Shown here piece by piece: positions 1 through 64,000 of a DNA stretch of 64,000 bases. A program made the translations under genes and the position numbers. The stretch is from an uncultured Aquimarina sp. Lineage in GTDB: Bacteria; Bacteroidota; Bacteroidia; Flavobacteriales; Flavobacteriaceae. The notes below the pieces were generated by a model. The model was given only the letters and a program-made list of their open reading frames with translations, did no database searches and had not been told where the DNA came from. Location of the stretch: NCBI RefSeq assembly GCF_947500065.1, contig NZ_CANMQT010000003.1, forward strand, positions 372,001-436,000, read 5' to 3'. Numbering within the stretch: position 1 is the stretch's first letter; every line of letters begins with the position of its first letter.

Positions 1-947
1 CCAAACCAAAACGTAGTCTCATCAGATGGATAATAAAACAATTTTGGATTAATCGATACAGATTTCGTCAAAGGTAGATTACTGAATCCATCATCTTCCG
101 GATCATACGCTTTTTGGTAATGACCTGATCCATATAGCGTGACTCCAAATTTTTTATTTCGTTTGCTATAAAAAACATTTCCCGTTGTTCCCAGTGCATG
201 TGTTTGTGTAAGCATAATATCTAGATCAGCTTCTTCTTCTGGTGTTTTAGAAATCATATTGACTAATCCTGCAATAGCTCCTCCTCCATAAAGAGTAGAG
301 GAACTTCCTTTTATAATTTCGAATTGTTTCAGATCTAAAGGAGGTATTTGCATAATACTTAATCCACTAGAAAAACCTCCATACAAAGGAAATCCATCTC
401 TTAGTAACTGAGTATATCGTCCATCTAATCCTTGAATTCTAATATTAGAATTCCCGCTGCTTAACGATGTTTGCTGCATTTGGATACCTGTACTTTCTCT
501 AAGAACCATAGAAATATTGGTAGCATTCATGGCATTTTTCTCACCCAGTTCTTCTGCTCCAATAAACTCAATTCTTGTTGGTATTCTTTTTATAGTACGG
601 GTACTACGATTTGATTGTAAAACAACCTCTTCTAAAGCCTCTCCATCTTCCTTAAGATATATGATTAATATATCAGCATATGGAATTTCTATCTTTCTTT
701 CCAGAGGTTCAAAACCTAAAAATGATATTGTAAAGTCATAAGTTCCGTTAGGAAGTCCATCAACTCTGGCCATACCATCAAGATCGGTAACAGCCCCTTT
801 TTCTAATGTTTTTGCATAAATAGTAGCTCCAATAAGGGGTTCGCTATTGGATGCTGCTAGTATCTTTACTTTTAACGTATTCGTCTGCGCATTAACATAT
901 GCACATAGTGATATAGAGAGCATTATGCTCCATATTATTTTTTTCAT
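1..947 (-). CDS. TonB-dependent receptor, N-terminal part (cut by window edge)
   Basis: The reverse strand is open from an ATG at 947 down to base 1, giving about 315 residues of an outer-membrane receptor that continues outside the window. It starts with a signal peptide (MKKIIWSIM...NAQ). A carboxypeptidase-D-regulatory-like domain follows (roughly residues 23-105; GATIYAK, TDLDGMARVDGLPNG), then a TonB plug domain (IRIQGLDGRYTQLLRDGFPLYGG, IEIIKG-type segment, GGGAIAGLINMISK). This layout is typical of Bacteroidota receptors that take up metal chelates or other ligands by TonB energy. The DUF6660 gene 70 bp upstream on the same strand suggests metal uptake or sensing, which is inference. 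The beta-barrel is not in the window, so the substrate cannot be judged. Confidence 0.9.
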   Translation of the reverse strand, partial: MKKIIWSIMLSISLCAYVNAQTNTLKVKILAASNSEPLIGATIYAKTLEKGAVTDLDGMARVDGLPNGTYDFTISFLGFEPLERKIEIPYADILIIYLKEDGEALEEVVLQSNRSTRTIKRIPTRIEFIGAEELGEKNAMNATNISMVLRESTGIQMQQTSLSSGNSNIRIQGLDGRYTQLLRDGFPLYGGFSSGLSIMQIPPLDLKQFEIIKGSSSTLYGGGAIAGLVNMISKTPEEEADLDIMLTQTHALGTTGNVFYSKRNKKFGVTLYGSGHYQKAYDPEDDGFSNLPLTKSVSINPKLFYYPSDETTFWF

Positions 948-1017
948 TCTAAAATTTTGTGTTTTTAATTTGCTAAATTTAATCCAAGACTACTATTATG
1001 TAAAAGCCTATTATGTA

Positions 1018-1335
1018 TTAGCTAATTGATTGAGGCGGATGCCATATATTAGAAAGGAAATAAAAAGTATACTCTGATTGATACAACAAATCCTTTTTGG
1101 AAATGATACCAGTCCTTGTTGCTACTTTAAATTGTTTTAACAACTCATATGTAATAGTTACTCCACAACATGCACATATACATATTGATGAACACGAATC
1201 ATCTTCATCTTGAGAATGATCATGAGTATCCGTAAATAAAACTTCCTCTTGATGCTCAGAATTAAACACATCGGAACAAGGCATAATCGTTAAGCCTAAT
1301 ATAAAAACAGATAATATGATTGTAGAAAACCTCAT
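1018..1335 (-). CDS. DUF6660-like small exported Cys/His-rich protein
   Basis: A 105-residue protein with an N-terminal hydrophobic export signal (about residues 1-19). An acidic, His-containing stretch follows (DTHDHSQDEDDS), then a tight cysteine cluster (CSSICICACCG), a likely metal-binding site. Short proteins of this form, called DUF6660, commonly sit just upstream of TonB-dependent receptors in Bacteroidota. Here the receptor starts 70 bp downstream on the same strand, so the two are probably co-transcribed. The family has no established biochemical function. A periplasmic or surface metal-binding accessory role is inference. The 82-bp C-terminal tail (KQFKVATRTG...) shows no motif I recognise. 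Confidence 0.75.
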   Translation of the reverse strand: MRFSTIILSVFILGLTIMPCSDVFNSEHQEEVLFTDTHDHSQDEDDSCSSICICACCGVTITYELLKQFKVATRTGIISKKDLLYQSEYTFYFLSNIWHPPQSIS

Positions 1336-1390
1336 TTCGTATACAAAGATAAATGAAATCTAATCCAATCGGGTTGCAAAATTTTACAAA

Positions 1391-2041
1391 TTACAATTTC
1401 GCCCCAACTAAAATCCATATCCGTTTATCTTCTTCTTTTTTCCATCTACCGAAGTCTTTAATTTCTGTTTTAATAGTAAAACCAGCTTCTTGTAATTCTT
1501 CTTTTACATAATGCATCGCTAAGGTATGTGCATCTGTTTGTTCATCTCTTGATTTATTAAGCAAGTGTTTTTTGAATTTTTCTATGAGTACGATCTTCCC
1601 TTCGGGTTTAAGAGCTTTTTTAACGTGAGCTAATATTTCTTTATAATCATCCATTTCATGATATGTATCCAAAATGATTACAACATCCAATGAATTATCT
1701 GGTAATTTTGGATCATCATAATCTCCTAAAATAGTTTTTACATTTTTCAGTTTTCGTTTCTTCAGATGCTCATCTAGTTTCTCTAACCGATCTTTTCTTA
1801 CATCTACAGCATAAACCTGTCCTGTTTCCCCTACTTTATTAGCTATATGAATTGACAAATATCCTTCATGACAACCTATATCCGCAACAATACTGCCTGG
1901 ATTGATTTCTGCAATTTTAAATATCTCCGACACCTTCATCCAGGCATCTCTCTCTTCCCAATCGTTCTCTTTATATTGCGAATAACTACTGTTAAAACCA
2001 ATTAAAACTAATAACACCAAAAACTTTTTATGCAAACTCAT
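1391..2041 (-). CDS. Class I SAM-dependent methyltransferase with a signal peptide
   Basis: A 216-residue protein with a clear N-terminal signal sequence (MSLHKKFLVLLVLIGFNSSYS, cleavage near residue 21). A Rossmann methyltransferase core follows: motif I VADIGCHEGYLS (about 53-64), an acidic ribose-binding position at the end of beta 2 (VYAVDVRKDR), motif post-II GDYDDP, and motif IV-like VVIILDTYHEMDD. Methyltransferases are normally cytoplasmic because SAM is. An exported one is odd, although similar secreted 'methyltransferase domain' proteins occur in Bacteroidota. The substrate is unknown. The gene ends 50 bp from the DUF6660 start and may share its transcript. The family call is solid; methyl transfer in the periplasm is unproven. 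Confidence 0.8.
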   Translation of the reverse strand: MSLHKKFLVLLVLIGFNSSYSQYKENDWEERDAWMKVSEIFKIAEINPGSIVADIGCHEGYLSIHIANKVGETGQVYAVDVRKDRLEKLDEHLKKRKLKNVKTILGDYDDPKLPDNSLDVVIILDTYHEMDDYKEILAHVKKALKPEGKIVLIEKFKKHLLNKSRDEQTDAHTLAMHYVKEELQEAGFTIKTEIKDFGRWKKEEDKRIWILVGAKL

Positions 2042-2234
2042 ATATTCTACATTTTATGTTGACACTGATTTTTAGATGGTTACCAGAATCAAAATACAGC
2101 TTAATTAAGTTGTAAATACATTTTTATGAAAAGTTTATATTTTTTTTACATTTAAAAAGTGATATTAACCTATAAACTATGTATGATTACATTTTTATTA
2201 TTATTCTAATCTATTATAGTAGTTAACTTAATCC

Positions 2235-3602
2235 ATGAGAAAGGAATTATTTTCAGCATTAAAAGTATACATAAGTACCTGGCTACTAAGTCTAGTTCTT
2301 TTTATTATTGGAGCCATGACCATATCTGGGGTTACTTTTTTAGATTCTTTAGGTTATTTTGGAGAAGCTTTAACAAGAATAAATTTCATCATAGCGATAC
2401 ATACACTGTTCTTAATATTATATGTTTCCTTTTTAATTTTCAGATACTTCATACGAATACAAAAAAAGAAAGGTTTTAGAGTAATGATAACTCGTTTTTC
2501 ATTACAATTATTTACTCCTGCTTTGATTCTATTTGGTGCTTTCAAGTTCATTATAATTAAAAATAGTTCAGAGAATTTTCAATATGACTGGATTCCTTCT
2601 GTAGAAAATAAAAGTGGTATTTCTAATAATTTATATGCAGTCGATGGCAAACATCGTGGAATGACTGTATTCGGTTGGAACGATGATAATACTGCTGCTA
2701 TTGATGATCTAATTAGATCTAACATAGAATGGGTTGCTGTGGTTCCATTTTTAGATCAAGAAGATGAACAGACATTAGAAATGAGAAAACCAAAAAAGGT
2801 CGGTCAATGGTCGCGAAGGGATAGTTTATTTATCAAAACGATCACAGAACTTAAAGAAAAGAATATTCACATAATGCTGAAACCACATCTTTGGTTAAGC
2901 TCTGGATGGAGATCTAATGTAACACAATCTAACAGTACTGATTGGGATACTTGGTTTGCATCCTATCGTGTAAATATAATCCATTACGCCAAAATGGCTG
3001 CTAAAACTAATACGGAGTTACTTTGTATAGGTACAGAGTTAAGAAGTTCTCTGCAGGCTCAGCCAGAACAGTGGAAATCTCTCGTCAAGGAAATTAAACA
3101 AATCTATAAAGGTAAACTTACATACGCAGCAAATTGGGATGGAGAATATGAATATCTAGATTTTTGGGATGAACTCGACTATATAGGTATTCAGGCTTAT
3201 TTTCCTTTAACTGAAGGATCTCATCCAGACATTAATACAGTTAAAAAAGGTTGGAAAAAGCATATAGATATGCTGGAGTTATTATCAAAAAAGCATCATA
3301 AACCTATATTATTTACCGAAATAGGATACAAAAGTGAAGCTTCGGGAACCATAAGGCCTTGGGAATGGGGTTCTGCACTAAGTGTTTTGTCAAAACAAAA
3401 GTCTGATAAAACTCAACAAATCGCATATCAAGCATTATATGAAGAACTATGGGGTAAATCTTGGTTCGCAGGAACATATATATGGCAATGGAACACGAGA
3501 TCAAAAAAAGAAAACGCTCCTACTAACCTAGACTTTTCTCCTAGATTCAAACCCGCAGAAAATACCATAGCTAAATGGTATAGCACGACCAGCTGTGATT
3601 AA
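2235..3602 (+). CDS. Membrane-anchored GH113-like glycoside hydrolase
   Basis: A 455-residue protein. Three hydrophobic helices (about 12-35, 48-72, 88-108) precede a TIM-barrel glycosidase domain from about residue 130. The barrel resembles family GH113 (beta-mannanase-like): GMTVFGWNDD near its start, KPHLWLSSGWR (216-226), acid/base candidate Glu268 in CIGTELRSS, IGIQAYFPL, nucleophile candidate Glu362 in ILFTEIGYKS, and YIWQWNTR near the end. The catalytic domain probably faces the periplasm. Family GH113 enzymes cleave beta-mannosidic links; the substrate here is not shown. The fusion to a three-helix membrane domain is notable. The gene is convergent with the amidohydrolase at 3617, with only 14 bp between them. 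Confidence 0.85.
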   Translation: MRKELFSALKVYISTWLLSLVLFIIGAMTISGVTFLDSLGYFGEALTRINFIIAIHTLFLILYVSFLIFRYFIRIQKKKGFRVMITRFSLQLFTPALILFGAFKFIIIKNSSENFQYDWIPSVENKSGISNNLYAVDGKHRGMTVFGWNDDNTAAIDDLIRSNIEWVAVVPFLDQEDEQTLEMRKPKKVGQWSRRDSLFIKTITELKEKNIHIMLKPHLWLSSGWRSNVTQSNSTDWDTWFASYRVNIIHYAKMAAKTNTELLCIGTELRSSLQAQPEQWKSLVKEIKQIYKGKLTYAANWDGEYEYLDFWDELDYIGIQAYFPLTEGSHPDINTVKKGWKKHIDMLELLSKKHHKPILFTEIGYKSEASGTIRPWEWGSALSVLSKQKSDKTQQIAYQALYEELWGKSWFAGTYIWQWNTRSKKENAPTNLDFSPRFKPAENTIAKWYSTTSCD

Positions 3603-3622
3603 GATTAAGATTAAGATTAAGA
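3597..3622. repeat. Tandem GATTAA hexamer (four copies) between convergent genes
   Basis: Four perfect GATTAA units (3597-3620) plus a partial fifth fill the gap between two convergent genes. The repeat supplies the TAA stop of the glycosidase (3600-3602) and, on the other strand, the TAA stop of the amidohydrolase (3617-3619). A slippage-prone microsatellite here would keep both stops whatever the copy number. Confidence 0.85.
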
Positions 3623-5356
3623 CAAAAATTTCGCAGGATTATCCCGTGCAATAATATCAAATTCTTCTACAGTCAAATTACCCGTTGTTGTAGCAACCAG
3701 ATTCTTCTCTGCGGAATGATTTCTAACTACATAAAAATCAGTTCCAAATAAAACTTTCTTTCCTAATTTAGGATGATTAATCGTTTGCCTCAATAAAGGA
3801 AATATTCCTTCGTCATGTAATATGTAACTAATATCTGCATATACATTATCGTGTTGTAACATTATACTGCAGATTATTGAATACCAATCGACATATTTCC
3901 AGCAATCCTGAAGTTTTTTCCAACTAAACCTATTATCAGAAGTGTACATAAAATTTATGCCTGTATCTGGTTCTTTGATTAATTCATTACTATACCCATA
4001 CCGATCCAGTTCTAGATATTTATTCCATTGATCTTCTCCTCCAAAATGAGCAAAACAAATTTTCAAATGAGATAGGTTATAAGCTAATTCGGTATTTAGA
4101 TCTTTATATCCAAAAAGTTCCTTAATATCCTGATCACACTGACTTACTAAAATTCGTAATAATTCTTCTTTTAACAGTACCAAATAATTCATTGGGTGTG
4201 TAAAATTTAAAGAAAAATCTTTGTTTTTAGGTTGTGGTAATAATAATGGTTCATAAATCTCATTTTTAAGATTCACTATTTCTTTAAAAACCGGATGAGA
4301 TTCCCATTCTTTTTTCTTTGATCCTCTATAAAAAATAGTTCCTTTAATACAATGTGTCATTATCGGTATACCATTATCAGCCGCATATTTCCATAATGGC
4401 AATAACGCTTCGTCAAATGGGTAATATCCCAAAGCCGGATAAATCTTAAATCCATCAAACTTTTTATCCTCGATATATTCTTTAATAAAACAATCTTGCA
4501 ATGTTACCTTACCATTATTAAAAGTATATTTAAGATGATCCTTTTCTTCTTTTATTCTTCTTGGCTCAGCAAAAACAAACGGAAGAAATGCATCCTTATT
4601 AGTGCTACTTTCTTTAATATCTGCCAATTCCTTCATCTGATGTTGGTAAGAATTCTCAGGTTTTAATTTTCCAGCTCCCATATACTCCATATCCATTGGT
4701 AATACAATAAATTTTGTTCCTGGAGTATATTGTTCTTTCATTGAGGAAAAAATTCTACTTTGATTTTTATATAAAGTAAAACGACCTAATAATAAATATC
4801 TTTCCAATAAATCTTTTGTCATTTTACCCGGAAGGATAGAAAAAAACTTGACTGTTCTAGTAAGAATAAACCAAATTAGATTTCGTCCACTTTTAAAATA
4901 ACTAAATAAAATAACAGAGATAAGAATTTGCAGATATACATTTCTTATAGGAAACAACATTTTATGATCTATCAACCAAGTCTGAAGTTTAATGATATAC
5001 CCTATTATTTCGTTTTGCTCAGGATTGAAAATTAGTGATAACCATCTAAATAGAATAAACAATACATGAATTGTGAGTATCATTCCTGTCAAAGACAGAA
5101 ATCCAGAAAGGATTTTGTTTCTCCTTAACTTTATGGCTTTAATTACTCTTTTGCGCCTTTTTTCTATGTATGGATCTTGATATTTTTTACTATTACTTCG
5201 AATACTATTCTTATATAACTTAAGGATCAATGAAGTATTAAGTAAATAACTCAATGGCCAAGGGACAAATGTTTTAGCAAGATACGGAGGAACGTGCTCT
5301 CCTCTAAAAATGTGCGTATGACAATTTATTACCGGTTTCTTATTAGGCGATGACAT
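3617..5356 (-). CDS. Amidohydrolase-family metal-dependent hydrolase with membrane-spanning insertion
   Basis: A 579-residue protein with the metal ligands of the amidohydrolase superfamily: HxH at residues 13 and 15 (NCHTHIF), a Lys in GFKIYPALGYYP (Lys304), His335 (IMTHC), His437 (CFAHFGG) and Asp540 (LFGTDFY). In ordinary amidohydrolase-2 proteins the HxH strand leads straight into the barrel. Here about 165 residues intervene, holding at least two hydrophobic helices (about 82-106 and 142-165) between basic stretches. The catalytic domain may therefore be tied to the inner membrane with the first strand before the anchor. The substrate is unknown. It is convergent with the GH113-like gene, and no operon partner is evident. 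Confidence 0.8.
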   Translation of the reverse strand: MSSPNKKPVINCHTHIFRGEHVPPYLAKTFVPWPLSYLLNTSLILKLYKNSIRSNSKKYQDPYIEKRRKRVIKAIKLRRNKILSGFLSLTGMILTIHVLFILFRWLSLIFNPEQNEIIGYIIKLQTWLIDHKMLFPIRNVYLQILISVILFSYFKSGRNLIWFILTRTVKFFSILPGKMTKDLLERYLLLGRFTLYKNQSRIFSSMKEQYTPGTKFIVLPMDMEYMGAGKLKPENSYQHQMKELADIKESSTNKDAFLPFVFAEPRRIKEEKDHLKYTFNNGKVTLQDCFIKEYIEDKKFDGFKIYPALGYYPFDEALLPLWKYAADNGIPIMTHCIKGTIFYRGSKKKEWESHPVFKEIVNLKNEIYEPLLLPQPKNKDFSLNFTHPMNYLVLLKEELLRILVSQCDQDIKELFGYKDLNTELAYNLSHLKICFAHFGGEDQWNKYLELDRYGYSNELIKEPDTGINFMYTSDNRFSWKKLQDCWKYVDWYSIICSIMLQHDNVYADISYILHDEGIFPLLRQTINHPKLGKKVLFGTDFYVVRNHSAEKNLVATTTGNLTVEEFDIIARDNPAKFLS

Positions 5357-5531
5357 ATGTTTGATGGTTTTATTATCCGTAATTTACTAAATACAATATC
5401 GGAAAACATCTTACATAAAAACATACCCAAAACCCTGTATAATTAATAAAACAGGATATTGCTAATGTGAAAGTAAAAATGGGACTTCCAATATATAGCT
5501 CTAAAAAATTGGGGAAATAAACTGACGATTA

Positions 5532-5647
5532 TTGCGTATTAAATTAATCAGAAATATTCATTTAAAAAAATTATAATAATTGTTTTTAAGATAACATTCC
5601 TCTACCCTTATCAATAACGATGCAAAATTCAATTCATTAATACGCAA
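5532..5647. repeat. Widely spaced 11-bp inverted repeat
   Basis: TTGCGTATTAA at 5532-5542 is repeated exactly in inverse orientation (TTAATACGCAA) at 5637-5647, enclosing 94 bp of A/T-rich DNA. The right copy overlaps the upstream operator of the SRPBCC/ArsR operon. It could be a distal regulator site allowing looping, or the ends of a tiny element. The rest of 5357-5643 shows no gene. Confidence 0.5.
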
Positions 5648-5700
5648 CTAAAAAGTTGCTTATTAAATTTTATTCACTATATTTGCAACCAACTAGTTGC
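5644..5700. promoter_or_regulatory. Two matching dyad operators flanking the promoter elements
   Basis: Two copies of the dyad GCAAC-N6-GTTGC occur at 5644-5659 and 5685-5700, 41 bp apart start to start (about four helical turns). The first overlaps the -33 TTG and the second starts at the last base of the -7 element. This is the expected place for repressor binding. The ArsR-type regulator encoded second in the operon is the obvious candidate, giving autoregulation (inference). Confidence 0.7.
5656..5685 (+). promoter_or_regulatory. Flavobacterial-type promoter of the SRPBCC-ArsR operon
   Basis: TTG at 5656-5658, a 19-nt spacer and TATATTTG at 5678-5685 match the known flavobacterial sigma-A promoter pattern (TTG, 17-23 nt, TAnnTTTG). 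It lies 46 bp upstream of the ATG at 5731. Confidence 0.7.
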
Positions 5701-5730
5701 GTTTTTAGTTTAATTTTAAAACCTTATACA

Positions 5731-6159
5731 ATGAAAGATCAAATCGTTAAAGAACACATTTTTAAACATTCAATTGACAAAATTTGGAATGCCATTTCCA
5801 TTGCGGAAGAAATCTCTACTTGGTTTATTCCAACAGATTTCAAAGCAGAAGTTGGTTACAACTACACCTTCAACTCACCAGATAAAGAAAACTGTGAGCA
5901 GATTACGGGTACTGTAAAACAAGCTACGCCATATACATTAATTTATACTTGGATTGTAGGAAACACAAATATAGAGACTACTGTTAAGTGGCAATTAGAA
6001 AAAATTGAAGGAGGTACTAAACTGTATTTAGAACACTCAGGTATTTCTAATTACATCGGCGAGACGGCTGTTACCATGTTTACTAGTTTTAATGGTGGAT
6101 GGGATAACTGCATTAACGAACTTTCCGGATATTTAACAAAGGAAGTACATGCAGGATAA
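5731..6159 (+). CDS. SRPBCC (AHSA1-like) domain protein
   Basis: A 142-residue cytoplasmic protein of the START/SRPBCC fold, subfamily AHSA1/CalC-like: IVKEHIFKHSIDKIWNAIS at the start, FTFNSPDK-type strand, GTVKQATPYTLIYTWIVG, and the closing helix FNGGWDNCINELSGYL. The fold binds hydrophobic ligands in a deep pocket; no substrate can be named. I chose the ATG at 5731, not the in-frame start at 5656, because 5656-5685 is the promoter and the conserved domain begins at MKDQIVKE. The gene overlaps the ArsR regulator by 11 bp. ArsR-SRPBCC pairs are common in bacteria, and the regulator usually controls the pair. Confidence 0.85.
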   Translation: MKDQIVKEHIFKHSIDKIWNAISIAEEISTWFIPTDFKAEVGYNYTFNSPDKENCEQITGTVKQATPYTLIYTWIVGNTNIETTVKWQLEKIEGGTKLYLEHSGISNYIGETAVTMFTSFNGGWDNCINELSGYLTKEVHAG

Positions 6160-6472
6160 AATAACTAAAATTCTCAAAGCGGTTGCGGATCCAACCAGAC
6201 GCGAAATATTTCATGCATTAGTGATAGCAGCTAGTGCTTTACCGATTACTCATATATCCAGTCAATTTGAGATGAGTCGTCAAGGAGTAACCAAACATCT
6301 AAAAACATTAGAGGATGCTGGTTTGGTTAAAATCAATTCCAAAGGACGAGAACGCTTTTGTTTTGCAGATACCAAACCTCTAAAAGAAGTAAATCAATGG
6401 TTACAATTCTATGAACAATTCTGGGATGACACACTAAGCAATCTGGGTACTTATCTAGATGAAAAAGCTTAA
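6149..6472 (+). CDS. ArsR-family winged-helix transcriptional regulator
   Basis: A 107-residue winged-helix repressor. ILKAVADPTRREIFHAL is the classic ArsR entry helix, ISSQFEMSRQGVTKHLKTLEDAGLV the recognition helix-turn-helix, and KINSKGRERFCF the wing. The C-terminal helix (LQFYEQFWDDTLSNLGTYL) probably dimerises. No cysteine pair of the metal-sensing ArsR type is present, so it belongs to the SRPBCC-linked non-metal branch. It is translationally coupled to the SRPBCC gene (11-bp overlap) and probably binds the two GCAAC-N6-GTTGC dyads upstream of the operon (inference). Confidence 0.9.
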   Translation: MQDKITKILKAVADPTRREIFHALVIAASALPITHISSQFEMSRQGVTKHLKTLEDAGLVKINSKGRERFCFADTKPLKEVNQWLQFYEQFWDDTLSNLGTYLDEKA

Positions 6473-6523
6473 ACTGTTGTATACATTTTATTTAATTACA
6501 AGTATTTCCATTAACAACTATAT

Positions 6524-6551
6524 CTCCCGTCTATAAAGTTTTAGACGGGAG
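6524..6551 (+). terminator. Perfect 10-bp hairpin downstream of the ArsR gene
   Basis: CTCCCGTCTA (6524-6533) pairs perfectly with TAGACGGGAG (6542-6551) across an 8-nt loop, 52 bp after the ArsR stop. There is no long T-tract behind it. It most likely ends the SRPBCC-ArsR transcript before the sigma operon. Confidence 0.55.
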
Positions 6552-6593
6552 TTGTGATTATATACCTCAGAAGATGATTATGAATTATCGAAA

Positions 6594-6620
6594 TAGTTTG
6601 TAAATTGTTAAACCAAACTA
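6594..6620 (+). other. Inverted repeat just upstream of the sigma gene start
   Basis: TAGTTTG (6594-6600) and CAAACTA (6614-6620) form perfect 7-bp arms with a 13-nt spacer. The right arm ends 5 bp before the TTG start at 6626. It could be an operator or an RNA hairpin that affects initiation; I cannot tell which. Confidence 0.35.
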
Positions 6621-6625
6621 CCTAA

Positions 6626-7216
6626 TTGAACGAACAAAAATTTATACTATTATTAAGAGAAGGACAACAAAAAGCTTTTGGCAAGTTATTAAACGATTAC
6701 GAGCAAAAAGTTTTTAGTACTTGTATTTCGTTTGTTCCCAATAAAGAAGATGCTGAAGACCTTACGCAAGAAGTTTTTGTTGAGATTTATAATTCAATTC
6801 ATAAATTTCGTGGTAAATCAAAATTATCAACTTGGATCTACAGAATATCGGTCAATAAGAGTTTAGAATTTATTAGGAAAAATAATACGAAAAAACGCTT
6901 TGCTATTTTACAAAACCTTTTTAATAATGACATAACAGTCGATAAGACGTTAAGTTTTACTGAGTTTAACCATCCAGGTATTTTGATAGAAAATAAAGAA
7001 AGGTCAGAAATTTTATTCAGCGCAATTAATAGATTACCTAAAGATCAAAAAATAGTATTTACTCTGAATAAAATTGATGGATTATCATATAAAGAAGTCT
7101 GTGAAATAACCAACAAAAGTTTATCCTCTGTAGAGTCATTGCTCTTTAGATCAAAAAAGAATTTACAAAAACTATTATATGATTTTTATAAAAATGACAA
7201 TAACAGCAAGTTTTAG
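6626..7216 (+). CDS. ECF-type RNA polymerase sigma-70 factor
   Basis: A 196-residue sigma factor with region 2 (FGKLLNDYEQKVFSTCISFV, EDAEDLTQEVFVEIYNSIHKF, KSKLSTWIYRISVNKSLEFIR) and region 4 (LPKDQKIVFTLNKIDGLSYKEVCEITNKSLSSVESLLFRSKKNL), and no region 1 or 3. The start is TTG; no in-frame ATG fits upstream of the domain. It heads a same-strand cluster encoding a short membrane protein, a CpxP-like protein and three exported proteins (YHYH, MORN, SCO). That suggests an envelope-responsive regulon that includes its own operon. The linker between regions 2 and 4 (ILQNLFNNDITVDKTLSFTEF) is long and variable, as is usual. Confidence 0.9.
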   Translation: MNEQKFILLLREGQQKAFGKLLNDYEQKVFSTCISFVPNKEDAEDLTQEVFVEIYNSIHKFRGKSKLSTWIYRISVNKSLEFIRKNNTKKRFAILQNLFNNDITVDKTLSFTEFNHPGILIENKERSEILFSAINRLPKDQKIVFTLNKIDGLSYKEVCEITNKSLSSVESLLFRSKKNLQKLLYDFYKNDNNSKF

Positions 7217-7259
7217 AAAATAATATCATCTAAAGAAATAAGAACCATTATATTTAAAA

Positions 7260-7562
7260 GTGAAAACAAAAAATCACATACAGAATCAAGTAGAACAAAC
7301 AATAGAAATCACCGAAACCATTTCTAAAGTGCAACCATCCCCTTTTCTAAGAGAAAAGATGATGAATCGTTTATTTAATGAAAAAGAAGAGATTTCGATT
7401 TTTAGTTGGTTCACACCAAAATATCAACTGATAACATTAACGTGTATCGTCCTACTAAATGTATATGTAATAGCACAGTACAATAAGTCTAACTATGATG
7501 AGAATGTATCTAATTTTGCACAAAATTATGAGCTTTCCATAAATGAATCTCTTTTTAATTAA
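7260..7562 (+). CDS. Small single-pass membrane protein, probable anti-sigma partner
   Basis: A 100-residue protein from a GTG start, 43 bp after the sigma gene. A soluble N-terminal segment (about 1-55: VEQTIEITETISKVQPSPFLREKMMNRLF) is followed by one hydrophobic helix (about 58-75: LITLTCIVLLNVYVIAQY) and a short outer tail. Position and topology fit an anti-sigma factor holding the sigma on the inner face of the membrane. No HxxxCxxC zinc motif is present, so the family cannot be named. Its 3' end overlaps the next reading frame by 20 bp if that gene uses its ATG. Confidence 0.65.
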   Translation: MKTKNHIQNQVEQTIEITETISKVQPSPFLREKMMNRLFNEKEEISIFSWFTPKYQLITLTCIVLLNVYVIAQYNKSNYDENVSNFAQNYELSINESLFN

Positions 7563-8040
7563 AGTGAGAAATACTAAATCAAAACCAGTGAAAAAAAATA
7601 ATATCTTATATATTCTTTTAGCTTTTCTTATAGTTATTAATGTTGTTTTTATTTTTATGATTTTGCAAAAACCGCAAAAAAACAGAAAACATCCTGGTGA
7701 TTTTATGGCACAAGAACTTCAATTTGATGATGCGCAGATGGAAAAGTTTGAAATACTAAATGAAAACCATAGAAAAAAAACTAGGGCTATTCATAGAAAT
7801 ATTAAACGATTAAAAGATCAATTATTCAGTAATTTATCTACTGAATTGGTTGATTCTTCTATAATTGATTCTATTACTGATCTTATTGGTCAAAAGGAAA
7901 AGGAAAAGGATATCGCTACCTTCTATCATTTTAAAGCAATTTTTACTATTTGTGATCAAAAGCAAAAAACTAAATTTAATAAAATTATTAAAGGAGCATT
8001 ACATAAAGGACCAAGACGACAACATCCGCCGAAACATTAG
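7543..8040 (+). CDS. CpxP/Spy-like heavy-metal-sensor-type membrane-anchored periplasmic protein
   Basis: Up to 165 residues: an N-terminal hydrophobic anchor (ILYILLAFLIVINVVFIFMIL), then a helical domain of about 110 residues rich in charged and glutamine residues (MAQELQFDDAQMEKFEILNENHRKKTRAIHRNIKRLKDQLFSNLS). The DxxQMxxFxxLxxxH pattern resembles the LTxxQ repeats of the Spy/CpxP/CnrX family (periplasmic chaperones and metal sensors). The basic His-rich tail (RRQHPPKH) could bind metal. The ATG at 7543 overlaps the preceding gene; a GTG at 7564, just after its stop, is an equally plausible start. Linkage to an ECF sigma resembles the CnrYXH arrangement (inference). Confidence 0.65.
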   Translation: MNLFLIKVRNTKSKPVKKNNILYILLAFLIVINVVFIFMILQKPQKNRKHPGDFMAQELQFDDAQMEKFEILNENHRKKTRAIHRNIKRLKDQLFSNLSTELVDSSIIDSITDLIGQKEKEKDIATFYHFKAIFTICDQKQKTKFNKIIKGALHKGPRRQHPPKH

Positions 8041-8126
8041 AATTTTACAATTCTTGATTTTTTTATGGGTGACGCAAGTTTTTCTTTTAAAAGGTATCTA
8101 AAGATTAAATCAAAAGATTCATATTT

Positions 8127-8894
8127 ATGCAAAACTTAAAGAAATTATCATTTGTGATTATATTATCTGCTACAATTTTTGTTGCTTGCTCTGGTGATGA
8201 TAACGGAGATACAGATGAAACAATTGACCCTATAGCTACCGATTATGATATTACTTCCATTTTAAATAAGTTTAATGGAACAGGATTATCTTATGAAGTT
8301 AATGGAAATACAGTTACATTCACTACAGAAGGCGTACCGAATCATACAAGTCCATATTGGCCTACTAATAATCCCTTATATGAAGCTTATAATGGAACGA
8401 ATACTAATTTTCAATTAAACCCAAATACAATTTCTTCTCAGAATATAGTATTTACAATTACGTTAAATCCTGCTGAAGCAACTACACATGCCGCTACTGG
8501 GCTTGGACCTATTGGAATTTCGAGAAACGGAGTTGCGTTTTATAACCAATATGCTGGACCAGATGAACCATTAACTAATGAGATTGATTCTTTTGATCAA
8601 TGGTTGGGTCATCCACAAATGTCTGGTCAATATCATTATCATATAGAACCAACGTATTTAACGGATCAATTCGGTGATGATGCTTTTTTAGGATTATTAG
8701 CTGATGGATTTCCTGTATATGGACCAATAGAAAATGGAAACGAAATTACAAATGCTGATTTAGATGAATATCACGGTCACAATGAACCTACAGCAGATTT
8801 CCCTGATGGAATTTATCATTACCACATTACAAGTGAAGACCCTTATCTTAATGGGAATGGATATTATGGAACTGCAGGAAATATTTCTAATTAA
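8127..8894 (+). CDS. YHYH-domain lipoprotein
   Basis: A 255-residue exported lipoprotein with a lipobox (IFVACSGDD, Cys at about residue 21) followed by an acidic spacer. The YHYH domain carries its two signature motifs, GQYHYHIEP (about 172) and GIYHYHITS (about 233), plus GLLADGFPVYGPIENG, DLDEYHGHN and GPIGISRNGVAFYNQYAGP. The family is widespread in marine bacteria, and its histidines suggest metal binding, but no reaction is established. It lies in the sigma-led cluster directly before the MORN lipoprotein (adjacent, no gap) and the SCO protein, so a role in copper or redox handling in the envelope is plausible inference. Confidence 0.85.
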   Translation: MQNLKKLSFVIILSATIFVACSGDDNGDTDETIDPIATDYDITSILNKFNGTGLSYEVNGNTVTFTTEGVPNHTSPYWPTNNPLYEAYNGTNTNFQLNPNTISSQNIVFTITLNPAEATTHAATGLGPIGISRNGVAFYNQYAGPDEPLTNEIDSFDQWLGHPQMSGQYHYHIEPTYLTDQFGDDAFLGLLADGFPVYGPIENGNEITNADLDEYHGHNEPTADFPDGIYHYHITSEDPYLNGNGYYGTAGNISN

Positions 8895-9467
8895 TTGAAT
8901 ACAAAAACATTTCATATTGTCATTGTTTTATTTTTTGCACTTATTGCCTGTCAGAACAATAACAATGAAATAAGAGTAGAGATTTCAGATCCGGAATTAA
9001 TGTTACAAAACGGAGTTTTACATTATAAAAAATCTCCTTTTTCCGGATCTGTAGTCTCATATTTTTCAAATCAAAAATTAAATTCTAAAATTCAATACTT
9101 AAAAGGTAGAAAACACGGATATGAAACACAATGGTATCCAAACGACACTATCTCAATAGAAAGATACTATCGTAAGGGTCTAAAAATAGATGTTCATAAA
9201 GGATGGTGGCAAAATGGAAGTAAAAAATTTGAGTACCATTTTAATAAGAAAGGACAATATAACGGTAGTGTAAAAGAATGGTATAATACTGGACAAATTT
9301 ATAGAGATTTTAATTATCAAAACGGAAAAGAATCAGGTTCTCAACGTTTGTGGAAAAAGAACGGAAATATAAAAGCCAACTATGAGGTGGTCAACGGTGA
9401 ACGTTTTGGATTAATTGGTTTAAAAAAGTGTTATCGTGTAACGACTGGAAGCAATAAAATAAACTAA
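8895..9467 (+). CDS. MORN-repeat lipoprotein (YwqK-like)
   Basis: A 190-residue lipoprotein from a TTG start that follows the YHYH stop codon without a gap. The lipobox is ALIACQNN (Cys at about 19). At least four MORN-type repeats follow (GRKHGYETQWYPNDTISIERYYRKG, GWWQNGSKKFEYHFNKKGQYNG, WYNTGQIYRDFNYQNGKESG, LWKKNGNIKANYEVVNGE). Such repeats form a flat beta-sheet. Proteins of this type are often labelled 'YwqK antitoxin', but no toxin lies beside it, so I do not use that label. It is probably a surface-attached accessory of the YHYH/SCO cluster. Confidence 0.75.
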   Translation: MNTKTFHIVIVLFFALIACQNNNNEIRVEISDPELMLQNGVLHYKKSPFSGSVVSYFSNQKLNSKIQYLKGRKHGYETQWYPNDTISIERYYRKGLKIDVHKGWWQNGSKKFEYHFNKKGQYNGSVKEWYNTGQIYRDFNYQNGKESGSQRLWKKNGNIKANYEVVNGERFGLIGLKKCYRVTTGSNKIN

Positions 9468-9561
9468 TAATAGTATTTGGAAATAATCCTATATTTTGCC
9501 CCTTACCTATGCCCAAAATTTTTGATTGGGAGCTTTTAAATTAACCCTAGAATAAGAATAT

Positions 9562-10224
9562 TTGAAATCAATGACAAAATATTTTGCAATAGTAATAATT
9601 ACAGTTTTCTTTTCTTGTACCAACGACAAGAAATCAAAAATTGATACAAACAGTACTAATAAAAAAATCGTGTCTCATTTACCATATTTTAACTCTATGG
9701 ATTTCACTCCGAATTGGGATAAAGGAACGCACAAAATTCCAAAGTTTTCATTTTTGAATCAAAATGGAGATACCATTACCAACAAAACTTATGATGGTAA
9801 AATATATATAGCAGATTTCTTTTTTACTACTTGTCCAGGTATTTGTCCTAAACTAACAAAAAATATGTCTTCACTTCAGGAATATTACGGAAATGATGAT
9901 ACTATTATGTTATTATCTCATACAGTAATGCCCTGGATGGATACTGTAGATAGATTAAAGGAATATGCTTCAAAAAATAACATAAAACACCCTAAGTGGA
10001 ACGTAGTCACTGGAGATAAAGATTCATTGTATACTATAGCTCGAAAAGGTTATTTTGCTGACGAGGATTTTATTAAAACCCAAGACTCAGATAATTTTAT
10101 TCATACAGAAAACTTTATTCTGGTAGATCCCAAAGGTCATATAAGAGGTGTTTATAATGGCACTATAGAAATTGATGTCAAAAGACTTATTAGACATATA
10201 GAAATTCTAAAAAAAGAAGTCTAA
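9562..10224 (+). CDS. SCO1/SenC-family copper chaperone lipoprotein
   Basis: A 220-residue thioredoxin-fold protein (217 if the ATG at 9571 is used in place of the TTG at 9562). The lipobox is FFSCTND. The SCO copper-binding CxxxC is at residues 91 and 95 (TTCPGICPK), and the distal His ligand is His181 (FIHTENFILVD). SCO proteins deliver copper to the CuA centre of cytochrome oxidase or act as copper-dependent redox proteins. The gene closes the sigma/CpxP-like/YHYH/MORN cluster and faces a Dabb-domain lipoprotein 6 bp away on the other strand. Confidence 0.9.
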   Translation: MKSMTKYFAIVIITVFFSCTNDKKSKIDTNSTNKKIVSHLPYFNSMDFTPNWDKGTHKIPKFSFLNQNGDTITNKTYDGKIYIADFFFTTCPGICPKLTKNMSSLQEYYGNDDTIMLLSHTVMPWMDTVDRLKEYASKNNIKHPKWNVVTGDKDSLYTIARKGYFADEDFIKTQDSDNFIHTENFILVDPKGHIRGVYNGTIEIDVKRLIRHIEILKKEV

Positions 10225-10230
10225 TTACCA

Positions 10231-10644
10231 TTAATCTAAACCTATAGAATCGTATATCTGTACTTTATTCCATAACGGAGATGATTCTTTAATAAATAAC
10301 AAGTGCGCCTCCTCACTTTGATACAAATCTTGTTCTTCTTTGGATGAAAAAGTAACTACAATTGCATAGGTATACGAATTATCAACCACTTCTCTGTCGG
10401 TTCCTGCTGGAGTTCCTACAAAATTCGTTTTAGCATATTTTGACGTTTTTAGAAACTTATCTAGAGATTCTTCAAGAAGCCTTCTGTCTTCTTGATTATT
10501 AGGGTTTTTAAGCCATATGTAAACAGTGTGCACAAAGTTTTTATCAAACGTATCCGATTCCTTTTTACAAGAAAACATAACACCAATTAAAAGCAAGAAC
10601 ACAGATAGTCTGTATATATATATCAAGTTTATCTTAGATTTCAT
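10231..10644 (-). CDS. Dabb-domain (stress-responsive A/B barrel) lipoprotein
   Basis: A 137-residue lipoprotein with an N-terminal signal and lipobox (GVMFSCKKES, Cys about 26). A ferredoxin-like Dabb domain follows: FVHTVYIWLKNPNNQEDRRLLEESL, a central TNFVGTPAGTDREVVDNSYTYAIVVTFSS, and the closing DLYQSEEAHLLFI. Dabb proteins are small dimeric barrels, some of them stress-induced; the function in Bacteroidota is not settled. It is convergent with the SCO gene (6-bp gap) and divergent from the four-helix membrane protein at 10810. Confidence 0.8.
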   Translation of the reverse strand: MKSKINLIYIYRLSVFLLLIGVMFSCKKESDTFDKNFVHTVYIWLKNPNNQEDRRLLEESLDKFLKTSKYAKTNFVGTPAGTDREVVDNSYTYAIVVTFSSKEEQDLYQSEEAHLLFIKESSPLWNKVQIYDSIGLD

Positions 10645-10700
10645 TTTATGTGAAGATTAGTTACCTGATAAAAATACAAAAACATTACATTTATTTACTT

Positions 10701-10719
10701 ACCTATAGTGACAATAGGT
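10701..10719. promoter_or_regulatory. Short dyad between divergent genes
   Basis: ACCTAT (10701-10706) and ATAGGT (10714-10719) form a 6-bp dyad with a 7-bp spacer. It sits in the 165-bp region between the divergent Dabb gene and the membrane protein at 10810. It is a possible operator, but the arms are short. Confidence 0.3.
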
Positions 10720-10809
10720 GTATTTTAAAAATTACAATAAAGAAACTATTTGTATTTTAAAAGGTTTCTGCATAACTTGTTAGTACAACAACTCAATAAT
10801 CAATACATT

Positions 10810-11238
10810 ATGAATACAACTAACAAACTACCTATTTGGTTTTGGATCATTGGTATTATCGCTTTAATATGGAATATCATGGGAGTAATGGCATATTTGG
10901 GGCAAGCTTACATGACAGAAGAAATACTTAATGCAATGACAGAAGCTGATCAAAATTTTTACAACAATCAACCTGCTTGGGTTACAGCAGTTTTTGCAAT
11001 TGCAGTTTTTTCTGGGCTTTTAGGCTGCGTTGCTCTTCTACTAAAAAAGAAATTAGCAATCCTTCTTTTTGCAATATCATTTTTAGCCGTGATCGCTCAA
11101 CAGGTATATAATTTCGTTATACAGGATTTTATTGAGTTAACTGGTCAAAGATTATATATGCCTATTTTGGTAATTGTAATATGTGCCTTCCTGTTATGGT
11201 TTTCAAGATTTTCCAAATCAAAAAACTGGATTTCATAA
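10810..11238 (+). CDS. Four-helix membrane protein (uncharacterised, often mislabelled sugar transporter)
   Basis: A 142-residue integral membrane protein with four hydrophobic helices (about 9-30, 57-76, 82-102 and 117-136). Short loops include MTEADQNFYNNQPAWV between helices 1 and 2. Proteins of this shape (PIWFWIIGIIALIWNIMGV...) recur in Flavobacteriia, and some databases call them sugar transporters without evidence that I know of. The ATG at 10810 is preferred over an in-frame start at 10750 because the first helix then begins in the normal place. A strong terminator follows at 11268. Confidence 0.75.
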   Translation: MNTTNKLPIWFWIIGIIALIWNIMGVMAYLGQAYMTEEILNAMTEADQNFYNNQPAWVTAVFAIAVFSGLLGCVALLLKKKLAILLFAISFLAVIAQQVYNFVIQDFIELTGQRLYMPILVIVICAFLLWFSRFSKSKNWIS

Positions 11239-11267
11239 ACATAACAACTAAACGAATAAAATACTAA

Positions 11268-11297
11268 AAACCAGTATCTTTAATTAGATACTGGTTT
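11268..11297. terminator. Strong bidirectional terminator
   Basis: AAACCAGTATCT (11268-11279) pairs perfectly with AGATACTGGTTT (11286-11297) over a 6-nt loop, followed by CTTTTT. Convergent genes end at 11238 (+) and 11320 (-), so it can serve both. Confidence 0.85.
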
Positions 11298-11319
11298 CTT
11301 TTTAAAAAGAAGTTAGAAA

Positions 11320-11931
11320 CTATTCTTCAGTTTGTAAGTCCTTTAGTATACTTTCTGCTTCATTGATATTTTTTCCATAACATTTGCGTACCCATTTGGT
11401 GAAAAACACAAAAAAAACAATTCCTATAGGAATAAAGATTAACAAAGGCCAAATATTCTTTATACCAGTAAACATATCTTTTCCTCCCATTATTTTAGAA
11501 GTTACAGGCAGGATTAAGAATAGTAGTAAAAAACTTAAATAATATGAAGTTTTTTGGACGGACTGGAATTGTTTTTTGTTTTTTGTATACTGTATTAATG
11601 TATCCTTATAACTGTTTTTATAGAAATTAATTCCACTCATTTTACTAATCGATCTTAATGATAGTATAGGTAAAACCAGTAAAATGATAGCAGATGAAAT
11701 ACCAAATAAAATATTGTACCAAGTTTCTAATTTAGCAATATTAGCAAAAATTAATATTGCACCACTGAAGCAAATAATTGTTCCAAATATTTCGGGATAG
11801 GCAATTTTATTCCATTTTTTCTTGTATTGTTCTTGTGTCATCATAATAATCATTTTATCAGTTAATTTTTTTTGTTTTTCTAATTGGCCACTTATTTCAG
11901 ACCATACTTCTTGCATTTCTTCTAATTCCAT
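11320..11931 (-). CDS. Multi-pass membrane protein partner of an ECF sigma factor
   Basis: A 203-residue protein. It has a short acidic/basic cytoplasmic N-terminus (MELEEMQEVWSEISGQLEKQKKL...), then four hydrophobic helices (about 48-67, 72-92, 127-146 and 158-177) and a charged tail (EAESILKDLQTEE). It starts 6 bp after the sigma gene and is certainly in the same operon. Bacteroidota ECF sigma factors are often followed by such membrane proteins, which may act as anti-sigma factors. No recognised anti-sigma domain is visible, so that role is inferred from position. Confidence 0.65.
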   Translation of the reverse strand: MELEEMQEVWSEISGQLEKQKKLTDKMIIMMTQEQYKKKWNKIAYPEIFGTIICFSGAILIFANIAKLETWYNILFGISSAIILLVLPILSLRSISKMSGINFYKNSYKDTLIQYTKNKKQFQSVQKTSYYLSFLLLFLILPVTSKIMGGKDMFTGIKNIWPLLIFIPIGIVFFVFFTKWVRKCYGKNINEAESILKDLQTEE

Positions 11932-11937
11932 AGCCCT

Positions 11938-12426
11938 TTATTTTTTTACTATTTGAGTTTTCAGTTTTTGTTTAATTCTAGATATTCTAGTGCCTACGTT
12001 TGATGGGGTTAACCCTGTAATCAAAGCTATTTCTTCATATTTCTTCCCTTCTAATAGCAAAAGAATTAATCCTTTTTCTAAATCATTAAGCATCTTGATA
12101 TAAGCATAAAGAACCTTTAATTTCTCCTCGAACTCAGTATTGTAATTTTCTGTTTGCTTCAATATTACCTGATCTATCCCTACTCTACTACCATTTCGTT
12201 TTTCTTTCTTTAATCGTGTAATTGCAGTGTTTAGAGCAACTCGATACATCCAGGTACTTATTTTTGAGTCACCTCTAAATGTATCATAGGCTTTCCATAA
12301 TTGATACACGATTTCTTGATATAAATCCTGTTGGTCCTCTGATTGATCCGTATAGATGGTTGTTATTTTAAAAATAACACCTTCATTGTCCTTAATAATC
12401 CGAGTAAACTCTTCTTTTTTACTCAT
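11938..12426 (-). CDS. ECF-type RNA polymerase sigma-70 factor
   Basis: A 162-residue sigma factor with region 2 (YTDQSEDQQDLYQEIVYQLWKAYDTFRGDSKISTWMYRVALNTAITRLKK) and region 4 (LNDLEKGLILLLLEGKKYEEIALITGLTPSNVGTRISRIKQKL). It is followed 11 bp later by a multi-pass membrane protein that is its likely inner-membrane regulator. This is the second of three ECF sigma factors in the window. It is not closely similar to the one at 6626 in the linker, so the two probably respond to different signals. Confidence 0.9.
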   Translation of the reverse strand: MSKKEEFTRIIKDNEGVIFKITTIYTDQSEDQQDLYQEIVYQLWKAYDTFRGDSKISTWMYRVALNTAITRLKKEKRNGSRVGIDQVILKQTENYNTEFEEKLKVLYAYIKMLNDLEKGLILLLLEGKKYEEIALITGLTPSNVGTRISRIKQKLKTQIVKK

Positions 12427-12632
12427 ATTGAGTTTGTTTTTATAATTAGTATCCTATGCTTTCAAAAAATCACAAAATATTTCAAAAAAATTATGGAAAC
12501 ATTAAACTAAATATATTCAATAGCCTGCAAATACTGATAAAACTGAAGAGAATAAATAATTAAAGAAATTATTTTTAACATGAGTTCGATGTAACAAAAT
12601 GTATAGACAAAGTCTAATTGCTTGTAATTATC

Positions 12633-12748
12633 GCCTTATATTTCCTCTCCATCTGGGAGAGTATTAAGGTGAGGGTTTTTATTATGAAAACCCTTTTCTT
12701 AATTCCAACGCTCCTTCCCGCCCATCGCTAAGCGCTGTCGTTCAAGGA
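12633..12748. repeat. Structured, relatively GC-rich intergenic element
   Basis: This part of the 524-bp gene-free stretch 12427-12950 is clearly richer in G+C than its surroundings and holds several hairpins. These are CTCTCC/GGAGAG (12645-12661), AGGGTTTT/AAAACCCT (12672-12694, then TTTCTT), a CGCTaAGCG dyad near 12730, and nested TTCC...CTCCTT / AAGGAG..GGAA arms (about 12703-12744). It resembles dispersed intergenic repeats I associate with flavobacterial genomes; copy number cannot be judged here. The remainder of 12427-12632 and 12793-12950 shows no gene. Confidence 0.5.
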
Positions 12749-12769
12749 GAAGGAACTCTTTTAGATTGT

Positions 12770-12792
12770 AAAACACTGAATAACAGTGTTTT
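12770..12792 (+). terminator. Intrinsic terminator without an upstream gene on its strand
   Basis: AAAACACTG (12770-12778), loop AATAA, CAGTGTTTT (12784-12792), then more T. In the plus direction there is no gene upstream, so it may end an unannotated transcript from the structured element. In the minus direction it could end the 12951-13601 gene, though the T-run on that side is weaker. Confidence 0.7.
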
Positions 12793-12950
12793 TTTATATC
12801 GAGCTCAGATTTTTAGGATATGATAAGCTAAGAATGTGATATTCTATGACCGAATTGATACATGGAATTAATAGTATAAAAAATGTATGTTCCTCGTAAG
12901 AATAGGATCTTACAACACTATATATTTATAAATATAAAAAAGAAAATGTG

Positions 12951-13601
12951 TTACTCTTTTACCACAATAATGGTAGCTTTTACTCCAGTGGTAAGATTCC
13001 ATTCGTTAGCGGTAACGACATTACCTAAATCATCGTGTAATTGAAACTCTGCGGTATTAGGTCCTGAAGTTCCTTGATTAAGAGCTTCTATATCAATCTT
13101 ATTAAATCCTTTAACAAGGTTGATTTTAAAGCCCTGAAAAACAGCATCCAAATAAACATTAGATCTAACGACATCATCATTTACATAAATTCTGACTAAA
13201 TCTCCATCCACTGATTGGTGATCTCTATAGATGAGATAAACATATTCTGAATTACTTTTAAAATCCCCTAAGTATTGATCAGTTTTATACTCTTCTTTTA
13301 TTTCCTTGTCTTTTTGGAACCATTTTGGAACGACTCCATGATTTGGCTTTAAAAGACCATTATCACCGGTCATATCAAAAGGTTTTTGCGTTCTATTAAA
13401 TCGCAATGAATCTTCCAGGCTATTATATAAAGTAAAATTATTTTTTGGTTTCGTTAAACCAGGAGTAAGACTATACTTACTAGTACTTAGATTACTATTA
13501 TTATCAATTTTTAAAGATGATTTAGGTTTTTCTATTTGTGCATTTATAGAAATCCCAAAAAACATTAATAACACCGATATAACTGTAGATTTCATCTTCA
13601 T
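12951..13601 (-). CDS. Secreted protein of unknown function
   Basis: A 216-residue protein with a signal peptide (STVISVLLMFFGISINAQ, cleavage near residue 22). A low-complexity N-terminal part rich in S, N, L and K follows (SSLKIDNNSNLSTSKYSLTPGL), then a beta-rich C-terminal domain (YLGDFKSNSEYVYLIYRDHQSVDGDLVRIYVNDDVVRSNVYLD, FQGFKINLVKGFNKIDIEALNQGTSGPNTAEFQLHDD). The latter resembles secreted flavobacterial proteins with a jelly-roll-like module. I recognise no catalytic motif and no T9SS tail. It lies alone between the structured element and the divergent kinase at 13791. The second Met (residue 3) is an equally good start. Confidence 0.75.
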   Translation of the reverse strand: MKMKSTVISVLLMFFGISINAQIEKPKSSLKIDNNSNLSTSKYSLTPGLTKPKNNFTLYNSLEDSLRFNRTQKPFDMTGDNGLLKPNHGVVPKWFQKDKEIKEEYKTDQYLGDFKSNSEYVYLIYRDHQSVDGDLVRIYVNDDVVRSNVYLDAVFQGFKINLVKGFNKIDIEALNQGTSGPNTAEFQLHDDLGNVVTANEWNLTTGVKATIIVVKE

Positions 13602-13790
13602 TACTCCTTTATCAGATATGGTCGTTAAAGATAACCATTCCCTTACTTTTTTTTGTTATTTGTTATCAAAAAGTCGACCAAACTAACAATTTATCCAGTT
13701 TAAATAGAAAAAAAACAAATTTTACAAAAAAATACCTTTTCAAATTTGTAAGATAAATCCGATATCTCTTATTTTGCATAAAAATATATA

Positions 13791-15020
13791 ATGATTTATT
13801 ATGTCTTCGGAATTCTCTCTGTTGTAGCAATTCTTTTTTTAGGTTATACATGCTACCTATTAACTTCTAAACTCCGGCGCAAAAATGAAGAGTTAAATTT
13901 ATTGAATGATTCTACTAAGCAAAAAGTTCAAATCAATCAAGAGTTTATTTCTTCTTTAAGTCAGGAATTAAGAACTCCTTTATATGGAATCATGGGGTTA
14001 ACCAATATTCTAGTAAATGAACATCCTGAATTAAAAGATAATAAGAACCTAAAATCATTGAAATTCTCAGGAGATTATTTATTAACTCTTATAAATAACA
14101 TATTACAGGTCAATGTTTTGGAATCTGAAAAAATTATAACTGATAATAAGTCTTTTAATTTAAGAGAACTTACCCAAAATATTATAAATTCTTTTAGTTA
14201 TGCCACAGAGAACAGTGACAACACATTACACTTAGATTTTGATCCTGAAATTCCAGAAATGCTTCAGGGAAAGCCCGCTATTCTTTCTCAAATATTAATG
14301 AATCTTATTAGTAACGCATTAAGATTTACAAAGAACGGAAATATTGTTTTTTCTGTTCATCTAATTAACAAAAAAGGAAATAGTAATAATGTTTCTTTTA
14401 AGATAAAACATGACGGAAATGAAGTTTCTAAAGAAGATGAAAGATCTATTTATCAAGAATTTATAGATATTGAAAAAGTAAAAAAATCATATCTCGGAAC
14501 AGGTTTAAACTCTACTATAGTCAAAAAACTAGCAAAGTCGTTAGGAGGTGAAATGATATTACAAAATAATTCACAAGCTGGTTCTGAATATGCTTTTGTT
14601 GTGGATCTGGAAACAATTAACCCTGATAGTAAAGGTACTAATGAAAATGTAGGCAATGACAAACAAAAAGCTCTTATTGTTGACGATAATAAGCTTAATT
14701 TATTAGTTGCTGATAAAATTCTTTCTAAAGAGAATTTTGAATGTACAACCATAGATAATGGTTTTGATGCTATAGAATTAGCAAAAAATAATTTTTATGA
14801 TATCATTCTAATGGATATTAATATGCCCAAACTAAATGGGATTGGAACAACGAAAAGAATCCGTGAATTTGATAATGAAACCCCAATAATTGCATTGACT
14901 GCAGTAGATGTTACACAGTTAAACAGGCAGATTATGCAAGCCGGATTAAACGACTATATATTAAAGCCTTATGACAAAAACATATTGTTAGAAATGATAC
15001 ATAAACACGTACAAAATTAG
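13791..15020 (+). CDS. Hybrid histidine-kinase-like protein lacking the phospho-acceptor His, with intact receiver domain
   Basis: A 409-residue protein: one membrane helix (about 4-25), a HisKA-like segment, a degenerate HATPase_c domain and a C-terminal receiver. The H-box reads SLSQELRTPLYGI, where the consensus is SHELRTPL. Gln58 (codon CAG at 13962-13964) replaces the phosphorylated histidine. The N-box is kept (NLISNA, Asn175), but G1 (KHDGNEVS, 206-213) and G2 (GTGLNST, 236-242) depart from D-x-G-x-G and G-x-G-x-G. The receiver looks fully functional: Asp298/299, Asp342, Thr370 and Lys392. It is probably a pseudokinase that signals through its receiver using another kinase's phosphate (inference). 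The M23 gene ends 5 bp downstream on the other strand. Confidence 0.85.
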   Translation: MIYYVFGILSVVAILFLGYTCYLLTSKLRRKNEELNLLNDSTKQKVQINQEFISSLSQELRTPLYGIMGLTNILVNEHPELKDNKNLKSLKFSGDYLLTLINNILQVNVLESEKIITDNKSFNLRELTQNIINSFSYATENSDNTLHLDFDPEIPEMLQGKPAILSQILMNLISNALRFTKNGNIVFSVHLINKKGNSNNVSFKIKHDGNEVSKEDERSIYQEFIDIEKVKKSYLGTGLNSTIVKKLAKSLGGEMILQNNSQAGSEYAFVVDLETINPDSKGTNENVGNDKQKALIVDDNKLNLLVADKILSKENFECTTIDNGFDAIELAKNNFYDIILMDINMPKLNGIGTTKRIREFDNETPIIALTAVDVTQLNRQIMQAGLNDYILKPYDKNILLEMIHKHVQN

Positions 15021-15024
15021 GAGC

Positions 15025-15996
15025 CTAATAAATCAGAATCTCCTGTCCTACATTTAGCACTGAATTGTATCTAATCTCATTTATTTTACATATTTCGGAC
15101 ACATCAATATCATGTTTTCTTGCTATTCCATGTAATGTATCTCCTTTCTTTACAACATATATACTTTTTGCAGGAGTATCATTTATGATTTCCTCTATAT
15201 TTGTTTGAATCACAATTTTACTCTGTCTGGTGGATCTATGAGATCTAGGAGTCATCCATTTTTTAGTAACTGCAATTTCTTCTGATCTAACCTTGGTTTC
15301 CTGAGTGAAATCAAAAAGATATTCGGGATGGATACTTTTACCTTGATATCTTACTTCTAAATGAAGATGACTTCCTCTAGCATTACCAGATACTCCGCCT
15401 TTTCCGATTACTTGACCTTTTTCCACAAGATCATTTTCCTTAACTAAATATTTAGAGAGATGTGCATAAACCGTCTCTAAACCATTGTCATGTCGAATTA
15501 CTACAGTTCTTCCATGACCACCGTGACGTCTAGCGTATCGAACCTTCCCACCTAGCAAAGCTTTCACATTATCCCCTGTTCTAAGATCAATATCAATGCC
15601 CTGATGTGGTCTGCCTCTTCTCCAACCATATCTAGATGTCACTACCATTTTATGTTCTACTGGAGAAGAGAAAACGGTATCTTCAAAATGCAATACAAAA
15701 GGATCCTTTAACTTCTTTTTCCAGAATATATTGAATATAGTATTATTCCAATCTTTCTTATAGACTTCACTAAAATCCTTTGATTTGGCTACTTTTTTTA
15801 AATTACTATTAGCAATAATATTTTGTTGATTAACCTTGTAAATAGGTAAATATGCAATAGTACCTCCTAGTAATAATCTTTTATAGTTCAACAATTTTTT
15901 ATGCTCCGTATGATTGGTCTTTTGAGCATTAATTGCTGTAAATGAGATACATAACAGAACCCCTAGTACTATTAGTTTTCTTTTATTCAAAAACAT
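15025..15996 (-). CDS. M23 family endopeptidase with LysM domain
   Basis: A 323-residue exported cell-wall hydrolase. It has a signal peptide (LIVLGVLLCISFTAINAQ) and a lysostaphin-type M23 domain at about 110-225 with the zinc ligands in GRPHQGIDID (HxxxD) and GSHLHLEV (HxH). One LysM peptidoglycan-binding module closes the protein (YVVKKGDTLHGIARKHDIDVSEICKINEI, about 279-323). M23 enzymes cut peptide cross-links in peptidoglycan during growth and division; some are inactive activators, but the active-site residues here are complete. It is convergent with the hybrid kinase, with 4 bp between stop codons. Confidence 0.92.
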   Translation of the reverse strand: MFLNKRKLIVLGVLLCISFTAINAQKTNHTEHKKLLNYKRLLLGGTIAYLPIYKVNQQNIIANSNLKKVAKSKDFSEVYKKDWNNTIFNIFWKKKLKDPFVLHFEDTVFSSPVEHKMVVTSRYGWRRGRPHQGIDIDLRTGDNVKALLGGKVRYARRHGGHGRTVVIRHDNGLETVYAHLSKYLVKENDLVEKGQVIGKGGVSGNARGSHLHLEVRYQGKSIHPEYLFDFTQETKVRSEEIAVTKKWMTPRSHRSTRQSKIVIQTNIEEIINDTPAKSIYVVKKGDTLHGIARKHDIDVSEICKINEIRYNSVLNVGQEILIY

Positions 15997-16177
15997 GAAA
16001 TTTCAAAAATTTTAAAATTTAAAGTAAAGTTGATTCTGGATGTTTCGTTTTGTTATAAGACGATAAAATTTTTATCTCGTTACAAAAACAATAATATTTA
16101 CATTTTGCAGAAAATTTATTCATCATAAAATAAAAAAAATTAAAGTATTGTTATTCAGTTTATTATAAAAAAGTGAC

Positions 16178-16191
16178 CGGTAAATTTACCG
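16178..16191. promoter_or_regulatory. 14-bp perfect palindrome upstream of the OmpA gene
   Basis: CGGTAAATTTACCG is a perfect palindrome in the 337-bp region between the divergent M23 (start 15996) and OmpA (start 16334) genes. A further half-site-like TACGGTA lies about 10 bp downstream (16200-16206). It is a candidate regulator site. The rest of 15997-16333 is A/T-rich and shows no gene. Confidence 0.4.
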
Positions 16192-16333
16192 TAAAAATAG
16201 TACGGTATCCTAATTTTAATGTCATTTTTTAACATTTTTTAAGAATTTACTATGAAAAGTTTAGTAGGTGGAATTATAATAAAACCTTTAACAAGTAGTT
16301 TTAGTTAGCGTATAAAAGATTAATTAAATAACC

Positions 16334-17167
16334 ATGAAAAAAGTATTCACACTAATCGTATTATCGGGGGCTTTGATGACCACCTCTTGCGTATCCAAAA
16401 AGAAGTACCTAGCGCTAGAGACTGATTTAAACAACACTCGAAGTACGTTACAGAAAACCACTGTAGAAAAAGAAGAATTAGAATCTAAATTTGCAAAAAT
16501 CGAAGCTAGAGTTTCCGATTATAATGCAAAAATTAATTCATTAAGAGATTCTAATAATGAGAAAATGGTAATGGTGGATAACCTTGCCGTAATTTCTAAC
16601 AACACTAAAGAGAAAATGAAAGAAACATTGGCTCAAGTAGATCCAGAAAAACTTCAGGGAGCTAGAACTCTTGAAGATTCTATGAATCTTGCCGTTTCTC
16701 ACAATTTAAAAAATTCTCTAGATGACAGTTTGAAAGAAGATGAAGACATTTCTATCGATATTGATAATACGGTAGTAATGATTTCTATATCTGATAAAAT
16801 GTTATTTAATAGTGGAAGTTATAGAGTAAGTAATAAAGCTAATGATGTTTTAGAGAAATTAGCACAGGTAATTAACTCAGAGCCTAGTCTTGATGTTATG
16901 ATTGAAGGTCATACTGACCCAAGAACAATCAGTACTCCTGCACTAGAGGATAATTGGGATCTAAGTGTTAAAAGAGCAACCTCTATTACTAGATTATTAC
17001 AAAAAAAGTATAACGTAGACCCTGCTAAGTTAATTGCTTCAGGAAGAAGTAGCTACCAACCTTTAGTTGAAAATGATACTGAGGAGAATATGGCTATCAA
17101 CAGACGTACAAGAATTGTATTGTTACCGAATCTTGACAAGTTCTTTGCAATGTTATCTTCTAACTAG
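16334..17167 (+). CDS. OmpA-family outer-membrane lipoprotein
   Basis: A 277-residue protein with a lipobox (MTTSCVSKKKY, Cys about 19), a coiled-coil segment rich in K, E and L (about 25-90), and a C-terminal OmpA domain that binds peptidoglycan. The OmpA motifs are FNSGSYRVSNKANDVLEKLAQVI, DVMIEGHTDPRTI, WDLSVKRATSITRLL, IASGRSSYQPLV and NRRTRIVLLP. The domain ties the outer membrane to the cell wall. The gene is monocistronic: it has a 337-bp upstream region with a palindrome and a strong terminator 20 bp downstream. Confidence 0.92.
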   Translation: MKKVFTLIVLSGALMTTSCVSKKKYLALETDLNNTRSTLQKTTVEKEELESKFAKIEARVSDYNAKINSLRDSNNEKMVMVDNLAVISNNTKEKMKETLAQVDPEKLQGARTLEDSMNLAVSHNLKNSLDDSLKEDEDISIDIDNTVVMISISDKMLFNSGSYRVSNKANDVLEKLAQVINSEPSLDVMIEGHTDPRTISTPALEDNWDLSVKRATSITRLLQKKYNVDPAKLIASGRSSYQPLVENDTEENMAINRRTRIVLLPNLDKFFAMLSSN

Positions 17168-17187
17168 AAGAAAAACAATCAAAATAG

Positions 17188-17217
17188 AAAAGGGATGTAT
17201 ATCAATACATCCCTTTT
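17188..17217 (+). terminator. Intrinsic terminator of the OmpA gene
   Basis: AAAAGGGATGTAT (17188-17200), loop ATCA, ATACATCCCTTTT (17205-17217), followed by more T. The stem is a perfect 13 bp. It may also help stop the convergent glycosyltransferase transcript ending at 17245. Confidence 0.9.
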
Positions 17218-17244
17218 TTTTTATATCAAAAAATGAATTTACTA

Positions 17245-18303
17245 TTATTTTGAAGTATACTCTAATAATTTTTCATCTAGCATATTAAATAACAAACTAT
17301 TATCTTTCTGTTGATATTCATCAATTCTATTTTGAAAGTTAGATAGATCATTCAAAAATGATTGTAATCCATCTACTTCAAAATCTTCCAGCATTTTTCC
17401 ATATCCTAATTTTTGTATATAAGCTCCATTTAGATATTGTTCAAATTGATTTTTAATAGGCACAGTACATATGGGTTTATTCAAGAATAAAGCTTCGCTA
17501 ATAAATGAATACCCTCCATTACAAAAAACAGCCTTAGCAGTCCTAAAATTGTCAATAAACTCAGTTTCACTAAATTTCTTCAACGCTACATTACCGTGAT
17601 TTTCTTCTTTGTTAAATCCATATAACAAGAAATTCTCGTCCGTAAGTTTATTTAATATGTCAATCATTATTTCTTGACTACAAGAAGATTGATAAATTAA
17701 TATATGATTCTTTATCTCCTGATCTGCTTCTAGAATTTCTTTTCTAATTATTGGTGGAACTAAGACACTATTCTTCTTTCTTAATTCAATATCAAAAAAA
17801 GAAGATATTAAATAATGATTGCAATTTGGAAGTTTTGCTTTAACCACTGCTTTTGCAATTTTATGGTTAATTCTTTCTGATTCAGGTATTTTTATATCAA
17901 TCTTACCTCGATCAATAATCTGCATATTATCAATACTAATTATAGGTATTCTATGATATTTAGCATAAACATATGTAAAAGATTCAAAATCGGATATGAC
18001 AATATCTGGGGTAAAGTCACCTTGAAGAACCTTATATTTTTTAAAATTCGCAACTAAATTTTTGGGTGCATTTTTTATAATATTAGCGGATGTTTTAGAT
18101 TTAGAAACTACACCGTCTTTATATGAAAATTGAAATCCTTTAATTTGATACGTTTGGTTTGGAAATATTTTCTTGAGAAATAGATACGCCTTATCACTTG
18201 AGACAATTCTTATTTCGTGATTTTTAACTAAATGTTCTAGAATTACTTTCGCTCTCGTTGCGTGTCCCATCCCTTCGCCTGGAACTCCGTATAATATTTT
18301 CAA
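17245..18303 (-). CDS. Glycosyltransferase family protein (MurG-like GT-B fold, MJ1255-type)
   Basis: A 352-residue cytoplasmic protein. Its N-terminus reads KILYGVPGEGMGHATRAKVILEHLVKNHEIRIVSS, the glycine-rich loop of the GT-B 'glycosyltransferase family 28-like' group sometimes annotated as MJ1255/VC2487-type. The C-terminal half has a nucleotide-sugar site pattern (FRTAKAVFCNGGYSFISEALFLNKPICTVPIKNQFEQYLNG, about 260-300), like MurG. Donor and acceptor are unknown. It is preceded 28 bp upstream by a 62-residue ORF on the same strand. Confidence 0.8.
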   Translation of the reverse strand: MKILYGVPGEGMGHATRAKVILEHLVKNHEIRIVSSDKAYLFLKKIFPNQTYQIKGFQFSYKDGVVSKSKTSANIIKNAPKNLVANFKKYKVLQGDFTPDIVISDFESFTYVYAKYHRIPIISIDNMQIIDRGKIDIKIPESERINHKIAKAVVKAKLPNCNHYLISSFFDIELRKKNSVLVPPIIRKEILEADQEIKNHILIYQSSCSQEIMIDILNKLTDENFLLYGFNKEENHGNVALKKFSETEFIDNFRTAKAVFCNGGYSFISEALFLNKPICTVPIKNQFEQYLNGAYIQKLGYGKMLEDFEVDGLQSFLNDLSNFQNRIDEYQQKDNSLLFNMLDEKLLEYTSK

Positions 18304-18331
18304 ACTGCGTATTTATATTTTATGGCAAGTA

Positions 18332-18520
18332 TTAATCTATATATGTATTTACACTTGTTGTTAACTTACAAGAACTATGTAACATTTTCTTAAATTTCAA
18401 AGCTAAATGTTCATCATTAAATTTCATCGCTTCACTGATACTATTAGATAAAATCAATTCTCCTATAAGATATTCTACAAAATAGGTTTGTTCATCTGTT
18501 AACAATACATATTCAGTCAT
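18332..18520 (-). CDS. Small cytoplasmic protein, unknown
   Basis: A 62-residue ORF (MTEYVLLTDEQTYFVEYLIG...) with a normal acidic/hydrophobic composition. It lies 28 bp upstream of the glycosyltransferase on the same strand. I do not recognise a family; its compact position and ATG start make it a credible gene. It could be a helical partner of the downstream enzyme, but nothing in the sequence shows this. Confidence 0.5.
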   Translation of the reverse strand: MTEYVLLTDEQTYFVEYLIGELILSNSISEAMKFNDEHLALKFKKMLHSSCKLTTSVNTYID

Positions 18521-18761
18521 ATTACATTCTTGTTTTCAAGCTAGAGTACGTTTTGTATATATGGATATTAAAAACACATCTCCTACTATTATCAAGTGTC
18601 AAATTTACTTTTTATGATTATTACTTTTATTGATAAGCTAAGTATGTTATTAAATTCTTATTCACAATCTCTCCTAAAGAAATTATAAAGGTTTTTTTTA
18701 ATAAATAAATCTCATAAAATTTTTGTAACTTATTAAGATTCAAAACTTAAATCACTCAATC

Positions 18762-19208
18762 ATGAAAATATTTGTATTGATTCTACTCGGCTTATTTTCT
18801 ACTTCTACAATTCATAATACGCATGACACTACGCCAATTGACTTCTATAACCTAGAAGGAGTGTGGAATCTAAAATATCAATTGCTATATGATGATAACC
18901 AAATTTCTGACACCATTTTTAACACCAATGGATATAGGCAGGTAAAAATGTACAGTAAGGGTAAAGTAATGTGGACACGATTCGATCCTGCTGATAGTAA
19001 TGAATGGTTTGGATATGGATCTTATATAATTAAAGGAAATATACTAGAAGAGCGATTAGAATACGCATCTGGCCCGATGATGAAGATTGTTGATACCACA
19101 AACGTTTTTAAATTTGAATTAATTATGGATAAAAATTCATACCAACAAATTGCTGTGGATGAAAACGGTCATTACTCTCAAGCTGAAAATTACACAAGAA
19201 TTGAATGA
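18762..19208 (+). CDS. Exported lipocalin-like small protein
   Basis: A 148-residue protein with a signal peptide (MKIFVLILLGLFSTSTI). A single beta-rich domain follows that opens with LEGVWNLKYQLLYDDNQI, the GxW-type start of lipocalin-like domains, and continues with alternating strands (KGKVMWTRFDP, WFGYGSYIIKGNILEERLEY, FKFELIMDKNSYQQIAV). It probably binds a small hydrophobic molecule or is a structural secreted protein; I cannot name a ligand. It stands alone between 240- and 315-bp non-coding gaps. Confidence 0.65.
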   Translation: MKIFVLILLGLFSTSTIHNTHDTTPIDFYNLEGVWNLKYQLLYDDNQISDTIFNTNGYRQVKMYSKGKVMWTRFDPADSNEWFGYGSYIIKGNILEERLEYASGPMMKIVDTTNVFKFELIMDKNSYQQIAVDENGHYSQAENYTRIE

Positions 19209-19299
19209 ATAATAATGTGTTTTCTTTTAAAAACATTTAAAGGAAAATCTATATCTCTTTTTAAAAGAAATTCTTTCCTCCTACATAATTAAAAAAATG

Positions 19300-19337
19300 A
19301 AGGGGATTACCCCGTTGATTTGGGTTTTAAGCCCCTT
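19300..19337 (+). terminator. Candidate terminator in the 19209-19524 gap
   Basis: AAGGGG (19300-19305) can pair with CCCCTT (19332-19337), followed by TTTC. A competing inner hairpin GGGG-ATTA-CCCC (19302-19313) overlaps the left arm. It lies 90 bp after the lipocalin-like gene and probably ends it. The rest of 19209-19524 shows no gene. Confidence 0.45.
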
Positions 19338-19524
19338 TTTCTACATATTATTACACCTTACTTTTGAATGCAATAAAAATGTATGGTTTCATACATTAAT
19401 TATATACTGCTCCTAAAACTATTTCTTTTGCAAACTTTTATGAAAAGGTTTGTGACAGCCCATCCCCTTAAAATAATCTTTCAGTAAAGCAATTTAAATA
19501 ATTAACCATAACTAATGTATTACA

Positions 19525-20361
19525 ATGAAAAAAATCAAATTATTTACACTTTGTATGATTACTCTGGCAATAACTTTTTCTTGCCAAAAAAAAGAAATTA
19601 CTGAAGAAGTACAAGAAATAGTTTATGAACCCACCAAAGAACAACTTGATAAATTATTCGGTATGGGCGTAAACATTGATGATGTTTCGATAGAAGAAAT
19701 CACCACATTAGATGGAAAAACCTCTAAATATTTAGTCTCAGGAGATATTCTGGTTCCCATTTCAGGTTTAGATTCATATCCTGAGTTAAAGTCTCTAGAT
19801 GGTAACAACAAGCAATATAGAGACATAAATATCGTATCTCCAAATTATAGAAATATTGATATATTAGGATATACCGGTGGTAGCTTTGCTTTGACCTCCA
19901 AGATGCAAACGGCTTTACGATGGGCGGTTAACAACTATAATGCATTACCTAATAGCCTTAACTTTAATCTTACATTTGGTACAAATTTTGGTCCTGCGGA
20001 TATCGTAGTATACAAAATAGATGTTGCAGGTGGTGGTGGTAACGCAAGTTTTCCTAATGCCTTAGGTCAACCCTATAAGTGGGTTCGAATCAATTCTGGA
20101 ACAGATGCATTTACAACCAATGTAAACGAACACGTAATTGGACACGAAATTGGTCATTGCATTGGATTAAGACATCAGGATTGGTATAATCGTCAAAGTT
20201 GTGGATACTCAGGTCCACTTCCAGCTGAACCACCGGCTATATGGATTCCTGGCACGCCTATTTCACCAAATGCTGATTCTCTTATGTTAGCATGTTTTGG
20301 CGCAAGCGAAGATGGGGAATTTACAGAAACTGATAAGACAGCATTAAATATACTCTATTAG
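19525..20361 (+). CDS. M57-type zinc metalloprotease lipoprotein
   Basis: A 278-residue lipoprotein (lipobox TFSCQKK, Cys20) with a short acidic linker and a dual-action HEIGH metallo-peptidase domain. The zinc signature is HEIGHCIGLRH (His207, Glu208, His211, His217), the M57/metzincin-type HExxHxxGxxH. Upstream, FALTSKMQTALRWAVNNYNALP fits the family's N-terminal helix, and AGGGGNASFPNALGQPYKWVRINSG its central strand. It is anchored on the outer membrane, probably surface exposed, and acts on protein substrates; a specific target is unknown. The terminator at 20376 makes it monocistronic. Confidence 0.85.
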   Translation: MKKIKLFTLCMITLAITFSCQKKEITEEVQEIVYEPTKEQLDKLFGMGVNIDDVSIEEITTLDGKTSKYLVSGDILVPISGLDSYPELKSLDGNNKQYRDINIVSPNYRNIDILGYTGGSFALTSKMQTALRWAVNNYNALPNSLNFNLTFGTNFGPADIVVYKIDVAGGGGNASFPNALGQPYKWVRINSGTDAFTTNVNEHVIGHEIGHCIGLRHQDWYNRQSCGYSGPLPAEPPAIWIPGTPISPNADSLMLACFGASEDGEFTETDKTALNILY

Positions 20362-20375
20362 AAAACCAAATAAAT

Positions 20376-20401
20376 AATCCTCTAGGTGTACCTAGAGGAT
20401 T
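20376..20401. terminator. Terminator between the M57 gene and the peptide gene
   Basis: AATCCTCTAGGT (20376-20387) and ACCTAGAGGATT (20390-20401) form a perfect 12-bp inverted repeat with only 2 nt between, followed by GTTT. It lies between convergent genes ending at 20361 and 20431. Confidence 0.8.
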
Positions 20402-20430
20402 GTTTATTAATAGTAACTCAACTGTATTTA

Positions 20431-20613
20431 TTAGTAATACATACAATATCCATTACTATTACAAGTTCCTGCATCACATAAGTCACCATGTGGAGTTCCT
20501 AAACAACATCGAAATCCCGACTGATAGCACGTTGAGCGAGCCGAACCTAAAATTTTAACCTGATCTTTTTTTGTTAAGGAGATAACTCCTTTTAAATTTA
20601 AAATACTTTTCAT
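20431..20613 (-). CDS. Cys-rich peptide with a bacteriocin-type leader (RiPP/double-glycine-like precursor candidate)
   Basis: A 60-residue peptide in two parts. Residues 1 to about 25 (MKSILNLKGVISLTKKDQ...ILGSA) match the general form of Bacteroidota bacteriocin/natural-product leaders: basic start, LNLKGV, LTKKxQ, and a small-residue cleavage site. The usual GG is replaced here by GSA. The remaining core of about 35 residues holds six cysteines (CYQSGFRCCLG, DLCDAGTCNSNGYC) plus many Gly, Ser and Tyr, suggesting disulfide cross-linking or enzymatic modification. No C39 peptidase/ABC exporter or modification enzyme is in the window. The gene lies 56 bp downstream of the T9SS NHL gene on the same strand. 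Confidence 0.65.
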   Translation of the reverse strand: MKSILNLKGVISLTKKDQVKILGSARSTCYQSGFRCCLGTPHGDLCDAGTCNSNGYCMYY

Positions 20614-20668
20614 TTTGAAAATACATTTTTTAAGTTAATAATTAATATTCATTGAGAGTATCGTTACA

Positions 20669-21799
20669 CTATTTTACCACTAATAGTTTAAAAGTTTTAT
20701 ACCCATTTGCAATAACTAATACTTTATAAAAACCAGGTTGCCAATCCTTAACGGAAATAGTCTTTTGGAAGTTTTCATTATCAAAAAACTCATCACTATG
20801 ATACACATTGGTCTTTGTAAATATATTTTGTACAGTTATCGTAAAGTTTGTTTCCTTTGATAGTGTTACGCCAATATTTACGAACTCTGAAGTAGGGTTT
20901 GGAAACATTTTTATTGTTAATTCTGGTTTACGTAATTCCCGTTTTCTGGAAATTTTTCTTATATTTCCTACACCACTAAGCTCAGAAATATATAATGCAG
21001 TTCCGGTTCTATTAGCAATGATTCCTGCGGGATAAGAAAAAGTTGCTTCTGTAATATCTCCATCCATATCTCCATTAATACTTCCCGCAAAAATTGTGAC
21101 ATCATCTACTTTTCGAGGATTAATCTTATAAATCTTATGCTCTCCGTAAACGGTACCAAAAAGTGAACCATTAGCATAAGCAACAAAACCCAAAAAAGGA
21201 AAGTCTGTACCAGAATCAGGCACTGTGGCAATGTATTCTAACGCTGGGTTTCTAGAAGTTAATCTATATATTTTTCTATCCGTAAAATTACCAATATACA
21301 ATGCGCCTCTTCTATCAAAAGCTAATCCTACTGGTGCATTAAGTGGTGCTCCTTTATACAATACTTTAATCGTTCCATCTGGCAACAACTCTTTGATTCC
21401 ATTATCGCGTACATCGGTATAAATAATAGAATTTCTATACCTTGACGTAATCATTCCTGATGGAATACCATCTACAGGGAAACTTTTTATCAAATTCCCT
21501 TCTTTATCATATTTATGGATAATAGAAGCGCTATATTCTGCAATGAAAAGGTTACCCTGACGATCAAAAGCTAATCCATTTGGGTTAGCCAAACCAGAGA
21601 CAAATACACTTACTTCTCCTGATGGTGTAATTTTATACACTGAATCTCCAAAAAAATTAGAGCCGTATAAATTCCCTCTAGCATCCAAGGCTAGCGCATC
21701 ATCTACAACCGCATCTGGAGAATTTAAAACTGTAGTTACTTCTTGACCATAAGTGACTAATGATATAATGACAAATATTAAAACATAAAATTTCCTCAT
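20669..21799 (-). CDS. NHL/SMP-30-like beta-propeller protein with T9SS sorting domain
   Basis: A 376-residue secreted protein: signal peptide (MRKFYVLIFVIISLVTYGQ), then repeated NHL-type blades (LALDARGNLYGSNFFGDSVYKIT, PNGLAFDRQGNLFIAEY, PVGLAFDRRGALYIGNFTDRKIYRL, PAGIIANRTGTALYISE), forming a beta-propeller. The last 80 or so residues are a type A C-terminal sorting domain of the type IX secretion system (MFPNPTSEFVNI ... GFYKVLVIANGYKTFKLLVVK). The protein should therefore be exported by T9SS and attached to the surface or released. It is divergent from the LytTR regulator at 22024; the 224-bp region between them carries phased direct repeats. Confidence 0.88.
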   Translation of the reverse strand: MRKFYVLIFVIISLVTYGQEVTTVLNSPDAVVDDALALDARGNLYGSNFFGDSVYKITPSGEVSVFVSGLANPNGLAFDRQGNLFIAEYSASIIHKYDKEGNLIKSFPVDGIPSGMITSRYRNSIIYTDVRDNGIKELLPDGTIKVLYKGAPLNAPVGLAFDRRGALYIGNFTDRKIYRLTSRNPALEYIATVPDSGTDFPFLGFVAYANGSLFGTVYGEHKIYKINPRKVDDVTIFAGSINGDMDGDITEATFSYPAGIIANRTGTALYISELSGVGNIRKISRKRELRKPELTIKMFPNPTSEFVNIGVTLSKETNFTITVQNIFTKTNVYHSDEFFDNENFQKTISVKDWQPGFYKVLVIANGYKTFKLLVVK

Positions 21800-21888
21800 T
21801 TCCTTGTTCTTTTAGACTATTTAAATTAATGATGTATTCGTGTGATTTGAATTTAAAATTATTCGTTTTTGTTATATCACTACATCAC

Positions 21889-21943
21889 TTTGAAGTAGAA
21901 TGCCTTTTTTTTGAAGTGAATGAACAGTATTTTGATGTGAATG
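21889..21943. promoter_or_regulatory. Three direct repeats phased at exactly 21 bp
   Basis: TTTGAAGTAGAATG (21889-21902), TTTGAAGTGAATG (21910-21922) and TTTGATGTGAATG (21931-21943) share the core TTTGA[A/T]GT, spaced 21 bp start to start (two helical turns). Paired direct repeats of this spacing are the known form of LytTR-regulator sites, and a LytTR gene starts 80 bp downstream. A weaker copy (TTTGTTAT) sits in phase at 21868. Confidence 0.65.
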
Positions 21944-22023
21944 CAATTATTACGTAATTGGCTTATTTTTTTTATCTAAATTGTTCTCTAATCATATAAC
22001 AAAAGTGTAGCTAAACTATAGAC

Positions 22024-22797
22024 ATGAAAATTTCGGCATTAATCATTGATGATGAACCTTTAGCAAGAAAATTGATAGATAATTTACTTGAAACTGTATC
22101 TAAGATTGATGTAATTGGTACGTGTAAAACTGGTAAGGAAGCAATTTTGAAGATTAATACATTAAAACCTGATCTCATCTTTTTAGATATAAAATTAAAG
22201 GACATGACAGGTTTTGATATTCTAGAAGGAATTTCAACAAAAGCTCCTATAATAATATTTGTTACTGCTTTTGATTCTTATGCTTTAAAAGCATTTAATT
22301 TTTTTGCTTTCGATTATTTACTAAAACCTTTTAATGAAGATCGATTTTATGTCTCTGTCAATAAAGCAATTGAAACTTTTCAGAGAAAAGATACTTCTCA
22401 ATTACAGAAAAAAGTTAATGATCTGATACATCATGTTAGCACTACTGATAAAACAACTAATATTGGTCCTATTAAAAAACTGCCAGTTCCTTTAAGAAAC
22501 AAAACCATATTTATACCTCCAAATGATATCTTATATATAACGGCATCTAACTATTATGCAGAAATATATACCGAAAATAAAAAATACCTTCTCAGAGAAT
22601 CTTTGCAGAACCTGCTAAGTATACTAAATCCCGAACATTTTATTAGAATCCATCGTTCTACAATTATCAATATTGATTTTACTCAGGAGCTTATAAATTC
22701 AGGTTACGGTGCTATTGATGTAAAAATGAAAGACAGCAATCAATTTAGAATCAGCAAGAGTTACAAAAAGGAATTTTTAACCAAAATGGGAATATAA
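22024..22797 (+). CDS. LytTR-family response regulator
   Basis: A 257-residue regulator with a receiver domain (ALIIDDEPLARKLI; phosphorylated Asp55 in LIFLDIKLKD; FVTAFDSYALKAF; DYLLKPF) and a C-terminal LytTR DNA-binding domain (about 155-257: IPPNDILYITASNYYAEIYTENKKYLLRESLQ, FIRIHRSTIINID, FRISKSYKKEF). It activates or represses target promoters on phosphorylation by the LytS-like kinase whose GTG start follows its stop directly. The three 21-bp-phased repeats upstream are likely binding sites, placing both its own operon and the divergent T9SS NHL gene under its control (inference). Confidence 0.93.
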   Translation: MKISALIIDDEPLARKLIDNLLETVSKIDVIGTCKTGKEAILKINTLKPDLIFLDIKLKDMTGFDILEGISTKAPIIIFVTAFDSYALKAFNFFAFDYLLKPFNEDRFYVSVNKAIETFQRKDTSQLQKKVNDLIHHVSTTDKTTNIGPIKKLPVPLRNKTIFIPPNDILYITASNYYAEIYTENKKYLLRESLQNLLSILNPEHFIRIHRSTIINIDFTQELINSGYGAIDVKMKDSNQFRISKSYKKEFLTKMGI

Positions 22798-23895
22798 GTG
22801 AGGAAATATATAGATAAAAAGCTATTCTTAATCCTTATGGGATACGTGGGAGCCTATAAAACAGTAACCATAATTCAGGAAATATTTATAAACTATCAGG
22901 AAGAAAAGGTTTTTGAAAATATCGAATGGTTTAGCATAATTATGGAACAGCTTACTGTTACGGCAATCACTATCACTCCTATTGTTTGCATTGTTCTTAT
23001 CATAACTAAAATTATGATTGATCGTAATTATAAATGGATTTATATCATTTCTATTCATTTCGTATTATCTTGGGTTTATGGCTTACTCGTTACTTTATCA
23101 GGTGTAATCTATTTGTCGATTACCGACGGAGATGCAACTTCTTTTTCTGAAAGTGAAATTATATCCCTCCTTATCTACTCATCAGGTCGTGATTTTCTAG
23201 GGTATGTCGGTTTTGTTAGCATAATTTACTCATATTATTACATCAATAGAACCATTAAAATAGAAGTTCAAAAAGCACAACTATCAGAACAACTTACTAA
23301 TGTTAAAATGGAAGCACTAAAATCTCAACTGAATCCTCATTTTCTTTTTAATACTCTAAATAGTATTTCTGCTTTAATCAAAGAAGACCAAAAAAAAGCT
23401 CAGGATATGATTGTCTTTTTAGGAGATTTATTAAGAGAAATTTTAATCATTAAGAACGAAAACTTAATTCCACTGCATCAAGAGATATCCATATTAAACA
23501 AATATATCGATATCATGAGAATACGCTTTTCTGATCATCTAACAATGGATATTCAAATAGAAGAAGGTATCAAAGATGTACTAATTCCAAGTATGATTAT
23601 TCAACCAATTATAGAAAATTCATTTAAACATGGGTATTCTTATAACGTAGAAAACCTCAAAGTAACACTAAATATCTACAAAAAAGACAATAAACTATTC
23701 ATCAATATCACCAATAACGGAGAGATGATAGATGATATTCAATCTGTAGGAATGGGTATAAAAAACATAAAAGATCGATTATTTACCCTCTACAATAAGA
23801 ATTTTGATTTCATATTTAGAAACTTAAAAAATAATACTGGCGTAGAAACTATTATGGAAATACCTTTAGAACTGGGTAATTTGGCATATATATAA
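22798..23895 (+). CDS. LytS/YehU-type sensor histidine kinase
   Basis: A 365-residue membrane kinase: four hydrophobic helices (about 8-27, 50-71, 80-108 and 130-148), a coiled-coil linker (VQKAQLSEQLTNVKMEALKSQ), then the His_kinase domain with phospho-acceptor His181 in QLNPHFLFNTLNSI. The ATP-binding part has an N-box (IIQPIIENSFKHGY) and a glycine loop (GMGIKNIKDRL). The ligand is unknown; the sensor is built from the membrane helices. It begins with GTG immediately after the stop of the LytTR regulator (no gap), so the two are co-translated as a two-component pair. Confidence 0.92.
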   Translation: MRKYIDKKLFLILMGYVGAYKTVTIIQEIFINYQEEKVFENIEWFSIIMEQLTVTAITITPIVCIVLIITKIMIDRNYKWIYIISIHFVLSWVYGLLVTLSGVIYLSITDGDATSFSESEIISLLIYSSGRDFLGYVGFVSIIYSYYYINRTIKIEVQKAQLSEQLTNVKMEALKSQLNPHFLFNTLNSISALIKEDQKKAQDMIVFLGDLLREILIIKNENLIPLHQEISILNKYIDIMRIRFSDHLTMDIQIEEGIKDVLIPSMIIQPIIENSFKHGYSYNVENLKVTLNIYKKDNKLFINITNNGEMIDDIQSVGMGIKNIKDRLFTLYNKNFDFIFRNLKNNTGVETIMEIPLELGNLAYI

Positions 23896-23907
23896 TGATG
23901 AATTCTT

Positions 23908-26133
23908 TTATAAGTTCAACCAATACGTAATTTTTAACACAATAGAACGGGTTCTTACATCAAAAGCAAAACGATCCATTGGATCCACATCTCCTGTTAG
24001 ATAATTGTCAGTATACACAAGAATTAGATCTGATACTGGTGCAAATCTCCACTGAATACGAGCATTAATATTGGTATTATCATTTTGTGAATTGTACTGT
24101 GCAAAAACAGAAGTAAACAAGCTTTTAGAAAAAGTATAATCTATTCTAGGACTAATCAAATAAGTCTCTCTTGTACCTTCTAAATGCGGTAAGTCGAAAA
24201 TATTAACAGCGTAGTTTAATGAAAAAAAGCCTTTGGGTTTAAACCTTACATTAAAACCTCCTCTTGTACCATAACGCCAACCGTTAAAATACTCTCCAAT
24301 GTAGGGGTTAAAATTCCAACTAAATATTTTCCGTCTATCACTTCTATAATTACCAGTGAAACTAACCCAAGAAAAATCTTGATCAGCTGCTAACTCCGCA
24401 GAATCAGTTCCTGTTGGATCAAAAGGATCAAATAAATACACATAACTATGATTCAGATTAAATCCGAAGTTCGACCTTTGAGTTAACTCTCCTCCCCACC
24501 CAACAGATAAAAAATGATCCGTTTTACCAAAACCTGGGCGCCAAAAAATATCTGCCTCTATTCCATAATTATGGTTATTCAAAAAATCATTTTGAGGATA
24601 ATAACGTAATTCTGCACTTGGATTTACCCTGAAATAATCTGTTCTAGGTACAAATCCAACTTCTGCATTATAATCCTCATGAACATATTCATGTTTCCAC
24701 AGAGCGCCAAATTTTCTTGTATTATAATTCAAAGTAGTTCCCTGAGCTATTGCAAGATCAGTTTCCGGAGAAAACGTTCCATGAACAAAACTCTTACCAA
24801 ACCAGGTATTGCTCCGAGTAGAGTAATTATAATCAATACCTGCCATTCTATTATATCTGTTGATATCTAGCGTATCCAGATTTTCATCAAAATTAACCGC
24901 TTGTTTATTAACAGCAATAATTCCGATATTTGATCGCACTCCTATCTTGCGTTGTGCAACGGCTACACCAAAATTAGTGCCAGGTATCCCTTGGTTTTCG
25001 CTAGATGCCGTTTGCATATTCAACAAACCAACTCTTGTTTTAGGATCTAACTTCCCGCTAATACGCAATCCACCATATATTCTATTTTGCACCAAATCTT
25101 CAGTAATAACATCCTCAGCAGCTCCAATACGTCTAGAAAAAAAAGGATTGATATTAGAAAACCCAAACTGTCCAAAAAGATCAGCGTTTTCTAAAAAAAA
25201 CTGTCTTCTTTCTGGAAAAAATATCTCAAATCGATCTAGATTGGTAATTTGCTCATCTACTTCAACTTGCGAAAAATCAGGATTTACCGTTAAATCTAAG
25301 TTTAATCCTGGTGTTAAAGCTATTTTAACATCACCACCGATTTCAAAAATTTCGTCAGTAGGTGTATCATCTTCATAGTCTTTATTAATCCCTGAAGATA
25401 CAAATGGTATTAAGGAAATTGCACTGCTTTTGGTTGTCAGATCTTCTTCCCAAATCATATCAGCTGTATAGGCTAATGTAAATACTACCTGATTACGTGG
25501 CGTTCCTGGATATGTACTAATTTCATTGGATTGGGTATCAAAACGATAACTAGTAAAACCCCATTTTTTTGAAGGGGTTGGATATCTAAACGTACTAAAA
25601 GGAATCTCTAGTTCTGCAGTATAATATCCATCATATTTTTTTGCGCTTCCTCTCCACTTATTATCCCAAGAAGTAGAAAAGTCTTGAAATACATTTCCTC
25701 CGTTACTTATAGTACCTTCTCTTAAAACACCTTCGGGATTAATTCCAAAATAAAAAGCGTTAGTCTCATCGTCGAAAGTATCAAACAATAACGTAATATT
25801 ATCATTTCCTCCTGCTCTATAATCTCTCCTTAAAGATTCTACCACCCAATCATTTCCAGCAGCATAACATTTGATACCTATGTACAAGTTTTTTTTATCT
25901 GTACACATGTATATCTCTGTCCTTGCTACAGCAGGTAAAGAATCATTAGGAAAATATTGTGCAAAATCTTTTGCTGGGGTTAATTTAGTCCAGATAGCCT
26001 CATCTAATTGACCATCTATTTCCATGTTCTCATTCGTAGTACCTACTTTGAATGATTTTTTTTCTGTGTTTCCTGATTGAGCAAAATTTTGATATCCCCA
26101 ACTAATGAAGAGTACAATGATCCAAAACCTCAT
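23908..26133 (-). CDS. DUF5916 protein with CBM9-like domain
   Basis: A 741-residue secreted protein. I chose the ATG at 26133 because the signal peptide begins there (MRFWIIVLFISWGYQNFAQ); an in-frame ATG at 26190 would add 19 charged residues. An N-terminal CBM9-like carbohydrate-binding domain (MEIDGQLDEAIWTKLTPAKDF, IGIKCYAAGNDWVVESLRRDYRAGGNDNITLLFDTFDD) is followed by the long DUF5916 domain (VNPDFSQVEVDEQITNLDRFEIFFPERRQFFLENADLFGQF), with many beta-strands ending in an aromatic strand (RSIVLKITYWLNL), as in outer-membrane barrels. The function is unknown. It is a single-gene unit. Confidence 0.85.
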   Translation of the reverse strand: MRFWIIVLFISWGYQNFAQSGNTEKKSFKVGTTNENMEIDGQLDEAIWTKLTPAKDFAQYFPNDSLPAVARTEIYMCTDKKNLYIGIKCYAAGNDWVVESLRRDYRAGGNDNITLLFDTFDDETNAFYFGINPEGVLREGTISNGGNVFQDFSTSWDNKWRGSAKKYDGYYTAELEIPFSTFRYPTPSKKWGFTSYRFDTQSNEISTYPGTPRNQVVFTLAYTADMIWEEDLTTKSSAISLIPFVSSGINKDYEDDTPTDEIFEIGGDVKIALTPGLNLDLTVNPDFSQVEVDEQITNLDRFEIFFPERRQFFLENADLFGQFGFSNINPFFSRRIGAAEDVITEDLVQNRIYGGLRISGKLDPKTRVGLLNMQTASSENQGIPGTNFGVAVAQRKIGVRSNIGIIAVNKQAVNFDENLDTLDINRYNRMAGIDYNYSTRSNTWFGKSFVHGTFSPETDLAIAQGTTLNYNTRKFGALWKHEYVHEDYNAEVGFVPRTDYFRVNPSAELRYYPQNDFLNNHNYGIEADIFWRPGFGKTDHFLSVGWGGELTQRSNFGFNLNHSYVYLFDPFDPTGTDSAELAADQDFSWVSFTGNYRSDRRKIFSWNFNPYIGEYFNGWRYGTRGGFNVRFKPKGFFSLNYAVNIFDLPHLEGTRETYLISPRIDYTFSKSLFTSVFAQYNSQNDNTNINARIQWRFAPVSDLILVYTDNYLTGDVDPMDRFAFDVRTRSIVLKITYWLNL

Positions 26134-26283
26134 ATTGAAATTTTCGTATTTATGTTTAATCTTTTCCTGTTTTTGATATTGAATTCTCAAAAATAGAATA
26201 CGAAAATTAACTTTATGTTAAAATTATTACAAACAACAAGAAGAAAAATGAGGTTTTTGAAAGTACCAAAAAAATAAAGTTAA

Positions 26284-27273
26284 CTACAGTTCCTGTATCT
26301 GTCTAATCATTTGATTCGTAAATCCCCACTCATTATCATACCAAATCATGATCTTAACTAAATCTCCATCTACCACTCTAGTCATCGATGCATCAACCGT
26401 GGATGCATATGGATTCATCTTAATATCAGAAGAAACTATAGGCTCATAAGTAACATCTAATACTTTCAGGTATCGATCCGTTTTAGCTTCTTTCTGAAGT
26501 ATTTCATTAATTTCTTCTGCAGAAGTATCTCTTTCTGATATAAACGTAACATCACTTACAGAACCAACAGGAACAGGAGTACGGATTGCTATACCATCAA
26601 ACTTACCTTCATATTGTGGCAAAGCTTTCGTTGTAGCAATAGCTGCTCCCGTGGATGTTGGAGTTAAATTAACTGCTCCTGCTCTACCCATTCTTGGATT
26701 TTTCTTAGAGGGCGCATCTACTAATGTCTGAGATGCTGTATATGCATGAATGGTATTAAGTATCGCTTTTTTGATTCCAATAGTTCTTCCCAAAATCTCT
26801 ACAACAGGACTTATATTATTAGTTGTACAACTTGCACATGAAAATATGGCAGTTTTTCCATCTTCTGTATTTACTCCGTGAACAACAGTAGGTGTATCTT
26901 TACTTTTAGTAGGACCTGATATAACAACATTAGTGGCTCCAGCTTTGATATGCTTTTCTGCATCTTCTCTATTCGTAAAGAAACCTGTACTCTCTATTAC
27001 TATATCAATATTATTTTCCTTCCAAGGAAGTTGTTCTGGATCTCTTTGATTAAAGTATAATATTTTTTGTCCATCTACGTGTAAATGATCTTCATGAATA
27101 CGTACTTCTTTATCATAGATACCATATACACTATCATATTTTAAAAGATACTGAGCATTATCTACGGACATTAAGTCATTTACAGCTACTACTTGTAAAC
27201 CTGGTTCTTCCATAATCACTTTTAGCGCTGCACGACCTATTCTTCCGAATCCATTAATTGCTATTCTTTTCAT
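26284..27273 (-). CDS. gap: Glyceraldehyde-3-phosphate dehydrogenase, type I
   Basis: A 329-residue GAPDH that oxidises glyceraldehyde-3-phosphate to 1,3-bisphosphoglycerate with NAD in glycolysis. Visible are the nucleotide loop NGFGRIGR (8-15), Asp33 that favours NAD over NADP (VNDL), the catalytic Cys149 in SCASCTTN, His176 (NTIHAYT), and the C-terminal WYDNEWGF. The length fits the family. The residue before the catalytic motif is unusual (FSCASC where SNASC is common), but the cysteine and TTN are kept. It lies 83 bp upstream of... and on the same strand as the DUF2461 gene, which is transcribed toward it. Confidence 0.97.
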   Translation of the reverse strand: MKRIAINGFGRIGRAALKVIMEEPGLQVVAVNDLMSVDNAQYLLKYDSVYGIYDKEVRIHEDHLHVDGQKILYFNQRDPEQLPWKENNIDIVIESTGFFTNREDAEKHIKAGATNVVISGPTKSKDTPTVVHGVNTEDGKTAIFSCASCTTNNISPVVEILGRTIGIKKAILNTIHAYTASQTLVDAPSKKNPRMGRAGAVNLTPTSTGAAIATTKALPQYEGKFDGIAIRTPVPVGSVSDVTFISERDTSAEEINEILQKEAKTDRYLKVLDVTYEPIVSSDIKMNPYASTVDASMTRVVDGDLVKIMIWYDNEWGFTNQMIRQIQEL

Positions 27274-27355
27274 ACTTTTTTATTTTTTTGTTGGTTTAAA
27301 ATGTGGTTATAAACACCCTATAGTTGTCGTTTAAAATGACTAAATATTACATATA

Positions 27356-28033
27356 TTAATCTATTAATGATACTCCATTTAAATCAGTCGTCAATACATC
27401 ACTCATATAATCAAAATATGGGCGTAATAACTCGAAATGGTATACTAATTTATCTAGAAAATCCGGAGCAAATACTTCTTTATCCGTAAACTTATGCTCT
27501 ACAAAAAATGATTTATTCTTAATCAAATCAATAGCAGGATGATCTTTGTTAAATCCTTTGGGAGCGGTCTTAACCTGATACCCAGTATTAAAACCATTAA
27601 ATGCTTTACTAAAATCCGAATTAGACAAGATATCTCGAATTTCTTGATCATCCATTTCGAATTCTTTACGTATACGAAGTAAATCTTTTGGTTCTGGGCT
27701 AAAGAATCCTCCAGCCATTAACGAATTACCAGGTTCTAATCGTAAATAATACCCTCCTCGACGCTGTGCTCCCGCCCTGCTAAAACTAACGCTACGATGC
27801 ACATTATAAGGTGTTTTATCCTTACTGAAACGTACATCTCTATTAATACGGAAAACCTTTGTTTTCTCTATCTCATCATGTTCATTGAGTCGTTCGGCAA
27901 CTGAAGCATAGAAAGCCTTTAATTCTTTTTCATTGGCTTGATAACGTTTTTTATGATCTTGCATCCAATCTCGATGATTGTTCTTTTTTAGATCTTTTAA
28001 AAACTCAAAGGATGATTTTGGTATGATAGTCAT
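27356..28033 (-). CDS. DUF2461 family protein
   Basis: A 225-residue cytoplasmic protein of the DUF2461 (TIGR02453) family: FEFLKDLKKNNHRDWMQDHKKRYQ at the N-terminus, VFRINRDVRFSKDKTPYNVHRSVSFSRAG, GGYYLRLEPGNSLMAGGFFSPEPKDLLRIRKEF and FKAFNGF-type segments. Members are widespread and uncharacterised. It is followed by the GAPDH gene (82-bp gap, same strand); a functional tie is not evident. Confidence 0.9.
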   Translation of the reverse strand: MTIIPKSSFEFLKDLKKNNHRDWMQDHKKRYQANEKELKAFYASVAERLNEHDEIEKTKVFRINRDVRFSKDKTPYNVHRSVSFSRAGAQRRGGYYLRLEPGNSLMAGGFFSPEPKDLLRIRKEFEMDDQEIRDILSNSDFSKAFNGFNTGYQVKTAPKGFNKDHPAIDLIKNKSFFVEHKFTDKEVFAPDFLDKLVYHFELLRPYFDYMSDVLTTDLNGVSLID

Positions 28034-28210
28034 AAAATTTACTTTAATGCTAAAATTACTAAAATCTACTTTCTAAGAAGAAGTTTAACTAAACTTTAAA
28101 TAACATAAGTAAACCTTCCTTAGAATAAATCAAAGAAGGTTATTTAACTAACGGTATGTGTGCGCTATCAGACTCAGGTTTTTAAAGTAGAAATTCTATA
28201 TATACTTAGA

Positions 28211-28624
28211 TTAGAATTGTTCTAATAAATAGTTTATCAAATCGGTAGTAGTTACGATTCCAACTAATTTACCGTTATCAATAACGGGTAATGCATGAAA
28301 CTCTTTTTCAGCTAATATCTCCGCAACTTCTTTTATAGTGGTAGTAGAGTTAACGCTTACCAAGTTTTTAGCCATTACTTGTTCTATAGTAAACATTTCA
28401 TAAACTACAGTATCTACATCATTATCATTAATAGCATCGGCAAAACTTATACGAAGTAAATCTGTATAACTTAACATTCCTATAATTACATCACCATTGA
28501 CTACAGGTATGTGACGAATATTATTTTCTTTGAATAGCATTTCTGCTGTTTCTAAACCATTTGTGCTATTTAGTGTAATGACATTAGAAGTCATAATTTT
28601 TGAAATGGGAGTTCTTTTTTTCAT
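28211..28624 (-). CDS. Tandem CBS-domain protein
   Basis: A 137-residue protein made of two CBS domains: TPISKIMTSNVITLNSTNGLETAEMLFKENNIRHIPVVNGDVIIGMLSYTDLLRI and TIEQVMAKNLVSVNSTTTIKEVAEILAEKEFHALPVIDNGKLVGIVTTTDLINYLLEQF. Paired CBS domains bind adenosine nucleotides (AMP, ATP, SAM) and act as energy or ligand sensors; no effector domain is fused. It is a single gene with a 322-bp upstream region shared with the divergent cysteine operon. Confidence 0.93.
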   Translation of the reverse strand: MKKRTPISKIMTSNVITLNSTNGLETAEMLFKENNIRHIPVVNGDVIIGMLSYTDLLRISFADAINDNDVDTVVYEMFTIEQVMAKNLVSVNSTTTIKEVAEILAEKEFHALPVIDNGKLVGIVTTTDLINYLLEQF

Positions 28625-28767
28625 TGTAAATTGATTTAAAAATGATATCCAAATGTAGTTTCATATTCCAAAACAAATTATGACATATATCAGTAAAAAA
28701 TACAATAAAAAGCCATCCGGTTTTAATGTAAATCAGCGTATGAATCTGCTATTATTTTTATTAACTA

Positions 28768-28810
28768 GAAAGAACAAGTCCCAATAAGGATTGGTTTCTT
28801 TCGTTTTTTT
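28768..28810 (+). terminator. Attenuator-like hairpin with T-run upstream of the cysteine genes
   Basis: GAAAGAA (28768-28774) pairs with TTCTTTC (28796-28802), enclosing CCAAT/ATTGG (28781-28794), and is followed by G and seven T. No plus-strand gene lies upstream (28625-28767), so it may be a leader attenuator for the serine acetyltransferase operon starting at 28948, or the end of a small RNA. The rest of 28625-28947 shows no gene. Confidence 0.5.
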
Positions 28811-28947
28811 AACCAAAATTTATGGATTACTATCAATTCTAACCGCTCTTTGTTATAATTACCACAAAAATGTAAGTATTTACAAATAAATAAGACCTCA
28901 TTATTTCTTTATTCTATATATTTACTAGACTTTTCAAAAAAGGCACT

Positions 28948-29739
28948 ATGACTAAAGCTAAAGATCAAATCATAGCTAAGATTAAGGAGCAGAAAAAAAA
29001 TCCTAATCTAAAGCTAAAGCTGAAAGAAAGAACTGAGTATTTTACCAATCTACTTTTCTATACCCTATTCGATTCAGATACCGAAGTAGAGAAAAACATT
29101 GATATTTTAGAACAGACCTTCGAAGAACTAATTGATCTTGCCTGTTGGAAAACCGAAAAACCATGTAGTAAAATCTGGCAATCTTATTTAGATACATTAC
29201 CAAATATTTTACAGAAACTGAATAAAGATGCGGATTCTTTTATGCAGAGTGATCCGGCTGCAAATTCTATTGAAGAAGTATACCTCGCATATCCAGGTTT
29301 TTATGCTATTGCTATTTATAGATTAAGCCACGAACTATTAAAGTTTGGTTTACCTCTAATTCCTAGATTGATGACAGAATATTCTCATCGATTGACAGGA
29401 ACGGATATTAATCCAGGAGCAGAGATTGGAGAATCCTTTTTTATTGATCATGCTACGGGAATTGTTATTGGTGAAACGGCTATTATAAAAAACAATGTAA
29501 AAATATATCAAGGTGTTACACTAGGTGGTCTTTACGTAGATAGAAAATTACGCAATGTAAAAAGACATCCAACAGTAGAAGATAATGTAACCATTTATGC
29601 AAATGCAACCATACTTGGTGGCACTACTGTCATTGGAACTAATAGTACTATTGGTGGTAATGCATGGATTACATCATCGGTACCAGAAAATTCAATTATA
29701 TCAAATACATCAGAAATTAAGATTAAAAAAGTTGTTTAA
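28948..29739 (+). CDS. cysE: Serine O-acetyltransferase
   Basis: A 263-residue acetyltransferase that makes O-acetylserine from serine and acetyl-CoA, the first step of cysteine synthesis. An alpha-helical N-terminal domain precedes a left-handed beta-helix with hexapeptide repeats (GTDINPGAEIGESFFIDHATGIVIGETAIIKNNVKIYQGVTLGG, where the His-Asp/Gly pattern of the active site is visible). The N-terminal region is long, as in the EpsC-type serine acetyltransferases. The start of the cysteine synthase overlaps its stop (TAATG), so the two are co-translated. The C-terminal Ile of enzymes that dock onto CysK is not present (it ends KIKKVV). Confidence 0.93.
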   Translation: MTKAKDQIIAKIKEQKKNPNLKLKLKERTEYFTNLLFYTLFDSDTEVEKNIDILEQTFEELIDLACWKTEKPCSKIWQSYLDTLPNILQKLNKDADSFMQSDPAANSIEEVYLAYPGFYAIAIYRLSHELLKFGLPLIPRLMTEYSHRLTGTDINPGAEIGESFFIDHATGIVIGETAIIKNNVKIYQGVTLGGLYVDRKLRNVKRHPTVEDNVTIYANATILGGTTVIGTNSTIGGNAWITSSVPENSIISNTSEIKIKKVV

Positions 29740-30623
29740 TGTCTCATAGCATTTTAGACCTAATCGGAAATACGCCTTTGGTAAAAGCTACTTCCCTAGT
29801 TAAAAACCCTAATATTACTTTATATCTAAAACTAGAGGGACACAATCCTGGTGGAAGTGTAAAAGATCGTGCTGCATATAATATGATCAAATCTGCATTA
29901 GATCGAGGTGATATAGATCAAAGCTCCAAACTTATTGAAGCAACAAGCGGTAATACAGGTATTGCATTAGCAATGATTGCTGGAATCTTCAAATTAGATA
30001 TTGAGCTTGTAATGCCTGAAAATTCTACTAAAGAACGTGTACAAACCATGCGTGCTTATGGAGCAAAAGTTACGTTAACTTCTGCCGATGTTGGTATTGA
30101 AGGAGCTCGTGATTATGCTGAAGCCAAAGTAACTGAGGAAGGATATGTTATGCTAAATCAGTTTGCTAATGATGACAACTGGAAAGCACATTATAAAACT
30201 ACCGGACCTGAAATCTGGAAAGATACGGATGGTACCATTACTCATTTTGTCTCTTCTATGGGAACCACAGGAACAATTATGGGAACTTCTACCTATTTAA
30301 AAGAACAATCTCAAAGTGTGCAGATTGTAGGGGTGCAACCCACAGATGAATCCCGAATTCCGGGAATCCGAAAATGGCCAAAAGAATACCTCCCTAAAAT
30401 TTTTAACCCATCAAAGGTTGATCAGGTTATTGAAGTAAGCCAGGAAGAAGCTACAGAAATGGCTAAAAGATTAGCGAAAGAAGAAGGTGTCTTTTCTGGA
30501 ATGAGCAGTGGCGGTTCGGTAACGGCAGCACTAAAGTTAGCAGAAACATTAGATAGTGGAGTTCTGGTAGCAATTATTTGTGATCGTGGAGATCGATACC
30601 TAAGTTCTGATTTGTTTTCATAA
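29739..30623 (+). CDS. cysM: Cysteine synthase B (O-acetylserine sulfhydrylase)
   Basis: A 294-residue PLP enzyme that replaces the acetyl group of O-acetylserine with sulfide to give cysteine. The cofactor lysine is Lys42 (NPGGSVKDRAA), the substrate loop TSGNTG (69-74), and the phosphate-binding SSMGTTGTIMGT is clear. CysM-type features include the short length and GVQPTDESRIPGIRKWPKEYLP. It is fused by a 1-base overlap to the acetyltransferase, so both steps of the pathway come from one transcript, preceded by an attenuator-like hairpin. Confidence 0.95.
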   Translation: MSHSILDLIGNTPLVKATSLVKNPNITLYLKLEGHNPGGSVKDRAAYNMIKSALDRGDIDQSSKLIEATSGNTGIALAMIAGIFKLDIELVMPENSTKERVQTMRAYGAKVTLTSADVGIEGARDYAEAKVTEEGYVMLNQFANDDNWKAHYKTTGPEIWKDTDGTITHFVSSMGTTGTIMGTSTYLKEQSQSVQIVGVQPTDESRIPGIRKWPKEYLPKIFNPSKVDQVIEVSQEEATEMAKRLAKEEGVFSGMSSGGSVTAALKLAETLDSGVLVAIICDRGDRYLSSDLFS

Positions 30624-30688
30624 TACAACGATATTTTAAAACCTATATTAACCAACCAAAACCATTTACAAACCATAAATATCAGCAT

Positions 30689-32674
30689 ATGAAACATGTT
30701 TTCATGTATTTTCTTGTTTTATCTACTATAATATCCTGTTCAGAAAAGAAAGTGACTTATACAAGCTTTACAGAATACCCAACTCCAACAGAAACAAGCC
30801 TTTGGCTTGAGTATACTAAAGAAGCTACTACTTTTAAAATATGGTCTCCTATTGCGGAAAAAATACAGCTACACTTATATAAAGAAGGTGATGGCGGAAC
30901 TCCTCTAGAAACTATTGGACTACATCGAGAAGGGCAAGGAATCTGGACCCAGCAAATTAATCGAGATCTACATGGTATGTACTATACCTATCAGATTATG
31001 ATTGACGGAATATGGCTAGAAGAAACTCCAGGTATTTATGCAAAAGCTACAGGAGTTAATGGTAAAAGAGCCATGGTATTAGATTTTGAAACAACTGATC
31101 CTGAAGGATGGCATCAGGACAAAGGTTCGGTTGTGAAATATCCTAATGAAGCTATTATTTATGAACTACATATTAGAGATATGACTATTCACCCTAAATC
31201 AGGATCTACTACGCCAGGTACATATTTGGGATTGGTAGAACAAGGAACTAAAGGAACCGATGGTATTGTAACCGGAATGGATCATCTAAAAGAATTAGGC
31301 ATCACCCATGTACACTTATTACCAACCTACGACCACTACTCTATTGATGAAACCAAATTAGACACACCACAATTCAATTGGGGATATGATCCTCAAAATT
31401 ATAATGTCCCTGAAGGTTCATTTTCTTCTGATCCTTATCATGCCGAGGTAAGAATCAAAGAATTCAAAGAAATGGTTAAAGCATTTCATGACAATGGAAT
31501 TGGAGTCATTTTAGATGTTGTGTATAATCATACTGGAAAAACAAAGAACTCTAATTTTAATTTAGAGGTTCCTGGATATTATTACAGACAGTGGGAAGAC
31601 GGGAAACCATCAGATGCTTCGGCTTGTGGTAATGAAACAGCTTCTGACCGAACAATGGTACAAAAATATATCACTGAATCAATAGTATATTGGGCAAAAG
31701 AATATCACTTAGACGGTTTTCGTTTTGACCTAATGGGAATTCATGATATAGAAACTATGAATAAAGTAGCAGAAACGGTAAAAACTGTAAACCCTAATAT
31801 TTTTGTATATGGTGAAGGCTGGACTGCTGGAGATTCTCCCCTACCCGAAGAAAAAAGAGCTTTAAAAAAGAATACTCTGAAAATGCCACAGATTTCTGCT
31901 TTTAGTGATGATCTAAGAGATGGATTAAAAGGTTCTGTTTTTAAAGAAGAAAGTACAGGGTTTGTAAGTGGCGCTAAGAACGAAGAAGAATCCGTTAAAA
32001 TGGGAATTGTAGGATCAATTAAGCATCCTCAAATTGATTATACGAAAGTAAATTATTCAAAAACTCATTGGGCTAACGAACCATGGCAATCTGTATCCTA
32101 TGTCTCCTGTCATGATAACCATACGGTATATGATAAATTAAAAATCTCTAGAATAGATGCTACTGAAGAAGAACAAATTGCAATGCAAAAATTGACTAAT
32201 GCAATTGTTATGACTTCGCAAGGCATTGCTTTTATCCATGCTGGAGCAGAAATGTTACGTACTAAAAATGGAGAACATAATTCCTATAATCTACCGGATA
32301 GCATTAATCAGATAGATTGGAACAGAAAAAAGATATATACAGATGTAGTTGAGTATTATAAACATCTTATTATGCTTAGAAAGGAACATCCAGCTTTTAG
32401 AATGACTGACGCGAATGCCGTTAGAACTAATCTAGAGTTTAAAGAAGATAAAAATGGATTGATCAGCTATCAGATTAGTAATAATGCTAATGGTGATCGT
32501 TGGAGAAACATTTATGTAGTATATAATGCGAATCCTGAAGCTGTGATTTATAGACCAAAAGGAGTTTGGAAAATTGCTGTTTTAGGTGATTCTTTTGATT
32601 TGGAAGGAACTAAGAATGTAAAGGATAAGATTACGGTGCCTCCAATATCAATGATGGTACTATTTCAAGAATAA
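30689..32674 (+). CDS. pulA: Type I pullulanase lipoprotein (GH13)
   Basis: A 661-residue lipoprotein (lipobox TIISCSEKK, Cys17) that cleaves alpha-1,6 links in pullulan, starch or glycogen. A CBM48-like beta domain (about 35-135) precedes the GH13 barrel. The type I pullulanase signature FNWGYDP is at 229-235; the nucleophile is Asp347 (GFRFD), the acid/base Glu376 (YGEGW), and SCHDNHT supplies the third acidic residue. Length and motif fit GH13_14. Lipid anchoring suggests it works on the cell surface or in the periplasm on alpha-glucans. It is 65 bp after cysM but is probably a separate unit. Confidence 0.95.
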   Translation: MKHVFMYFLVLSTIISCSEKKVTYTSFTEYPTPTETSLWLEYTKEATTFKIWSPIAEKIQLHLYKEGDGGTPLETIGLHREGQGIWTQQINRDLHGMYYTYQIMIDGIWLEETPGIYAKATGVNGKRAMVLDFETTDPEGWHQDKGSVVKYPNEAIIYELHIRDMTIHPKSGSTTPGTYLGLVEQGTKGTDGIVTGMDHLKELGITHVHLLPTYDHYSIDETKLDTPQFNWGYDPQNYNVPEGSFSSDPYHAEVRIKEFKEMVKAFHDNGIGVILDVVYNHTGKTKNSNFNLEVPGYYYRQWEDGKPSDASACGNETASDRTMVQKYITESIVYWAKEYHLDGFRFDLMGIHDIETMNKVAETVKTVNPNIFVYGEGWTAGDSPLPEEKRALKKNTLKMPQISAFSDDLRDGLKGSVFKEESTGFVSGAKNEEESVKMGIVGSIKHPQIDYTKVNYSKTHWANEPWQSVSYVSCHDNHTVYDKLKISRIDATEEEQIAMQKLTNAIVMTSQGIAFIHAGAEMLRTKNGEHNSYNLPDSINQIDWNRKKIYTDVVEYYKHLIMLRKEHPAFRMTDANAVRTNLEFKEDKNGLISYQISNNANGDRWRNIYVVYNANPEAVIYRPKGVWKIAVLGDSFDLEGTKNVKDKITVPPISMMVLFQE

Positions 32675-32700
32675 CATACACTATAGATATCTTTATTACA

Positions 32701-32708
32701 TATATTTG
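32701..32708 (+). promoter_or_regulatory. Possible -7 element of the GNAT gene
   Basis: TATATTTG matches TAnnTTTG exactly, 38 bp before the ATG at 32746; no TTG is found at the proper spacing upstream, so this is weak. Confidence 0.35.
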
Positions 32709-32745
32709 AAGGTTGTATGCCACAAAAAAATCTCTGAATAAAGAA

Positions 32746-33195
32746 ATGAAGGTTATATCGGTAAGAGAAAATCCAGAAAGAAAAAACGAGGCAATAGAAT
32801 ATTTTCAAAGTAATTGGAAAAGTGTATTGCCGAAAATATATGAAGATTCCATAAATCATTGTATTAACGCAACGAATCCCCTTCCACAATGGTATTTATT
32901 AGAAAAAGATGATGAAGTAATAGGTTGTGCTGGACTAATTCCAAATGATTTTATAAGTAGAATGGATTTATATCCTTGGGTTTGTGCTGTATTTATTGAA
33001 CAAAAACATAGAGGTAATGCTTATAGTTCGTTATTAATTAAAAAAGCTAAGGTTGACGCTAAAGAATCAGGATTTGAAAATCTATACTTATGCACTGATC
33101 ACATCGGGTTTTATGAAAAATATGGATTCAAATATATTGGTCAAGGATATCACCCATGGAATGAGGAGTCTAGAATTTATAAATTAGAATTATAA
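32746..33195 (+). CDS. GNAT-family N-acetyltransferase
   Basis: A 149-residue acetyltransferase: LEKDDEVIGCAGLIPNDF (strand 4), then AVFIEQKHRGNAYSSLLIKKAKVDAKESGFENLYLCTDHIGFYEKYGFKYIGQG. The acetyl-CoA loop is the RxxxxA/S type Q/RxxGxA (HRGNAYSS), and the final FYEKYGFK motif is typical. An in-frame TTG at 32713 would add 11 residues; I prefer the ATG because it follows the -7 element and opens the domain. It is the first gene of the accessory stretch of unrelated small genes. The substrate is unknown. Confidence 0.85.
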   Translation: MKVISVRENPERKNEAIEYFQSNWKSVLPKIYEDSINHCINATNPLPQWYLLEKDDEVIGCAGLIPNDFISRMDLYPWVCAVFIEQKHRGNAYSSLLIKKAKVDAKESGFENLYLCTDHIGFYEKYGFKYIGQGYHPWNEESRIYKLEL

Positions 33196-33203
33196 TAAAA
33201 AGC

Positions 33204-33338
33204 GGCACACAACACCAAGTATAGTTCATTGTCTGAAATTCCTACTCGGAGTTTCCTTATTGCTGAACTTAGGTTACGCACTTTTCTCTATCTTAGTAGC
33301 ATAGCAACGAACCACGCACAAAACGTTTCCAGTAATGC
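33204..33338. repeat. Degenerate long inverted-repeat element (cassette-boundary-like)
   Basis: A GGCA...TGCC-bounded segment of about 135 bp between small genes. The left part (AAC.....GT...GTTCATTG, 33211-33231) is echoed in inverse on the right (CAACGAAC...AC...GTT, 33305-33326), with arms about 60% matched. The centre holds CTTATTGCTGAACTTAGGTT. I recall similar segments between unrelated small genes in other flavobacterial genomes; integron attC sites have comparable architecture. No integrase is in the window. Confidence 0.45.
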
Positions 33339-33350
33339 CTAAAACGGATT

Positions 33351-33896
33351 ATGAATAAACTTAAGGACATAAATTTTGGAGATTTCCTATCATTTAAAGC
33401 TTCTGACGGATTTTATCGTGTATTATTTTGTTCCAGTGTTCAAAAATCAAGAAGTCCTTACTATTTCAACTTTTCCGCTACAACAATTAAAGCAAAAGAG
33501 AAGCCTACAATAAATGACATAAGAAATTCAAAGTATTATGGAAAAGGAAATCGGAATGGATATAAATTTGAGAATAATGAATTGGAAAAAATCTGGGATT
33601 TACATCCAGAAATTAAACCGAATTATTTGGGAACTTATGAACTACTTATAACAAGAAAAAACTTTATGTCTTTTAGAGATAAATTTGAGCTAATTTCAAA
33701 TCTACCAATATTGAAAAACTTAAATAAGAATGGAAATGGTGGAATGAATGCGAGTGAATTAAATATTTTAGATAACTTTTTTGTTAATCGAATTGAGAAA
33801 TTTATGACAGAACAGAATCAGGAAGAGTACCTTACTGAAGCAATACTTAAATTGGACTATAAAAAAGAAAGCACATACTGGCAACAATGGTTATAA
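33351..33896 (+). CDS. Hypothetical protein (possible immunity-type domain)
   Basis: A 181-residue soluble protein. The start (INFGDFLSFKASDGFYRVLFCSS) resembles the beginning of small 'immunity protein 26'-type domains (GD-x-F-x-x-P-x-D-G), but the match is loose. The rest is alpha/beta with a C-terminal helical part (NASELNILDNFFVNRIEKFM, ILKLDYKKESTYWQQWL). No toxin lies nearby. I cannot assign a function; it looks like a cargo gene of the accessory stretch. Confidence 0.6.
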   Translation: MNKLKDINFGDFLSFKASDGFYRVLFCSSVQKSRSPYYFNFSATTIKAKEKPTINDIRNSKYYGKGNRNGYKFENNELEKIWDLHPEIKPNYLGTYELLITRKNFMSFRDKFELISNLPILKNLNKNGNGGMNASELNILDNFFVNRIEKFMTEQNQEEYLTEAILKLDYKKESTYWQQWL

Positions 33897-34037
33897 TTCA
33901 TTGTGGCAAAAAACTAAATCAATGTTTAATTTATAAATAAAACGGCTCGATTTTGACGGAATAATCGTGTGGATGGTTCCACGGCGGCATCATAGCCTAG
34001 GCAGTTACCTTCAAGTTGAACAAAATCCTACTAAACA

Positions 34038-34427
34038 ATGACTATTAGAACAATTCACAAAATCTTGACCTTTTGCATCGCATCAATTTGGATTGCAAAC
34101 GGATTATTTTGTAAAGTTTTAAATCTTGTTCCGAGACACGAACAAATTGTTGCCCAAATTTTAGGAGCTGATTATTCTAGAGTTTTAACAATGTTAATTG
34201 GTCTTTCAGAAATAGTAATGGCTATTTGGATTTTAAGCAAATTTAAGTCAAGATTAAATGCAGTAACTCAAATCCTAATAGTCGGAGTAATGAATACTTT
34301 AGAGTTTATTCTCGTACCGGACTTATTACTTTGGGGAAAACTAAATTCTTTATTTGCCTTTGTATTTATAGTCGTTGTATATTTCAACGAATTTTACTTG
34401 AACAAAAACCTAACTGAACAAACTTGA
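34038..34427 (+). CDS. DoxX-like integral membrane protein
   Basis: A 129-residue protein with four hydrophobic helices (about 7-25, 45-63, 72-91 and 98-117) and a DoxX-like signature, RHEQIVAQILGADYSRVLTMLIGLSEIVMAIWI. Family members are small membrane proteins of uncertain, probably redox-linked, function. It ends 1 bp before the DUF2071 gene and heads a tightly packed four-gene operon (34038-36305). Confidence 0.8.
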   Translation: MTIRTIHKILTFCIASIWIANGLFCKVLNLVPRHEQIVAQILGADYSRVLTMLIGLSEIVMAIWILSKFKSRLNAVTQILIVGVMNTLEFILVPDLLLWGKLNSLFAFVFIVVVYFNEFYLNKNLTEQT

Positions 34428-34428
34428 T

Positions 34429-35166
34429 ATGCTTTCATTCTTGAAAAACCATCCTTTTGCGGTAGAATCATTTTTTGAAAGCTCAACAGTTTTAACTTTC
34501 GCTGTTCCAAAGGAGCAACTACAAAATTTAATACCCGAATGTTTACAACTTGATACATTTCAGGACAAATGGGCGTTTGTGGCAGTTGCAATGGTGCAAA
34601 CAAAAGATTTACGACCAAAAGGATTTCCTAAGTTTATGGGTAATAACTTTTTTTTGATTGGCTACCGCATTTTTATACGTTACACTTCCAATAAAGGAAA
34701 AAACTTACGCGGTTTGTATATTTTAAAATCCGAAACTAACAAAAAGAAAATGGAATTTATGGGCAACATATTTACCCATTACAATTATACAACAACTGAC
34801 ATAACGCAATCTGAGAAAGATCAAACAAGAGAATTATCTTCAATTAAATCAAACTTTAAACTTACATTAGATAACATAGGACAAGACGTTTCTTTACCTG
34901 TAAACTCACCATTTGCAAACTGGAAAGAAGCAAGAAGATATGCTGGACCATTACCTTTTACTTTTACCTATAATAAAGAAACCAAAGAAGTATTAATCAT
35001 TGAAGGAGTAAGACAAAACTGGACACCAAGTCCAGTTAAAGTAATTGATTACAATTTTGAGTTCCTGAACACCATAAAACTTGAAAAACCTGTATTAGCA
35101 AATGCCTTTGTAATTAGAAATATACCTTACCAGTGGAAAAAAGGCAAAATTGAATTATGGAAATAA
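34429..35166 (+). CDS. DUF2071 family protein
   Basis: A 245-residue soluble protein of the DUF2071 (YqjF-like) type: VESFFESSTVLTFAVPKEQLQNLIPECLQLD, WAFVAVAMVQTKDLRPKGFPKFMG, and GYRIFIRYTSNKGKNLRGLYILKSETNKKKM, which are the conserved blocks. The function of the family is unknown; the fold is related to acetoacetate-decarboxylase-like barrels (from memory, moderate certainty). Its last 10 bp overlap the next gene. Confidence 0.8.
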   Translation: MLSFLKNHPFAVESFFESSTVLTFAVPKEQLQNLIPECLQLDTFQDKWAFVAVAMVQTKDLRPKGFPKFMGNNFFLIGYRIFIRYTSNKGKNLRGLYILKSETNKKKMEFMGNIFTHYNYTTTDITQSEKDQTRELSSIKSNFKLTLDNIGQDVSLPVNSPFANWKEARRYAGPLPFTFTYNKETKEVLIIEGVRQNWTPSPVKVIDYNFEFLNTIKLEKPVLANAFVIRNIPYQWKKGKIELWK

Positions 35167-35909
35167 AAAGAAGGAAATTTCAAGGAGTATTAAATATTTT
35201 AAGCTTCAACAGGCACTTTTATGTATTTGGCTTGATAGCGTTAGCTATAATAATCACAAGTTATTTGGTCTTTAGTTGGTCAAATCTTTTCTTTTGGATT
35301 ATTATTTTAGCTTTTTTATATGGTTTAATAATGCCGTTAATCGTTTCAGCTTACGTTTATGATTTTTCGGGCTATTATAACTTCGATTGGTTGCAACGTT
35401 TTAATCTGACCGATTCCGAAGACAAACAAATTTTAAATATTAATGCTGGCTTTGATGAAACAAGTTTTATAATCAAAAACCATTTCCCCAAATCCGATTT
35501 AAAAGTTTTTGATTTTTATAACTCAGAAAAGCATACCGAACCAGCTATAATAAGAGCTAGAAAAGTGAGTTTGGTTTATCCAAATACACAACAAATCATT
35601 TCAAACTCTATTCCACTAAAAGATAATTCTGTCGATTTGATTTTTTTATTATCGGCTGCACACGAAATTCGTTCTCAAAACGAAAAAATCCAGTTTTTAA
35701 AAGAATGTCACCGAGTTTGTAAATCCAATGCCAATATAATAATGATAGAGCATTTGCGAGATTTCCCAAACTTCATAGCATTTTCCGTAGGATTTACTCA
35801 TTTCTTTTCAAAAACAACTTGGAAAAATGCTTTTAACGTGGCTGGTTTTTCAAAATGTACAGAGCAAAAATTTACACCTTTCATGTCAATCTTTAATAGC
35901 TGCCCCTAA
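35157..35909 (+). CDS. Membrane-associated SAM methyltransferase-like protein
   Basis: A 250-residue protein with two hydrophobic helices (about 21-40 and 44-68), then a methyltransferase-type Rossmann domain: ILNINAGFDETSFIIKNHFP (motif I, degenerate from DxGxGxG), LKVFDFYNSEKHTE, IPLKDNSVDLIFLLSAAHEIRSQNEKIQFLKECHRVCK (motifs IV-V, well kept). The weak glycine loop leaves catalysis open. It overlaps the DUF2071 gene by 10 bp and is followed without a gap by a membrane protein, so all four genes of the operon are probably translated together. Confidence 0.75.
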   Translation: MEIKRRKFQGVLNILSFNRHFYVFGLIALAIIITSYLVFSWSNLFFWIIILAFLYGLIMPLIVSAYVYDFSGYYNFDWLQRFNLTDSEDKQILNINAGFDETSFIIKNHFPKSDLKVFDFYNSEKHTEPAIIRARKVSLVYPNTQQIISNSIPLKDNSVDLIFLLSAAHEIRSQNEKIQFLKECHRVCKSNANIIMIEHLRDFPNFIAFSVGFTHFFSKTTWKNAFNVAGFSKCTEQKFTPFMSIFNSCP

Positions 35910-36305
35910 ATGCAAATTCATATACATATAATTGGTGTTCTTTTAATTGTTTTGGCATTAGTTCATAGTATCTTTCCGAAGTATTTTAACTGGGGAAAGG
36001 AGCTTAAATCTTTGAGTTTAATAAACCGTCAAATGATGACTATACATACGCTTTTTATTGCGATTATAGTGTTTCTTATGGGGATACTCTGTTTGACATC
36101 ATCAAACGAGCTAATTGAAACTAATCTTGGAAAAAAAATATCCCTGGGGCTTGGTATATTCTGGACTATTCGATTATTTATACAGTTTTTCGGATATTCG
36201 ACTGACCTTTGGAAAGGTAAAAAACTAGAAACCTCAATACATATTTTGTTTTCAATATTTTGGACATATATTAGTTCAATATTTCTGTTTAACTTTTATA
36301 ATTGA
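35910..36305 (+). CDS. Four-helix membrane protein, last gene of the DoxX-DUF2071 operon
   Basis: A 131-residue protein with four hydrophobic helices (about 4-22, 43-62, 74-92 and 103-127). It starts at the base after the methyltransferase stop. I recognise no family name with certainty. Its strict coupling suggests it works with the methyltransferase-like and DUF2071 proteins in a membrane-bound process. There is no terminator hairpin in the 198-bp stretch that follows that I can see. Confidence 0.7.
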   Translation: MQIHIHIIGVLLIVLALVHSIFPKYFNWGKELKSLSLINRQMMTIHTLFIAIIVFLMGILCLTSSNELIETNLGKKISLGLGIFWTIRLFIQFFGYSTDLWKGKKLETSIHILFSIFWTYISSIFLFNFYN

Positions 36306-36503
36306 AAACAAAAACTATCTATAATAATAGATGATATTAGCAATTTAAAGAGCAATCCAATAGAAACTGCCCTTTTAAGTAAGACACAATACTTTCAAAA
36401 AGTAAAAGTTAGTAACCAATGTATAAGAAAAATCAAAAAACAAGATAACATTTCCTTCTGCTAGGATACATACTCATAACGTTATCATTAATATAAGAAT
36501 TGA

Positions 36504-37112
36504 ATGGAAAACGAATTTCAAGACGTTATGTCTCAACGGACTGACGAGGAATTAATAAAAATATTGACTGTAGATATAGGGAAATATAATCCTACAGCAA
36601 TCGAAGCAGCGGAAATTGAAATAAAAACACGCACTATTGATAGTAGTCGATTTGAGGAAATAAAAGAAAAAGCAGCCACAGAAAAAATTGCTAAAGAAAA
36701 TGTCAATTCAAACATTGTTAGTTCTGGAATTCGTTTTCTAAATTTATTAATTGACTCCATTATTTGCTATATCCTTATAATTATAGCTTTCTACTTTTTT
36801 GGTTTTGTTATTGCACCTATTATCACTACTACTAATAGTTTTATAATTATAATGATTAATTTAATTATAATATTTGGAACTTTTTTTGCTTACCATTCAA
36901 TAATGGAAATCAAATTTCAAAAGACAATTGGTAAATTTATAACAAAAACAAAAGTTGTAAAATTAGATGGGAAAAAGCCTGATAATTCGGATATTATTGC
37001 ACGGACTTTTTATAGGTTGATTCCTTTTGATAGAATCTCCTTTTTGTTTACAAAAAATGGAATTCACGATTATCTGTCAAAAACCAGTGTTATTAAGGAT
37101 GCTACAGAATAA
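36504..37112 (+). CDS. RDD family membrane protein
   Basis: A 202-residue protein. An N-terminal soluble helical part with many Glu and Lys (about 1-70: RTDEELIKILTVDIGKYNPTAIEAAEIEI) precedes an RDD domain with two or three membrane helices (SGIRFLNLLIDSIICYILIIIAFYFFG, IIIMINLIIIFGTFFAYHSIMEIKFQKTIGKFITKTKVV). The family name derives from conserved Arg-Asp-Asp; here it appears as RFLNLLIDS, with the basic and acidic positions kept in part. RDD proteins are proposed ion antiporters or membrane scaffolds; the role here is unknown. It may pair with the gene at 37122 (9-bp gap). Confidence 0.75.
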   Translation: MENEFQDVMSQRTDEELIKILTVDIGKYNPTAIEAAEIEIKTRTIDSSRFEEIKEKAATEKIAKENVNSNIVSSGIRFLNLLIDSIICYILIIIAFYFFGFVIAPIITTTNSFIIIMINLIIIFGTFFAYHSIMEIKFQKTIGKFITKTKVVKLDGKKPDNSDIIARTFYRLIPFDRISFLFTKNGIHDYLSKTSVIKDATE

Positions 37113-37121
37113 AAAAAACCT

Positions 37122-37544
37122 ATGAAAGATATTAGAAGGAATGTAAGAATTATGTTCATAGTACTTGTAATATTCATATGTAACAAGTTTTTTTTAAGAC
37201 CTTATGTGATTAAAAACGATTTTCCAGAGTTTCTTAATGTTTTCGTATTGTCATTTCCAAATCTATGTGAGGCTATTGTAGGTGGCTTATTGATTACTAA
37301 CATAGGGCTTTTAGGTAAGCAGAGATTTCTTAAAACGAGTTCTAATATTACGGAAAATCACGTATATCTATTTGCTGTTCTAGTTACCGGATTATATGTA
37401 TTGCTTCAAGAGTTTAAAATACATAATCTAGGTGGTAATAATGTATATGATCCATTCGATATCCTTTTTTCTATAATAGGATTAATTATAGTATCTTTCA
37501 TTCTATTGTACTTCAAACCTGTTATCTCTATTCAAAAAAAGTAA
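37122..37544 (+). CDS. Four-helix membrane protein, unknown
   Basis: A 140-residue protein with four hydrophobic segments (about 7-23, 35-60, 76-95 and 110-133). It starts 9 bp after the RDD gene and is probably co-transcribed with it. It carries a strongly basic first loop (MKDIRRNVRIMF). I recognise no family. The next gene starts 7 bp later. Confidence 0.65.
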   Translation: MKDIRRNVRIMFIVLVIFICNKFFLRPYVIKNDFPEFLNVFVLSFPNLCEAIVGGLLITNIGLLGKQRFLKTSSNITENHVYLFAVLVTGLYVLLQEFKIHNLGGNNVYDPFDILFSIIGLIIVSFILLYFKPVISIQKK

Positions 37545-37551
37545 AAAACAA

Positions 37552-38004
37552 ATGACGAAGAACCAACAAAATAAGATACATCCAGATTTTCTTCGTTTCT
37601 TAGAATTAAAAGAACAGAATTTGATAGAACTATATAAAGACTTGAGAGCCTTTATAATGGATTTATATCCAGATACTAATGAATTACTATATCACACACA
37701 CGCGCTAACATCTTTATATTCTATTTCCGAAAAAATGTCGGATGGCTTTTGTATGATACCTATTTATAACAATCATTTGAATTTAGGTTTTAACAAGGGC
37801 ACTTTACTTACCGACAAACACAACTTACTTACAGGAACAGGAAAACTAATCAGACATATTCCTGTAAAAGAAATAAGGGATTATCGAAATGACAAAGTAA
37901 AAGATTTGGTTAAACTGGCAATTGATTTTGCCATCGAAGACATGGGCAAACCAACTAAATCTATCGGACAAACAATCTCGAAAATAAAAACCAATACTAA
38001 ATAA
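37552..38004 (+). CDS. DUF1801 domain protein
   Basis: A 150-residue cytoplasmic protein with the DUF1801 pattern: LIELYKDLRAFIMDLYPDTNELLYHTHALTSLYSISEKMSDGFCMIPIYNNHLNLGFNKGTLL and HIPVKEIRDYRNDKVKDLVKLAIDFA. These are the 'YdhG/YjhX-like' fold features of small proteins of unknown function. It is the third gene of a close cluster (36504-38004). Confidence 0.85.
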   Translation: MTKNQQNKIHPDFLRFLELKEQNLIELYKDLRAFIMDLYPDTNELLYHTHALTSLYSISEKMSDGFCMIPIYNNHLNLGFNKGTLLTDKHNLLTGTGKLIRHIPVKEIRDYRNDKVKDLVKLAIDFAIEDMGKPTKSIGQTISKIKTNTK

Positions 38005-38154
38005 TGACAATTCGTAAGTTGTATATTTATAATACTCAGTGATTTTAGTCTAAAAACTTATAAAACCTGAGTAGGAATGTATGCGACTTAGTTATATTTT
38101 GATTCACCAGCATATCTATTAAGTCTTATTAGAAATAACAAAAAAATAAAATAA

Positions 38155-39315
38155 ATGAGATTTATATTGGGCATATTAGTTATAACATTAATAAGTTGTG
38201 GCACAAAAAAACAACAGCAAGAACAACAATTTTTGAAAGATATTTCTATCAATCAAATTGACGGGAATGTTGAAGCCTTATTGGAAGATACTTTGATAAA
38301 CTCTTTGTCCATAGGTATCTATTATAATGGAAAAGAAATAACCAAGCACTATGGTGAATTAGACAAGGGACAAAAAAACCAACCTACCAATAAAACCATT
38401 TATGAAATTGCTTCTGTAACTAAAACTTTTGTAGGTACCATTATTGCTCAAGCTGAAATTGAAGGAAAGCTATCAATTGAAGATGATATCCGAAAATATA
38501 TTGGAAAACAATATAAAAATTTAGAATTTGAAACCAACCCAATAAGAATTAAACATCTACTCACTCATACAAGTGAACTACCCAGGTTCCTTCCAGAAAA
38601 CATAAATGATTTGTTTACAAATATGGATGATGAACTACCATTTAAACTAGCAGAAATTGAGAAGGCATATTCAAAATCAAAATTCCTTAAAGATTTAGAA
38701 AACGTATCAATAACTGCCGCTCCTGGAACTAGGTTCGCTTACTCAAATGCAGATACAGAATTGGCCGCATATATACTGGAACAAATTTACAATAAATCAT
38801 TTGATGAACTTCTTATTGAAACTATTTGTAAAAAAGCTAATATGCCAAATACCAGAATACGTCTAAATAGAAAACAAAAGGAAAATTTAGCAAATGGCTA
38901 TTTTGGAGGTAGTGGTAGAATAGCTCCGCATATGAGTACCAGTTTGTGGGGAGCATCAGGAGCTGGGAAATCTACAATAGTTGATTTATTGAATTACATA
39001 AAATTACAATTAGATAAACAGAATAAACCAGTTCAGAAAACTCACCAAACTCTCTATGACAAAGAAATAATATTTGGAGATCCTGATAATAAAATTGGAT
39101 ATTTCTGGATAATCAATAAAGATGAAGATTTCGGAAAGTTTTTAAGTCATCATGGAGGAGCGAACGGAACTCAAAATTGGTTAGTTATATATCCAGAAAT
39201 AGGTTTGGGAATTTCTATTATTAGTAACCAAGGACATTTTCAAACTGGTGGAAAACTATGGAATATAATAGAAGTAATAACTAATGAAATAAGAAAAAAC
39301 CACAGTAAGGATTAA
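38155..39315 (+). CDS. Serine hydrolase, beta-lactamase/penicillin-binding class C family, lipoprotein
   Basis: A 386-residue lipoprotein (lipobox LISCGTKK, Cys15). The class C serine hydrolase motifs are all present: Ser87-x-x-Lys90 in IASVTKTF, YSN at 196-198 (AYSNADTELAAYILEQIY), and HHGGANG late in the protein. Family members are esterases, D-aminopeptidases or beta-lactamases; this type usually acts on peptides or esters rather than antibiotics, so resistance should not be assumed. It is exposed on the periplasmic or outer face. It stands after a 150-bp gap as the last large gene of the accessory stretch. Confidence 0.88.
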   Translation: MRFILGILVITLISCGTKKQQQEQQFLKDISINQIDGNVEALLEDTLINSLSIGIYYNGKEITKHYGELDKGQKNQPTNKTIYEIASVTKTFVGTIIAQAEIEGKLSIEDDIRKYIGKQYKNLEFETNPIRIKHLLTHTSELPRFLPENINDLFTNMDDELPFKLAEIEKAYSKSKFLKDLENVSITAAPGTRFAYSNADTELAAYILEQIYNKSFDELLIETICKKANMPNTRIRLNRKQKENLANGYFGGSGRIAPHMSTSLWGASGAGKSTIVDLLNYIKLQLDKQNKPVQKTHQTLYDKEIIFGDPDNKIGYFWIINKDEDFGKFLSHHGGANGTQNWLVIYPEIGLGISIISNQGHFQTGGKLWNIIEVITNEIRKNHSKD

Positions 39316-39588
39316 ACATCAATAAGATAGATTTTTTTAATACTATTAACACATCAAGGTCATGATATAATAGTCGCTACAATAATTTAAAATATTAGTT
39401 GTTGTGCTACTGGCCATATGATACCTAGCTTGCAAAAACGACATTTATATTAACCAATCAGGTACGATATCTGGACAATATCACAGATTAGTTAGCAAAA
39501 GGTCGTTTACTTTACATAATTATCACATCTATAATTAAACCTTTTTATGTTTATCTGGTCTTACTACTAAACATTAAAACATTGTAGT

Positions 39589-39996
39589 ATGAAAAGTATA
39601 AGAATCCAAAAACTAGCATTACCCTTCTTAGTAGTTATTTTCTTAATAGGAAGTAGCTTTACAACAAACGTTATAAAATGGGAACATTTAGGTACCAGAA
39701 CTGTAAATTATAAAGTAGATAGAGATGTAATTAAGGTTACTGCAAAAGATGGTACATTTAAGAAATTAAAACTAAAGGTTACCAATGGCTCCCTAAATAT
39801 GCACAGAATTGTTCTACAATATGGTAATGGAGAGAAACAAGTAATTAAAGTAAAAAAGAACTTTGCAAAAGGCGGAACTACCAGAGTTATTGACCTAAAA
39901 GGTAATAAACGAATTATAAGAGATATTACTTTTTTTTATGACACTAAGAACTTATCAAGAAAACGTGCAAAAGTTCATGTTTTTGGAAAACACTAG
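39589..39996 (+). CDS. DUF2541-like exported protein
   Basis: A 135-residue protein with a signal peptide (LALPFLVVIFLIGSSFT). A beta-sandwich domain follows, opening WEHLGTRTVNYKVDRDVIKVTAKDGTFKKLKLKVTNGSLNMHRIVLQYGNGEKQVI, which fits DUF2541 (the YaaI-like group). The function is unknown. The 273-bp region before it (39316-39588) shows no gene. A long, nearly perfect hairpin at 40011-40075 follows. Confidence 0.8.
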   Translation: MKSIRIQKLALPFLVVIFLIGSSFTTNVIKWEHLGTRTVNYKVDRDVIKVTAKDGTFKKLKLKVTNGSLNMHRIVLQYGNGEKQVIKVKKNFAKGGTTRVIDLKGNKRIIRDITFFYDTKNLSRKRAKVHVFGKH

Positions 39997-40010
39997 AAAT
40001 TAAAACATAC

Positions 40011-40075
40011 ATCTAAGTCTACATTGGTTGGAGTACATCATACGTAAATTTATACCACTTCAACCAGACTTAGAT
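40011..40075. terminator. Long bidirectional terminator-type hairpin
   Basis: Two stacked arm pairs: ATCTAAGTCT (40011-40020) with AGACTTAGAT (40066-40075), and TGGTTGGAGT (40025-40034) with ACTTCAACCA (40057-40066), which differ only by one G-U pair; a T-rich stretch (ATCTTTTTTATT) follows. It separates the convergent DUF2541 and RlmI-like genes. Confidence 0.75.
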
Positions 40076-40100
40076 CTAGTATCTTTTTTATTATTCAATC

Positions 40101-41324
40101 CTAATTTAATTGATAATATGCACACTTAAGATATGCTCCTTCAGGAAAACTAACTGGATGATCTACATCGTGATACGTTTTATCAAGTAGTGTAAAACTT
40201 CTTCCATAACCGGAAATATTATCTTCACAAATTTCAAAAAACTCCTCTGCCACTACTCTTGATGAACAAGAAGCTAAAACTAAAATTCCTTTTTTATGTA
40301 CCAATTGTGCTCCTAGTTTAGCAAGTCTAACATAACTATTTTTCGCTTTGTTAATTTCACTTTCCCTTTTGGCAAAAGAAGGTGGATCGATTACCACAAT
40401 ATCAAATTTCTTTTTCTTGCTAATTAAGCCCTGTAACCCTTCGAAAGCATCAGCAACCATTATAGTATGTCTTCCTGAATGCGTATTTAAAGAAGCGTTA
40501 TCCTTTGCCATTTCTAGAGCTTGTCTACTGATATCTATACTTACAACCTCTTTTGCTTTACCTGCTAAGGCATGGACGGAAAAACCTCCTGCATACGAGA
40601 ACACATCTAACACAGTCTTTCCTTTAGAAAGATCTCCTACTTTTTTACGATTATGTCGGTGATCCAGAAAATATCCAGTTTTATGTCCTTTAATCACATT
40701 AGCAGAAAATAATACACCATGTTCTTTAAAAACGACCACTTCTTTTTCTAAGCTTCCATAAATTATACTACCATCCTCTAAATTGTATGTTTGGCTTTCG
40801 GTTTGTAAAGATCTACTTAATCTCAGTACAACAGTTTTACATCCTGATTGCTGTATCAAATGAGGAACAATCCAATTTAGATAAGGAAACCAAATATGCG
40901 AATACAGTTTTACAACCAAAACCGAATCATAAACATCAGCTATAAAACCTGGCATTTGATCATTCTCCCCAAACAATAACCTATAGCTATTAGTAGCTGT
41001 TTCTAATAAAGGTTTTCTTATTGATTTCGCTTGTGTGATTCTATTGTTAAACCACTCACTATTGATCTGCGCAGCTTTTTTAAACTGAATAATTTTTATT
41101 CTTATTGGAGAATATGGGTCATATAATCCAATAGCTAATATTGTATTCTTTTTGTTATCGTATATTATTGCTAAGTCACCTGCCTTACCTTTTATACTTT
41201 GTTTAAGAATACTCTTTTCAAAAATCCATGGATGTCCACGCTTAACCATCTTTTCTGCAGAAGGTTTAAGCTTTATTGCTATTCTTTGAGTCTTGATATC
41301 AGGAACTATATTCATAATATGCAA
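40101..41324 (-). CDS. rlmI: Class I rRNA methyltransferase, RlmI-like
   Basis: A 407-residue protein with an N-terminal PUA-type RNA-binding domain (HPWIFEKSILKQSIKGKAGDLAIIYD) and a methyltransferase core (motif I VLDVFSYAGGFSVHALA, SIDISRQALEMAKDNASLN, motif IV DPPSFAKRESEI, and SCSSR with the Cys of 5-methylcytosine enzymes). This is the YccW/RlmI family that makes m5C in 23S rRNA. The Met at residue 4 (41315) is an alternative start. No partner genes are visible. A terminator-like hairpin lies upstream at 41367. Confidence 0.88.
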   Translation of the reverse strand: MHIMNIVPDIKTQRIAIKLKPSAEKMVKRGHPWIFEKSILKQSIKGKAGDLAIIYDNKKNTILAIGLYDPYSPIRIKIIQFKKAAQINSEWFNNRITQAKSIRKPLLETATNSYRLLFGENDQMPGFIADVYDSVLVVKLYSHIWFPYLNWIVPHLIQQSGCKTVVLRLSRSLQTESQTYNLEDGSIIYGSLEKEVVVFKEHGVLFSANVIKGHKTGYFLDHRHNRKKVGDLSKGKTVLDVFSYAGGFSVHALAGKAKEVVSIDISRQALEMAKDNASLNTHSGRHTIMVADAFEGLQGLISKKKKFDIVVIDPPSFAKRESEINKAKNSYVRLAKLGAQLVHKKGILVLASCSSRVVAEEFFEICEDNISGYGRSFTLLDKTYHDVDHPVSFPEGAYLKCAYYQLN

Positions 41325-41366
41325 GAATAATACTATTTTTTAGCTTATGAGAATTATAACAAATAA

Positions 41367-41398
41367 AAACGGGACTGTTTATACAAACAATCCCGTTT
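41367..41398 (-). terminator. Terminator hairpin facing a gene-free region
   Basis: AAACGGGA (41367-41374) and TCCCGTTT (41391-41398), with an inner GTTT/AAAC, form an 8+4-bp stem. On the minus strand TTTTTATTTG follows, so it best ends a transcript coming from the 41399-42034 side (lon read-through or an RNA in that gap). Confidence 0.7.
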
Positions 41399-41616
41399 AA
41401 CCAAAACTTTTTAGAATACAAACCTTTAACAGGCCTGACATCTTACTTTAGGTTTAAGAGATTTTTCACGTGTAATACATTCGTTGGTCATAGAAAACAT
41501 GAATTTCAAATCAAGTCTGGTTTACAAGTTAAAAGTAAGGTATTTATATAACTTACGGCTGCGTGTAAACCTCAAAAAAAGTGGAGTAAAATAGTCCTAT
41601 TACCTTATAAAATTAG

Positions 41617-41779
41617 AAAAGCGCTCATCCCAAGTAGTATCAGGATAAACGCTTAAAAGATATCGTTCGAACTTGTAATTATTTAGTAAAGTAAATCTCG
41701 CTTTTTGATTGCCAGTTAAAAATAAATACTTTTCTTAAAAAGCACTTATCCTAAGATGTATCAGGATAAACCCTCTTTT
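41617..41779. repeat. Two diverged copies of a hairpin-containing repeat in a long gene-free gap
   Basis: The segment 41399-42034 (636 bp) between the terminator and lon has no gene. It holds two similar units of about 40 bp: AGCGCTCATCC...TATCAGGATAAACGC (41620-41653) and AGCACTTATCC...TATCAGGATAAACCC (41741-41773), 121 bp apart. Each contains an ATCC...GGAT stem; the first has an outer AGCG/CGCT stem too. AAAAGATAT[C/T]GTT also recurs (about 41656 and 41813). It is a candidate for a non-coding RNA or structured 3' region; no coding potential is seen. Confidence 0.5.
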
Positions 41780-42034
41780 CAGTATTTATTCAACTTTTGG
41801 TTTATCTGGTAAAAGATATTGTTGATTTCTTTACTGTTTACACCTATATGACGAACATTGTTAGATTTTGTTACATTTTTATTTTATTTATTTTCAAAGT
41901 AAGTATCTAAAAACCAGAAACAACCAATAAAAACAGTACATTCCAGCTATTAATTATTTTTTAAAAAATTCAAATTAATTTTTCTTTCAAATATAAGAAC
42001 CGGCTAAAAAAGAGTTGTCAAAAAAAAAAAATGA

Positions 42035-44485
42035 CTATAATTTCTTAGCATTCTTTACTTTGCTTTTGGTCAATGCTAGTTCTAATACTTCACTCATTTC
42101 TTTTACATAATGAAATTTTAGTCCTTTAAGATATTCAGGTTTTATTTCGTCTATATCTCTTTTATTGTCTTCGCAAAGTAATATTTCTTTAATATGTGCT
42201 CTTTTTGCTGCAAGGATTTTTTCTTTAATCCCTCCTACCGGTAATACTTTACCTCTTAAGGTAATTTCACCTGTCATAGCAATACTCTTCTTCACTTTTC
42301 TTTGGGTAAATAATGACACCAATGAAGTTAACATTGTTATTCCCGCACTTGGTCCATCTTTTGGTGTTGCACCTTCAGGAACATGAATGTGTACATTATA
42401 ATTACCAAAAATCTCTTGATTAACCCCTAATACATCTGCATTTGCCTTGATATATTCCATTGCAATGGTAGCAGATTCTTTCATTACTTTCCCTAAATTT
42501 CCAGTAATGGTAAGGTTACCTTTCCCTTTAGAAAGAATCGATTCAATAAATAAAATATCACCTCCAACACTTGTCCAAGCTAAACCTGTTACCACACCAG
42601 CCACTTCGTTATTTTCATACTTGTCTCGCTCTAATCTAGGAACTCCAAGTACCTCAATAACATCGTCATTGCTAACTTTTACATTATATGATTCTTCCAT
42701 TGCAATGTTCTTAGCTGCGTATCGCACCATTTTTGCAATCTGTTTTTCTAAACCACGAACACCTGATTCTCTTGTATATCCTTCTACAATTTTTTCTAAT
42801 TGAGCTTTTCCAATTTTAAGATGAGATTTATCCAATCCGTGCTCAACTAATTGTTTAGGGAGTAAGTGTTGTTTTGCTATTTCTACTTTTTCTTCTATGG
42901 TATATCCTGTCACATTAATGATTTCCATACGATCACGTAATGCCGGTTGTATGGTATTCAGACTATTAGAGGTTGCAATAAACATTACCTTAGAAAGATC
43001 AAATCCCATTTCTAAGAAATTATCGTGGAATTCAGAGTTTTGCTCAGGATCCAAGACCTCTAACAATGCAGAAGAAGGATCTCCTTGGTTACCAACAGAA
43101 AGTTTATCAATTTCATCTAAAACAAACACAGGATTACTAGTTCCTGCTTTTTTAAGACTTTGAATGATTCTACCAGGCATAGCTCCGATATATGTTTTTC
43201 TATGCCCTCTAATCTCTGCTTCGTCACGTAATCCTCCTAATGAAATACGTACATATTCTCTACCCAATGCTTCTGCAATTGATTTGCCTAAAGAAGTTTT
43301 ACCAACTCCAGGAGGCCCATAAAGACATAATATTGGGGATTTCATATCATTACGAAGCTTCAGAACAGCTAGGTATTCGATAATACGTTTTTTTACTTCA
43401 TCTAAACCATAATGATCACGATCTAGAATTTTCTTAGCACGTTTCAGGTCGAATTTATCTTTACTAAATTCATTCCATGGTAAATCAAGAAATAAATCAA
43501 GATAATTACGTTGAATAGAATACTCCGCTACCTGAGGATTCATACGACGCATTTTAGACAATTCTTTATCAAAATGTTTCTTTATATCCTCATCCCATTT
43601 TTTATCTATACTACGAGCATAAATTTCCTCTATTTCATCTTCATGAGAAACTCCTCCAAGTTCCTCCTGGATTGTTTTCATTTGCTGGTGCAAAAAATAT
43701 TCTCGTTGTTGTTGGCTCATATCATGTTGAACCTTATTCTGAATATCGTTTCTAAGTTCCAATTTCTGAAACTCCAGATTCATATATTTCAACGTAGCAA
43801 GTGCTCTGTCTTTTATATCATCAATTTCCAGTATTTTTTGTTTCTCATCAACTGGCAAATTAAGGTTTGAAGAAACAAAGTTGATCAGAAAAGAATTACT
43901 CTCTATATTTTTTATTGCAAAAGATGCTTCAGATGGAATATTAGGACTTTCTTTAATAATTTCTAGAGCTAGGTCCTTAATTGAATCAATAATTGTATTA
44001 AACTCTTGATTTTCTGTAGAAGGTCTAGTTTCAGGTACCTCAGAAATTTTTGCTCTGATATAAGGTTCTTCTTCTAAAATTTCATCAATTTTAAATCTCT
44101 TTTTTCCTTGCAGAATAACTGTTGTATTTCCGTCAGGCATCTTAAGAACTCTTAAGATTCTAGCCACTACACCAACTTTATTTATATCCTTTGATGTTGG
44201 ATTCTCTACCTCTTCTTCTTTCTGAGATACTACACCAATAGTCTTATTACCGTTATTAGCTTCATTAAGAAGTTTTATTGATTTGTCTCGTCCTGCGGTA
44301 ATAGGGATTACCACACCAGGAAATAGCACTGTATTTCTTAATGGCAATATAGGTAACGTCTCTGGTAATTCTTCTTTATGTATTTCTTCTTCATCTTCAG
44401 GTGTCATTAAAGGTATTAATTCTGCGTCTTCATTTATTCCTTGAAATGACAAACTGTCAAGAGTTGTTAATTTGGATTTCGTCAT
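42035..44485 (-). CDS. lon: ATP-dependent Lon protease
   Basis: An 816-residue AAA+ protease that degrades misfolded and regulatory proteins in the cytoplasm. Order: Lon substrate-binding domain (about 45-245), AAA+ ATPase with Walker A GPPGVGKTS (390-398) and Walker B FVLDEID, and the protease domain with the Ser-Lys dyad at Ser713 (DGPSAG) and Lys756 (GGIKEKILAAKR). Length and order fit LonA. The acidic N-terminal extension (MTPEDEEEIHKEELPE) is usual for Bacteroidota. It is transcribed toward a 700-bp gene-free gap; the divergent neighbour is the ECF sigma gene at 44704. Confidence 0.97.
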   Translation of the reverse strand: MTKSKLTTLDSLSFQGINEDAELIPLMTPEDEEEIHKEELPETLPILPLRNTVLFPGVVIPITAGRDKSIKLLNEANNGNKTIGVVSQKEEEVENPTSKDINKVGVVARILRVLKMPDGNTTVILQGKKRFKIDEILEEEPYIRAKISEVPETRPSTENQEFNTIIDSIKDLALEIIKESPNIPSEASFAIKNIESNSFLINFVSSNLNLPVDEKQKILEIDDIKDRALATLKYMNLEFQKLELRNDIQNKVQHDMSQQQREYFLHQQMKTIQEELGGVSHEDEIEEIYARSIDKKWDEDIKKHFDKELSKMRRMNPQVAEYSIQRNYLDLFLDLPWNEFSKDKFDLKRAKKILDRDHYGLDEVKKRIIEYLAVLKLRNDMKSPILCLYGPPGVGKTSLGKSIAEALGREYVRISLGGLRDEAEIRGHRKTYIGAMPGRIIQSLKKAGTSNPVFVLDEIDKLSVGNQGDPSSALLEVLDPEQNSEFHDNFLEMGFDLSKVMFIATSNSLNTIQPALRDRMEIINVTGYTIEEKVEIAKQHLLPKQLVEHGLDKSHLKIGKAQLEKIVEGYTRESGVRGLEKQIAKMVRYAAKNIAMEESYNVKVSNDDVIEVLGVPRLERDKYENNEVAGVVTGLAWTSVGGDILFIESILSKGKGNLTITGNLGKVMKESATIAMEYIKANADVLGVNQEIFGNYNVHIHVPEGATPKDGPSAGITMLTSLVSLFTQRKVKKSIAMTGEITLRGKVLPVGGIKEKILAAKRAHIKEILLCEDNKRDIDEIKPEYLKGLKFHYVKEMSEVLELALTKSKVKNAKKL

Positions 44486-44703
44486 AAGTATATATCAAAG
44501 TCATTTTGTCATTAAGTCAAAATAACATGCTTTAAAAATTTAATAAAACTGAATTTAGAATAGATAATATTAACAAAATAAGTCATTTATACCTGATTCT
44601 ACTTAGATAAGTCAATTGTTATGCCATAAACTTTAAAAAAATATTTTTAAAACTGTAACAAAACATATCAATCTATATCTTTATATAAAGTAAACTGAAG
44701 TTT

Positions 44704-45255
44704 TTGACACTAACCAAACTAAATACCGAGCAACTCGTAGAAAGATGCCGTAAATGCGATCAGGGAGCGCAGATGGAAATTTATAATCGATACTATAAAG
44801 CAATGTATAATACCGCTTTTAGGATTATAAAAGATTCAGCAGAAGCTGAAGACATTATGCAGGAAGCTTTCTTAACAGCATTTACAAAGTTATCGATGCT
44901 AGAAGATGGTAAAGTATTTGGATCCTGGTTAAAAAGGATAGTTGTCAATTCGAGTCTTACAATATCTCGTAAGCGTACTATTTATGGTGAGGTCCCTTTA
45001 GAAACCGTAGAATATGCACTTACAGATGAAACAGAAGGGGTTGTAAGAGAGGATTTGACTAGTGTTAAGGCAAATGCAGTTTTAGATACATTAAAAGAAC
45101 TAAAAGAAAGTTATAGTACTGCTTTATCATTACACCTAATAGAAGGCTATGATTACGAGGAGATCTGTGAAATTTTGAATATATCATATTCCAATTGTCG
45201 TACACTCATTTCTCGCGCGAAAGAAAGTTTACGAAAAAAATTACTAGTTGCATGA
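44704..45255 (+). CDS. ECF-type RNA polymerase sigma-70 factor
   Basis: A 183-residue sigma factor from a TTG start (44704): region 2 QLVERCRKCDQGAQMEIYNRYYKAMYNTAFRIIKDSAEAEDIMQEAFLTAFTKL and region 4 LKELKESYSTALSLHLIEGYDYEEICEILNISYSNCRTLISRAKESLRKKL. It is the third ECF sigma gene of the window. Its stop overlaps the start of the next gene (ATGA), and four genes run on the same strand (sigma, membrane anchor, DUF4097, GIN). That is a common Bacteroidota arrangement whose signal is unknown. Confidence 0.9.
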   Translation: MTLTKLNTEQLVERCRKCDQGAQMEIYNRYYKAMYNTAFRIIKDSAEAEDIMQEAFLTAFTKLSMLEDGKVFGSWLKRIVVNSSLTISRKRTIYGEVPLETVEYALTDETEGVVREDLTSVKANAVLDTLKELKESYSTALSLHLIEGYDYEEICEILNISYSNCRTLISRAKESLRKKLLVA

Positions 45256-45815
45256 AAACCGAAGATGAAATAGAAAAATTATTTGAACGCATGGAAAATC
45301 AACTTGATGTATTTGAACCATCAGCTGATCATAAAGTACGTTTTTTAGAAAAATTACAGGAACAAAACAAAGTAGTTCCCCTAAAACCTAAGAAGCGAAA
45401 TTGGATTAGACCATTAGCTATAGCTGCTTCTATTGCAATACTCATAGGTATGGTATCTGTAGCTCCTATATTTAAAACGCATGATGAAGCTGATTTAGCA
45501 AGTGTTTCTCCACAAATGGAGGACACCCAAAATTTCTTTACAGTTGCTATTAAAACGCAGTTAGAAGAAATAGACAAAAATTCATCGGCAGAAACAACCG
45601 AACTAGTTGAAGATGCGATGAAACAATTAGAAAAATTAGAATTGAGTTATGAAATTCTAAAAAAAGATCTAGTAGAAAGTAGCAATGATAAAAGAGTAAT
45701 CAGCGCGATGATTAAAAACTTTCAGAAACGTGCTTCATTACTAGAAGAAGTGTTAGAAAAAATTAACAACGTCAACAAATTAAAATTATCAGAAAATGAA
45801 ACCAATATACTATAA
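45252..45815 (+). CDS. Single-pass membrane protein, probable anti-sigma factor
   Basis: A 187-residue protein starting at the ATG overlapping the sigma stop (ATGA, 45252). A cytoplasmic N-terminal region (about 1-55: KTEDEIEKLFERMENQLDVFEP, LEKLQEQNKVVPLKPKKRNW) leads to one helix (about 58-77: LAIAASIAILIGMVSVAPIF) and a helical outer part rich in Glu and Lys (EDAMKQLEKLELSYEILKKDLVESSNDKRVISAMIKNFQKRASLLEEVL). Position and topology suggest it is the anti-sigma of the sigma factor. I see no canonical zinc motif. A start at 45195 is possible in frame but lies inside the sigma gene. Confidence 0.75.
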   Translation: MKTEDEIEKLFERMENQLDVFEPSADHKVRFLEKLQEQNKVVPLKPKKRNWIRPLAIAASIAILIGMVSVAPIFKTHDEADLASVSPQMEDTQNFFTVAIKTQLEEIDKNSSAETTELVEDAMKQLEKLELSYEILKKDLVESSNDKRVISAMIKNFQKRASLLEEVLEKINNVNKLKLSENETNIL

Positions 45816-46896
45816 TATAATCTGTTTATTATTTCTTGTACCTTTCGTTTCCTTTGGAAATGGGGATACCAAGATGAAAGGAAAATATACTAAAGAAAAA
45901 TCTCTTAATAAAGAATTTTCTGTGGATAGTGATGCTTTATTAAAAATAAGAAATGATTATGGAAACCTCGATATAACTTCTTGGGATCAGAACAGAATTG
46001 TAATGGAAATTAACATTAAAGTTAATGGAAATGATGAAGAAAAAGTAATCAAAAAATTAGAAAGTATCGATGTAGTTTTTGAAGCTTCTTCTCAATTAGT
46101 AAGTGCTAAAACAACCTTTGACAAAGATGGTAAATCTTGGTGGTCCAAATTCTCTGATGGTTGGGGTGGAAATAATTTAAAAATGGAAATTAAGTACACT
46201 GTTAAAGTTCCTGCTACCAATAGCGTTGATCTTAACAATGATTATGGAAGTATTACACTAGACAAAATTAAAGGTAGTGCAAAAATAAACTGTGACTATG
46301 GACAGATAATTATTGGAGAGTTATTAGGGAATGAGAATTACGTTAACATCGATTACACAAATAATAGTACCATAAGGTATATGAAAAACGGAAAAATCAA
46401 CGCCGATTATTCTGATTTCACCTTAGAAAAAGGTGGCGAAATAATGCTAAATGCTGATTATACAAAATCCAAGATAAAGTCCGTTAAGGGGCTTAATTAT
46501 AACTGTGATTATGGAAGTTTAAAAGTAGACAATGTTGGGTTTTTTAAAGGAAATGGAGATTATCTTGACACCGATATTGGTAATGTAAGTAATTCGGTAA
46601 GTATTAATTCTGATTATGGTTCTATTAACATTAAAAATTTAGAGTCTACAACAAAAAATGTAACCATAAGAACCGATTACACTGGTGTAAGTATAGGATA
46701 TGATTCTAATTTAAATTTTGATTTTGACATCAAAACATCATATGGAGGTATAACTCTCAGCGACGATATCAATGTTATGAAAAAGAACAAGCAAAATTCT
46801 AGTAAAGACTATCAAGGATATCACGGTCAAAAAAATAGTGGGAATTTAATCAATATCTCTACCAGTTATGGTAGTGTGAAACTAAGAAAAAATTAA
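45796..46896 (+). CDS. DUF4097-like exported beta-helix protein with DYG repeats
   Basis: A 366-residue secreted protein (signal peptide IICLLFLVPFVSFGN). It has repeated strands of the form D-Y-G (RNDYGNLDITSWDQN, LNNDYGSITLDKIKGS, NCDYGQIIIGELL, NADYSDFTLEK, NCDYGSLKVDNV, NSDYGSINIKNLE, TSYGGITLSDD, TSYGSVKLRKN), which should stack into a right-handed beta-solenoid. DUF4097/adhesin-like proteins often lie with ECF sigma operons and GIN-domain proteins in Bacteroidota. It overlaps the anti-sigma gene by 20 bp. An envelope-structure role is inferred. Confidence 0.85.
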   Translation: MKPIYYNIICLLFLVPFVSFGNGDTKMKGKYTKEKSLNKEFSVDSDALLKIRNDYGNLDITSWDQNRIVMEINIKVNGNDEEKVIKKLESIDVVFEASSQLVSAKTTFDKDGKSWWSKFSDGWGGNNLKMEIKYTVKVPATNSVDLNNDYGSITLDKIKGSAKINCDYGQIIIGELLGNENYVNIDYTNNSTIRYMKNGKINADYSDFTLEKGGEIMLNADYTKSKIKSVKGLNYNCDYGSLKVDNVGFFKGNGDYLDTDIGNVSNSVSINSDYGSINIKNLESTTKNVTIRTDYTGVSIGYDSNLNFDFDIKTSYGGITLSDDINVMKKNKQNSSKDYQGYHGQKNSGNLINISTSYGSVKLRKN

Positions 46897-46917
46897 TCAT
46901 CAAATATTCAATCAATT

Positions 46918-47652
46918 ATGAAAACAGTAACAGTAATTTTAAGTATAGCCTTACTAAGTGTATCCTCGCTGCACGCTCAATGGTGGGGAAACGGCAACAA
47001 AGTAGAAGGAAATGGTAATGTCGTAACCAAAACCAGAAATCTATCTAGTTATGATCAAGTAAAATTAAAAGGTAGTCTTGATGTAGCATTGGTATCAGGA
47101 ACAGAAGGAAACATCAAAATCGAAGCAGAAAGTAACTTAATCAAACATATCGTTACAGAAGTTGAAGGTGATATATTAAAAATCTATGTGGAGAAGAACT
47201 ATTATCTTAAGCCAAGTAGAAATAAGATAATACTTATTACCGTACCTTTTAAGGATATTTCTAAGGTAAGTTTATCAGGATCTGGAGACATCTATTCGGA
47301 AGATGTTATTAAGGCAAATTCATTTGAGACAAGAGTTTCAGGTTCAGGAGATGTTCGCTTACATGTAGAAGCAAATGAATTAGAAGGTTCTGTCTCTGGT
47401 AGCGGAGATCTAACATTAAAAGGTTCGACAGAAAACCTAGAATTCAATGTCACTGGCTCTGGAGATGTAAGAGCATATGAATTAAGAGCAAAGAATGTAG
47501 ATGCATCAGTTACTGGTTCTGGAGATATCAAATTAACATCTACACATTCCTTAAAAGCTCGTGTAACCGGTTCTGGAGATATTGATTATAAAGGAAATCC
47601 AGAAAAAGAAGATAAAAAAGTTTCTGGATCAGGAGATATTACAGGACATTAA
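46918..47652 (+). CDS. Head GIN-domain (DUF2807) exported protein with GSGD repeats
   Basis: A 244-residue secreted protein (signal peptide up to HAQ near residue 20): WWGNGNKVEGNGNVVTKTRNLSSYDQVKLKGSLDVALVSG is the head of the domain. Seven copies of [S/T]GSGD follow (SLSGSGDI, RVSGSGDV, SVSGSGDL, NVTGSGDV, SVTGSGDI, RVTGSGDI, KVSGSGDI), each in a strand of a beta-solenoid. The Asp and Gly residues could bind calcium, as in other GSGD repeats, but this is not shown. It is the last gene of the sigma operon, followed by a strong terminator. Confidence 0.88.
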   Translation: MKTVTVILSIALLSVSSLHAQWWGNGNKVEGNGNVVTKTRNLSSYDQVKLKGSLDVALVSGTEGNIKIEAESNLIKHIVTEVEGDILKIYVEKNYYLKPSRNKIILITVPFKDISKVSLSGSGDIYSEDVIKANSFETRVSGSGDVRLHVEANELEGSVSGSGDLTLKGSTENLEFNVTGSGDVRAYELRAKNVDASVTGSGDIKLTSTHSLKARVTGSGDIDYKGNPEKEDKKVSGSGDITGH

Positions 47653-47675
47653 AAGAAGCATATTTCAATAATCCG

Positions 47676-47712
47676 AAAACTGCTTAGGAGGTTTTACTTC
47701 TTAGGCAGTTTT
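47676..47712 (+). terminator. Terminator of the DUF4097/GIN operon
   Basis: A 17-bp stem (47676-47692 with 47696-47712, three G-U pairs) around a 3-nt loop, beginning AAAACTGC and ending GCAGTTTT, followed by more T. It ends the operon of the third ECF sigma factor. Confidence 0.9.
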
Positions 47713-47731
47713 TTTTACGTCTAATAATCTT

Positions 47732-47739
47732 TACTTTTG
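47732..47739 (+). promoter_or_regulatory. Possible -7 element of the phosphatase gene
   Basis: TACTTTTG matches TAnnTTTG, 87 bp before the TTG start at 47826. No TTG is present at the right spacing upstream, so the support is limited. Confidence 0.35.
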
Positions 47740-47825
47740 TAAGTAACTTGTAGTAAGTTATAAAAAACACTCATATTAAATTAAAGTTCATATCTTTAGT
47801 TGACCCCAAAACAAGAACGAACACC

Positions 47826-48560
47826 TTGCAATTTTTATCAAAAAAAGAAATTCATCTTAGAGAAATCCTGCCAGAAGGCTATGTGGATATTCATTCTCAT
47901 TTATTACCTGCCATAGATGATGGAGTAAAAACGGTATATCAATCCGCTTACATTATTGAACAATTTGAAAAATTAGGGGTTAAAAAAATCATTACCACAC
48001 CGCATATAATGCAAGAAGTATGGCCAAATACATCGGAGACTATTCGAACTAAACATACGGAAATGCAAAAAGCATTATCCTCTCTTGATATAAACGTAAC
48101 ATTAGAGGCAAGTGCTGAATATATGCTGGATGATTTATTTTACAAAAGAATAAAAGAAAAAGATATTATCCCTTTACACCAAAGGTATCTCTTAGTAGAA
48201 ATGTCCACCTTTAATCCTCCTATTAATTTAAATGAAATTCTTTTCGAAATTAAATTAGCAGGGTTCACTCCTATTCTGGCTCATCCCGAACGGTATTCTT
48301 TTTATAAAGATGATATTAATAAATTTATACAATTAAAAGAATCTGGTTTTTTATTTCAACTTAATCTGCTTTCAATGTCCGGATATTATGGAGAAAAAGT
48401 AAAAAACATGGCTGCAAAGTTACTTACCGAAAAGCTTTTTGATTTTGCTGGTTCAGATGTACATAATTACCAACAGTTCGAAACATTAGAAAAAGGATTT
48501 ATACCAAAGTACGCAAAAGAAATTTCTAAATTAATGAGACAAAATTGTTCTTTTAGTTAA
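47826..48560 (+). CDS. CpsB/YwqE-type tyrosine-protein phosphatase (PHP domain)
   Basis: A 244-residue PHP-fold metal-dependent phosphatase: HxH motif YVDIHSHLLPAIDDG (near residue 20), KIITTPHIMQEVWPNT, LAHPERYSFYKD, and the C-terminal DxH AGSDVHNYQ. This family removes phosphate from the tyrosine cluster of Wzc-type kinases and so regulates capsule or exopolysaccharide production. The gene starts with TTG and is convergent with the Wzc-like kinase; their stop codons overlap by 3 bp within TTAA at 48557-48560. That fits a kinase/phosphatase pair, although the two genes face each other. Confidence 0.88.
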   Translation: MQFLSKKEIHLREILPEGYVDIHSHLLPAIDDGVKTVYQSAYIIEQFEKLGVKKIITTPHIMQEVWPNTSETIRTKHTEMQKALSSLDINVTLEASAEYMLDDLFYKRIKEKDIIPLHQRYLLVEMSTFNPPINLNEILFEIKLAGFTPILAHPERYSFYKDDINKFIQLKESGFLFQLNLLSMSGYYGEKVKNMAAKLLTEKLFDFAGSDVHNYQQFETLEKGFIPKYAKEISKLMRQNCSFS

Positions 48561-50908
48561 TCTTTTGCTCCATATCCATAACCGTATCCATAACCAACTT
48601 TATCACCAGCTGCATTAAGAAGTACTGCCATATTAGGTAAACGCTTTTCTCTATAGAAATTCTCAGGAACCTGCAGAATTCTTTTGTCAGAATAATTCTC
48701 TCTTACAATATAGATACTTAAATCTGCAAAATGTCCAATTAACAAAGTATCTGTAACAAGACTTACAGGAGCTGTATCGACTACTATATAGTCATAATTC
48801 TCTCCTAAATACTCAAACATCTCTTTTACCCTATCATTCATAAGAAGTTCAGCAGGGTTTGGTGGAATAACACCCGAAGGTACTACAAAAAGAGGATCAT
48901 TTTCACCTTGTTCATATATTACATCTTCAGGTTTAATATCCAAATTCATAATGAAATTAGTGAAACCTGGAGTATCTTTTCCTTTTGGAAGTTCAAAGAA
49001 ATTATGAAATTTAGGGTCACGAAAATCTGTTCCTAGGTATGCTATTTTCTTTCCAGAAATAGCTAATGTTTTTGCCAAGTTTGATGAAACTAACGTTTTA
49101 CCTTCTCCAGAAATCGTAGAGGTTACAAATATAACCTTACCTGTTTCTTTATTAGTTCCGGCCATTAAAAATCCTAAATTCGTTCTAAGAATTCTAAAAG
49201 CTTCTGCTACAGATGATCTACTATTTCTGGAAACAATAATTTTACTTTTCTTACTTTTAGTTCTAGGTATAGCACCTAGAATTGGCATAGAAAGTGCTCT
49301 TTCGAGATCTTCTCGAGAATTCACCTTAGTATTAAATAAATCCTTTAGATAAATAGTTAAAAACGGTAATGCTAGCCCGAAAAATATTGCACCAAAAAAG
49401 ATCATTTTCTTATTTGGAGAAACTGGATATGAACCTAATGTAGAGGCTCTATCAATTACACGCGCATTAGACAATGTTATATGACTTGTAATTTCTGCTT
49501 CTTCACGTTTTTGTAATAAATAAAGATATAATTGCTCTTTAATTCCTTGTTCACGACCTATTGCGGTTAATTCTTTCTGTCTTAGTGGAGCATTATATAA
49601 TTTCCCACTAAAGTATTTATCCTGAGTCCTTAAACTGTTTAAACTAATATTAATAGAGCTTTTTGCGCCGTTTAAACTTGCTATTAATCCTTGTCGTAAT
49701 GAACCAATTTGCTCATCTATATTTACAACTACAGGATTTTGTTCACTTGATGATTTTAATAATCTCTTTCGCTGTCTTATTAACCCATTATATCTTGCTA
49801 CAGTAGATGTTACAGAAGGATCATCAAATCCAAGTGTAGAAGGTAATATATCATATTTACCATCTTGACTAAGAACAAAACGTCTTGTAGATTCGATTTT
49901 TCTTACTTGTGTTTCTAGTCTATTAATTTCTTGAATATTTCTGGAATCTATATCAGCTACACGCTGAGTTTGTGCAGATACATCATTAGTTAATCCAAAT
50001 TTAGACTTATATCCTGCTGCTTCATCATCAACTTCGGATAAATCTCCTGAAATAAGTTCTAACCTTTCATTAATAAATCCAGCCGTTCTAGCAGAAGTTA
50101 GTTTCTTATTTTCAATAGTAGATTTATTATATTCTTCTACCAAATCATTAATAATATCCTTAGCTTTTTCTTTTACCGGATCATTTAGAGATAATTTAAC
50201 GATAGAAGATCCTTTACCAATAGTAATAACCGATAACTTGTTTCTATAACTTTGCGCGACTATGTTAACAGGAGTGATTTTAATATGAATAACCGTTCCT
50301 TTCTTAGATTCAATGCCTTCTACACTAGGAGTTATTACAATATCTCCCACACTTGTATTTATTGTTTTACCGAAGGAATGATCACTTAATTTTGTTCCTT
50401 CTTTATCAACAAAAGAAAAAGAAGTTTCTGAATTGATAAGTACTCTAAAGCTCTTTGATTTAGTATGTACAACGGAATCCGCTGACAAAAAATTAATTTC
50501 TATCAAAGATTTTGGATAATTCTCAGCCTCAAGAACTCTCCCTTTTGTAAAATACTGAACATTAAGCTTTAAGTTATTAACAACATTGGTAAGTAATGTT
50601 CTTGATTTTATAATCTGAATCTCGTTTTCGATTTTATTTTGGCTATCATCCAATAACCCTAAATCTTTAAAAGCCGATAATTCTGATTCACTAACACTTT
50701 CTTCCTGAGAAATCAGTATGGTTCCTGATACATTATATTGTGGAATTGTATATCGTATATGCAGATATGCCAATGTACCAAAAACTACAACACTCAGCAC
50801 AAACCAATACCAATTTTTTACATATTTTAGAATTTCATCTCTAAAATTGAAGCTTGATTTTGGAGGACTTACAAAAATGCTATTATCAGAATTATTATCA
50901 GAAATCAT
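48557..50908 (-). CDS. wzc: Wzc-type polysaccharide co-polymerase / tyrosine autokinase
   Basis: A 783-residue inner-membrane protein: a Wzz domain between two membrane helices (about 29-49 and about 500-520) with a long periplasmic coiled-coil section, then a cytoplasmic BY-kinase domain. That domain has Walker A SGEGKTLVSSNLAKTL, Walker A' GTDFRDPK and Walker B DYIVVDTAPVS. A C-terminal cluster GYGYGYGYGAKD supplies four closely placed tyrosines for autophosphorylation. It controls polymer length and export with the Wza protein, whose gene precedes it by 7 bp. The opposing CpsB phosphatase is its likely regulator. Confidence 0.92.
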   Translation of the reverse strand: MISDNNSDNSIFVSPPKSSFNFRDEILKYVKNWYWFVLSVVVFGTLAYLHIRYTIPQYNVSGTILISQEESVSESELSAFKDLGLLDDSQNKIENEIQIIKSRTLLTNVVNNLKLNVQYFTKGRVLEAENYPKSLIEINFLSADSVVHTKSKSFRVLINSETSFSFVDKEGTKLSDHSFGKTINTSVGDIVITPSVEGIESKKGTVIHIKITPVNIVAQSYRNKLSVITIGKGSSIVKLSLNDPVKEKAKDIINDLVEEYNKSTIENKKLTSARTAGFINERLELISGDLSEVDDEAAGYKSKFGLTNDVSAQTQRVADIDSRNIQEINRLETQVRKIESTRRFVLSQDGKYDILPSTLGFDDPSVTSTVARYNGLIRQRKRLLKSSSEQNPVVVNIDEQIGSLRQGLIASLNGAKSSINISLNSLRTQDKYFSGKLYNAPLRQKELTAIGREQGIKEQLYLYLLQKREEAEITSHITLSNARVIDRASTLGSYPVSPNKKMIFFGAIFFGLALPFLTIYLKDLFNTKVNSREDLERALSMPILGAIPRTKSKKSKIIVSRNSRSSVAEAFRILRTNLGFLMAGTNKETGKVIFVTSTISGEGKTLVSSNLAKTLAISGKKIAYLGTDFRDPKFHNFFELPKGKDTPGFTNFIMNLDIKPEDVIYEQGENDPLFVVPSGVIPPNPAELLMNDRVKEMFEYLGENYDYIVVDTAPVSLVTDTLLIGHFADLSIYIVRENYSDKRILQVPENFYREKRLPNMAVLLNAAGDKVGYGYGYGYGAKD

Positions 50909-50915
50909 AAATTTT

Positions 50916-51707
50916 CTATCTTAAAATAAGTGCCAATGCAGCTAAACCTACACTTACTACACTCAAAACAATTCCAATCGTATTATCTCTTCCTTTAGAA
51001 ACCTTTATTCTAGCATCATTAGGCTCTACATACAATACATCATTCTGAGCCAAATAATAAACTGGCGAATCAAAAATAGATTTAGAAGTAAGATCTACCT
51101 TATGATAGGTATTAACCCCATCATTTTCACGAATCACCATTACATTACCTCTTTTCCCCATAATAGTTAGGTCTCCTGCTAAACCGATAGCTTCAATAAT
51201 CGTTACCCTTTCATTAGGAATTGTAAAAGAACCTGGTTGGCTTACTTCACCAATAACTGTAATTTTAAAATTCTTAAGTCTAACATTAACAATAGGATCT
51301 TTGATGTATATTTTTAGCTTTTCCTTCAGCATATCTTTGATCTGCACCCTAGTCAAACCAGATATCTTTAATTTTCCTAATACCGGAAAATCGATATTTC
51401 CTTCTTCATCAATAAGATAGGTTGGCTCTACTCCTCCATTTCCACCAGAACTGGCACCAATATCTCCAGTAGGAGATGGTAAACTAGCTCCTTGCATTAG
51501 ATTAAAAGGTCTTGCGGCATCCATATCAGTAGCTGAGACCAAAATACTTACAACATCATCCACTTTAAAAACTGGAGTAAATGAATTTGTAGAGTTAATT
51601 TTTTCTAAGTTCTGAGAATCCTGAAAATACACAACATCTGTAGGTGTTTTACAAGAAAAAATAATTGTTGATAGTACCAACAATAGTAAAAATTTGTATG
51701 AATGCAT
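50916..51707 (-). CDS. wza: Wza-type polysaccharide export lipoprotein
   Basis: A 263-residue lipoprotein (lipobox TIIFSCKTPT, Cys19) with a Poly_export domain (VFKVDDVVSILVSATDMDAARPFNL, then YLIDEEGNIDFPVLGKLKISGLTRVQIKDMLKEKL) and a SLBB domain (FKITVIGEVSQPGSFTIPNERVTIIEAIGLAGDLTIMGKRGNVMVI). A hydrophobic C-terminal helix (GIVLSVVSVGLAALALIL) may cross the outer membrane. It forms the outer-membrane pore for the polymer handled by Wzc, 7 bp downstream. A TACTTTTG -7-like element is found 34 bp upstream (51742-51749, minus strand). Confidence 0.92.
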   Translation of the reverse strand: MHSYKFLLLLVLSTIIFSCKTPTDVVYFQDSQNLEKINSTNSFTPVFKVDDVVSILVSATDMDAARPFNLMQGASLPSPTGDIGASSGGNGGVEPTYLIDEEGNIDFPVLGKLKISGLTRVQIKDMLKEKLKIYIKDPIVNVRLKNFKITVIGEVSQPGSFTIPNERVTIIEAIGLAGDLTIMGKRGNVMVIRENDGVNTYHKVDLTSKSIFDSPVYYLAQNDVLYVEPNDARIKVSKGRDNTIGIVLSVVSVGLAALALILR

Positions 51708-51741
51708 ATTATAAATGCTTTAGGATATTTCAATCAACGAA

Positions 51742-51749
51742 CAAAAGTA
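51742..51749 (-). promoter_or_regulatory. Possible -7 element of the Wza-Wzc genes
   Basis: Reading the minus strand, TACTTTTG matches TAnnTTTG about 35 bp before the Wza start. No TTG is at the right distance, so it is a weak call. Confidence 0.3.
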
Positions 51750-51790
51750 TAATAATAATCTCGTTTATTATAACTATTTTAAAAAGAAGA

Positions 51791-53719
51791 CTAAACTAGT
51801 ACTTTCTGTTCCTTATTATTGGTTTCATTGTTCTTGATATCGATACTTTCGAAGGCAGAGTTCTTAGATATAAATTCTGGTACGATTTCCTTAAGTTTTC
51901 CAACAATTTTATGATCTTGATTGAACAAATTCATAATACATAGATCATCGATCTTATCCATAACTAATGGACAATCAGCGTCATCAAATTTGCTGATCAT
52001 GATTTTCTTATGGTATGTTGGTAAGGTATTCTCTGTATCAGCTAAAAGTTCTTCGTATAGTTTTTCACCAGGTCTTAATCCTGTTATTTCTATATCAATA
52101 TCATTAGGATAATTAAGTCCAGATAATCTAATCATTTTTTGAGCTAAATCAAATATTTTTACTGACTCACCCATATCAAAAATAAAAATCTCTCCTCCAT
52201 TACCCATTGTTCCAGCTTCAATAACTAATTGAGAAGCTTCAGGTATTGTCATAAAGAAACGAGTAACATCTTTATGAGTAACTGTAAGTGGTCCTCCTTT
52301 GTCAATCTGTTTTTTGAACAAAGGAATTACAGAACCATTTGATCCTAAAACATTTCCAAACCTTGTTGTAATAAATTTAGTCTTACTTGTTCTATGTAGA
52401 CATTTTATATACATCTCAGCAACTCTCTTAGTAGCACCCATTACATTTGTAGGGTTTACTGCTTTATCCGTTGATACAAAAACGAATTTATCTACACCAT
52501 ACTCCGATGATAAATCTGCTAATTTCCTTGTACCCAGAACGTTTATCTTAATAGCTTCACAAGGATTATTTTCCATTAATGGTACGTGCTTATACGCAGC
52601 TGCATGAAATACCATATTAGGTGTAAAACGTTCAAAAATAGTTTCAATACGTTGATGATCTCTAATATCAGCAACAATTGGCGTAAAATTACTAACTCCT
52701 TTACTCAAGAGTTCTTGTTGAAGATCATATAAAGGTGATTCTGCCTGATCCACTAACACCAAATGCTTATAATCATAAAAAGAAGCTTGTCTAACTATTT
52801 CACTTCCTATTGATCCTGCAGCACCAGTAATTAATATCACTTTATCCTGAAGTTCTTTTTTGATATTTTGATTTTCTAAAGCAATAGGAGCTCTATCTAA
52901 TAAATCTTCAATCTGAATTGGCTTAATCTGAGAAACATTTAATTTACCATCAATCCAATCATTTATAGCTGGTATAATCTTCACCTTCACTGATAGCTTA
53001 AGTAAATTATCAGAAATTTCAGATAAACGCTGTTTTTCTATATGAGGAATTGACACAATGATCTCAGTGACATTATGTTTTGTAATATAATTCTGTGTAA
53101 TGATTTTAGATTTAAATACTGTAATACCATTGATTGTTTTTCCAACTTTCTGTGGATTATCATCTATGAAACCAACTACGGTTACAGATTTATGAGAATC
53201 ATTAGTGATTGCAGCTAATGTAATCAAACCAGAGTCTCCTGCTCCATAAATCATAACTCTAGAAGAATCTCCTAGTTTTGATTTAATATAATGATAGCAA
53301 TATTTAAATACTAAACGACTAGTGGTAAGCGTAATAATATTTAGTAGATAATGAACACATATAATAGATACAGGAATATTAAGAAGCTCAGGTATTAACG
53401 ATAACCTACTAGAAACCATCAATGCCCCGCTTAATGATATCAAAACAGTTACAGCCAAAAAGAGATTATAAGCATCTCTCATACCCGTATGTCTTACAAC
53501 TCCTTTATAAGAACCTATCATTAAAAAACTAATCCCTGCTAAAATTGTCATTACTGGAATTTGGTATACCAAATTAGTAACCTCAAAATCCAGTGTAATA
53601 CCAAATCTAACTACATATGCCAAAAAGAAGTTTAAAATAGTAATTGCAATATCGATAGATAATACAAGCCATTTAGATGCATGCTTATGCGAGTTATTAA
53701 TTATATAATCCTTTATCAT
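51791..53719 (-). CDS. pglF: Nucleotide-sugar 4,6-dehydratase, PglF/CapD/FlaA1 membrane type
   Basis: A 642-residue protein: four N-terminal membrane helices (about 20-125), a first Rossmann-like domain (VMIYGAGDSGLITLAAI) and a C-terminal extended SDR domain with ITGAAGSIGSEIVRQA, DIRDHQRIETIF, HAAAYKHVPLMENNP and STDKAVNPTNVMGATKR. PglF-type enzymes convert UDP-GlcNAc to the 4-keto-6-deoxy sugar, the first step to bacillosamine; other members give UDP-FucNAc/QuiNAc precursors, so the exact product is inference. The start overlaps the stop of the aminotransferase by 4 bp. Confidence 0.9.
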   Translation of the reverse strand: MIKDYIINNSHKHASKWLVLSIDIAITILNFFLAYVVRFGITLDFEVTNLVYQIPVMTILAGISFLMIGSYKGVVRHTGMRDAYNLFLAVTVLISLSGALMVSSRLSLIPELLNIPVSIICVHYLLNIITLTTSRLVFKYCYHYIKSKLGDSSRVMIYGAGDSGLITLAAITNDSHKSVTVVGFIDDNPQKVGKTINGITVFKSKIITQNYITKHNVTEIIVSIPHIEKQRLSEISDNLLKLSVKVKIIPAINDWIDGKLNVSQIKPIQIEDLLDRAPIALENQNIKKELQDKVILITGAAGSIGSEIVRQASFYDYKHLVLVDQAESPLYDLQQELLSKGVSNFTPIVADIRDHQRIETIFERFTPNMVFHAAAYKHVPLMENNPCEAIKINVLGTRKLADLSSEYGVDKFVFVSTDKAVNPTNVMGATKRVAEMYIKCLHRTSKTKFITTRFGNVLGSNGSVIPLFKKQIDKGGPLTVTHKDVTRFFMTIPEASQLVIEAGTMGNGGEIFIFDMGESVKIFDLAQKMIRLSGLNYPNDIDIEITGLRPGEKLYEELLADTENTLPTYHKKIMISKFDDADCPLVMDKIDDLCIMNLFNQDHKIVGKLKEIVPEFISKNSAFESIDIKNNETNNKEQKVLV

Positions 53720-54849
53720 CTCAATATATTTTTAATTACCGATACAATTCTAAATAAATCTTCTTCTTCAAGGTTAGACCCGCTGGGTAAGCAAAGTCCT
53801 CGATCAAATAGGTCATCAGAAATTCCATTGAGGTAAGCATCACAATCCGCAAAAACAGGTTGGAGATGCATGGGTTTCCATAGTGGTCGGGATTCTATGT
53901 TTTCTTCGGCTAATGCTAACCTTAACCCTTCTCTTAATTCATAAGAAGTAGTTTCTATACAGGTTAACCATCTGTTAGAATGAAAACCGGTAGGCTCTAC
54001 CAAAAATTTAATTTCAGTAGAGTCTCCCAAATTATTTTTATAAAAATTAAAATTATTCCGTCTATTGTTTACGTGTTTTTCTAATACTTCCATTTGACCT
54101 CTACCAATTCCAGCAATAATATTGCTCATTCTATAGTTATGCCCTATTTCAGTATGTTCATAATGTGGTGCATTATCTCTTGCTTGTGTTGCAAGGAAAA
54201 TAGCTTTTTCTTTATGTTCTAGTTTTTTCGCTACTAATGCTCCTCCTCCTGAAGTAGTAATAATTTTATTACCATTAAAAGAAAGTATCGCGATATCTCC
54301 AAAAGTTCCACAGTTAACACCGTGATAGGAACTTCCTAATGATTCTGCACTATCTTCTAAAACAGGAATTTTGTATTCTGATGCTATTTTGTGAATCGCA
54401 TCTACATTATATGGCATACCATATAAGTGCACAGCAATAATAGCTTTTGGTTTTTTTCCTTTAGCGATTCTATCTTTTATAGCCAATTCTAATTGTTCAG
54501 GACAGATATTCCATGTCTGTGCTTCACTATCAATAAAGACTGGCTTTGCTCCCAGATACACAATAGGATTTGCAGAAGCTGCGAAGGTCATAGTTTGACA
54601 CAACACTTCATCCCCTCGTGTTACACCTAAAAGTTTAAGACCTAAATGTAAAGATGCGGTACCAGAACTTAGTGCCGCTGCATGACAATTACTCCCTAGA
54701 TAATTCTCAATATCTTTTTCAAAACCATCCACATTTGGCCCTAATGGTGCAACCCAATTAGTCTCAAAAGCTTCCTTAATATAACTTTGCTCCGTTCCCC
54801 CCATATGTGGTGAAGAAAGCCATATTTTCTTGGATTTTACTGTATTCAT
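53716..54849 (-). CDS. pglE: DegT/DnrJ/EryC1 aminotransferase, PglE-like
   Basis: A 377-residue PLP enzyme: KKIWLSSPHMGGTEQSYIKEAFETNWVAPLGPNVDGFEKD, typical of PglE-like enzymes; EDSAESLGSSYHG holds the PLP aspartate, and Lys in FNGNKIITTSGGGALV (about residue 194) forms the internal aldimine. It adds the 4-amino group to the PglF product. The gene precedes pglF (4-bp overlap), so the two are transcribed together from the 54850-55523 region. It has two overlapping hairpins and a GGGG-type purine stretch directly upstream of the start. Confidence 0.92.
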   Translation of the reverse strand: MNTVKSKKIWLSSPHMGGTEQSYIKEAFETNWVAPLGPNVDGFEKDIENYLGSNCHAAALSSGTASLHLGLKLLGVTRGDEVLCQTMTFAASANPIVYLGAKPVFIDSEAQTWNICPEQLELAIKDRIAKGKKPKAIIAVHLYGMPYNVDAIHKIASEYKIPVLEDSAESLGSSYHGVNCGTFGDIAILSFNGNKIITTSGGGALVAKKLEHKEKAIFLATQARDNAPHYEHTEIGHNYRMSNIIAGIGRGQMEVLEKHVNNRRNNFNFYKNNLGDSTEIKFLVEPTGFHSNRWLTCIETTSYELREGLRLALAEENIESRPLWKPMHLQPVFADCDAYLNGISDDLFDRGLCLPSGSNLEEEDLFRIVSVIKNILR

Positions 54850-54863
54850 AATTTTCCCCTGTT

Positions 54864-54915
54864 AATTATTGAACAATACTTTATCCTCAATAATTGTAAC
54901 AAAATTGTTACAATT
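54864..54915 (-). promoter_or_regulatory. Two overlapping, mutually exclusive hairpins just upstream of pglE
   Basis: In the minus-strand leader, hairpin A has arms AATTGTAAC and GTTACAATT (9 bp, 6-nt spacer, 54892-54915). Hairpin B has arms AATTATTGA and TCAATAATT (9 bp, 14-nt spacer, 54864-54895). They share four bases (54892-54895), so both cannot fully form at once. Hairpin B ends 14 nt before the ATG, next to AGGGGA. Hairpin A could instead be a DNA operator. The remaining 54916-55523 is A/T-rich and shows no gene. Confidence 0.6.
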
Positions 54916-55523
54916 GCTGACATTCTTTTTCATGACAATCTAATAAAATGTTAGGAAGAAGGGGGTAGCACTTCCAAAAATTGTATTTTACTCTTACTTG
55001 CTTTAACCGATGCTAAAATAGTTCAGTTACATTTAATATCATCGGAAAAACTATTTTTTTAGATAGAATACTTAAAAAAGGCGTTTAACAGCATAACTAC
55101 TTCCTAATAAACCCTTAAACAAGGGGTTTACCGTAAGAAAAGTACTATATATCTCAACTATAAATACAAGTAAAAACCTACAAAAGGATTCATTTTGTTT
55201 AACTAATCTTGTATAAACTACACTTTTTAACATTTTTTAACTAACATTTAACAATAATTTAGCCGTAATTTCCTACTTCAATCAACAAGTAAAATAACAC
55301 TACAATGATACTTAGTAAAATTTAATAAATCAGCAGGAAATCACCTGTTTATAAATAGGGTTTTTGCCCCTTACAAATTTGCTCTTATAATACCTTGAAA
55401 GGCTTGTAAAAAAGGAATTTTAGAAAAAAATAAAATAATTCTTGATTTATTAAATTAAATAAACAAAATTTACGGGCTTCAAAAAAATAAACGAATCCCC
55501 TAATATTATATTAATGGTGATGC

Positions 55524-56975
55524 ATGTTATTTAATTCTTTAGATTTTTTCATCTTTTTACCGGTAGTTTTTATTATTTACTGGTTCTTTTTTAGCAAACA
55601 CTTAAAACTCCAGAATATTTTTATTCTAGTAGCGAGTTATTTGTTTTATGGAATGTGGGATTGGCGTTTCTTGTTTCTTATTCTTGCCAGCACTACTATT
55701 GATTATATGGTAGGTCAATACATCTACAATAGTGACTCTACTTCGCAAAGAAAAAGATGGCTATGGGTGAGCGTAATTTTTAATATTGGGCTTTTGGGGT
55801 TCTTTAAATACTACAACTTCTTTGTTGATTCTTGGGTTGACTTTATTAGCATTTTCGGCTATGAACTAAAGAGTTCATGGACTTTGCAAATTATACTTCC
55901 TGTTGGTATATCTTTTTATACGTTCCAGACGATGTCTTATTCTTTAGACATTTACTACAAAAGACTTACCCCTACTAAAGATTTTATTTCTTTTGCAACG
56001 TTTGTAAGTTTTTTTCCACAATTAGTGGCTGGTCCAATTGAGAGAGCCTCTAATTTACTCTCACAAATTACAACAAAAAGAACCTTTAAGTATTCTCAAT
56101 GTACTGAGGGCTTAAAACTAATAATCTGGGGACTTTTTAAGAAAGTAGTAATTGCTGATTCTATAGCCCCCATAGTAGATGATATTTTTGCTAATTATGG
56201 TAGCTATCCTGCCTCTACTCTCATACTTGGTGTTACATTATTTAGTTTCCAGGTATATGGAGATTTTAGCGGATACTCTGATATTGCTATTGGTACTGCT
56301 AAATTATTTGGGATAGAATTAATGTCTAATTTCAAGTTTCCAAGTTTTTCAAGAAATGTAGCAGAATACTGGCAACGATGGCATGTATCATTATCCACTT
56401 GGTTTAGACATTACGTTTACATTCCGCTTGGAGGTAGTAGAGTAAGTAAACTAAAATCTGTAAGAAATATTTGTATTATCTTCTTGGTAAGTGGTTTTTG
56501 GCATGGAGCTAATTGGACTTTTATTGCTTGGGGAGCAATTCATGCACTTCTATATATTCCGGTTTTCTTAATGGGACGTAATCGGATTTACATGAATAAT
56601 GTTGTAGCAGAAAATAGCTGGTTTCCTTCTTTTAGGGAAATATTACAGATACTACTCACCTTCTCTCTGGTAACATTTTCCCGAGTGTTTTTCAGATCAG
56701 AATCAATAACAGATGCTTTTGGTTTTTTAAAACAGATATATACCAATTTTAGTTTTGAAATATACGAACATCCTTTAGGATACCGTATGATAGACTATTT
56801 TATATTACTAGGGATATTTGTTTTGTATGAATTTAGAATCAGAAGAGATGAGCGATCCCCTTTTAAATTTAAATCAAAACTAGTACGATTTGTCGCCTAT
56901 ACTTTAGTAATTTTAGGGATGCTTCTTTTCTTTGATGATAATATCGACAGATCTTTTATTTATTTTCAATTTTAA
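55524..56975 (+). CDS. MBOAT acyltransferase (AlgI/DltB-like)
   Basis: A 483-residue membrane protein of 10 or more helices with MBOAT features: LASYLFYGMWDWRFLFLILASTTIDYMVG, LPVGISFYTFQTMSYSLDIYYKRL, FVSFFPQLVAGPIERA, and the catalytic-region His residues in VSGFWHGANWTFIAWGAIHALLY. Such enzymes pass acyl groups across the inner membrane to a periplasmic polysaccharide; AlgI acetylates alginate and DltB transfers D-alanine from a carrier protein. The next gene is an SGNH-type protein (35-bp gap), the partner normally found with MBOATs. It is divergent from the pglE operon. Confidence 0.93.
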   Translation: MLFNSLDFFIFLPVVFIIYWFFFSKHLKLQNIFILVASYLFYGMWDWRFLFLILASTTIDYMVGQYIYNSDSTSQRKRWLWVSVIFNIGLLGFFKYYNFFVDSWVDFISIFGYELKSSWTLQIILPVGISFYTFQTMSYSLDIYYKRLTPTKDFISFATFVSFFPQLVAGPIERASNLLSQITTKRTFKYSQCTEGLKLIIWGLFKKVVIADSIAPIVDDIFANYGSYPASTLILGVTLFSFQVYGDFSGYSDIAIGTAKLFGIELMSNFKFPSFSRNVAEYWQRWHVSLSTWFRHYVYIPLGGSRVSKLKSVRNICIIFLVSGFWHGANWTFIAWGAIHALLYIPVFLMGRNRIYMNNVVAENSWFPSFREILQILLTFSLVTFSRVFFRSESITDAFGFLKQIYTNFSFEIYEHPLGYRMIDYFILLGIFVLYEFRIRRDERSPFKFKSKLVRFVAYTLVILGMLLFFDDNIDRSFIYFQF

Positions 56976-57010
56976 AACTTTAAAAGTATACAAAATAGAA
57001 CTGAAACAAA

Positions 57011-57979
57011 ATGAAAAAACTTATTCTAAAAAGCGGCTTATATGTTTTTCTGGTTCTTATTTCATTAGAATTATTAGTACGTGTTTTTCATTTAGGAAAA
57101 GACACTCCTACCAGGATTCTAGATGAACATAAAGTAGAGAAATGGATGCCTAATCAGAATGGTTTTTCTGTTACAGGAAACAGAAGACAAAATTTCTCTG
57201 AATACCATATAAACAACTCAGGATATAACTCTTATAGAGAATTTAACCCTACTAAAAACAAAATTGAAGTTGCTCTTGTTGGAGATTCATTTATAGAAGG
57301 ATTTCATCAAAACTACTATAACTCTATCGGTAAAAAAATAGAGAAATCTATACCAGAAATCGAAGTGTATGAATATGGATATGCGGGATATGATTTTGCA
57401 GATCAGTTGCATCTAGTAAACGCCTACAAAGAACAATTTGATGCAATTGATCATATAATTCTTGGAATAAAATTCTCTAATGATCTTACAAGAGGAGAAT
57501 ATGAAGTAATAATGGGACGATTGGCACTAGAATCGCCTATGAATAGGCTTCTTAAAAAAAGTAAACTACTTGTCTATTGTAAAAGCATTGGCATTTTAGA
57601 CCCACCTCAAAGACTCATGTATAAGCTAATCAACATCTTAAAACCTGCAATTAAAAAACAAGATGTAAACAAAGAAGAAGTTTTACGGATTAAGAATAAG
57701 AAAGAAAAAAAATACTTAGCGAATTTTAATAGTTTAATTGAAAAATATGGCTTTGATAAAAATCGTTTTACATTACTACTAGATTCACGAATTACTAGTA
57801 ACCTCTTCTTATCCTATCTAGACAATAACGACTTTAACTATATTGACTTTTCAAAACACTTTGAAGAAAGTGATCAAGCTACAACTTTGATCTATGATAG
57901 ACATTGGAACAATAACGGAAGAGCTTTAATTGCAAAAGCGATCAGTGAATATCTTAAAGAATTAGAAATTAAAAAGTAG
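57011..57979 (+). CDS. SGNH/GDSL-like periplasmic protein, MBOAT partner (AlgJ/DltD-like role)
   Basis: A 322-residue protein with one N-terminal membrane helix (about 4-22: LILKSGLYVFLVLISLELLV). The SGNH fold follows, with the nucleophile Ser93 in VALVGDSFIEGF and an Asp296/His298 pair in YDRHWNNNGR. In acyl-transfer systems this type of protein moves the acyl group from the MBOAT product to the glycan, or acts as its acceptor. Linkage to the MBOAT gene (35 bp) supports that role; its acyl group is unknown. The gene is convergent with the GNAT gene ending at 57983 (3-bp gap). Confidence 0.88.
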   Translation: MKKLILKSGLYVFLVLISLELLVRVFHLGKDTPTRILDEHKVEKWMPNQNGFSVTGNRRQNFSEYHINNSGYNSYREFNPTKNKIEVALVGDSFIEGFHQNYYNSIGKKIEKSIPEIEVYEYGYAGYDFADQLHLVNAYKEQFDAIDHIILGIKFSNDLTRGEYEVIMGRLALESPMNRLLKKSKLLVYCKSIGILDPPQRLMYKLINILKPAIKKQDVNKEEVLRIKNKKEKKYLANFNSLIEKYGFDKNRFTLLLDSRITSNLFLSYLDNNDFNYIDFSKHFEESDQATTLIYDRHWNNNGRALIAKAISEYLKELEIKK

Positions 57980-57982
57980 TAA

Positions 57983-59140
57983 CTAACTATTAAACACTAC
58001 TTTTTGCATTTTAGCACTTCCAACAATTAAATAGGATTTTTCTTTTTCAGAAACTTCTAACACTCTAACATTATTAACGTTATCAATACTTGTGTATAAG
58101 AAATCAAATACAATTCTTCTTAACGGACTGTATTCTTTAGTATTATAATCCACTATTTTAAGATCTTTGTCATATAGCGCCTCCTCTATAGCAGAAACCT
58201 GATATTCATCAGTAGGAATAACTGGGTTTTCCTTTCGTTTTGCTTTATACTTTTTATAACGAACATAGGCAACCTTAAATACAAACTCCTTAAGTTTTAC
58301 TTTCAGACATTCTATATTTCCTTTAACGAATCCTACAACAGATTTTTTTGGGTAGATAATTTGATGTTCAAAATTATATATATGATTACACCACTCTCTT
58401 TTATAACTTAGATCCCCCATCCCCATTTCATAGGATTTGTGATTATTTTCAATCAACCAATCTAACTTTTTATAAATCTCTACACTACCTAAACTAAATT
58501 TAGAATAATCAATATCATAAGAAGATATTGCACTAAATAATCTGTTCTGAAAATGATGATTTAAGGAAACTATAATAGGTTGATCACCCTCAAAAGCAAC
58601 AAACATCGATGCCTTTTTTTCATTGATTAAAGAAAAGTACATCTTTTTATAATGATCCCACCTTAAAAGACTTTGACTTACATCGTTACGCTGCTCAAAC
58701 CTTCTAATTAACATTTTTTCTAAAGAATCCATGAAGAAAGCATATTCATCTTCTTCTATCGATCCATAATAGGTTTTATAAGAAATCTGAAAGCATGACT
58801 CTAATCGTTTCACTCTTCTCCTTATTGCTTTAGCATTGCTTCTAAAACGATGTTTTATATATGCATCAGCATTTGCAAACCCCTCAAGAAAAATAGCATA
58901 CCCTTTAAAAAACTGATCCACCTTTTTTATAACAAACCTATCATTTTTAAGACTTGGTTTTAAATAGTCTGGTATAAAAAAAACGGAATATATCGTATCT
59001 GGATTATGCACCAGGTTATCATCATAATCAGGATTGATTAATGGTTTTTCATTTTCTGAAGGACGAACCTCTGAGAATAGTTTCGGGATTGAACATTTTT
59101 CAAAAAGTTCGAAAAAGTAATCTATATGCTCTTTTCTCAT
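57983..59140 (-). CDS. GNAT-fold (CelD/FemAB-like) acyltransferase
   Basis: A 385-residue cytoplasmic protein with an Acetyltransf_6 domain (about 90-290): IKHRFRSNAKAIRRRVKRLESCFQISYKTYYG, SMFVAFEGDQPIIVSLNHHFQNRLFSAISSYDIDYSKFSLGSVEIYKKLDWLIENNHKSYEMGMGDLSYKREWCN. These families include CelD (cellulose synthesis) and FemAB-type aminoacyl transferases. Basic and Tyr/Lys-rich tails follow. It overlaps the next upstream gene by 4 bp (59137-59140) and closes the minus-strand operon. The acyl donor (CoA, tRNA or carrier) cannot be told from sequence. Confidence 0.75.
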   Translation of the reverse strand: MRKEHIDYFFELFEKCSIPKLFSEVRPSENEKPLINPDYDDNLVHNPDTIYSVFFIPDYLKPSLKNDRFVIKKVDQFFKGYAIFLEGFANADAYIKHRFRSNAKAIRRRVKRLESCFQISYKTYYGSIEEDEYAFFMDSLEKMLIRRFEQRNDVSQSLLRWDHYKKMYFSLINEKKASMFVAFEGDQPIIVSLNHHFQNRLFSAISSYDIDYSKFSLGSVEIYKKLDWLIENNHKSYEMGMGDLSYKREWCNHIYNFEHQIIYPKKSVVGFVKGNIECLKVKLKEFVFKVAYVRYKKYKAKRKENPVIPTDEYQVSAIEEALYDKDLKIVDYNTKEYSPLRRIVFDFLYTSIDNVNNVRVLEVSEKEKSYLIVGSAKMQKVVFNS

Positions 59141-60228
59141 CTATTACTTAATCTATAATAAGGAAAGAAATAATTTTTTAGATCTTCTTTCTTAATATTT
59201 GTATATTCTTTGTCGGAAGACAAGCACAGTTCATCATACAACTGCTCATTTACTATTTTTCTTCCTGTACAAAATATCACATCTTCATCTTTAGGGAAAA
59301 GTGATTTCTTATTCTTGTATAATCCATCTCCATCTTTCATTCCACCTCCAAGGACATAATGTTTCTTACCATTTTCCACAGCCCACTCTATTACCTTTAC
59401 TCTTAAAAAGTCATTAGGTCTATAGCTAAAATACTCCGCATTTGTACCGCCTAGAAATGCAAAAATTACATCCTTATAATTTATAATAAGTTCGACAGAA
59501 ATAGGTATACCTTCATAATAAACAACAACGATAGAAAAATTATCCAAATTGGATAAAATCAAGTCTTCAAAATATGCACTAGAGAAAAAGTAAATACTAT
59601 CCGCGTTATTTCTGGTCATAGTAGCTACATAAATATCATTAAATATTTTTATAACTTCCTTAGTTATTTGATCTTTATGAAAAACTTTAAAATCTAAATC
59701 ATAATTTATTGCTTTTCTATAGTTGTTCCTTACTTTAGGTAAAAATGCATTCCATTGATCTTCAAAATTATCTAATAAACGACCTTTTACATTAGACAGT
59801 GTTTTTATTAAAGAACCCGAATAATTCTCATGATTTTCATTGAGGCTAAAACGCACAAATTCTGTTATAACATTATTCTCGTTGTACCAAATATCTACAT
59901 GTTTCCAAAATTCTGCAAGATCGTTTGAGGTTACATTTTCATTAAATAAAGGGCCACTATATCCATAAGGACTAATAACATCATAATAAGGATAGTCCTT
60001 TTCATTTATTTTTATCTTCCTTAATACAAAGGGCATCAGAATGATAGGAGCACCATCCTTTTCAAACAAAAAGCATCTCAATTCGTCAGAATCTTTTTCA
60101 GAATGACGAAGGTGTTCTATAGAATAATAAACGTTATTATTCCACTCTTTTTTTAGAAGTGACTTATATTTCACAACTTCAGAACTATCATCAAGATTTT
60201 TTATTAATATTCTGTAATTTTCCTCCAA
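59137..60228 (-). CDS. FemAB/GNAT-like acyltransferase
   Basis: A 363-residue protein with a FemAB-like twin-GNAT layout (Acetyltransf_6): DVISPYGYSGPLFNENVTSNDLAEFWKHVD (FemAB-type N-terminal lobe), then NYRKAINYDLDFKVFHKDQI, FSIVVVYYEGIPISVELIINYKDVIFAFLGGTNAEYFSYRPNDFLRVKVIEWAVENGKKHYVLGGGMKDGDGLYKNKKSLFP. The 'GGG...G..YKNK.LFP' end is typical of the polysaccharide/PEP-CTERM-linked FemAB-like group. It may attach an amino acid or acyl group to a sugar. It overlaps the downstream GNAT gene by 4 bp. Confidence 0.78.
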   Translation of the reverse strand: MEENYRILIKNLDDSSEVVKYKSLLKKEWNNNVYYSIEHLRHSEKDSDELRCFLFEKDGAPIILMPFVLRKIKINEKDYPYYDVISPYGYSGPLFNENVTSNDLAEFWKHVDIWYNENNVITEFVRFSLNENHENYSGSLIKTLSNVKGRLLDNFEDQWNAFLPKVRNNYRKAINYDLDFKVFHKDQITKEVIKIFNDIYVATMTRNNADSIYFFSSAYFEDLILSNLDNFSIVVVYYEGIPISVELIINYKDVIFAFLGGTNAEYFSYRPNDFLRVKVIEWAVENGKKHYVLGGGMKDGDGLYKNKKSLFPKDEDVIFCTGRKIVNEQLYDELCLSSDKEYTNIKKEDLKNYFFPYYRLSNR

Positions 60229-60277
60229 TGTAAAAGTTTTAATATGATTGATTTTATTTAATGATTGATTTTATTTG

Positions 60278-61858
60278 CTAGTTTTTTACTACATATTCAT
60301 CAAAATAGTTATAGATTTTCTCAGCTAAAACTTGTGATAACCATATAATTCTGCCACAATGCTCCACATGCCACACTGCTTTTCCTTCAAAAATATTACC
60401 CGCTAATAAAGGTCCCACAATATGCAAATTGCTTGATGCTTCTAAAGACTCATTTACATCAAAACCAATTTTAGACTCATTAGGGACACACAATTTTTTA
60501 TTTACAATTTTGCTCAATAATGGTGGAATATCTGTAGCATCTAAATTTGTACTTCCAATACAGTTAAAAACAATGTTTATCGAATCTTCACTAGTTACAT
60601 TAATTCCGGATTTTGTATCTAAATATTCTAATGAATATTTATTATCAGAGTCCTTTTTAATATCCACAAATCTTCCTGCAATATGATCAAAGCGGTTTTC
60701 TTCTTTTAGCCTATCGATTGTCTTGGAATAATGATACCCTGCACATCGTTGTCTTCTTCCTATATCATTTCCGTATCGGCAAGCAAATTTTCTCAATTCT
60801 TCTTGATCTAACTTTGTCAAAAGAGAACCAAAAGCTTTGGATATAATATCAACTGTAGAAGCTGCTCCTAAGTTAATTTCGTCAGCTAAGTCTAAATCTC
60901 TGTAAGTAGCTTCTGCTATTTGTTTCGCGGTTAAATTTTCACACTCGACTAGAGAAAGTAAATTTTTCGGAGCATATTTCTTTTTTCTTTCCTCATCAAC
61001 TATAGAATCTGGAGATAATCCTTGAGTAGAAAGCAACGTAAACTTATTAATTTTAGATTTTATACTTTCCAAATCATTTAATTTGTAAAGCATTTCTAAT
61101 CCACTAGCATTTGCTCCTACGATCAATGCGTTACATTTTTTTTCTGATGTACTCTCCAAGAACACTTCTACTTTCTTTAGTATTTCTTTTAGGTTGGGTT
61201 TGTATGGATTATTAATAAAGATTAAATTATCTTCTATAATTAAATCCTCTTTTTTCCATAATTGAACAGTTGGTAGTGAACCAACAGAAAGAATCACTTT
61301 TTCAGATATGATTTTTTGACCATCATCAAGAGACATCACATATCCATCATTCTTTTTATCTAAATCAATTACTTCTGTATTGATGAAGTTTATGGATATA
61401 CTATCATTTTTTTGAGCTGCCTCAATATTGTTTTTGACTTTCTGATCAATATAGCAACCAAAAAAACGACGAGGAATAAAAAGATCCTCCCATTCATTAT
61501 TCTTGAGTTTTTCTTTGTGCGTAGAAAGCCATTCCGAAGATAATTCACCACCTTCAGATCTAAACTCTTCTAATAGCCATTCTTTATTTTCGTTAAGCCA
61601 TTTAATAAATTTGCTTAATTCTGGCTCTGGTAAAAAGTTCTTTAAAGAGGTAATTAATAAAACTGAAAAACCAGATCTTATACCATAAGGTATTCCTGTA
61701 TAAAATTCCGGATATTTTTCAATAATAGTTATTGATATTTTCTTATTAATCGAATTGGTTTTTAATTGATCAAGAAAATGTAAAATAGTAAATGACGATG
61801 AGATACCAGAACCAATAAAGGCGATATCTGTGTGGTTAGTTTTAATTTCAAAATCCAT
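60278..61858 (-). CDS. FAD/NAD(P)-binding protein (NAD_binding_9 type)
   Basis: A 526-residue protein opening with a dinucleotide-binding loop (IAFIGSGISSSFTILHFLDQL, GxGxxS), then VILSVGSLPT, a second nucleotide loop ALIVGANASGLEMLYKLN, and the FAD-domain end IVFNCIGSTN ... LHIVGPLLAGN. The overall layout matches the FAD-NAD(P)-binding (PF13454-like) group found in some natural-product and polysaccharide loci. The reaction is unknown: it could oxidise an acyl or amino-acyl group on the carrier protein or a sugar. It lies 49 bp downstream (on the minus strand) of pglD and before the FemAB-like gene. Confidence 0.75.
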   Translation of the reverse strand: MDFEIKTNHTDIAFIGSGISSSFTILHFLDQLKTNSINKKISITIIEKYPEFYTGIPYGIRSGFSVLLITSLKNFLPEPELSKFIKWLNENKEWLLEEFRSEGGELSSEWLSTHKEKLKNNEWEDLFIPRRFFGCYIDQKVKNNIEAAQKNDSISINFINTEVIDLDKKNDGYVMSLDDGQKIISEKVILSVGSLPTVQLWKKEDLIIEDNLIFINNPYKPNLKEILKKVEVFLESTSEKKCNALIVGANASGLEMLYKLNDLESIKSKINKFTLLSTQGLSPDSIVDEERKKKYAPKNLLSLVECENLTAKQIAEATYRDLDLADEINLGAASTVDIISKAFGSLLTKLDQEELRKFACRYGNDIGRRQRCAGYHYSKTIDRLKEENRFDHIAGRFVDIKKDSDNKYSLEYLDTKSGINVTSEDSINIVFNCIGSTNLDATDIPPLLSKIVNKKLCVPNESKIGFDVNESLEASSNLHIVGPLLAGNIFEGKAVWHVEHCGRIIWLSQVLAEKIYNYFDEYVVKN

Positions 61859-61861
61859 AAA

Positions 61862-62506
61862 CTATGGTTGTTTTGTTTTTATTACGCGTGCTGGATTACC
61901 AACTACCGTAGTGTATTCTGGAACATCTTTTATAATTACTGTTCCTGCCCCTATTAAGGTTTCTTTACCTATTTCTTTAACACCTGTCATAGCAGTAACT
62001 CCCATACCAACATAAGCATTTTTTCTAACATTAATTAAAGCGCCTATGTTAACACCAGAAGACATAAAAACTCCATCTTCTAAGGTTACGTGATGTGCTA
62101 TGGTACTATCCATGTTAATCATAATATAATTACCAATAGTTGTATGTGGCATCACGATATTACCTGCTAACATATATACAGCTTCACCAATTGTTACATC
62201 TGGTGCAATAGACACCGTATGATGTAAAAAACCAGGAATACCGTATCCTTCTTTTTTTAAAGTGGATAAATACTCCACTCTTACTGCATTCACTCCTATA
62301 GGACAATAGACATCTTGAATTTTATTTTTAAATTCATCCAAAAACAAATCCTTATACTTACCGATAACGGGTATATTAATCACTTCTTTACCTACCAACT
62401 CCGGATTATCATCGATAAAACCAATGATATTTACACCTGCCTCTTTAAGATAGGAAGCATACACCTGTCCTTGGGTTCCTGCACCAATTATTACAGCATT
62501 TTTCAC
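61862..62506 (-). CDS. pglD: Sugar O/N-acetyltransferase, PglD/NeuD-like
   Basis: A 214-residue protein. An N-terminal nucleotide-sugar-binding region (AVIIGAGTQGQVYASYLKEAGVNIIGFIDDNPELVGKEVINIPVIGKYKDL) is followed by a left-handed beta-helix of hexapeptide repeats (VSIAPDVTIGEAVYMLAGNIVMPHTTIGNYIMINMDSTIAHHVTLEDGVFMSSGVNIGALINVRKNAYVGMGVTA) with the catalytic His in IAHH. The PglD family N-acetylates UDP-4-amino-sugars in bacillosamine synthesis; NeuD members O-acetylate sialic acids. With PglF- and PglE-like genes in the same locus the first role is favoured (inference). Confidence 0.85.
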   Translation of the reverse strand: MKNAVIIGAGTQGQVYASYLKEAGVNIIGFIDDNPELVGKEVINIPVIGKYKDLFLDEFKNKIQDVYCPIGVNAVRVEYLSTLKKEGYGIPGFLHHTVSIAPDVTIGEAVYMLAGNIVMPHTTIGNYIMINMDSTIAHHVTLEDGVFMSSGVNIGALINVRKNAYVGMGVTAMTGVKEIGKETLIGAGTVIIKDVPEYTTVVGNPARVIKTKQP

Positions 62507-62548
62507 TTTAATATAATATAGTTTTTAGTGGTTTCTTATTCTATTTGG

Positions 62549-63154
62549 TTAATTATTACCTGTAAAAGTAGGCATATTTACATTTTCACCGCTATTAATA
62601 TCTTCTTTAAACAAAACTTTCTTAGCCGTCATAAGAATAATTTTAAAGTCAAGTTTGAAACTCCTGTTTTCTGTATACCAAACGTCTAATTTAAATTTAT
62701 CATCCCAAGAAATAGTATTTCGTCCATTTACTTGGGCCCAACCTGTAATTCCAGGTCTTACATTATGTCGCTTTTTTTGAAAATCATTATACAATGGTAG
62801 ATATTTCACCAAAAGTGGTCTTGGACCTATGAGACTCATATCTCCTTTTATAACATTAAACAGTTGCGGGATTTCATCCAATGAATACTTTCTTATAAAC
62901 TTTCCTGTTTTTGTAATTCTCTTTTCAAAAGGCAACAACTCTCCTTTTTCATCTTTTTTGTCGTTCATACTTTTAAACTTGATAATCTTAAAAACTTTTT
63001 CATTTTTACCAGGTCGTGATTGAAAAAAGAACGGTTTACCATTATTGGCAATAGCCAACAACACTATAAGCACCAATATAACTGGTGATAACAAAAGAAC
63101 ACCTATAAAACAAAGTGTAAAATCTATCAAACGTTTTATAAATGAATTGTACAT
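62549..63154 (-). CDS. pglC: Initiating phosphoglycosyl transferase, PglC/WcaJ-like
   Basis: A 201-residue monotopic membrane enzyme: one re-entrant/anchor helix (MYNSFIKRLIDFTLCFIGVLLLSPVILVLIVLLAIA, with K/R and P around it), then PFFFQSRPGKNEKVFKIIKFKSM, KRITKTGKFIRKYSLDEIPQLFNVIKGDMSLIGPRPLL and ITGWAQVNGRNTISWDDKFKLDVWYTENRS. It transfers the first sugar-phosphate to undecaprenyl phosphate to start the glycan. The short length (no extra N-terminal helices) is the PglC type rather than WbaP. It lies 43 bp downstream of... and on the same strand as the ACP gene. Confidence 0.92.
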   Translation of the reverse strand: MYNSFIKRLIDFTLCFIGVLLLSPVILVLIVLLAIANNGKPFFFQSRPGKNEKVFKIIKFKSMNDKKDEKGELLPFEKRITKTGKFIRKYSLDEIPQLFNVIKGDMSLIGPRPLLVKYLPLYNDFQKKRHNVRPGITGWAQVNGRNTISWDDKFKLDVWYTENRSFKLDFKIILMTAKKVLFKEDINSGENVNMPTFTGNN

Positions 63155-63159
63155 AAAAT

Positions 63160-63405
63160 CTACGCTTGTAATTCTGATTCTATACTATTAATTAAATCCC
63201 CGACATTATTCATATTCATAAGATCCATTAATTTAAACTTAATACTAAAAGCTTTTTCTACTTCTGTAATAATCATCATATGTGTAATAGATTCCCATCC
63301 ATCTACATCATTTGCTGTAGTCTCATTGGAAAGTTGGAAATTTTCATGTTCTAATACTGAAATGAATGCTGTTCTCACTTTAGATAAAATCTCTTCTCTA
63401 TTCAT
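63160..63405 (-). CDS. Acyl/peptidyl carrier protein
   Basis: An 81-residue carrier protein with the phosphopantetheine site Ser39 in DGWESITHMMIITEVEKAFSIKF (the usual DSL becomes ESI). Acidic helices and helical ends (IINSIESEL type) fit the family. It lies 21 bp after the adenylation enzyme and 6 bp before the sugar transferase gene on the minus strand. With an NRPS-type adenylation partner it would carry an amino acid or other acid as a thioester, as DltC does for D-alanine (inference for this locus). Confidence 0.9.
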   Translation of the reverse strand: MNREEILSKVRTAFISVLEHENFQLSNETTANDVDGWESITHMMIITEVEKAFSIKFKLMDLMNMNNVGDLINSIESELQA

Positions 63406-63425
63406 TAATTGGTTATTTTAGTTGT

Positions 63426-64000
63426 TTAGCTTATATTAAAATGTTTTTTTAACTCTTTCCTATCAATTTTCCCATTAATACTGTGCGGAAATTCTTTTAT
63501 GAATCTCACATGCATCGGAATCATATAACTAGGCATCATCTTTTTCATATGGTCAAATATATATTCAGTATCAAATTCTTCGGATTCAATTGCCAAACCA
63601 AGCTCTGCATTGCCAAGAGAATTTGTAATATCCAGTGCTACCATATTCACCTTTTTATCAGATCTAGATTTTGCGTGAAATTCTATTTCTGCAAGTTCTA
63701 CTCTATATCCTCTAATTTTTACCTGAAAATCTGCTCTCCCTACATATAAGAAGTCTCCTTCTTCGTCTTTTAAGCAAAGATCTCCCGTCTTATAATATCT
63801 TATATTTTTATCATTTTCTTTTCTTGTGAAAAAACTTTGAGCATTTCGTTCTTCATTTTTCCAATATCCTGGTGTTATTTGCGGTCCACCTAAGCATAAT
63901 TCACCAGTTTCACCAATAGCAACTTCTTCATTGTTTTCATTTACCACAAGATACAATGTATCTTTTTGAGGAGTACCAATAGCTATAATGCCATTATGTG
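63426..64000 (-). CDS. AMP-binding adenylation enzyme, C-terminal part (cut by window edge)
   Basis: The frame is open from base 64000 down to the stop at 63426, about 191 residues of an ANL-superfamily enzyme that continues outside the window. Visible core motifs: GETGELCLGGPQITPGYWKNEERN (A5/A6), YKTGDLCLKDEEGDFLYVGRADFQVKIRGYRVELAEIE (A7/A8 hinge of NRPS-type adenylation domains), and NGKIDRKELKK (A10, with the catalytic Lys). An in-frame TTG at 63956 is not the start, because the domain continues upstream. It should activate an amino or fatty acid with ATP and load it on the carrier protein 20 bp downstream. The specificity pocket is outside the window. Confidence 0.92.
   Translation of the reverse strand, partial: HNGIIAIGTPQKDTLYLVVNENNEEVAIGETGELCLGGPQITPGYWKNEERNAQSFFTRKENDKNIRYYKTGDLCLKDEEGDFLYVGRADFQVKIRGYRVELAEIEFHAKSRSDKKVNMVALDITNSLGNAELGLAIESEEFDTEYIFDHMKKMMPSYMIPMHVRFIKEFPHSINGKIDRKELKKHFNIS

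Follow-up and report, generated by a model that had tools for sequence, protein, structure and literature searches.

The Dlt system (DltA, DltC, DltB, DltD and DltX) has four types of gene in common with the polysaccharide locus described here: an adenylation enzyme, a carrier protein, an MBOAT acyltransferase and an SGNH protein. Dlt uses a separate DltX, whereas the MBOATs of this study bear the acyl-shuttle motif themselves; the available part of PMC12148441 presents FxYxxF as a built-in shuttle motif of MBOATs, and separates a carrier-fed class (DltB, with DltX) from an acyl-CoA-fed class to which the motif is fused. PatA/PatB and AlgI-type pairs also consist of an MBOAT with a C-terminal FxYxxF and a separate SGNH protein, as here, although for the present pair the donor and the polymer are not readable from sequence alone.

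Two other systems combine an adenylation enzyme with a carrier. In the altemicidin/SB-203208 cluster of Streptomyces, the adenylation enzymes SbzB/SbzL and stand-alone carriers SbzG/SbzK work with the GNAT transferases SbzC/SbzI, and transfer from the carrier has been demonstrated in vitro (PMC6331615, in its available part). That is an antibiotic cluster, whereas the genes described here belong to a polysaccharide locus, and their GNAT protein is N-myristoyltransferase-shaped and fixed beside the adenylation gene. AlmE/AlmF/AlmG (lipid A glycine of Vibrio cholerae) is a Gram-negative surface system with an adenylation enzyme and a carrier, according to the accessible text of PMC12930378. AlmG itself is an LPLAT-type protein (PMC3783018, accessible text), but no LPLAT-type glycyl transferase was found among the 16 genes of the locus scanned with Pfam. 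Within the same bacterial family, the O-polysaccharide N-acyl system of F. psychrophilum (PglF/PglE, carrier WfpD and PglD homologue WfpG) is encoded in a locus that includes pglF and pglE, and the part of PMC6519341 at hand proposes that a carrier-bound acyl group passes to a UDP-4-amino sugar. Its acyl chain is proposed to come from ketosynthase-type enzymes, whereas here an amino-acid adenylation enzyme adjoins the carrier.

Gene content and strand arrangement

An earlier note on the window (the whole 64,000-nucleotide stretch of Aquimarina DNA that was analysed) had described a Dlt-like module inside a Wza/Wzc polysaccharide locus. All of the genes that it named are intact open reading frames where it had placed them and belong to the expected families. 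The polysaccharide setting agrees with Pfam matches to a Wzc-like chain-length/tyrosine-kinase protein (48557..50908, minus strand; PF02706, PF13807 and AAA_31) and a Wza-like export protein (50916..51707, minus strand; PF02563). A PglF/CapD-like sugar 4,6-dehydratase (51791..53719, minus strand; PF02719, 396.2 bits) and a DegT/PglE-like sugar aminotransferase (53716..54849, minus strand; PF01041, 308.6 bits; LegC-type model TIGR04181, 376.7 bits, under its cut-off of 420) are also present. With the NeuD/PglD-like sugar N-acyltransferase (61862..62506, minus strand; PglD_N; TIGR03570, 164.5 bits, cut-off 160.8), they bring relatives of PglF, PglE and PglD together, with PF02719, PF01041 and TIGR03570 all over cut-off, as for a bacillosamine-type 4-amino sugar.

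The minus strand further encodes a short phosphoglycosyl transferase (first-sugar transfer to a lipid carrier; 62549..63154; PF02397, 210.6 bits), an FAD/NAD(P)-binding enzyme (60278..61858; PF13454), the FemAB-like acyltransferase fem2 (59137..60228; PF13480, with weak FemAB/FemX matches) and, as the final gene of the run, the FemAB/GNAT-like acyltransferase fem1 (57983..59140; PF13480, 44.3 bits). The MBOAT gene (55524..56975) and the SGNH gene downstream of it (57011..57979) are on the plus strand, the latter convergent with fem1. Because the two runs lie on opposite strands and meet tail to tail at 57979/57983, the MBOAT and SGNH genes do not form one operon with the adenylation, carrier, FemAB and FAD genes. 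The window also lacks the Dlt-style arrangement of four contiguous genes on one strand.

Predicted activation, loading and transfer of an acyl group

The adenylation gene is truncated by the window edge (3' part at 63426..64000, minus strand); its missing 5' part is found on the contig, where the full gene (435426-436922, up to window position 64922) encodes 498 aa. Its product scores 193.9 bits with the AMP-binding model PF00501 (cut-off 29.9). NCBIfam matches were taken at E <= 0.001, and 96 models qualify, none of the best 25 reaching its own cut-off; amino-acid adenylation and DltA-type models score highest, led by the amino-acid adenylation domain TIGR01733 (291.1 bits, cut-off 317.4), and the DltA equivalog TIGR01734 gives 255.7 bits (cut-off 559.85). 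The carrier gene (63160..63405, minus strand; 81 aa; PF00550, 24.2 bits, cut-off 20.8), 20 bases from the adenylation gene, keeps the phosphopantetheine serine in a WES motif (codon 63289-63291, minus strand), and at E <= 0.001 matches three general ACP models of NCBIfam but not DltC. An amino-acid-type adenylation enzyme with an adjacent, stand-alone carrier is what the Sbz kind of system has.

The many matching models, with no cut-off reached among the best 25, and the large NRPS genes in relatives of the genus might suggest that the adenylation enzyme is an acyl-CoA ligase or NRPS component from lipid or secondary metabolism and lies here by chance. This is very improbable, given the types of the best models, the adjacent carrier, and the company of this adenylation lineage across the genus: phosphoglycosyl transferases and, in many loci, PglE, PglF and Wza as well. 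Because the best model is of the amino-acid type and the carrier lies so close within a polysaccharide locus, the earlier reading, that an amino acid is activated, loaded on the carrier and moved to a glycan, is still the best one. The specificity letters of the enzyme read DFVTCFYVYK, and its predicted substrate is a small amino acid, perhaps glycine. The solved entry 4oxi, which we take to be AlmE, is the second solved match for the pocket region of this enzyme, by 0.1 bit, and the best for a sister lineage of adenylation enzymes; of the nine AlmE pocket letters taken from the alignment (D L H L S F L I A), the window enzyme (DFVTCFYVY) shares two and the sister lineage (DLxLSFVIx) six.

The constant partner of the adenylation and carrier genes is gnatX, adjacent to them in 50 of 50 loci. 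A predicted structure model and structure comparisons indicate a tandem GNAT with the N-myristoyltransferase fold and its C-terminus at the end of the fold; together with the adjacency, these mark a dedicated GNAT-fold transferase of the Sbz kind. With about 10% identity, the likeness to N-myristoyltransferase is one of fold only. No solved structure related by sequence was found with a gnatX profile, the Pfam NMT N-terminal model matches 6 of 40 gnatX members weakly (best E 0.011), and the gnatX of the window genome itself has no match to Pfam NMT at E <= 1, which places it outside that sequence family.

N-myristoyltransferase acylates N-terminal glycine, and by its fold gnatX might instead acylate the amino group of a carrier-bound amino acid, after which NeuD or a FemAB protein would pass the N-acyl-aminoacyl group on to the sugar. 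Polysaccharides with N-acetylglycyl and N-acetylalanyl amino sugars are indeed known (PMC3210612). In sister-lineage cassettes, the carrier adjoins a GNAT-like gene (by Pfam in loci L129 and, weakly, L145, the two covered by the scan; judged similar by eye in L146 and L148) or, in L145, a formyltransferase. However, an FkbH loader yields glyceryl, which has no amino group, and L241 pairs gnatX with such a loader, albeit as a single locus in which gnatX is only 26% identical. This reversed order of events is unlikely.

By its model and structure comparison, the FAD enzyme has a fold resembling N-hydroxylating monooxygenases and other flavoproteins. Parts of the NeuD, FAD and FemAB proteins are fused with one another in 22 distinct proteins of relatives, which makes it reasonable, as had been suggested, that the FAD and FemAB genes tailor the transferred group, but the FAD gene is absent beside the trio of gnatX, adenylation and carrier genes in several loci. 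Alternatively, NeuD might carry out the transfer by itself, in line with the proposal for F. psychrophilum. Since the stretch read at L107 has the trio without phosphoglycosyl transferase, NeuD, FAD or FemAB genes, the tie of the trio to sugar genes is not absolute.

The MBOAT-SGNH pair and the sister-lineage cassettes

The MBOAT scores 102.1 bits with PF03062 (cut-off 27) and 144.1 bits with the DltB equivalog TIGR04091 (cut-off 375), and its C-terminus, FIYFQF (codons 56955..56972, plus strand), reads as FxYxxF. WHG is present in 86 of 88 MBOATs examined and the terminal motif in 87 of 88, and the one exception among the C-termini listed is a sequence cut by a locus end; a conserved histidine with C-terminal FxYxxF characterizes the PatA/AlgI kind. 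For the SGNH protein, Pfam gives no match at E <= 0.001, to DltD or any other family. GDS and DxH blocks occur in all 56 proteins of its family that were examined, itself counted, and it is probably a partner of the MBOAT and not of the carrier system.

Of the 59 family genomes that encode this MBOAT, 40 have no adenylation gene at E 1e-75, a count that covers the adenylation gene alone; the MBOAT-SGNH pair stands without adenylation gene and carrier in three Aquimarina clusters that share this layout, for each of which 15.9 kb were read. The trio occurs without the MBOAT in L058-L061, and a search at E 1e-80 finds no MBOAT of this kind in two genomes that possess the trio (G015 and G022). From the occurrence of the pair without a nearby carrier, and from the available part of PMC12148441, we infer an acyl-CoA donor. 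In 18 of 25 other Aquimarina loci, however, an MBOAT does lie on the opposite strand, at most 9 kb away. Three of the 50 loci (L121-L123) have an MBOAT directly upstream of gnatX and in its orientation, and L241 has a single run of MBOAT and SGNH followed by gnatX, FkbH and carrier, so that a link between trio and MBOAT is possible in places.

In the sister lineage, adenylation, carrier, MBOAT and SGNH genes form one run for 22 of 28 genes, contiguous as in Dlt; these are the four types that the earlier note had named. The C-terminal motif is present in 18 of 18 sister-cassette MBOATs among those listed, and the SGNH protein of a distant cassette (L127) scores 21.8 against a DltD cut-off of 22.7. 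These runs, the shared locus and the same-strand MBOATs of L121-L123 are consistent with a Dlt-like route, in which the adenylation enzyme and carrier would feed the MBOAT and an aminoacyl group would pass via the C-terminal tyrosine to the SGNH protein and a polymer. For the window this route is quite improbable, because the MBOAT is on the other strand, MBOAT and trio each occur without the other, and DxH, invariant in the window SGNH family, is found in 0 of 16 sister-cassette SGNH proteins. No tested Dlt cut-off is reached either, and the claim that MBOAT and SGNH carry out the transfer here is not supported.

Two probable neighbouring units and their significance

The locus probably comprises two neighbouring units, a gnatX-adenylation-carrier module for aminoacyl transfer in the cytoplasm and a separate MBOAT-SGNH pair for O-acylation. 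Consistent with the families, key residues and fixed linkage of the genes, the adenylation enzyme would activate a small amino acid and load it on the carrier. GnatX may then take the acyl group off the carrier and link it as an amide to an amino group, of which the likeliest is that of the 4-amino sugar expected from the PglF- and PglE-like enzymes; the NeuD, FAD and FemAB proteins would tailor the aminoacylated residue, with which the phosphoglycosyl transferase may begin the repeat unit. For the MBOAT-SGNH pair, acetyl-CoA is the probable donor, with the C-terminal tyrosine of the MBOAT itself as the probable shuttle.

All four combinations of loader (adenylation enzyme or FkbH) and transferase (gnatX or MBOAT/SGNH) are present in the loci read; the two that use FkbH are each represented by a single locus, and L241 additionally has MBOAT and SGNH upstream. 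Bacteroidota polysaccharide loci might, as a tentative idea, contain an interchangeable kit round one small carrier, in which either loader supplies either the N-myristoyltransferase-like gnatX, making amides in the cytoplasm, or an MBOAT/SGNH pair with a built-in DltX-like motif, making esters outside. The window would combine adenylation with gnatX, and its product might, given the FAD enzyme, be an N-hydroxylated (hydroxamate) aminoacyl sugar.

The two MBOAT classes that the available part of PMC12148441 keeps apart would be united in the sister cassettes, which would so offer a test of donor choice. It would be unexpected for a bacterial enzyme of the N-myristoyltransferase fold to be tied to a carrier protein. 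Bacterial polysaccharides are known to contain N-aminoacyl amino sugars, and the trio offers three specific genes as candidates for the synthesis of such a sugar.

Gene order and gene partnerships

The window (C3:372001-436000) lies within a genome of 6.57 Mb, and the gene types that the earlier note had recognized at the locus, encoding an adenylation enzyme, a carrier protein, an MBOAT acyltransferase, an SGNH protein and Wza/Wzc, are all present. Transcription on the minus strand runs from the adenylation gene, which starts beyond 64000, through genes for the carrier, a short phosphoglycosyl transferase, a NeuD/PglD-like acyltransferase, a FAD enzyme and two FemAB-like proteins down to 57983; past a 674-base gap, the minus strand continues with genes for a DegT aminotransferase, a PglF-like dehydratase, Wza and Wzc. 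The MBOAT and SGNH genes (55524-57979) are on the plus strand, tail to tail with the last gene of the run. The entire adenylation gene encodes 498 amino acids, and 24 bases upstream of it, outside the window (L005:1947-3044, L005 being the genome's own locus across the window end), is the gene for a tandem-GNAT, N-myristoyltransferase-shaped protein of 365 amino acids (gnatX). The same polysaccharide cluster contains a PaaK-like adenylate-forming gene (L005:7758-9161) with weak likeness to flexirubin FlxY (77 bits; cut-off 520).

Loci around full-length adenylation matches above 350 bits were fetched from 56 relatives and 397 family genomes (L041-L074 and L103-L130), and 14 of 79 named loci (L138-L151) were added; the remaining 65, for the most part distant NRPS-like matches, stayed out of the count (12 of them were drawn). 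With three repeats removed, the counted set comprises 78 adenylation genes in 74 loci. Fifty of these, the window lineage, form one clade in a tree of the 78 (SH-aLRT 100, quick method). All 50 have gnatX directly upstream and 49 have the carrier downstream, the remaining one being the first of a tandem pair; none has a same-strand MBOAT gene within 2.5 kb downstream. Among the 28 genes of the sister lineage, a same-strand MBOAT gene lies downstream of 22 (20 loci), usually followed by an SGNH protein, while a carrier accompanies 25 and gnatX one. The gnatX label changes twice on the tree, versus 22.7 times in shuffles. gnatX is present in 22 of the 397 family genomes, 21 of which possess the adenylation gene (E <= 1e-75); the adenylation genes without gnatX, in four of the 25 genomes that have such a gene (G279, G386, G390 and G410), are all of the sister lineage.

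When the MBOAT and the adenylation gene were searched for, a window-type MBOAT (at least 700 bits) was found in 59 of the family genomes, 19 of which also encode an adenylation enzyme from one or other lineage. The wzc-wza-pglF-pglE-MBOAT-SGNH-fem-phosphoglycosyl-transferase layout recurs in three Aquimarina genomes (L223, L224 and L225), with neither adenylation gene nor carrier in the 15.9 kb read. Conversely, the trio of gnatX, adenylation enzyme and carrier is present in G015 and G022, where the window-type MBOAT is absent (E 1e-80); it stands alone in L107, and lacks an adjoining FAD gene in several loci (e.g. L055, L059, L060, L062, L068, L073 and L074). Against separate units, a same-strand MBOAT gene immediately precedes gnatX in L121-L123, L241 has MBOAT, SGNH, gnatX, FkbH and carrier in this order on one strand, and an opposite-strand MBOAT gene is within 9 kb in 18 of 25 other Aquimarina loci. 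The proposal that the four proteins of the window jointly acylate a surface glycan, as in Dlt, is probably wrong, given the opposite strands, the lack of downstream MBOAT genes in the window lineage, and the occurrence of MBOAT and trio each without the other.

Four-gene cassettes of the sister lineage

The four-gene module, though not a feature of the window, does exist in the sister lineage: contiguous adenylation-carrier-MBOAT-SGNH cassettes are found among relatives' polysaccharide genes in L063-L067, L069-L072, L114-L117, L120 and L126; versions in which the proteins are more distant or a gene is added occur in L127-L129, L145 and L146. In nine Aquimarina genomes they are 17-24 kb from a window-type trio. 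LbH and Wzy homologues flank the cassette in several relatives and are 86 bases apart in the window genome, which has no second adenylation gene of the sister-cassette kind (next best match, 27% identity). Cassette members score below the Dlt cut-offs (DltA 286.6, DltB 173.4, DltC 17.6 with a DltC cut-off of 68), and in the one sister gene tested (L066) the closest solved match of the adenylation pocket region is 4oxi, which we take to be AlmE (69.8 bits; DltA 54.1). Two tandem sister-lineage adenylation genes precede one carrier at L065:7993-10976 and L066:8150-11133. A Ferruginibacter MAG (L145:9974-15988) encodes in a row an adenylation enzyme, a formyltransferase, a carrier, a GNAT-like protein, a second carrier, an MBOAT and one more protein, an arrangement that hints at N-formylation or N-acetylation of the aminoacyl group.

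According to PMC12148441 (2025), FxYxxF is an acyl shuttle, borne in Dlt by the separate DltX and fused to the MBOAT C-terminus in other systems, which work without a carrier, evidently through acyl-CoA. Since the window MBOAT ends in FIYFQF, it resembles the latter, and by its sequence looks like a member of the acyl-CoA class. All 18 sister-cassette MBOATs listed end in FxYxxF despite their position behind an adenylation enzyme and carrier. Whereas the shuttle motif of Dlt is on DltX, theirs is on the MBOAT itself, and a carrier-linked MBOAT with a fused motif fits neither class described in that paper.

Predicted substrate, donor and tailoring genes

The top NCBIfam model for the window adenylation enzyme is the amino-acid adenylation domain (291.1 bits, under the cut-off of 317.4); DltA models are also among the best (TIGR01734, 255.7 bits, far below 559.85). 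At the presumed specificity positions its ten letters are DFVTCFYVYK, the same in 23 of 26 window-lineage genes compared; they retain an aspartate and a lysine, as would be expected of an enzyme for alpha-amino acids. Among solved structures, its pocket region is matched best by a domain of fuscachelin synthetase (50.9 bits) and by 4oxi (50.8), with DltA behind them (36.7). A small amino acid such as glycine is our guess for the substrate. Two matches to the phosphopantetheinyl transferase family in the genome make it probable that the carrier can be primed.

An FkbH gene (TIGR01686, 297.9 bits, above 146.65) is situated between gnatX and carrier in L241 (6002-9038), and another (293.9 bits) is ahead of a second carrier-MBOAT-SGNH set in L116 (13510-17843). 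Because there is one locus of each kind, FkbH in the adenylation enzyme's place is to be taken as a lead. The glyceryl group loaded by FkbH lacks an amine; the presence of gnatX beside the carrier even then suggests that the carrier-bound group is the gnatX donor.

Fused proteins in relatives combine NeuD with FAD (11 proteins), NeuD with FemAB (4) and FAD with FemAB (8, of which L147 repeats L113), making 22 distinct fusions, which suggest that the three functions act together. The FAD enzyme model resembles N-hydroxylating monooxygenases, thioredoxin reductases and other flavoproteins being no less similar by a second aligner. Runs of fem1-like genes occur near the trio or MBOAT (six in L119, seven in L144; also in loci such as L217 and L230).

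The adenylation enzyme would use an amino acid and ATP to form an aminoacyl-carrier, from which gnatX would transfer the aminoacyl group as an amide to an amino sugar made by PglF/PglE; the phosphoglycosyl transferase would then place the modified sugar on a lipid carrier for export. In vitro work on SbzB/L, SbzG/K and SbzC/I shows that an adenylation enzyme, carrier and GNAT are capable of such chemistry (PMC6331615), a carrier-to-UDP-4-amino-sugar step is proposed for the O-polysaccharide of F. psychrophilum, of the same family (PMC6519341), and N-acetylglycyl and N-acetylalanyl substituents of such sugars are recorded in a review (PMC3210612). Further sources are PMC3783018, PMC12930378 and PMC9558356. 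The aminoacylated glycan envisaged in the earlier note is probably right, and would be made by another enzyme.
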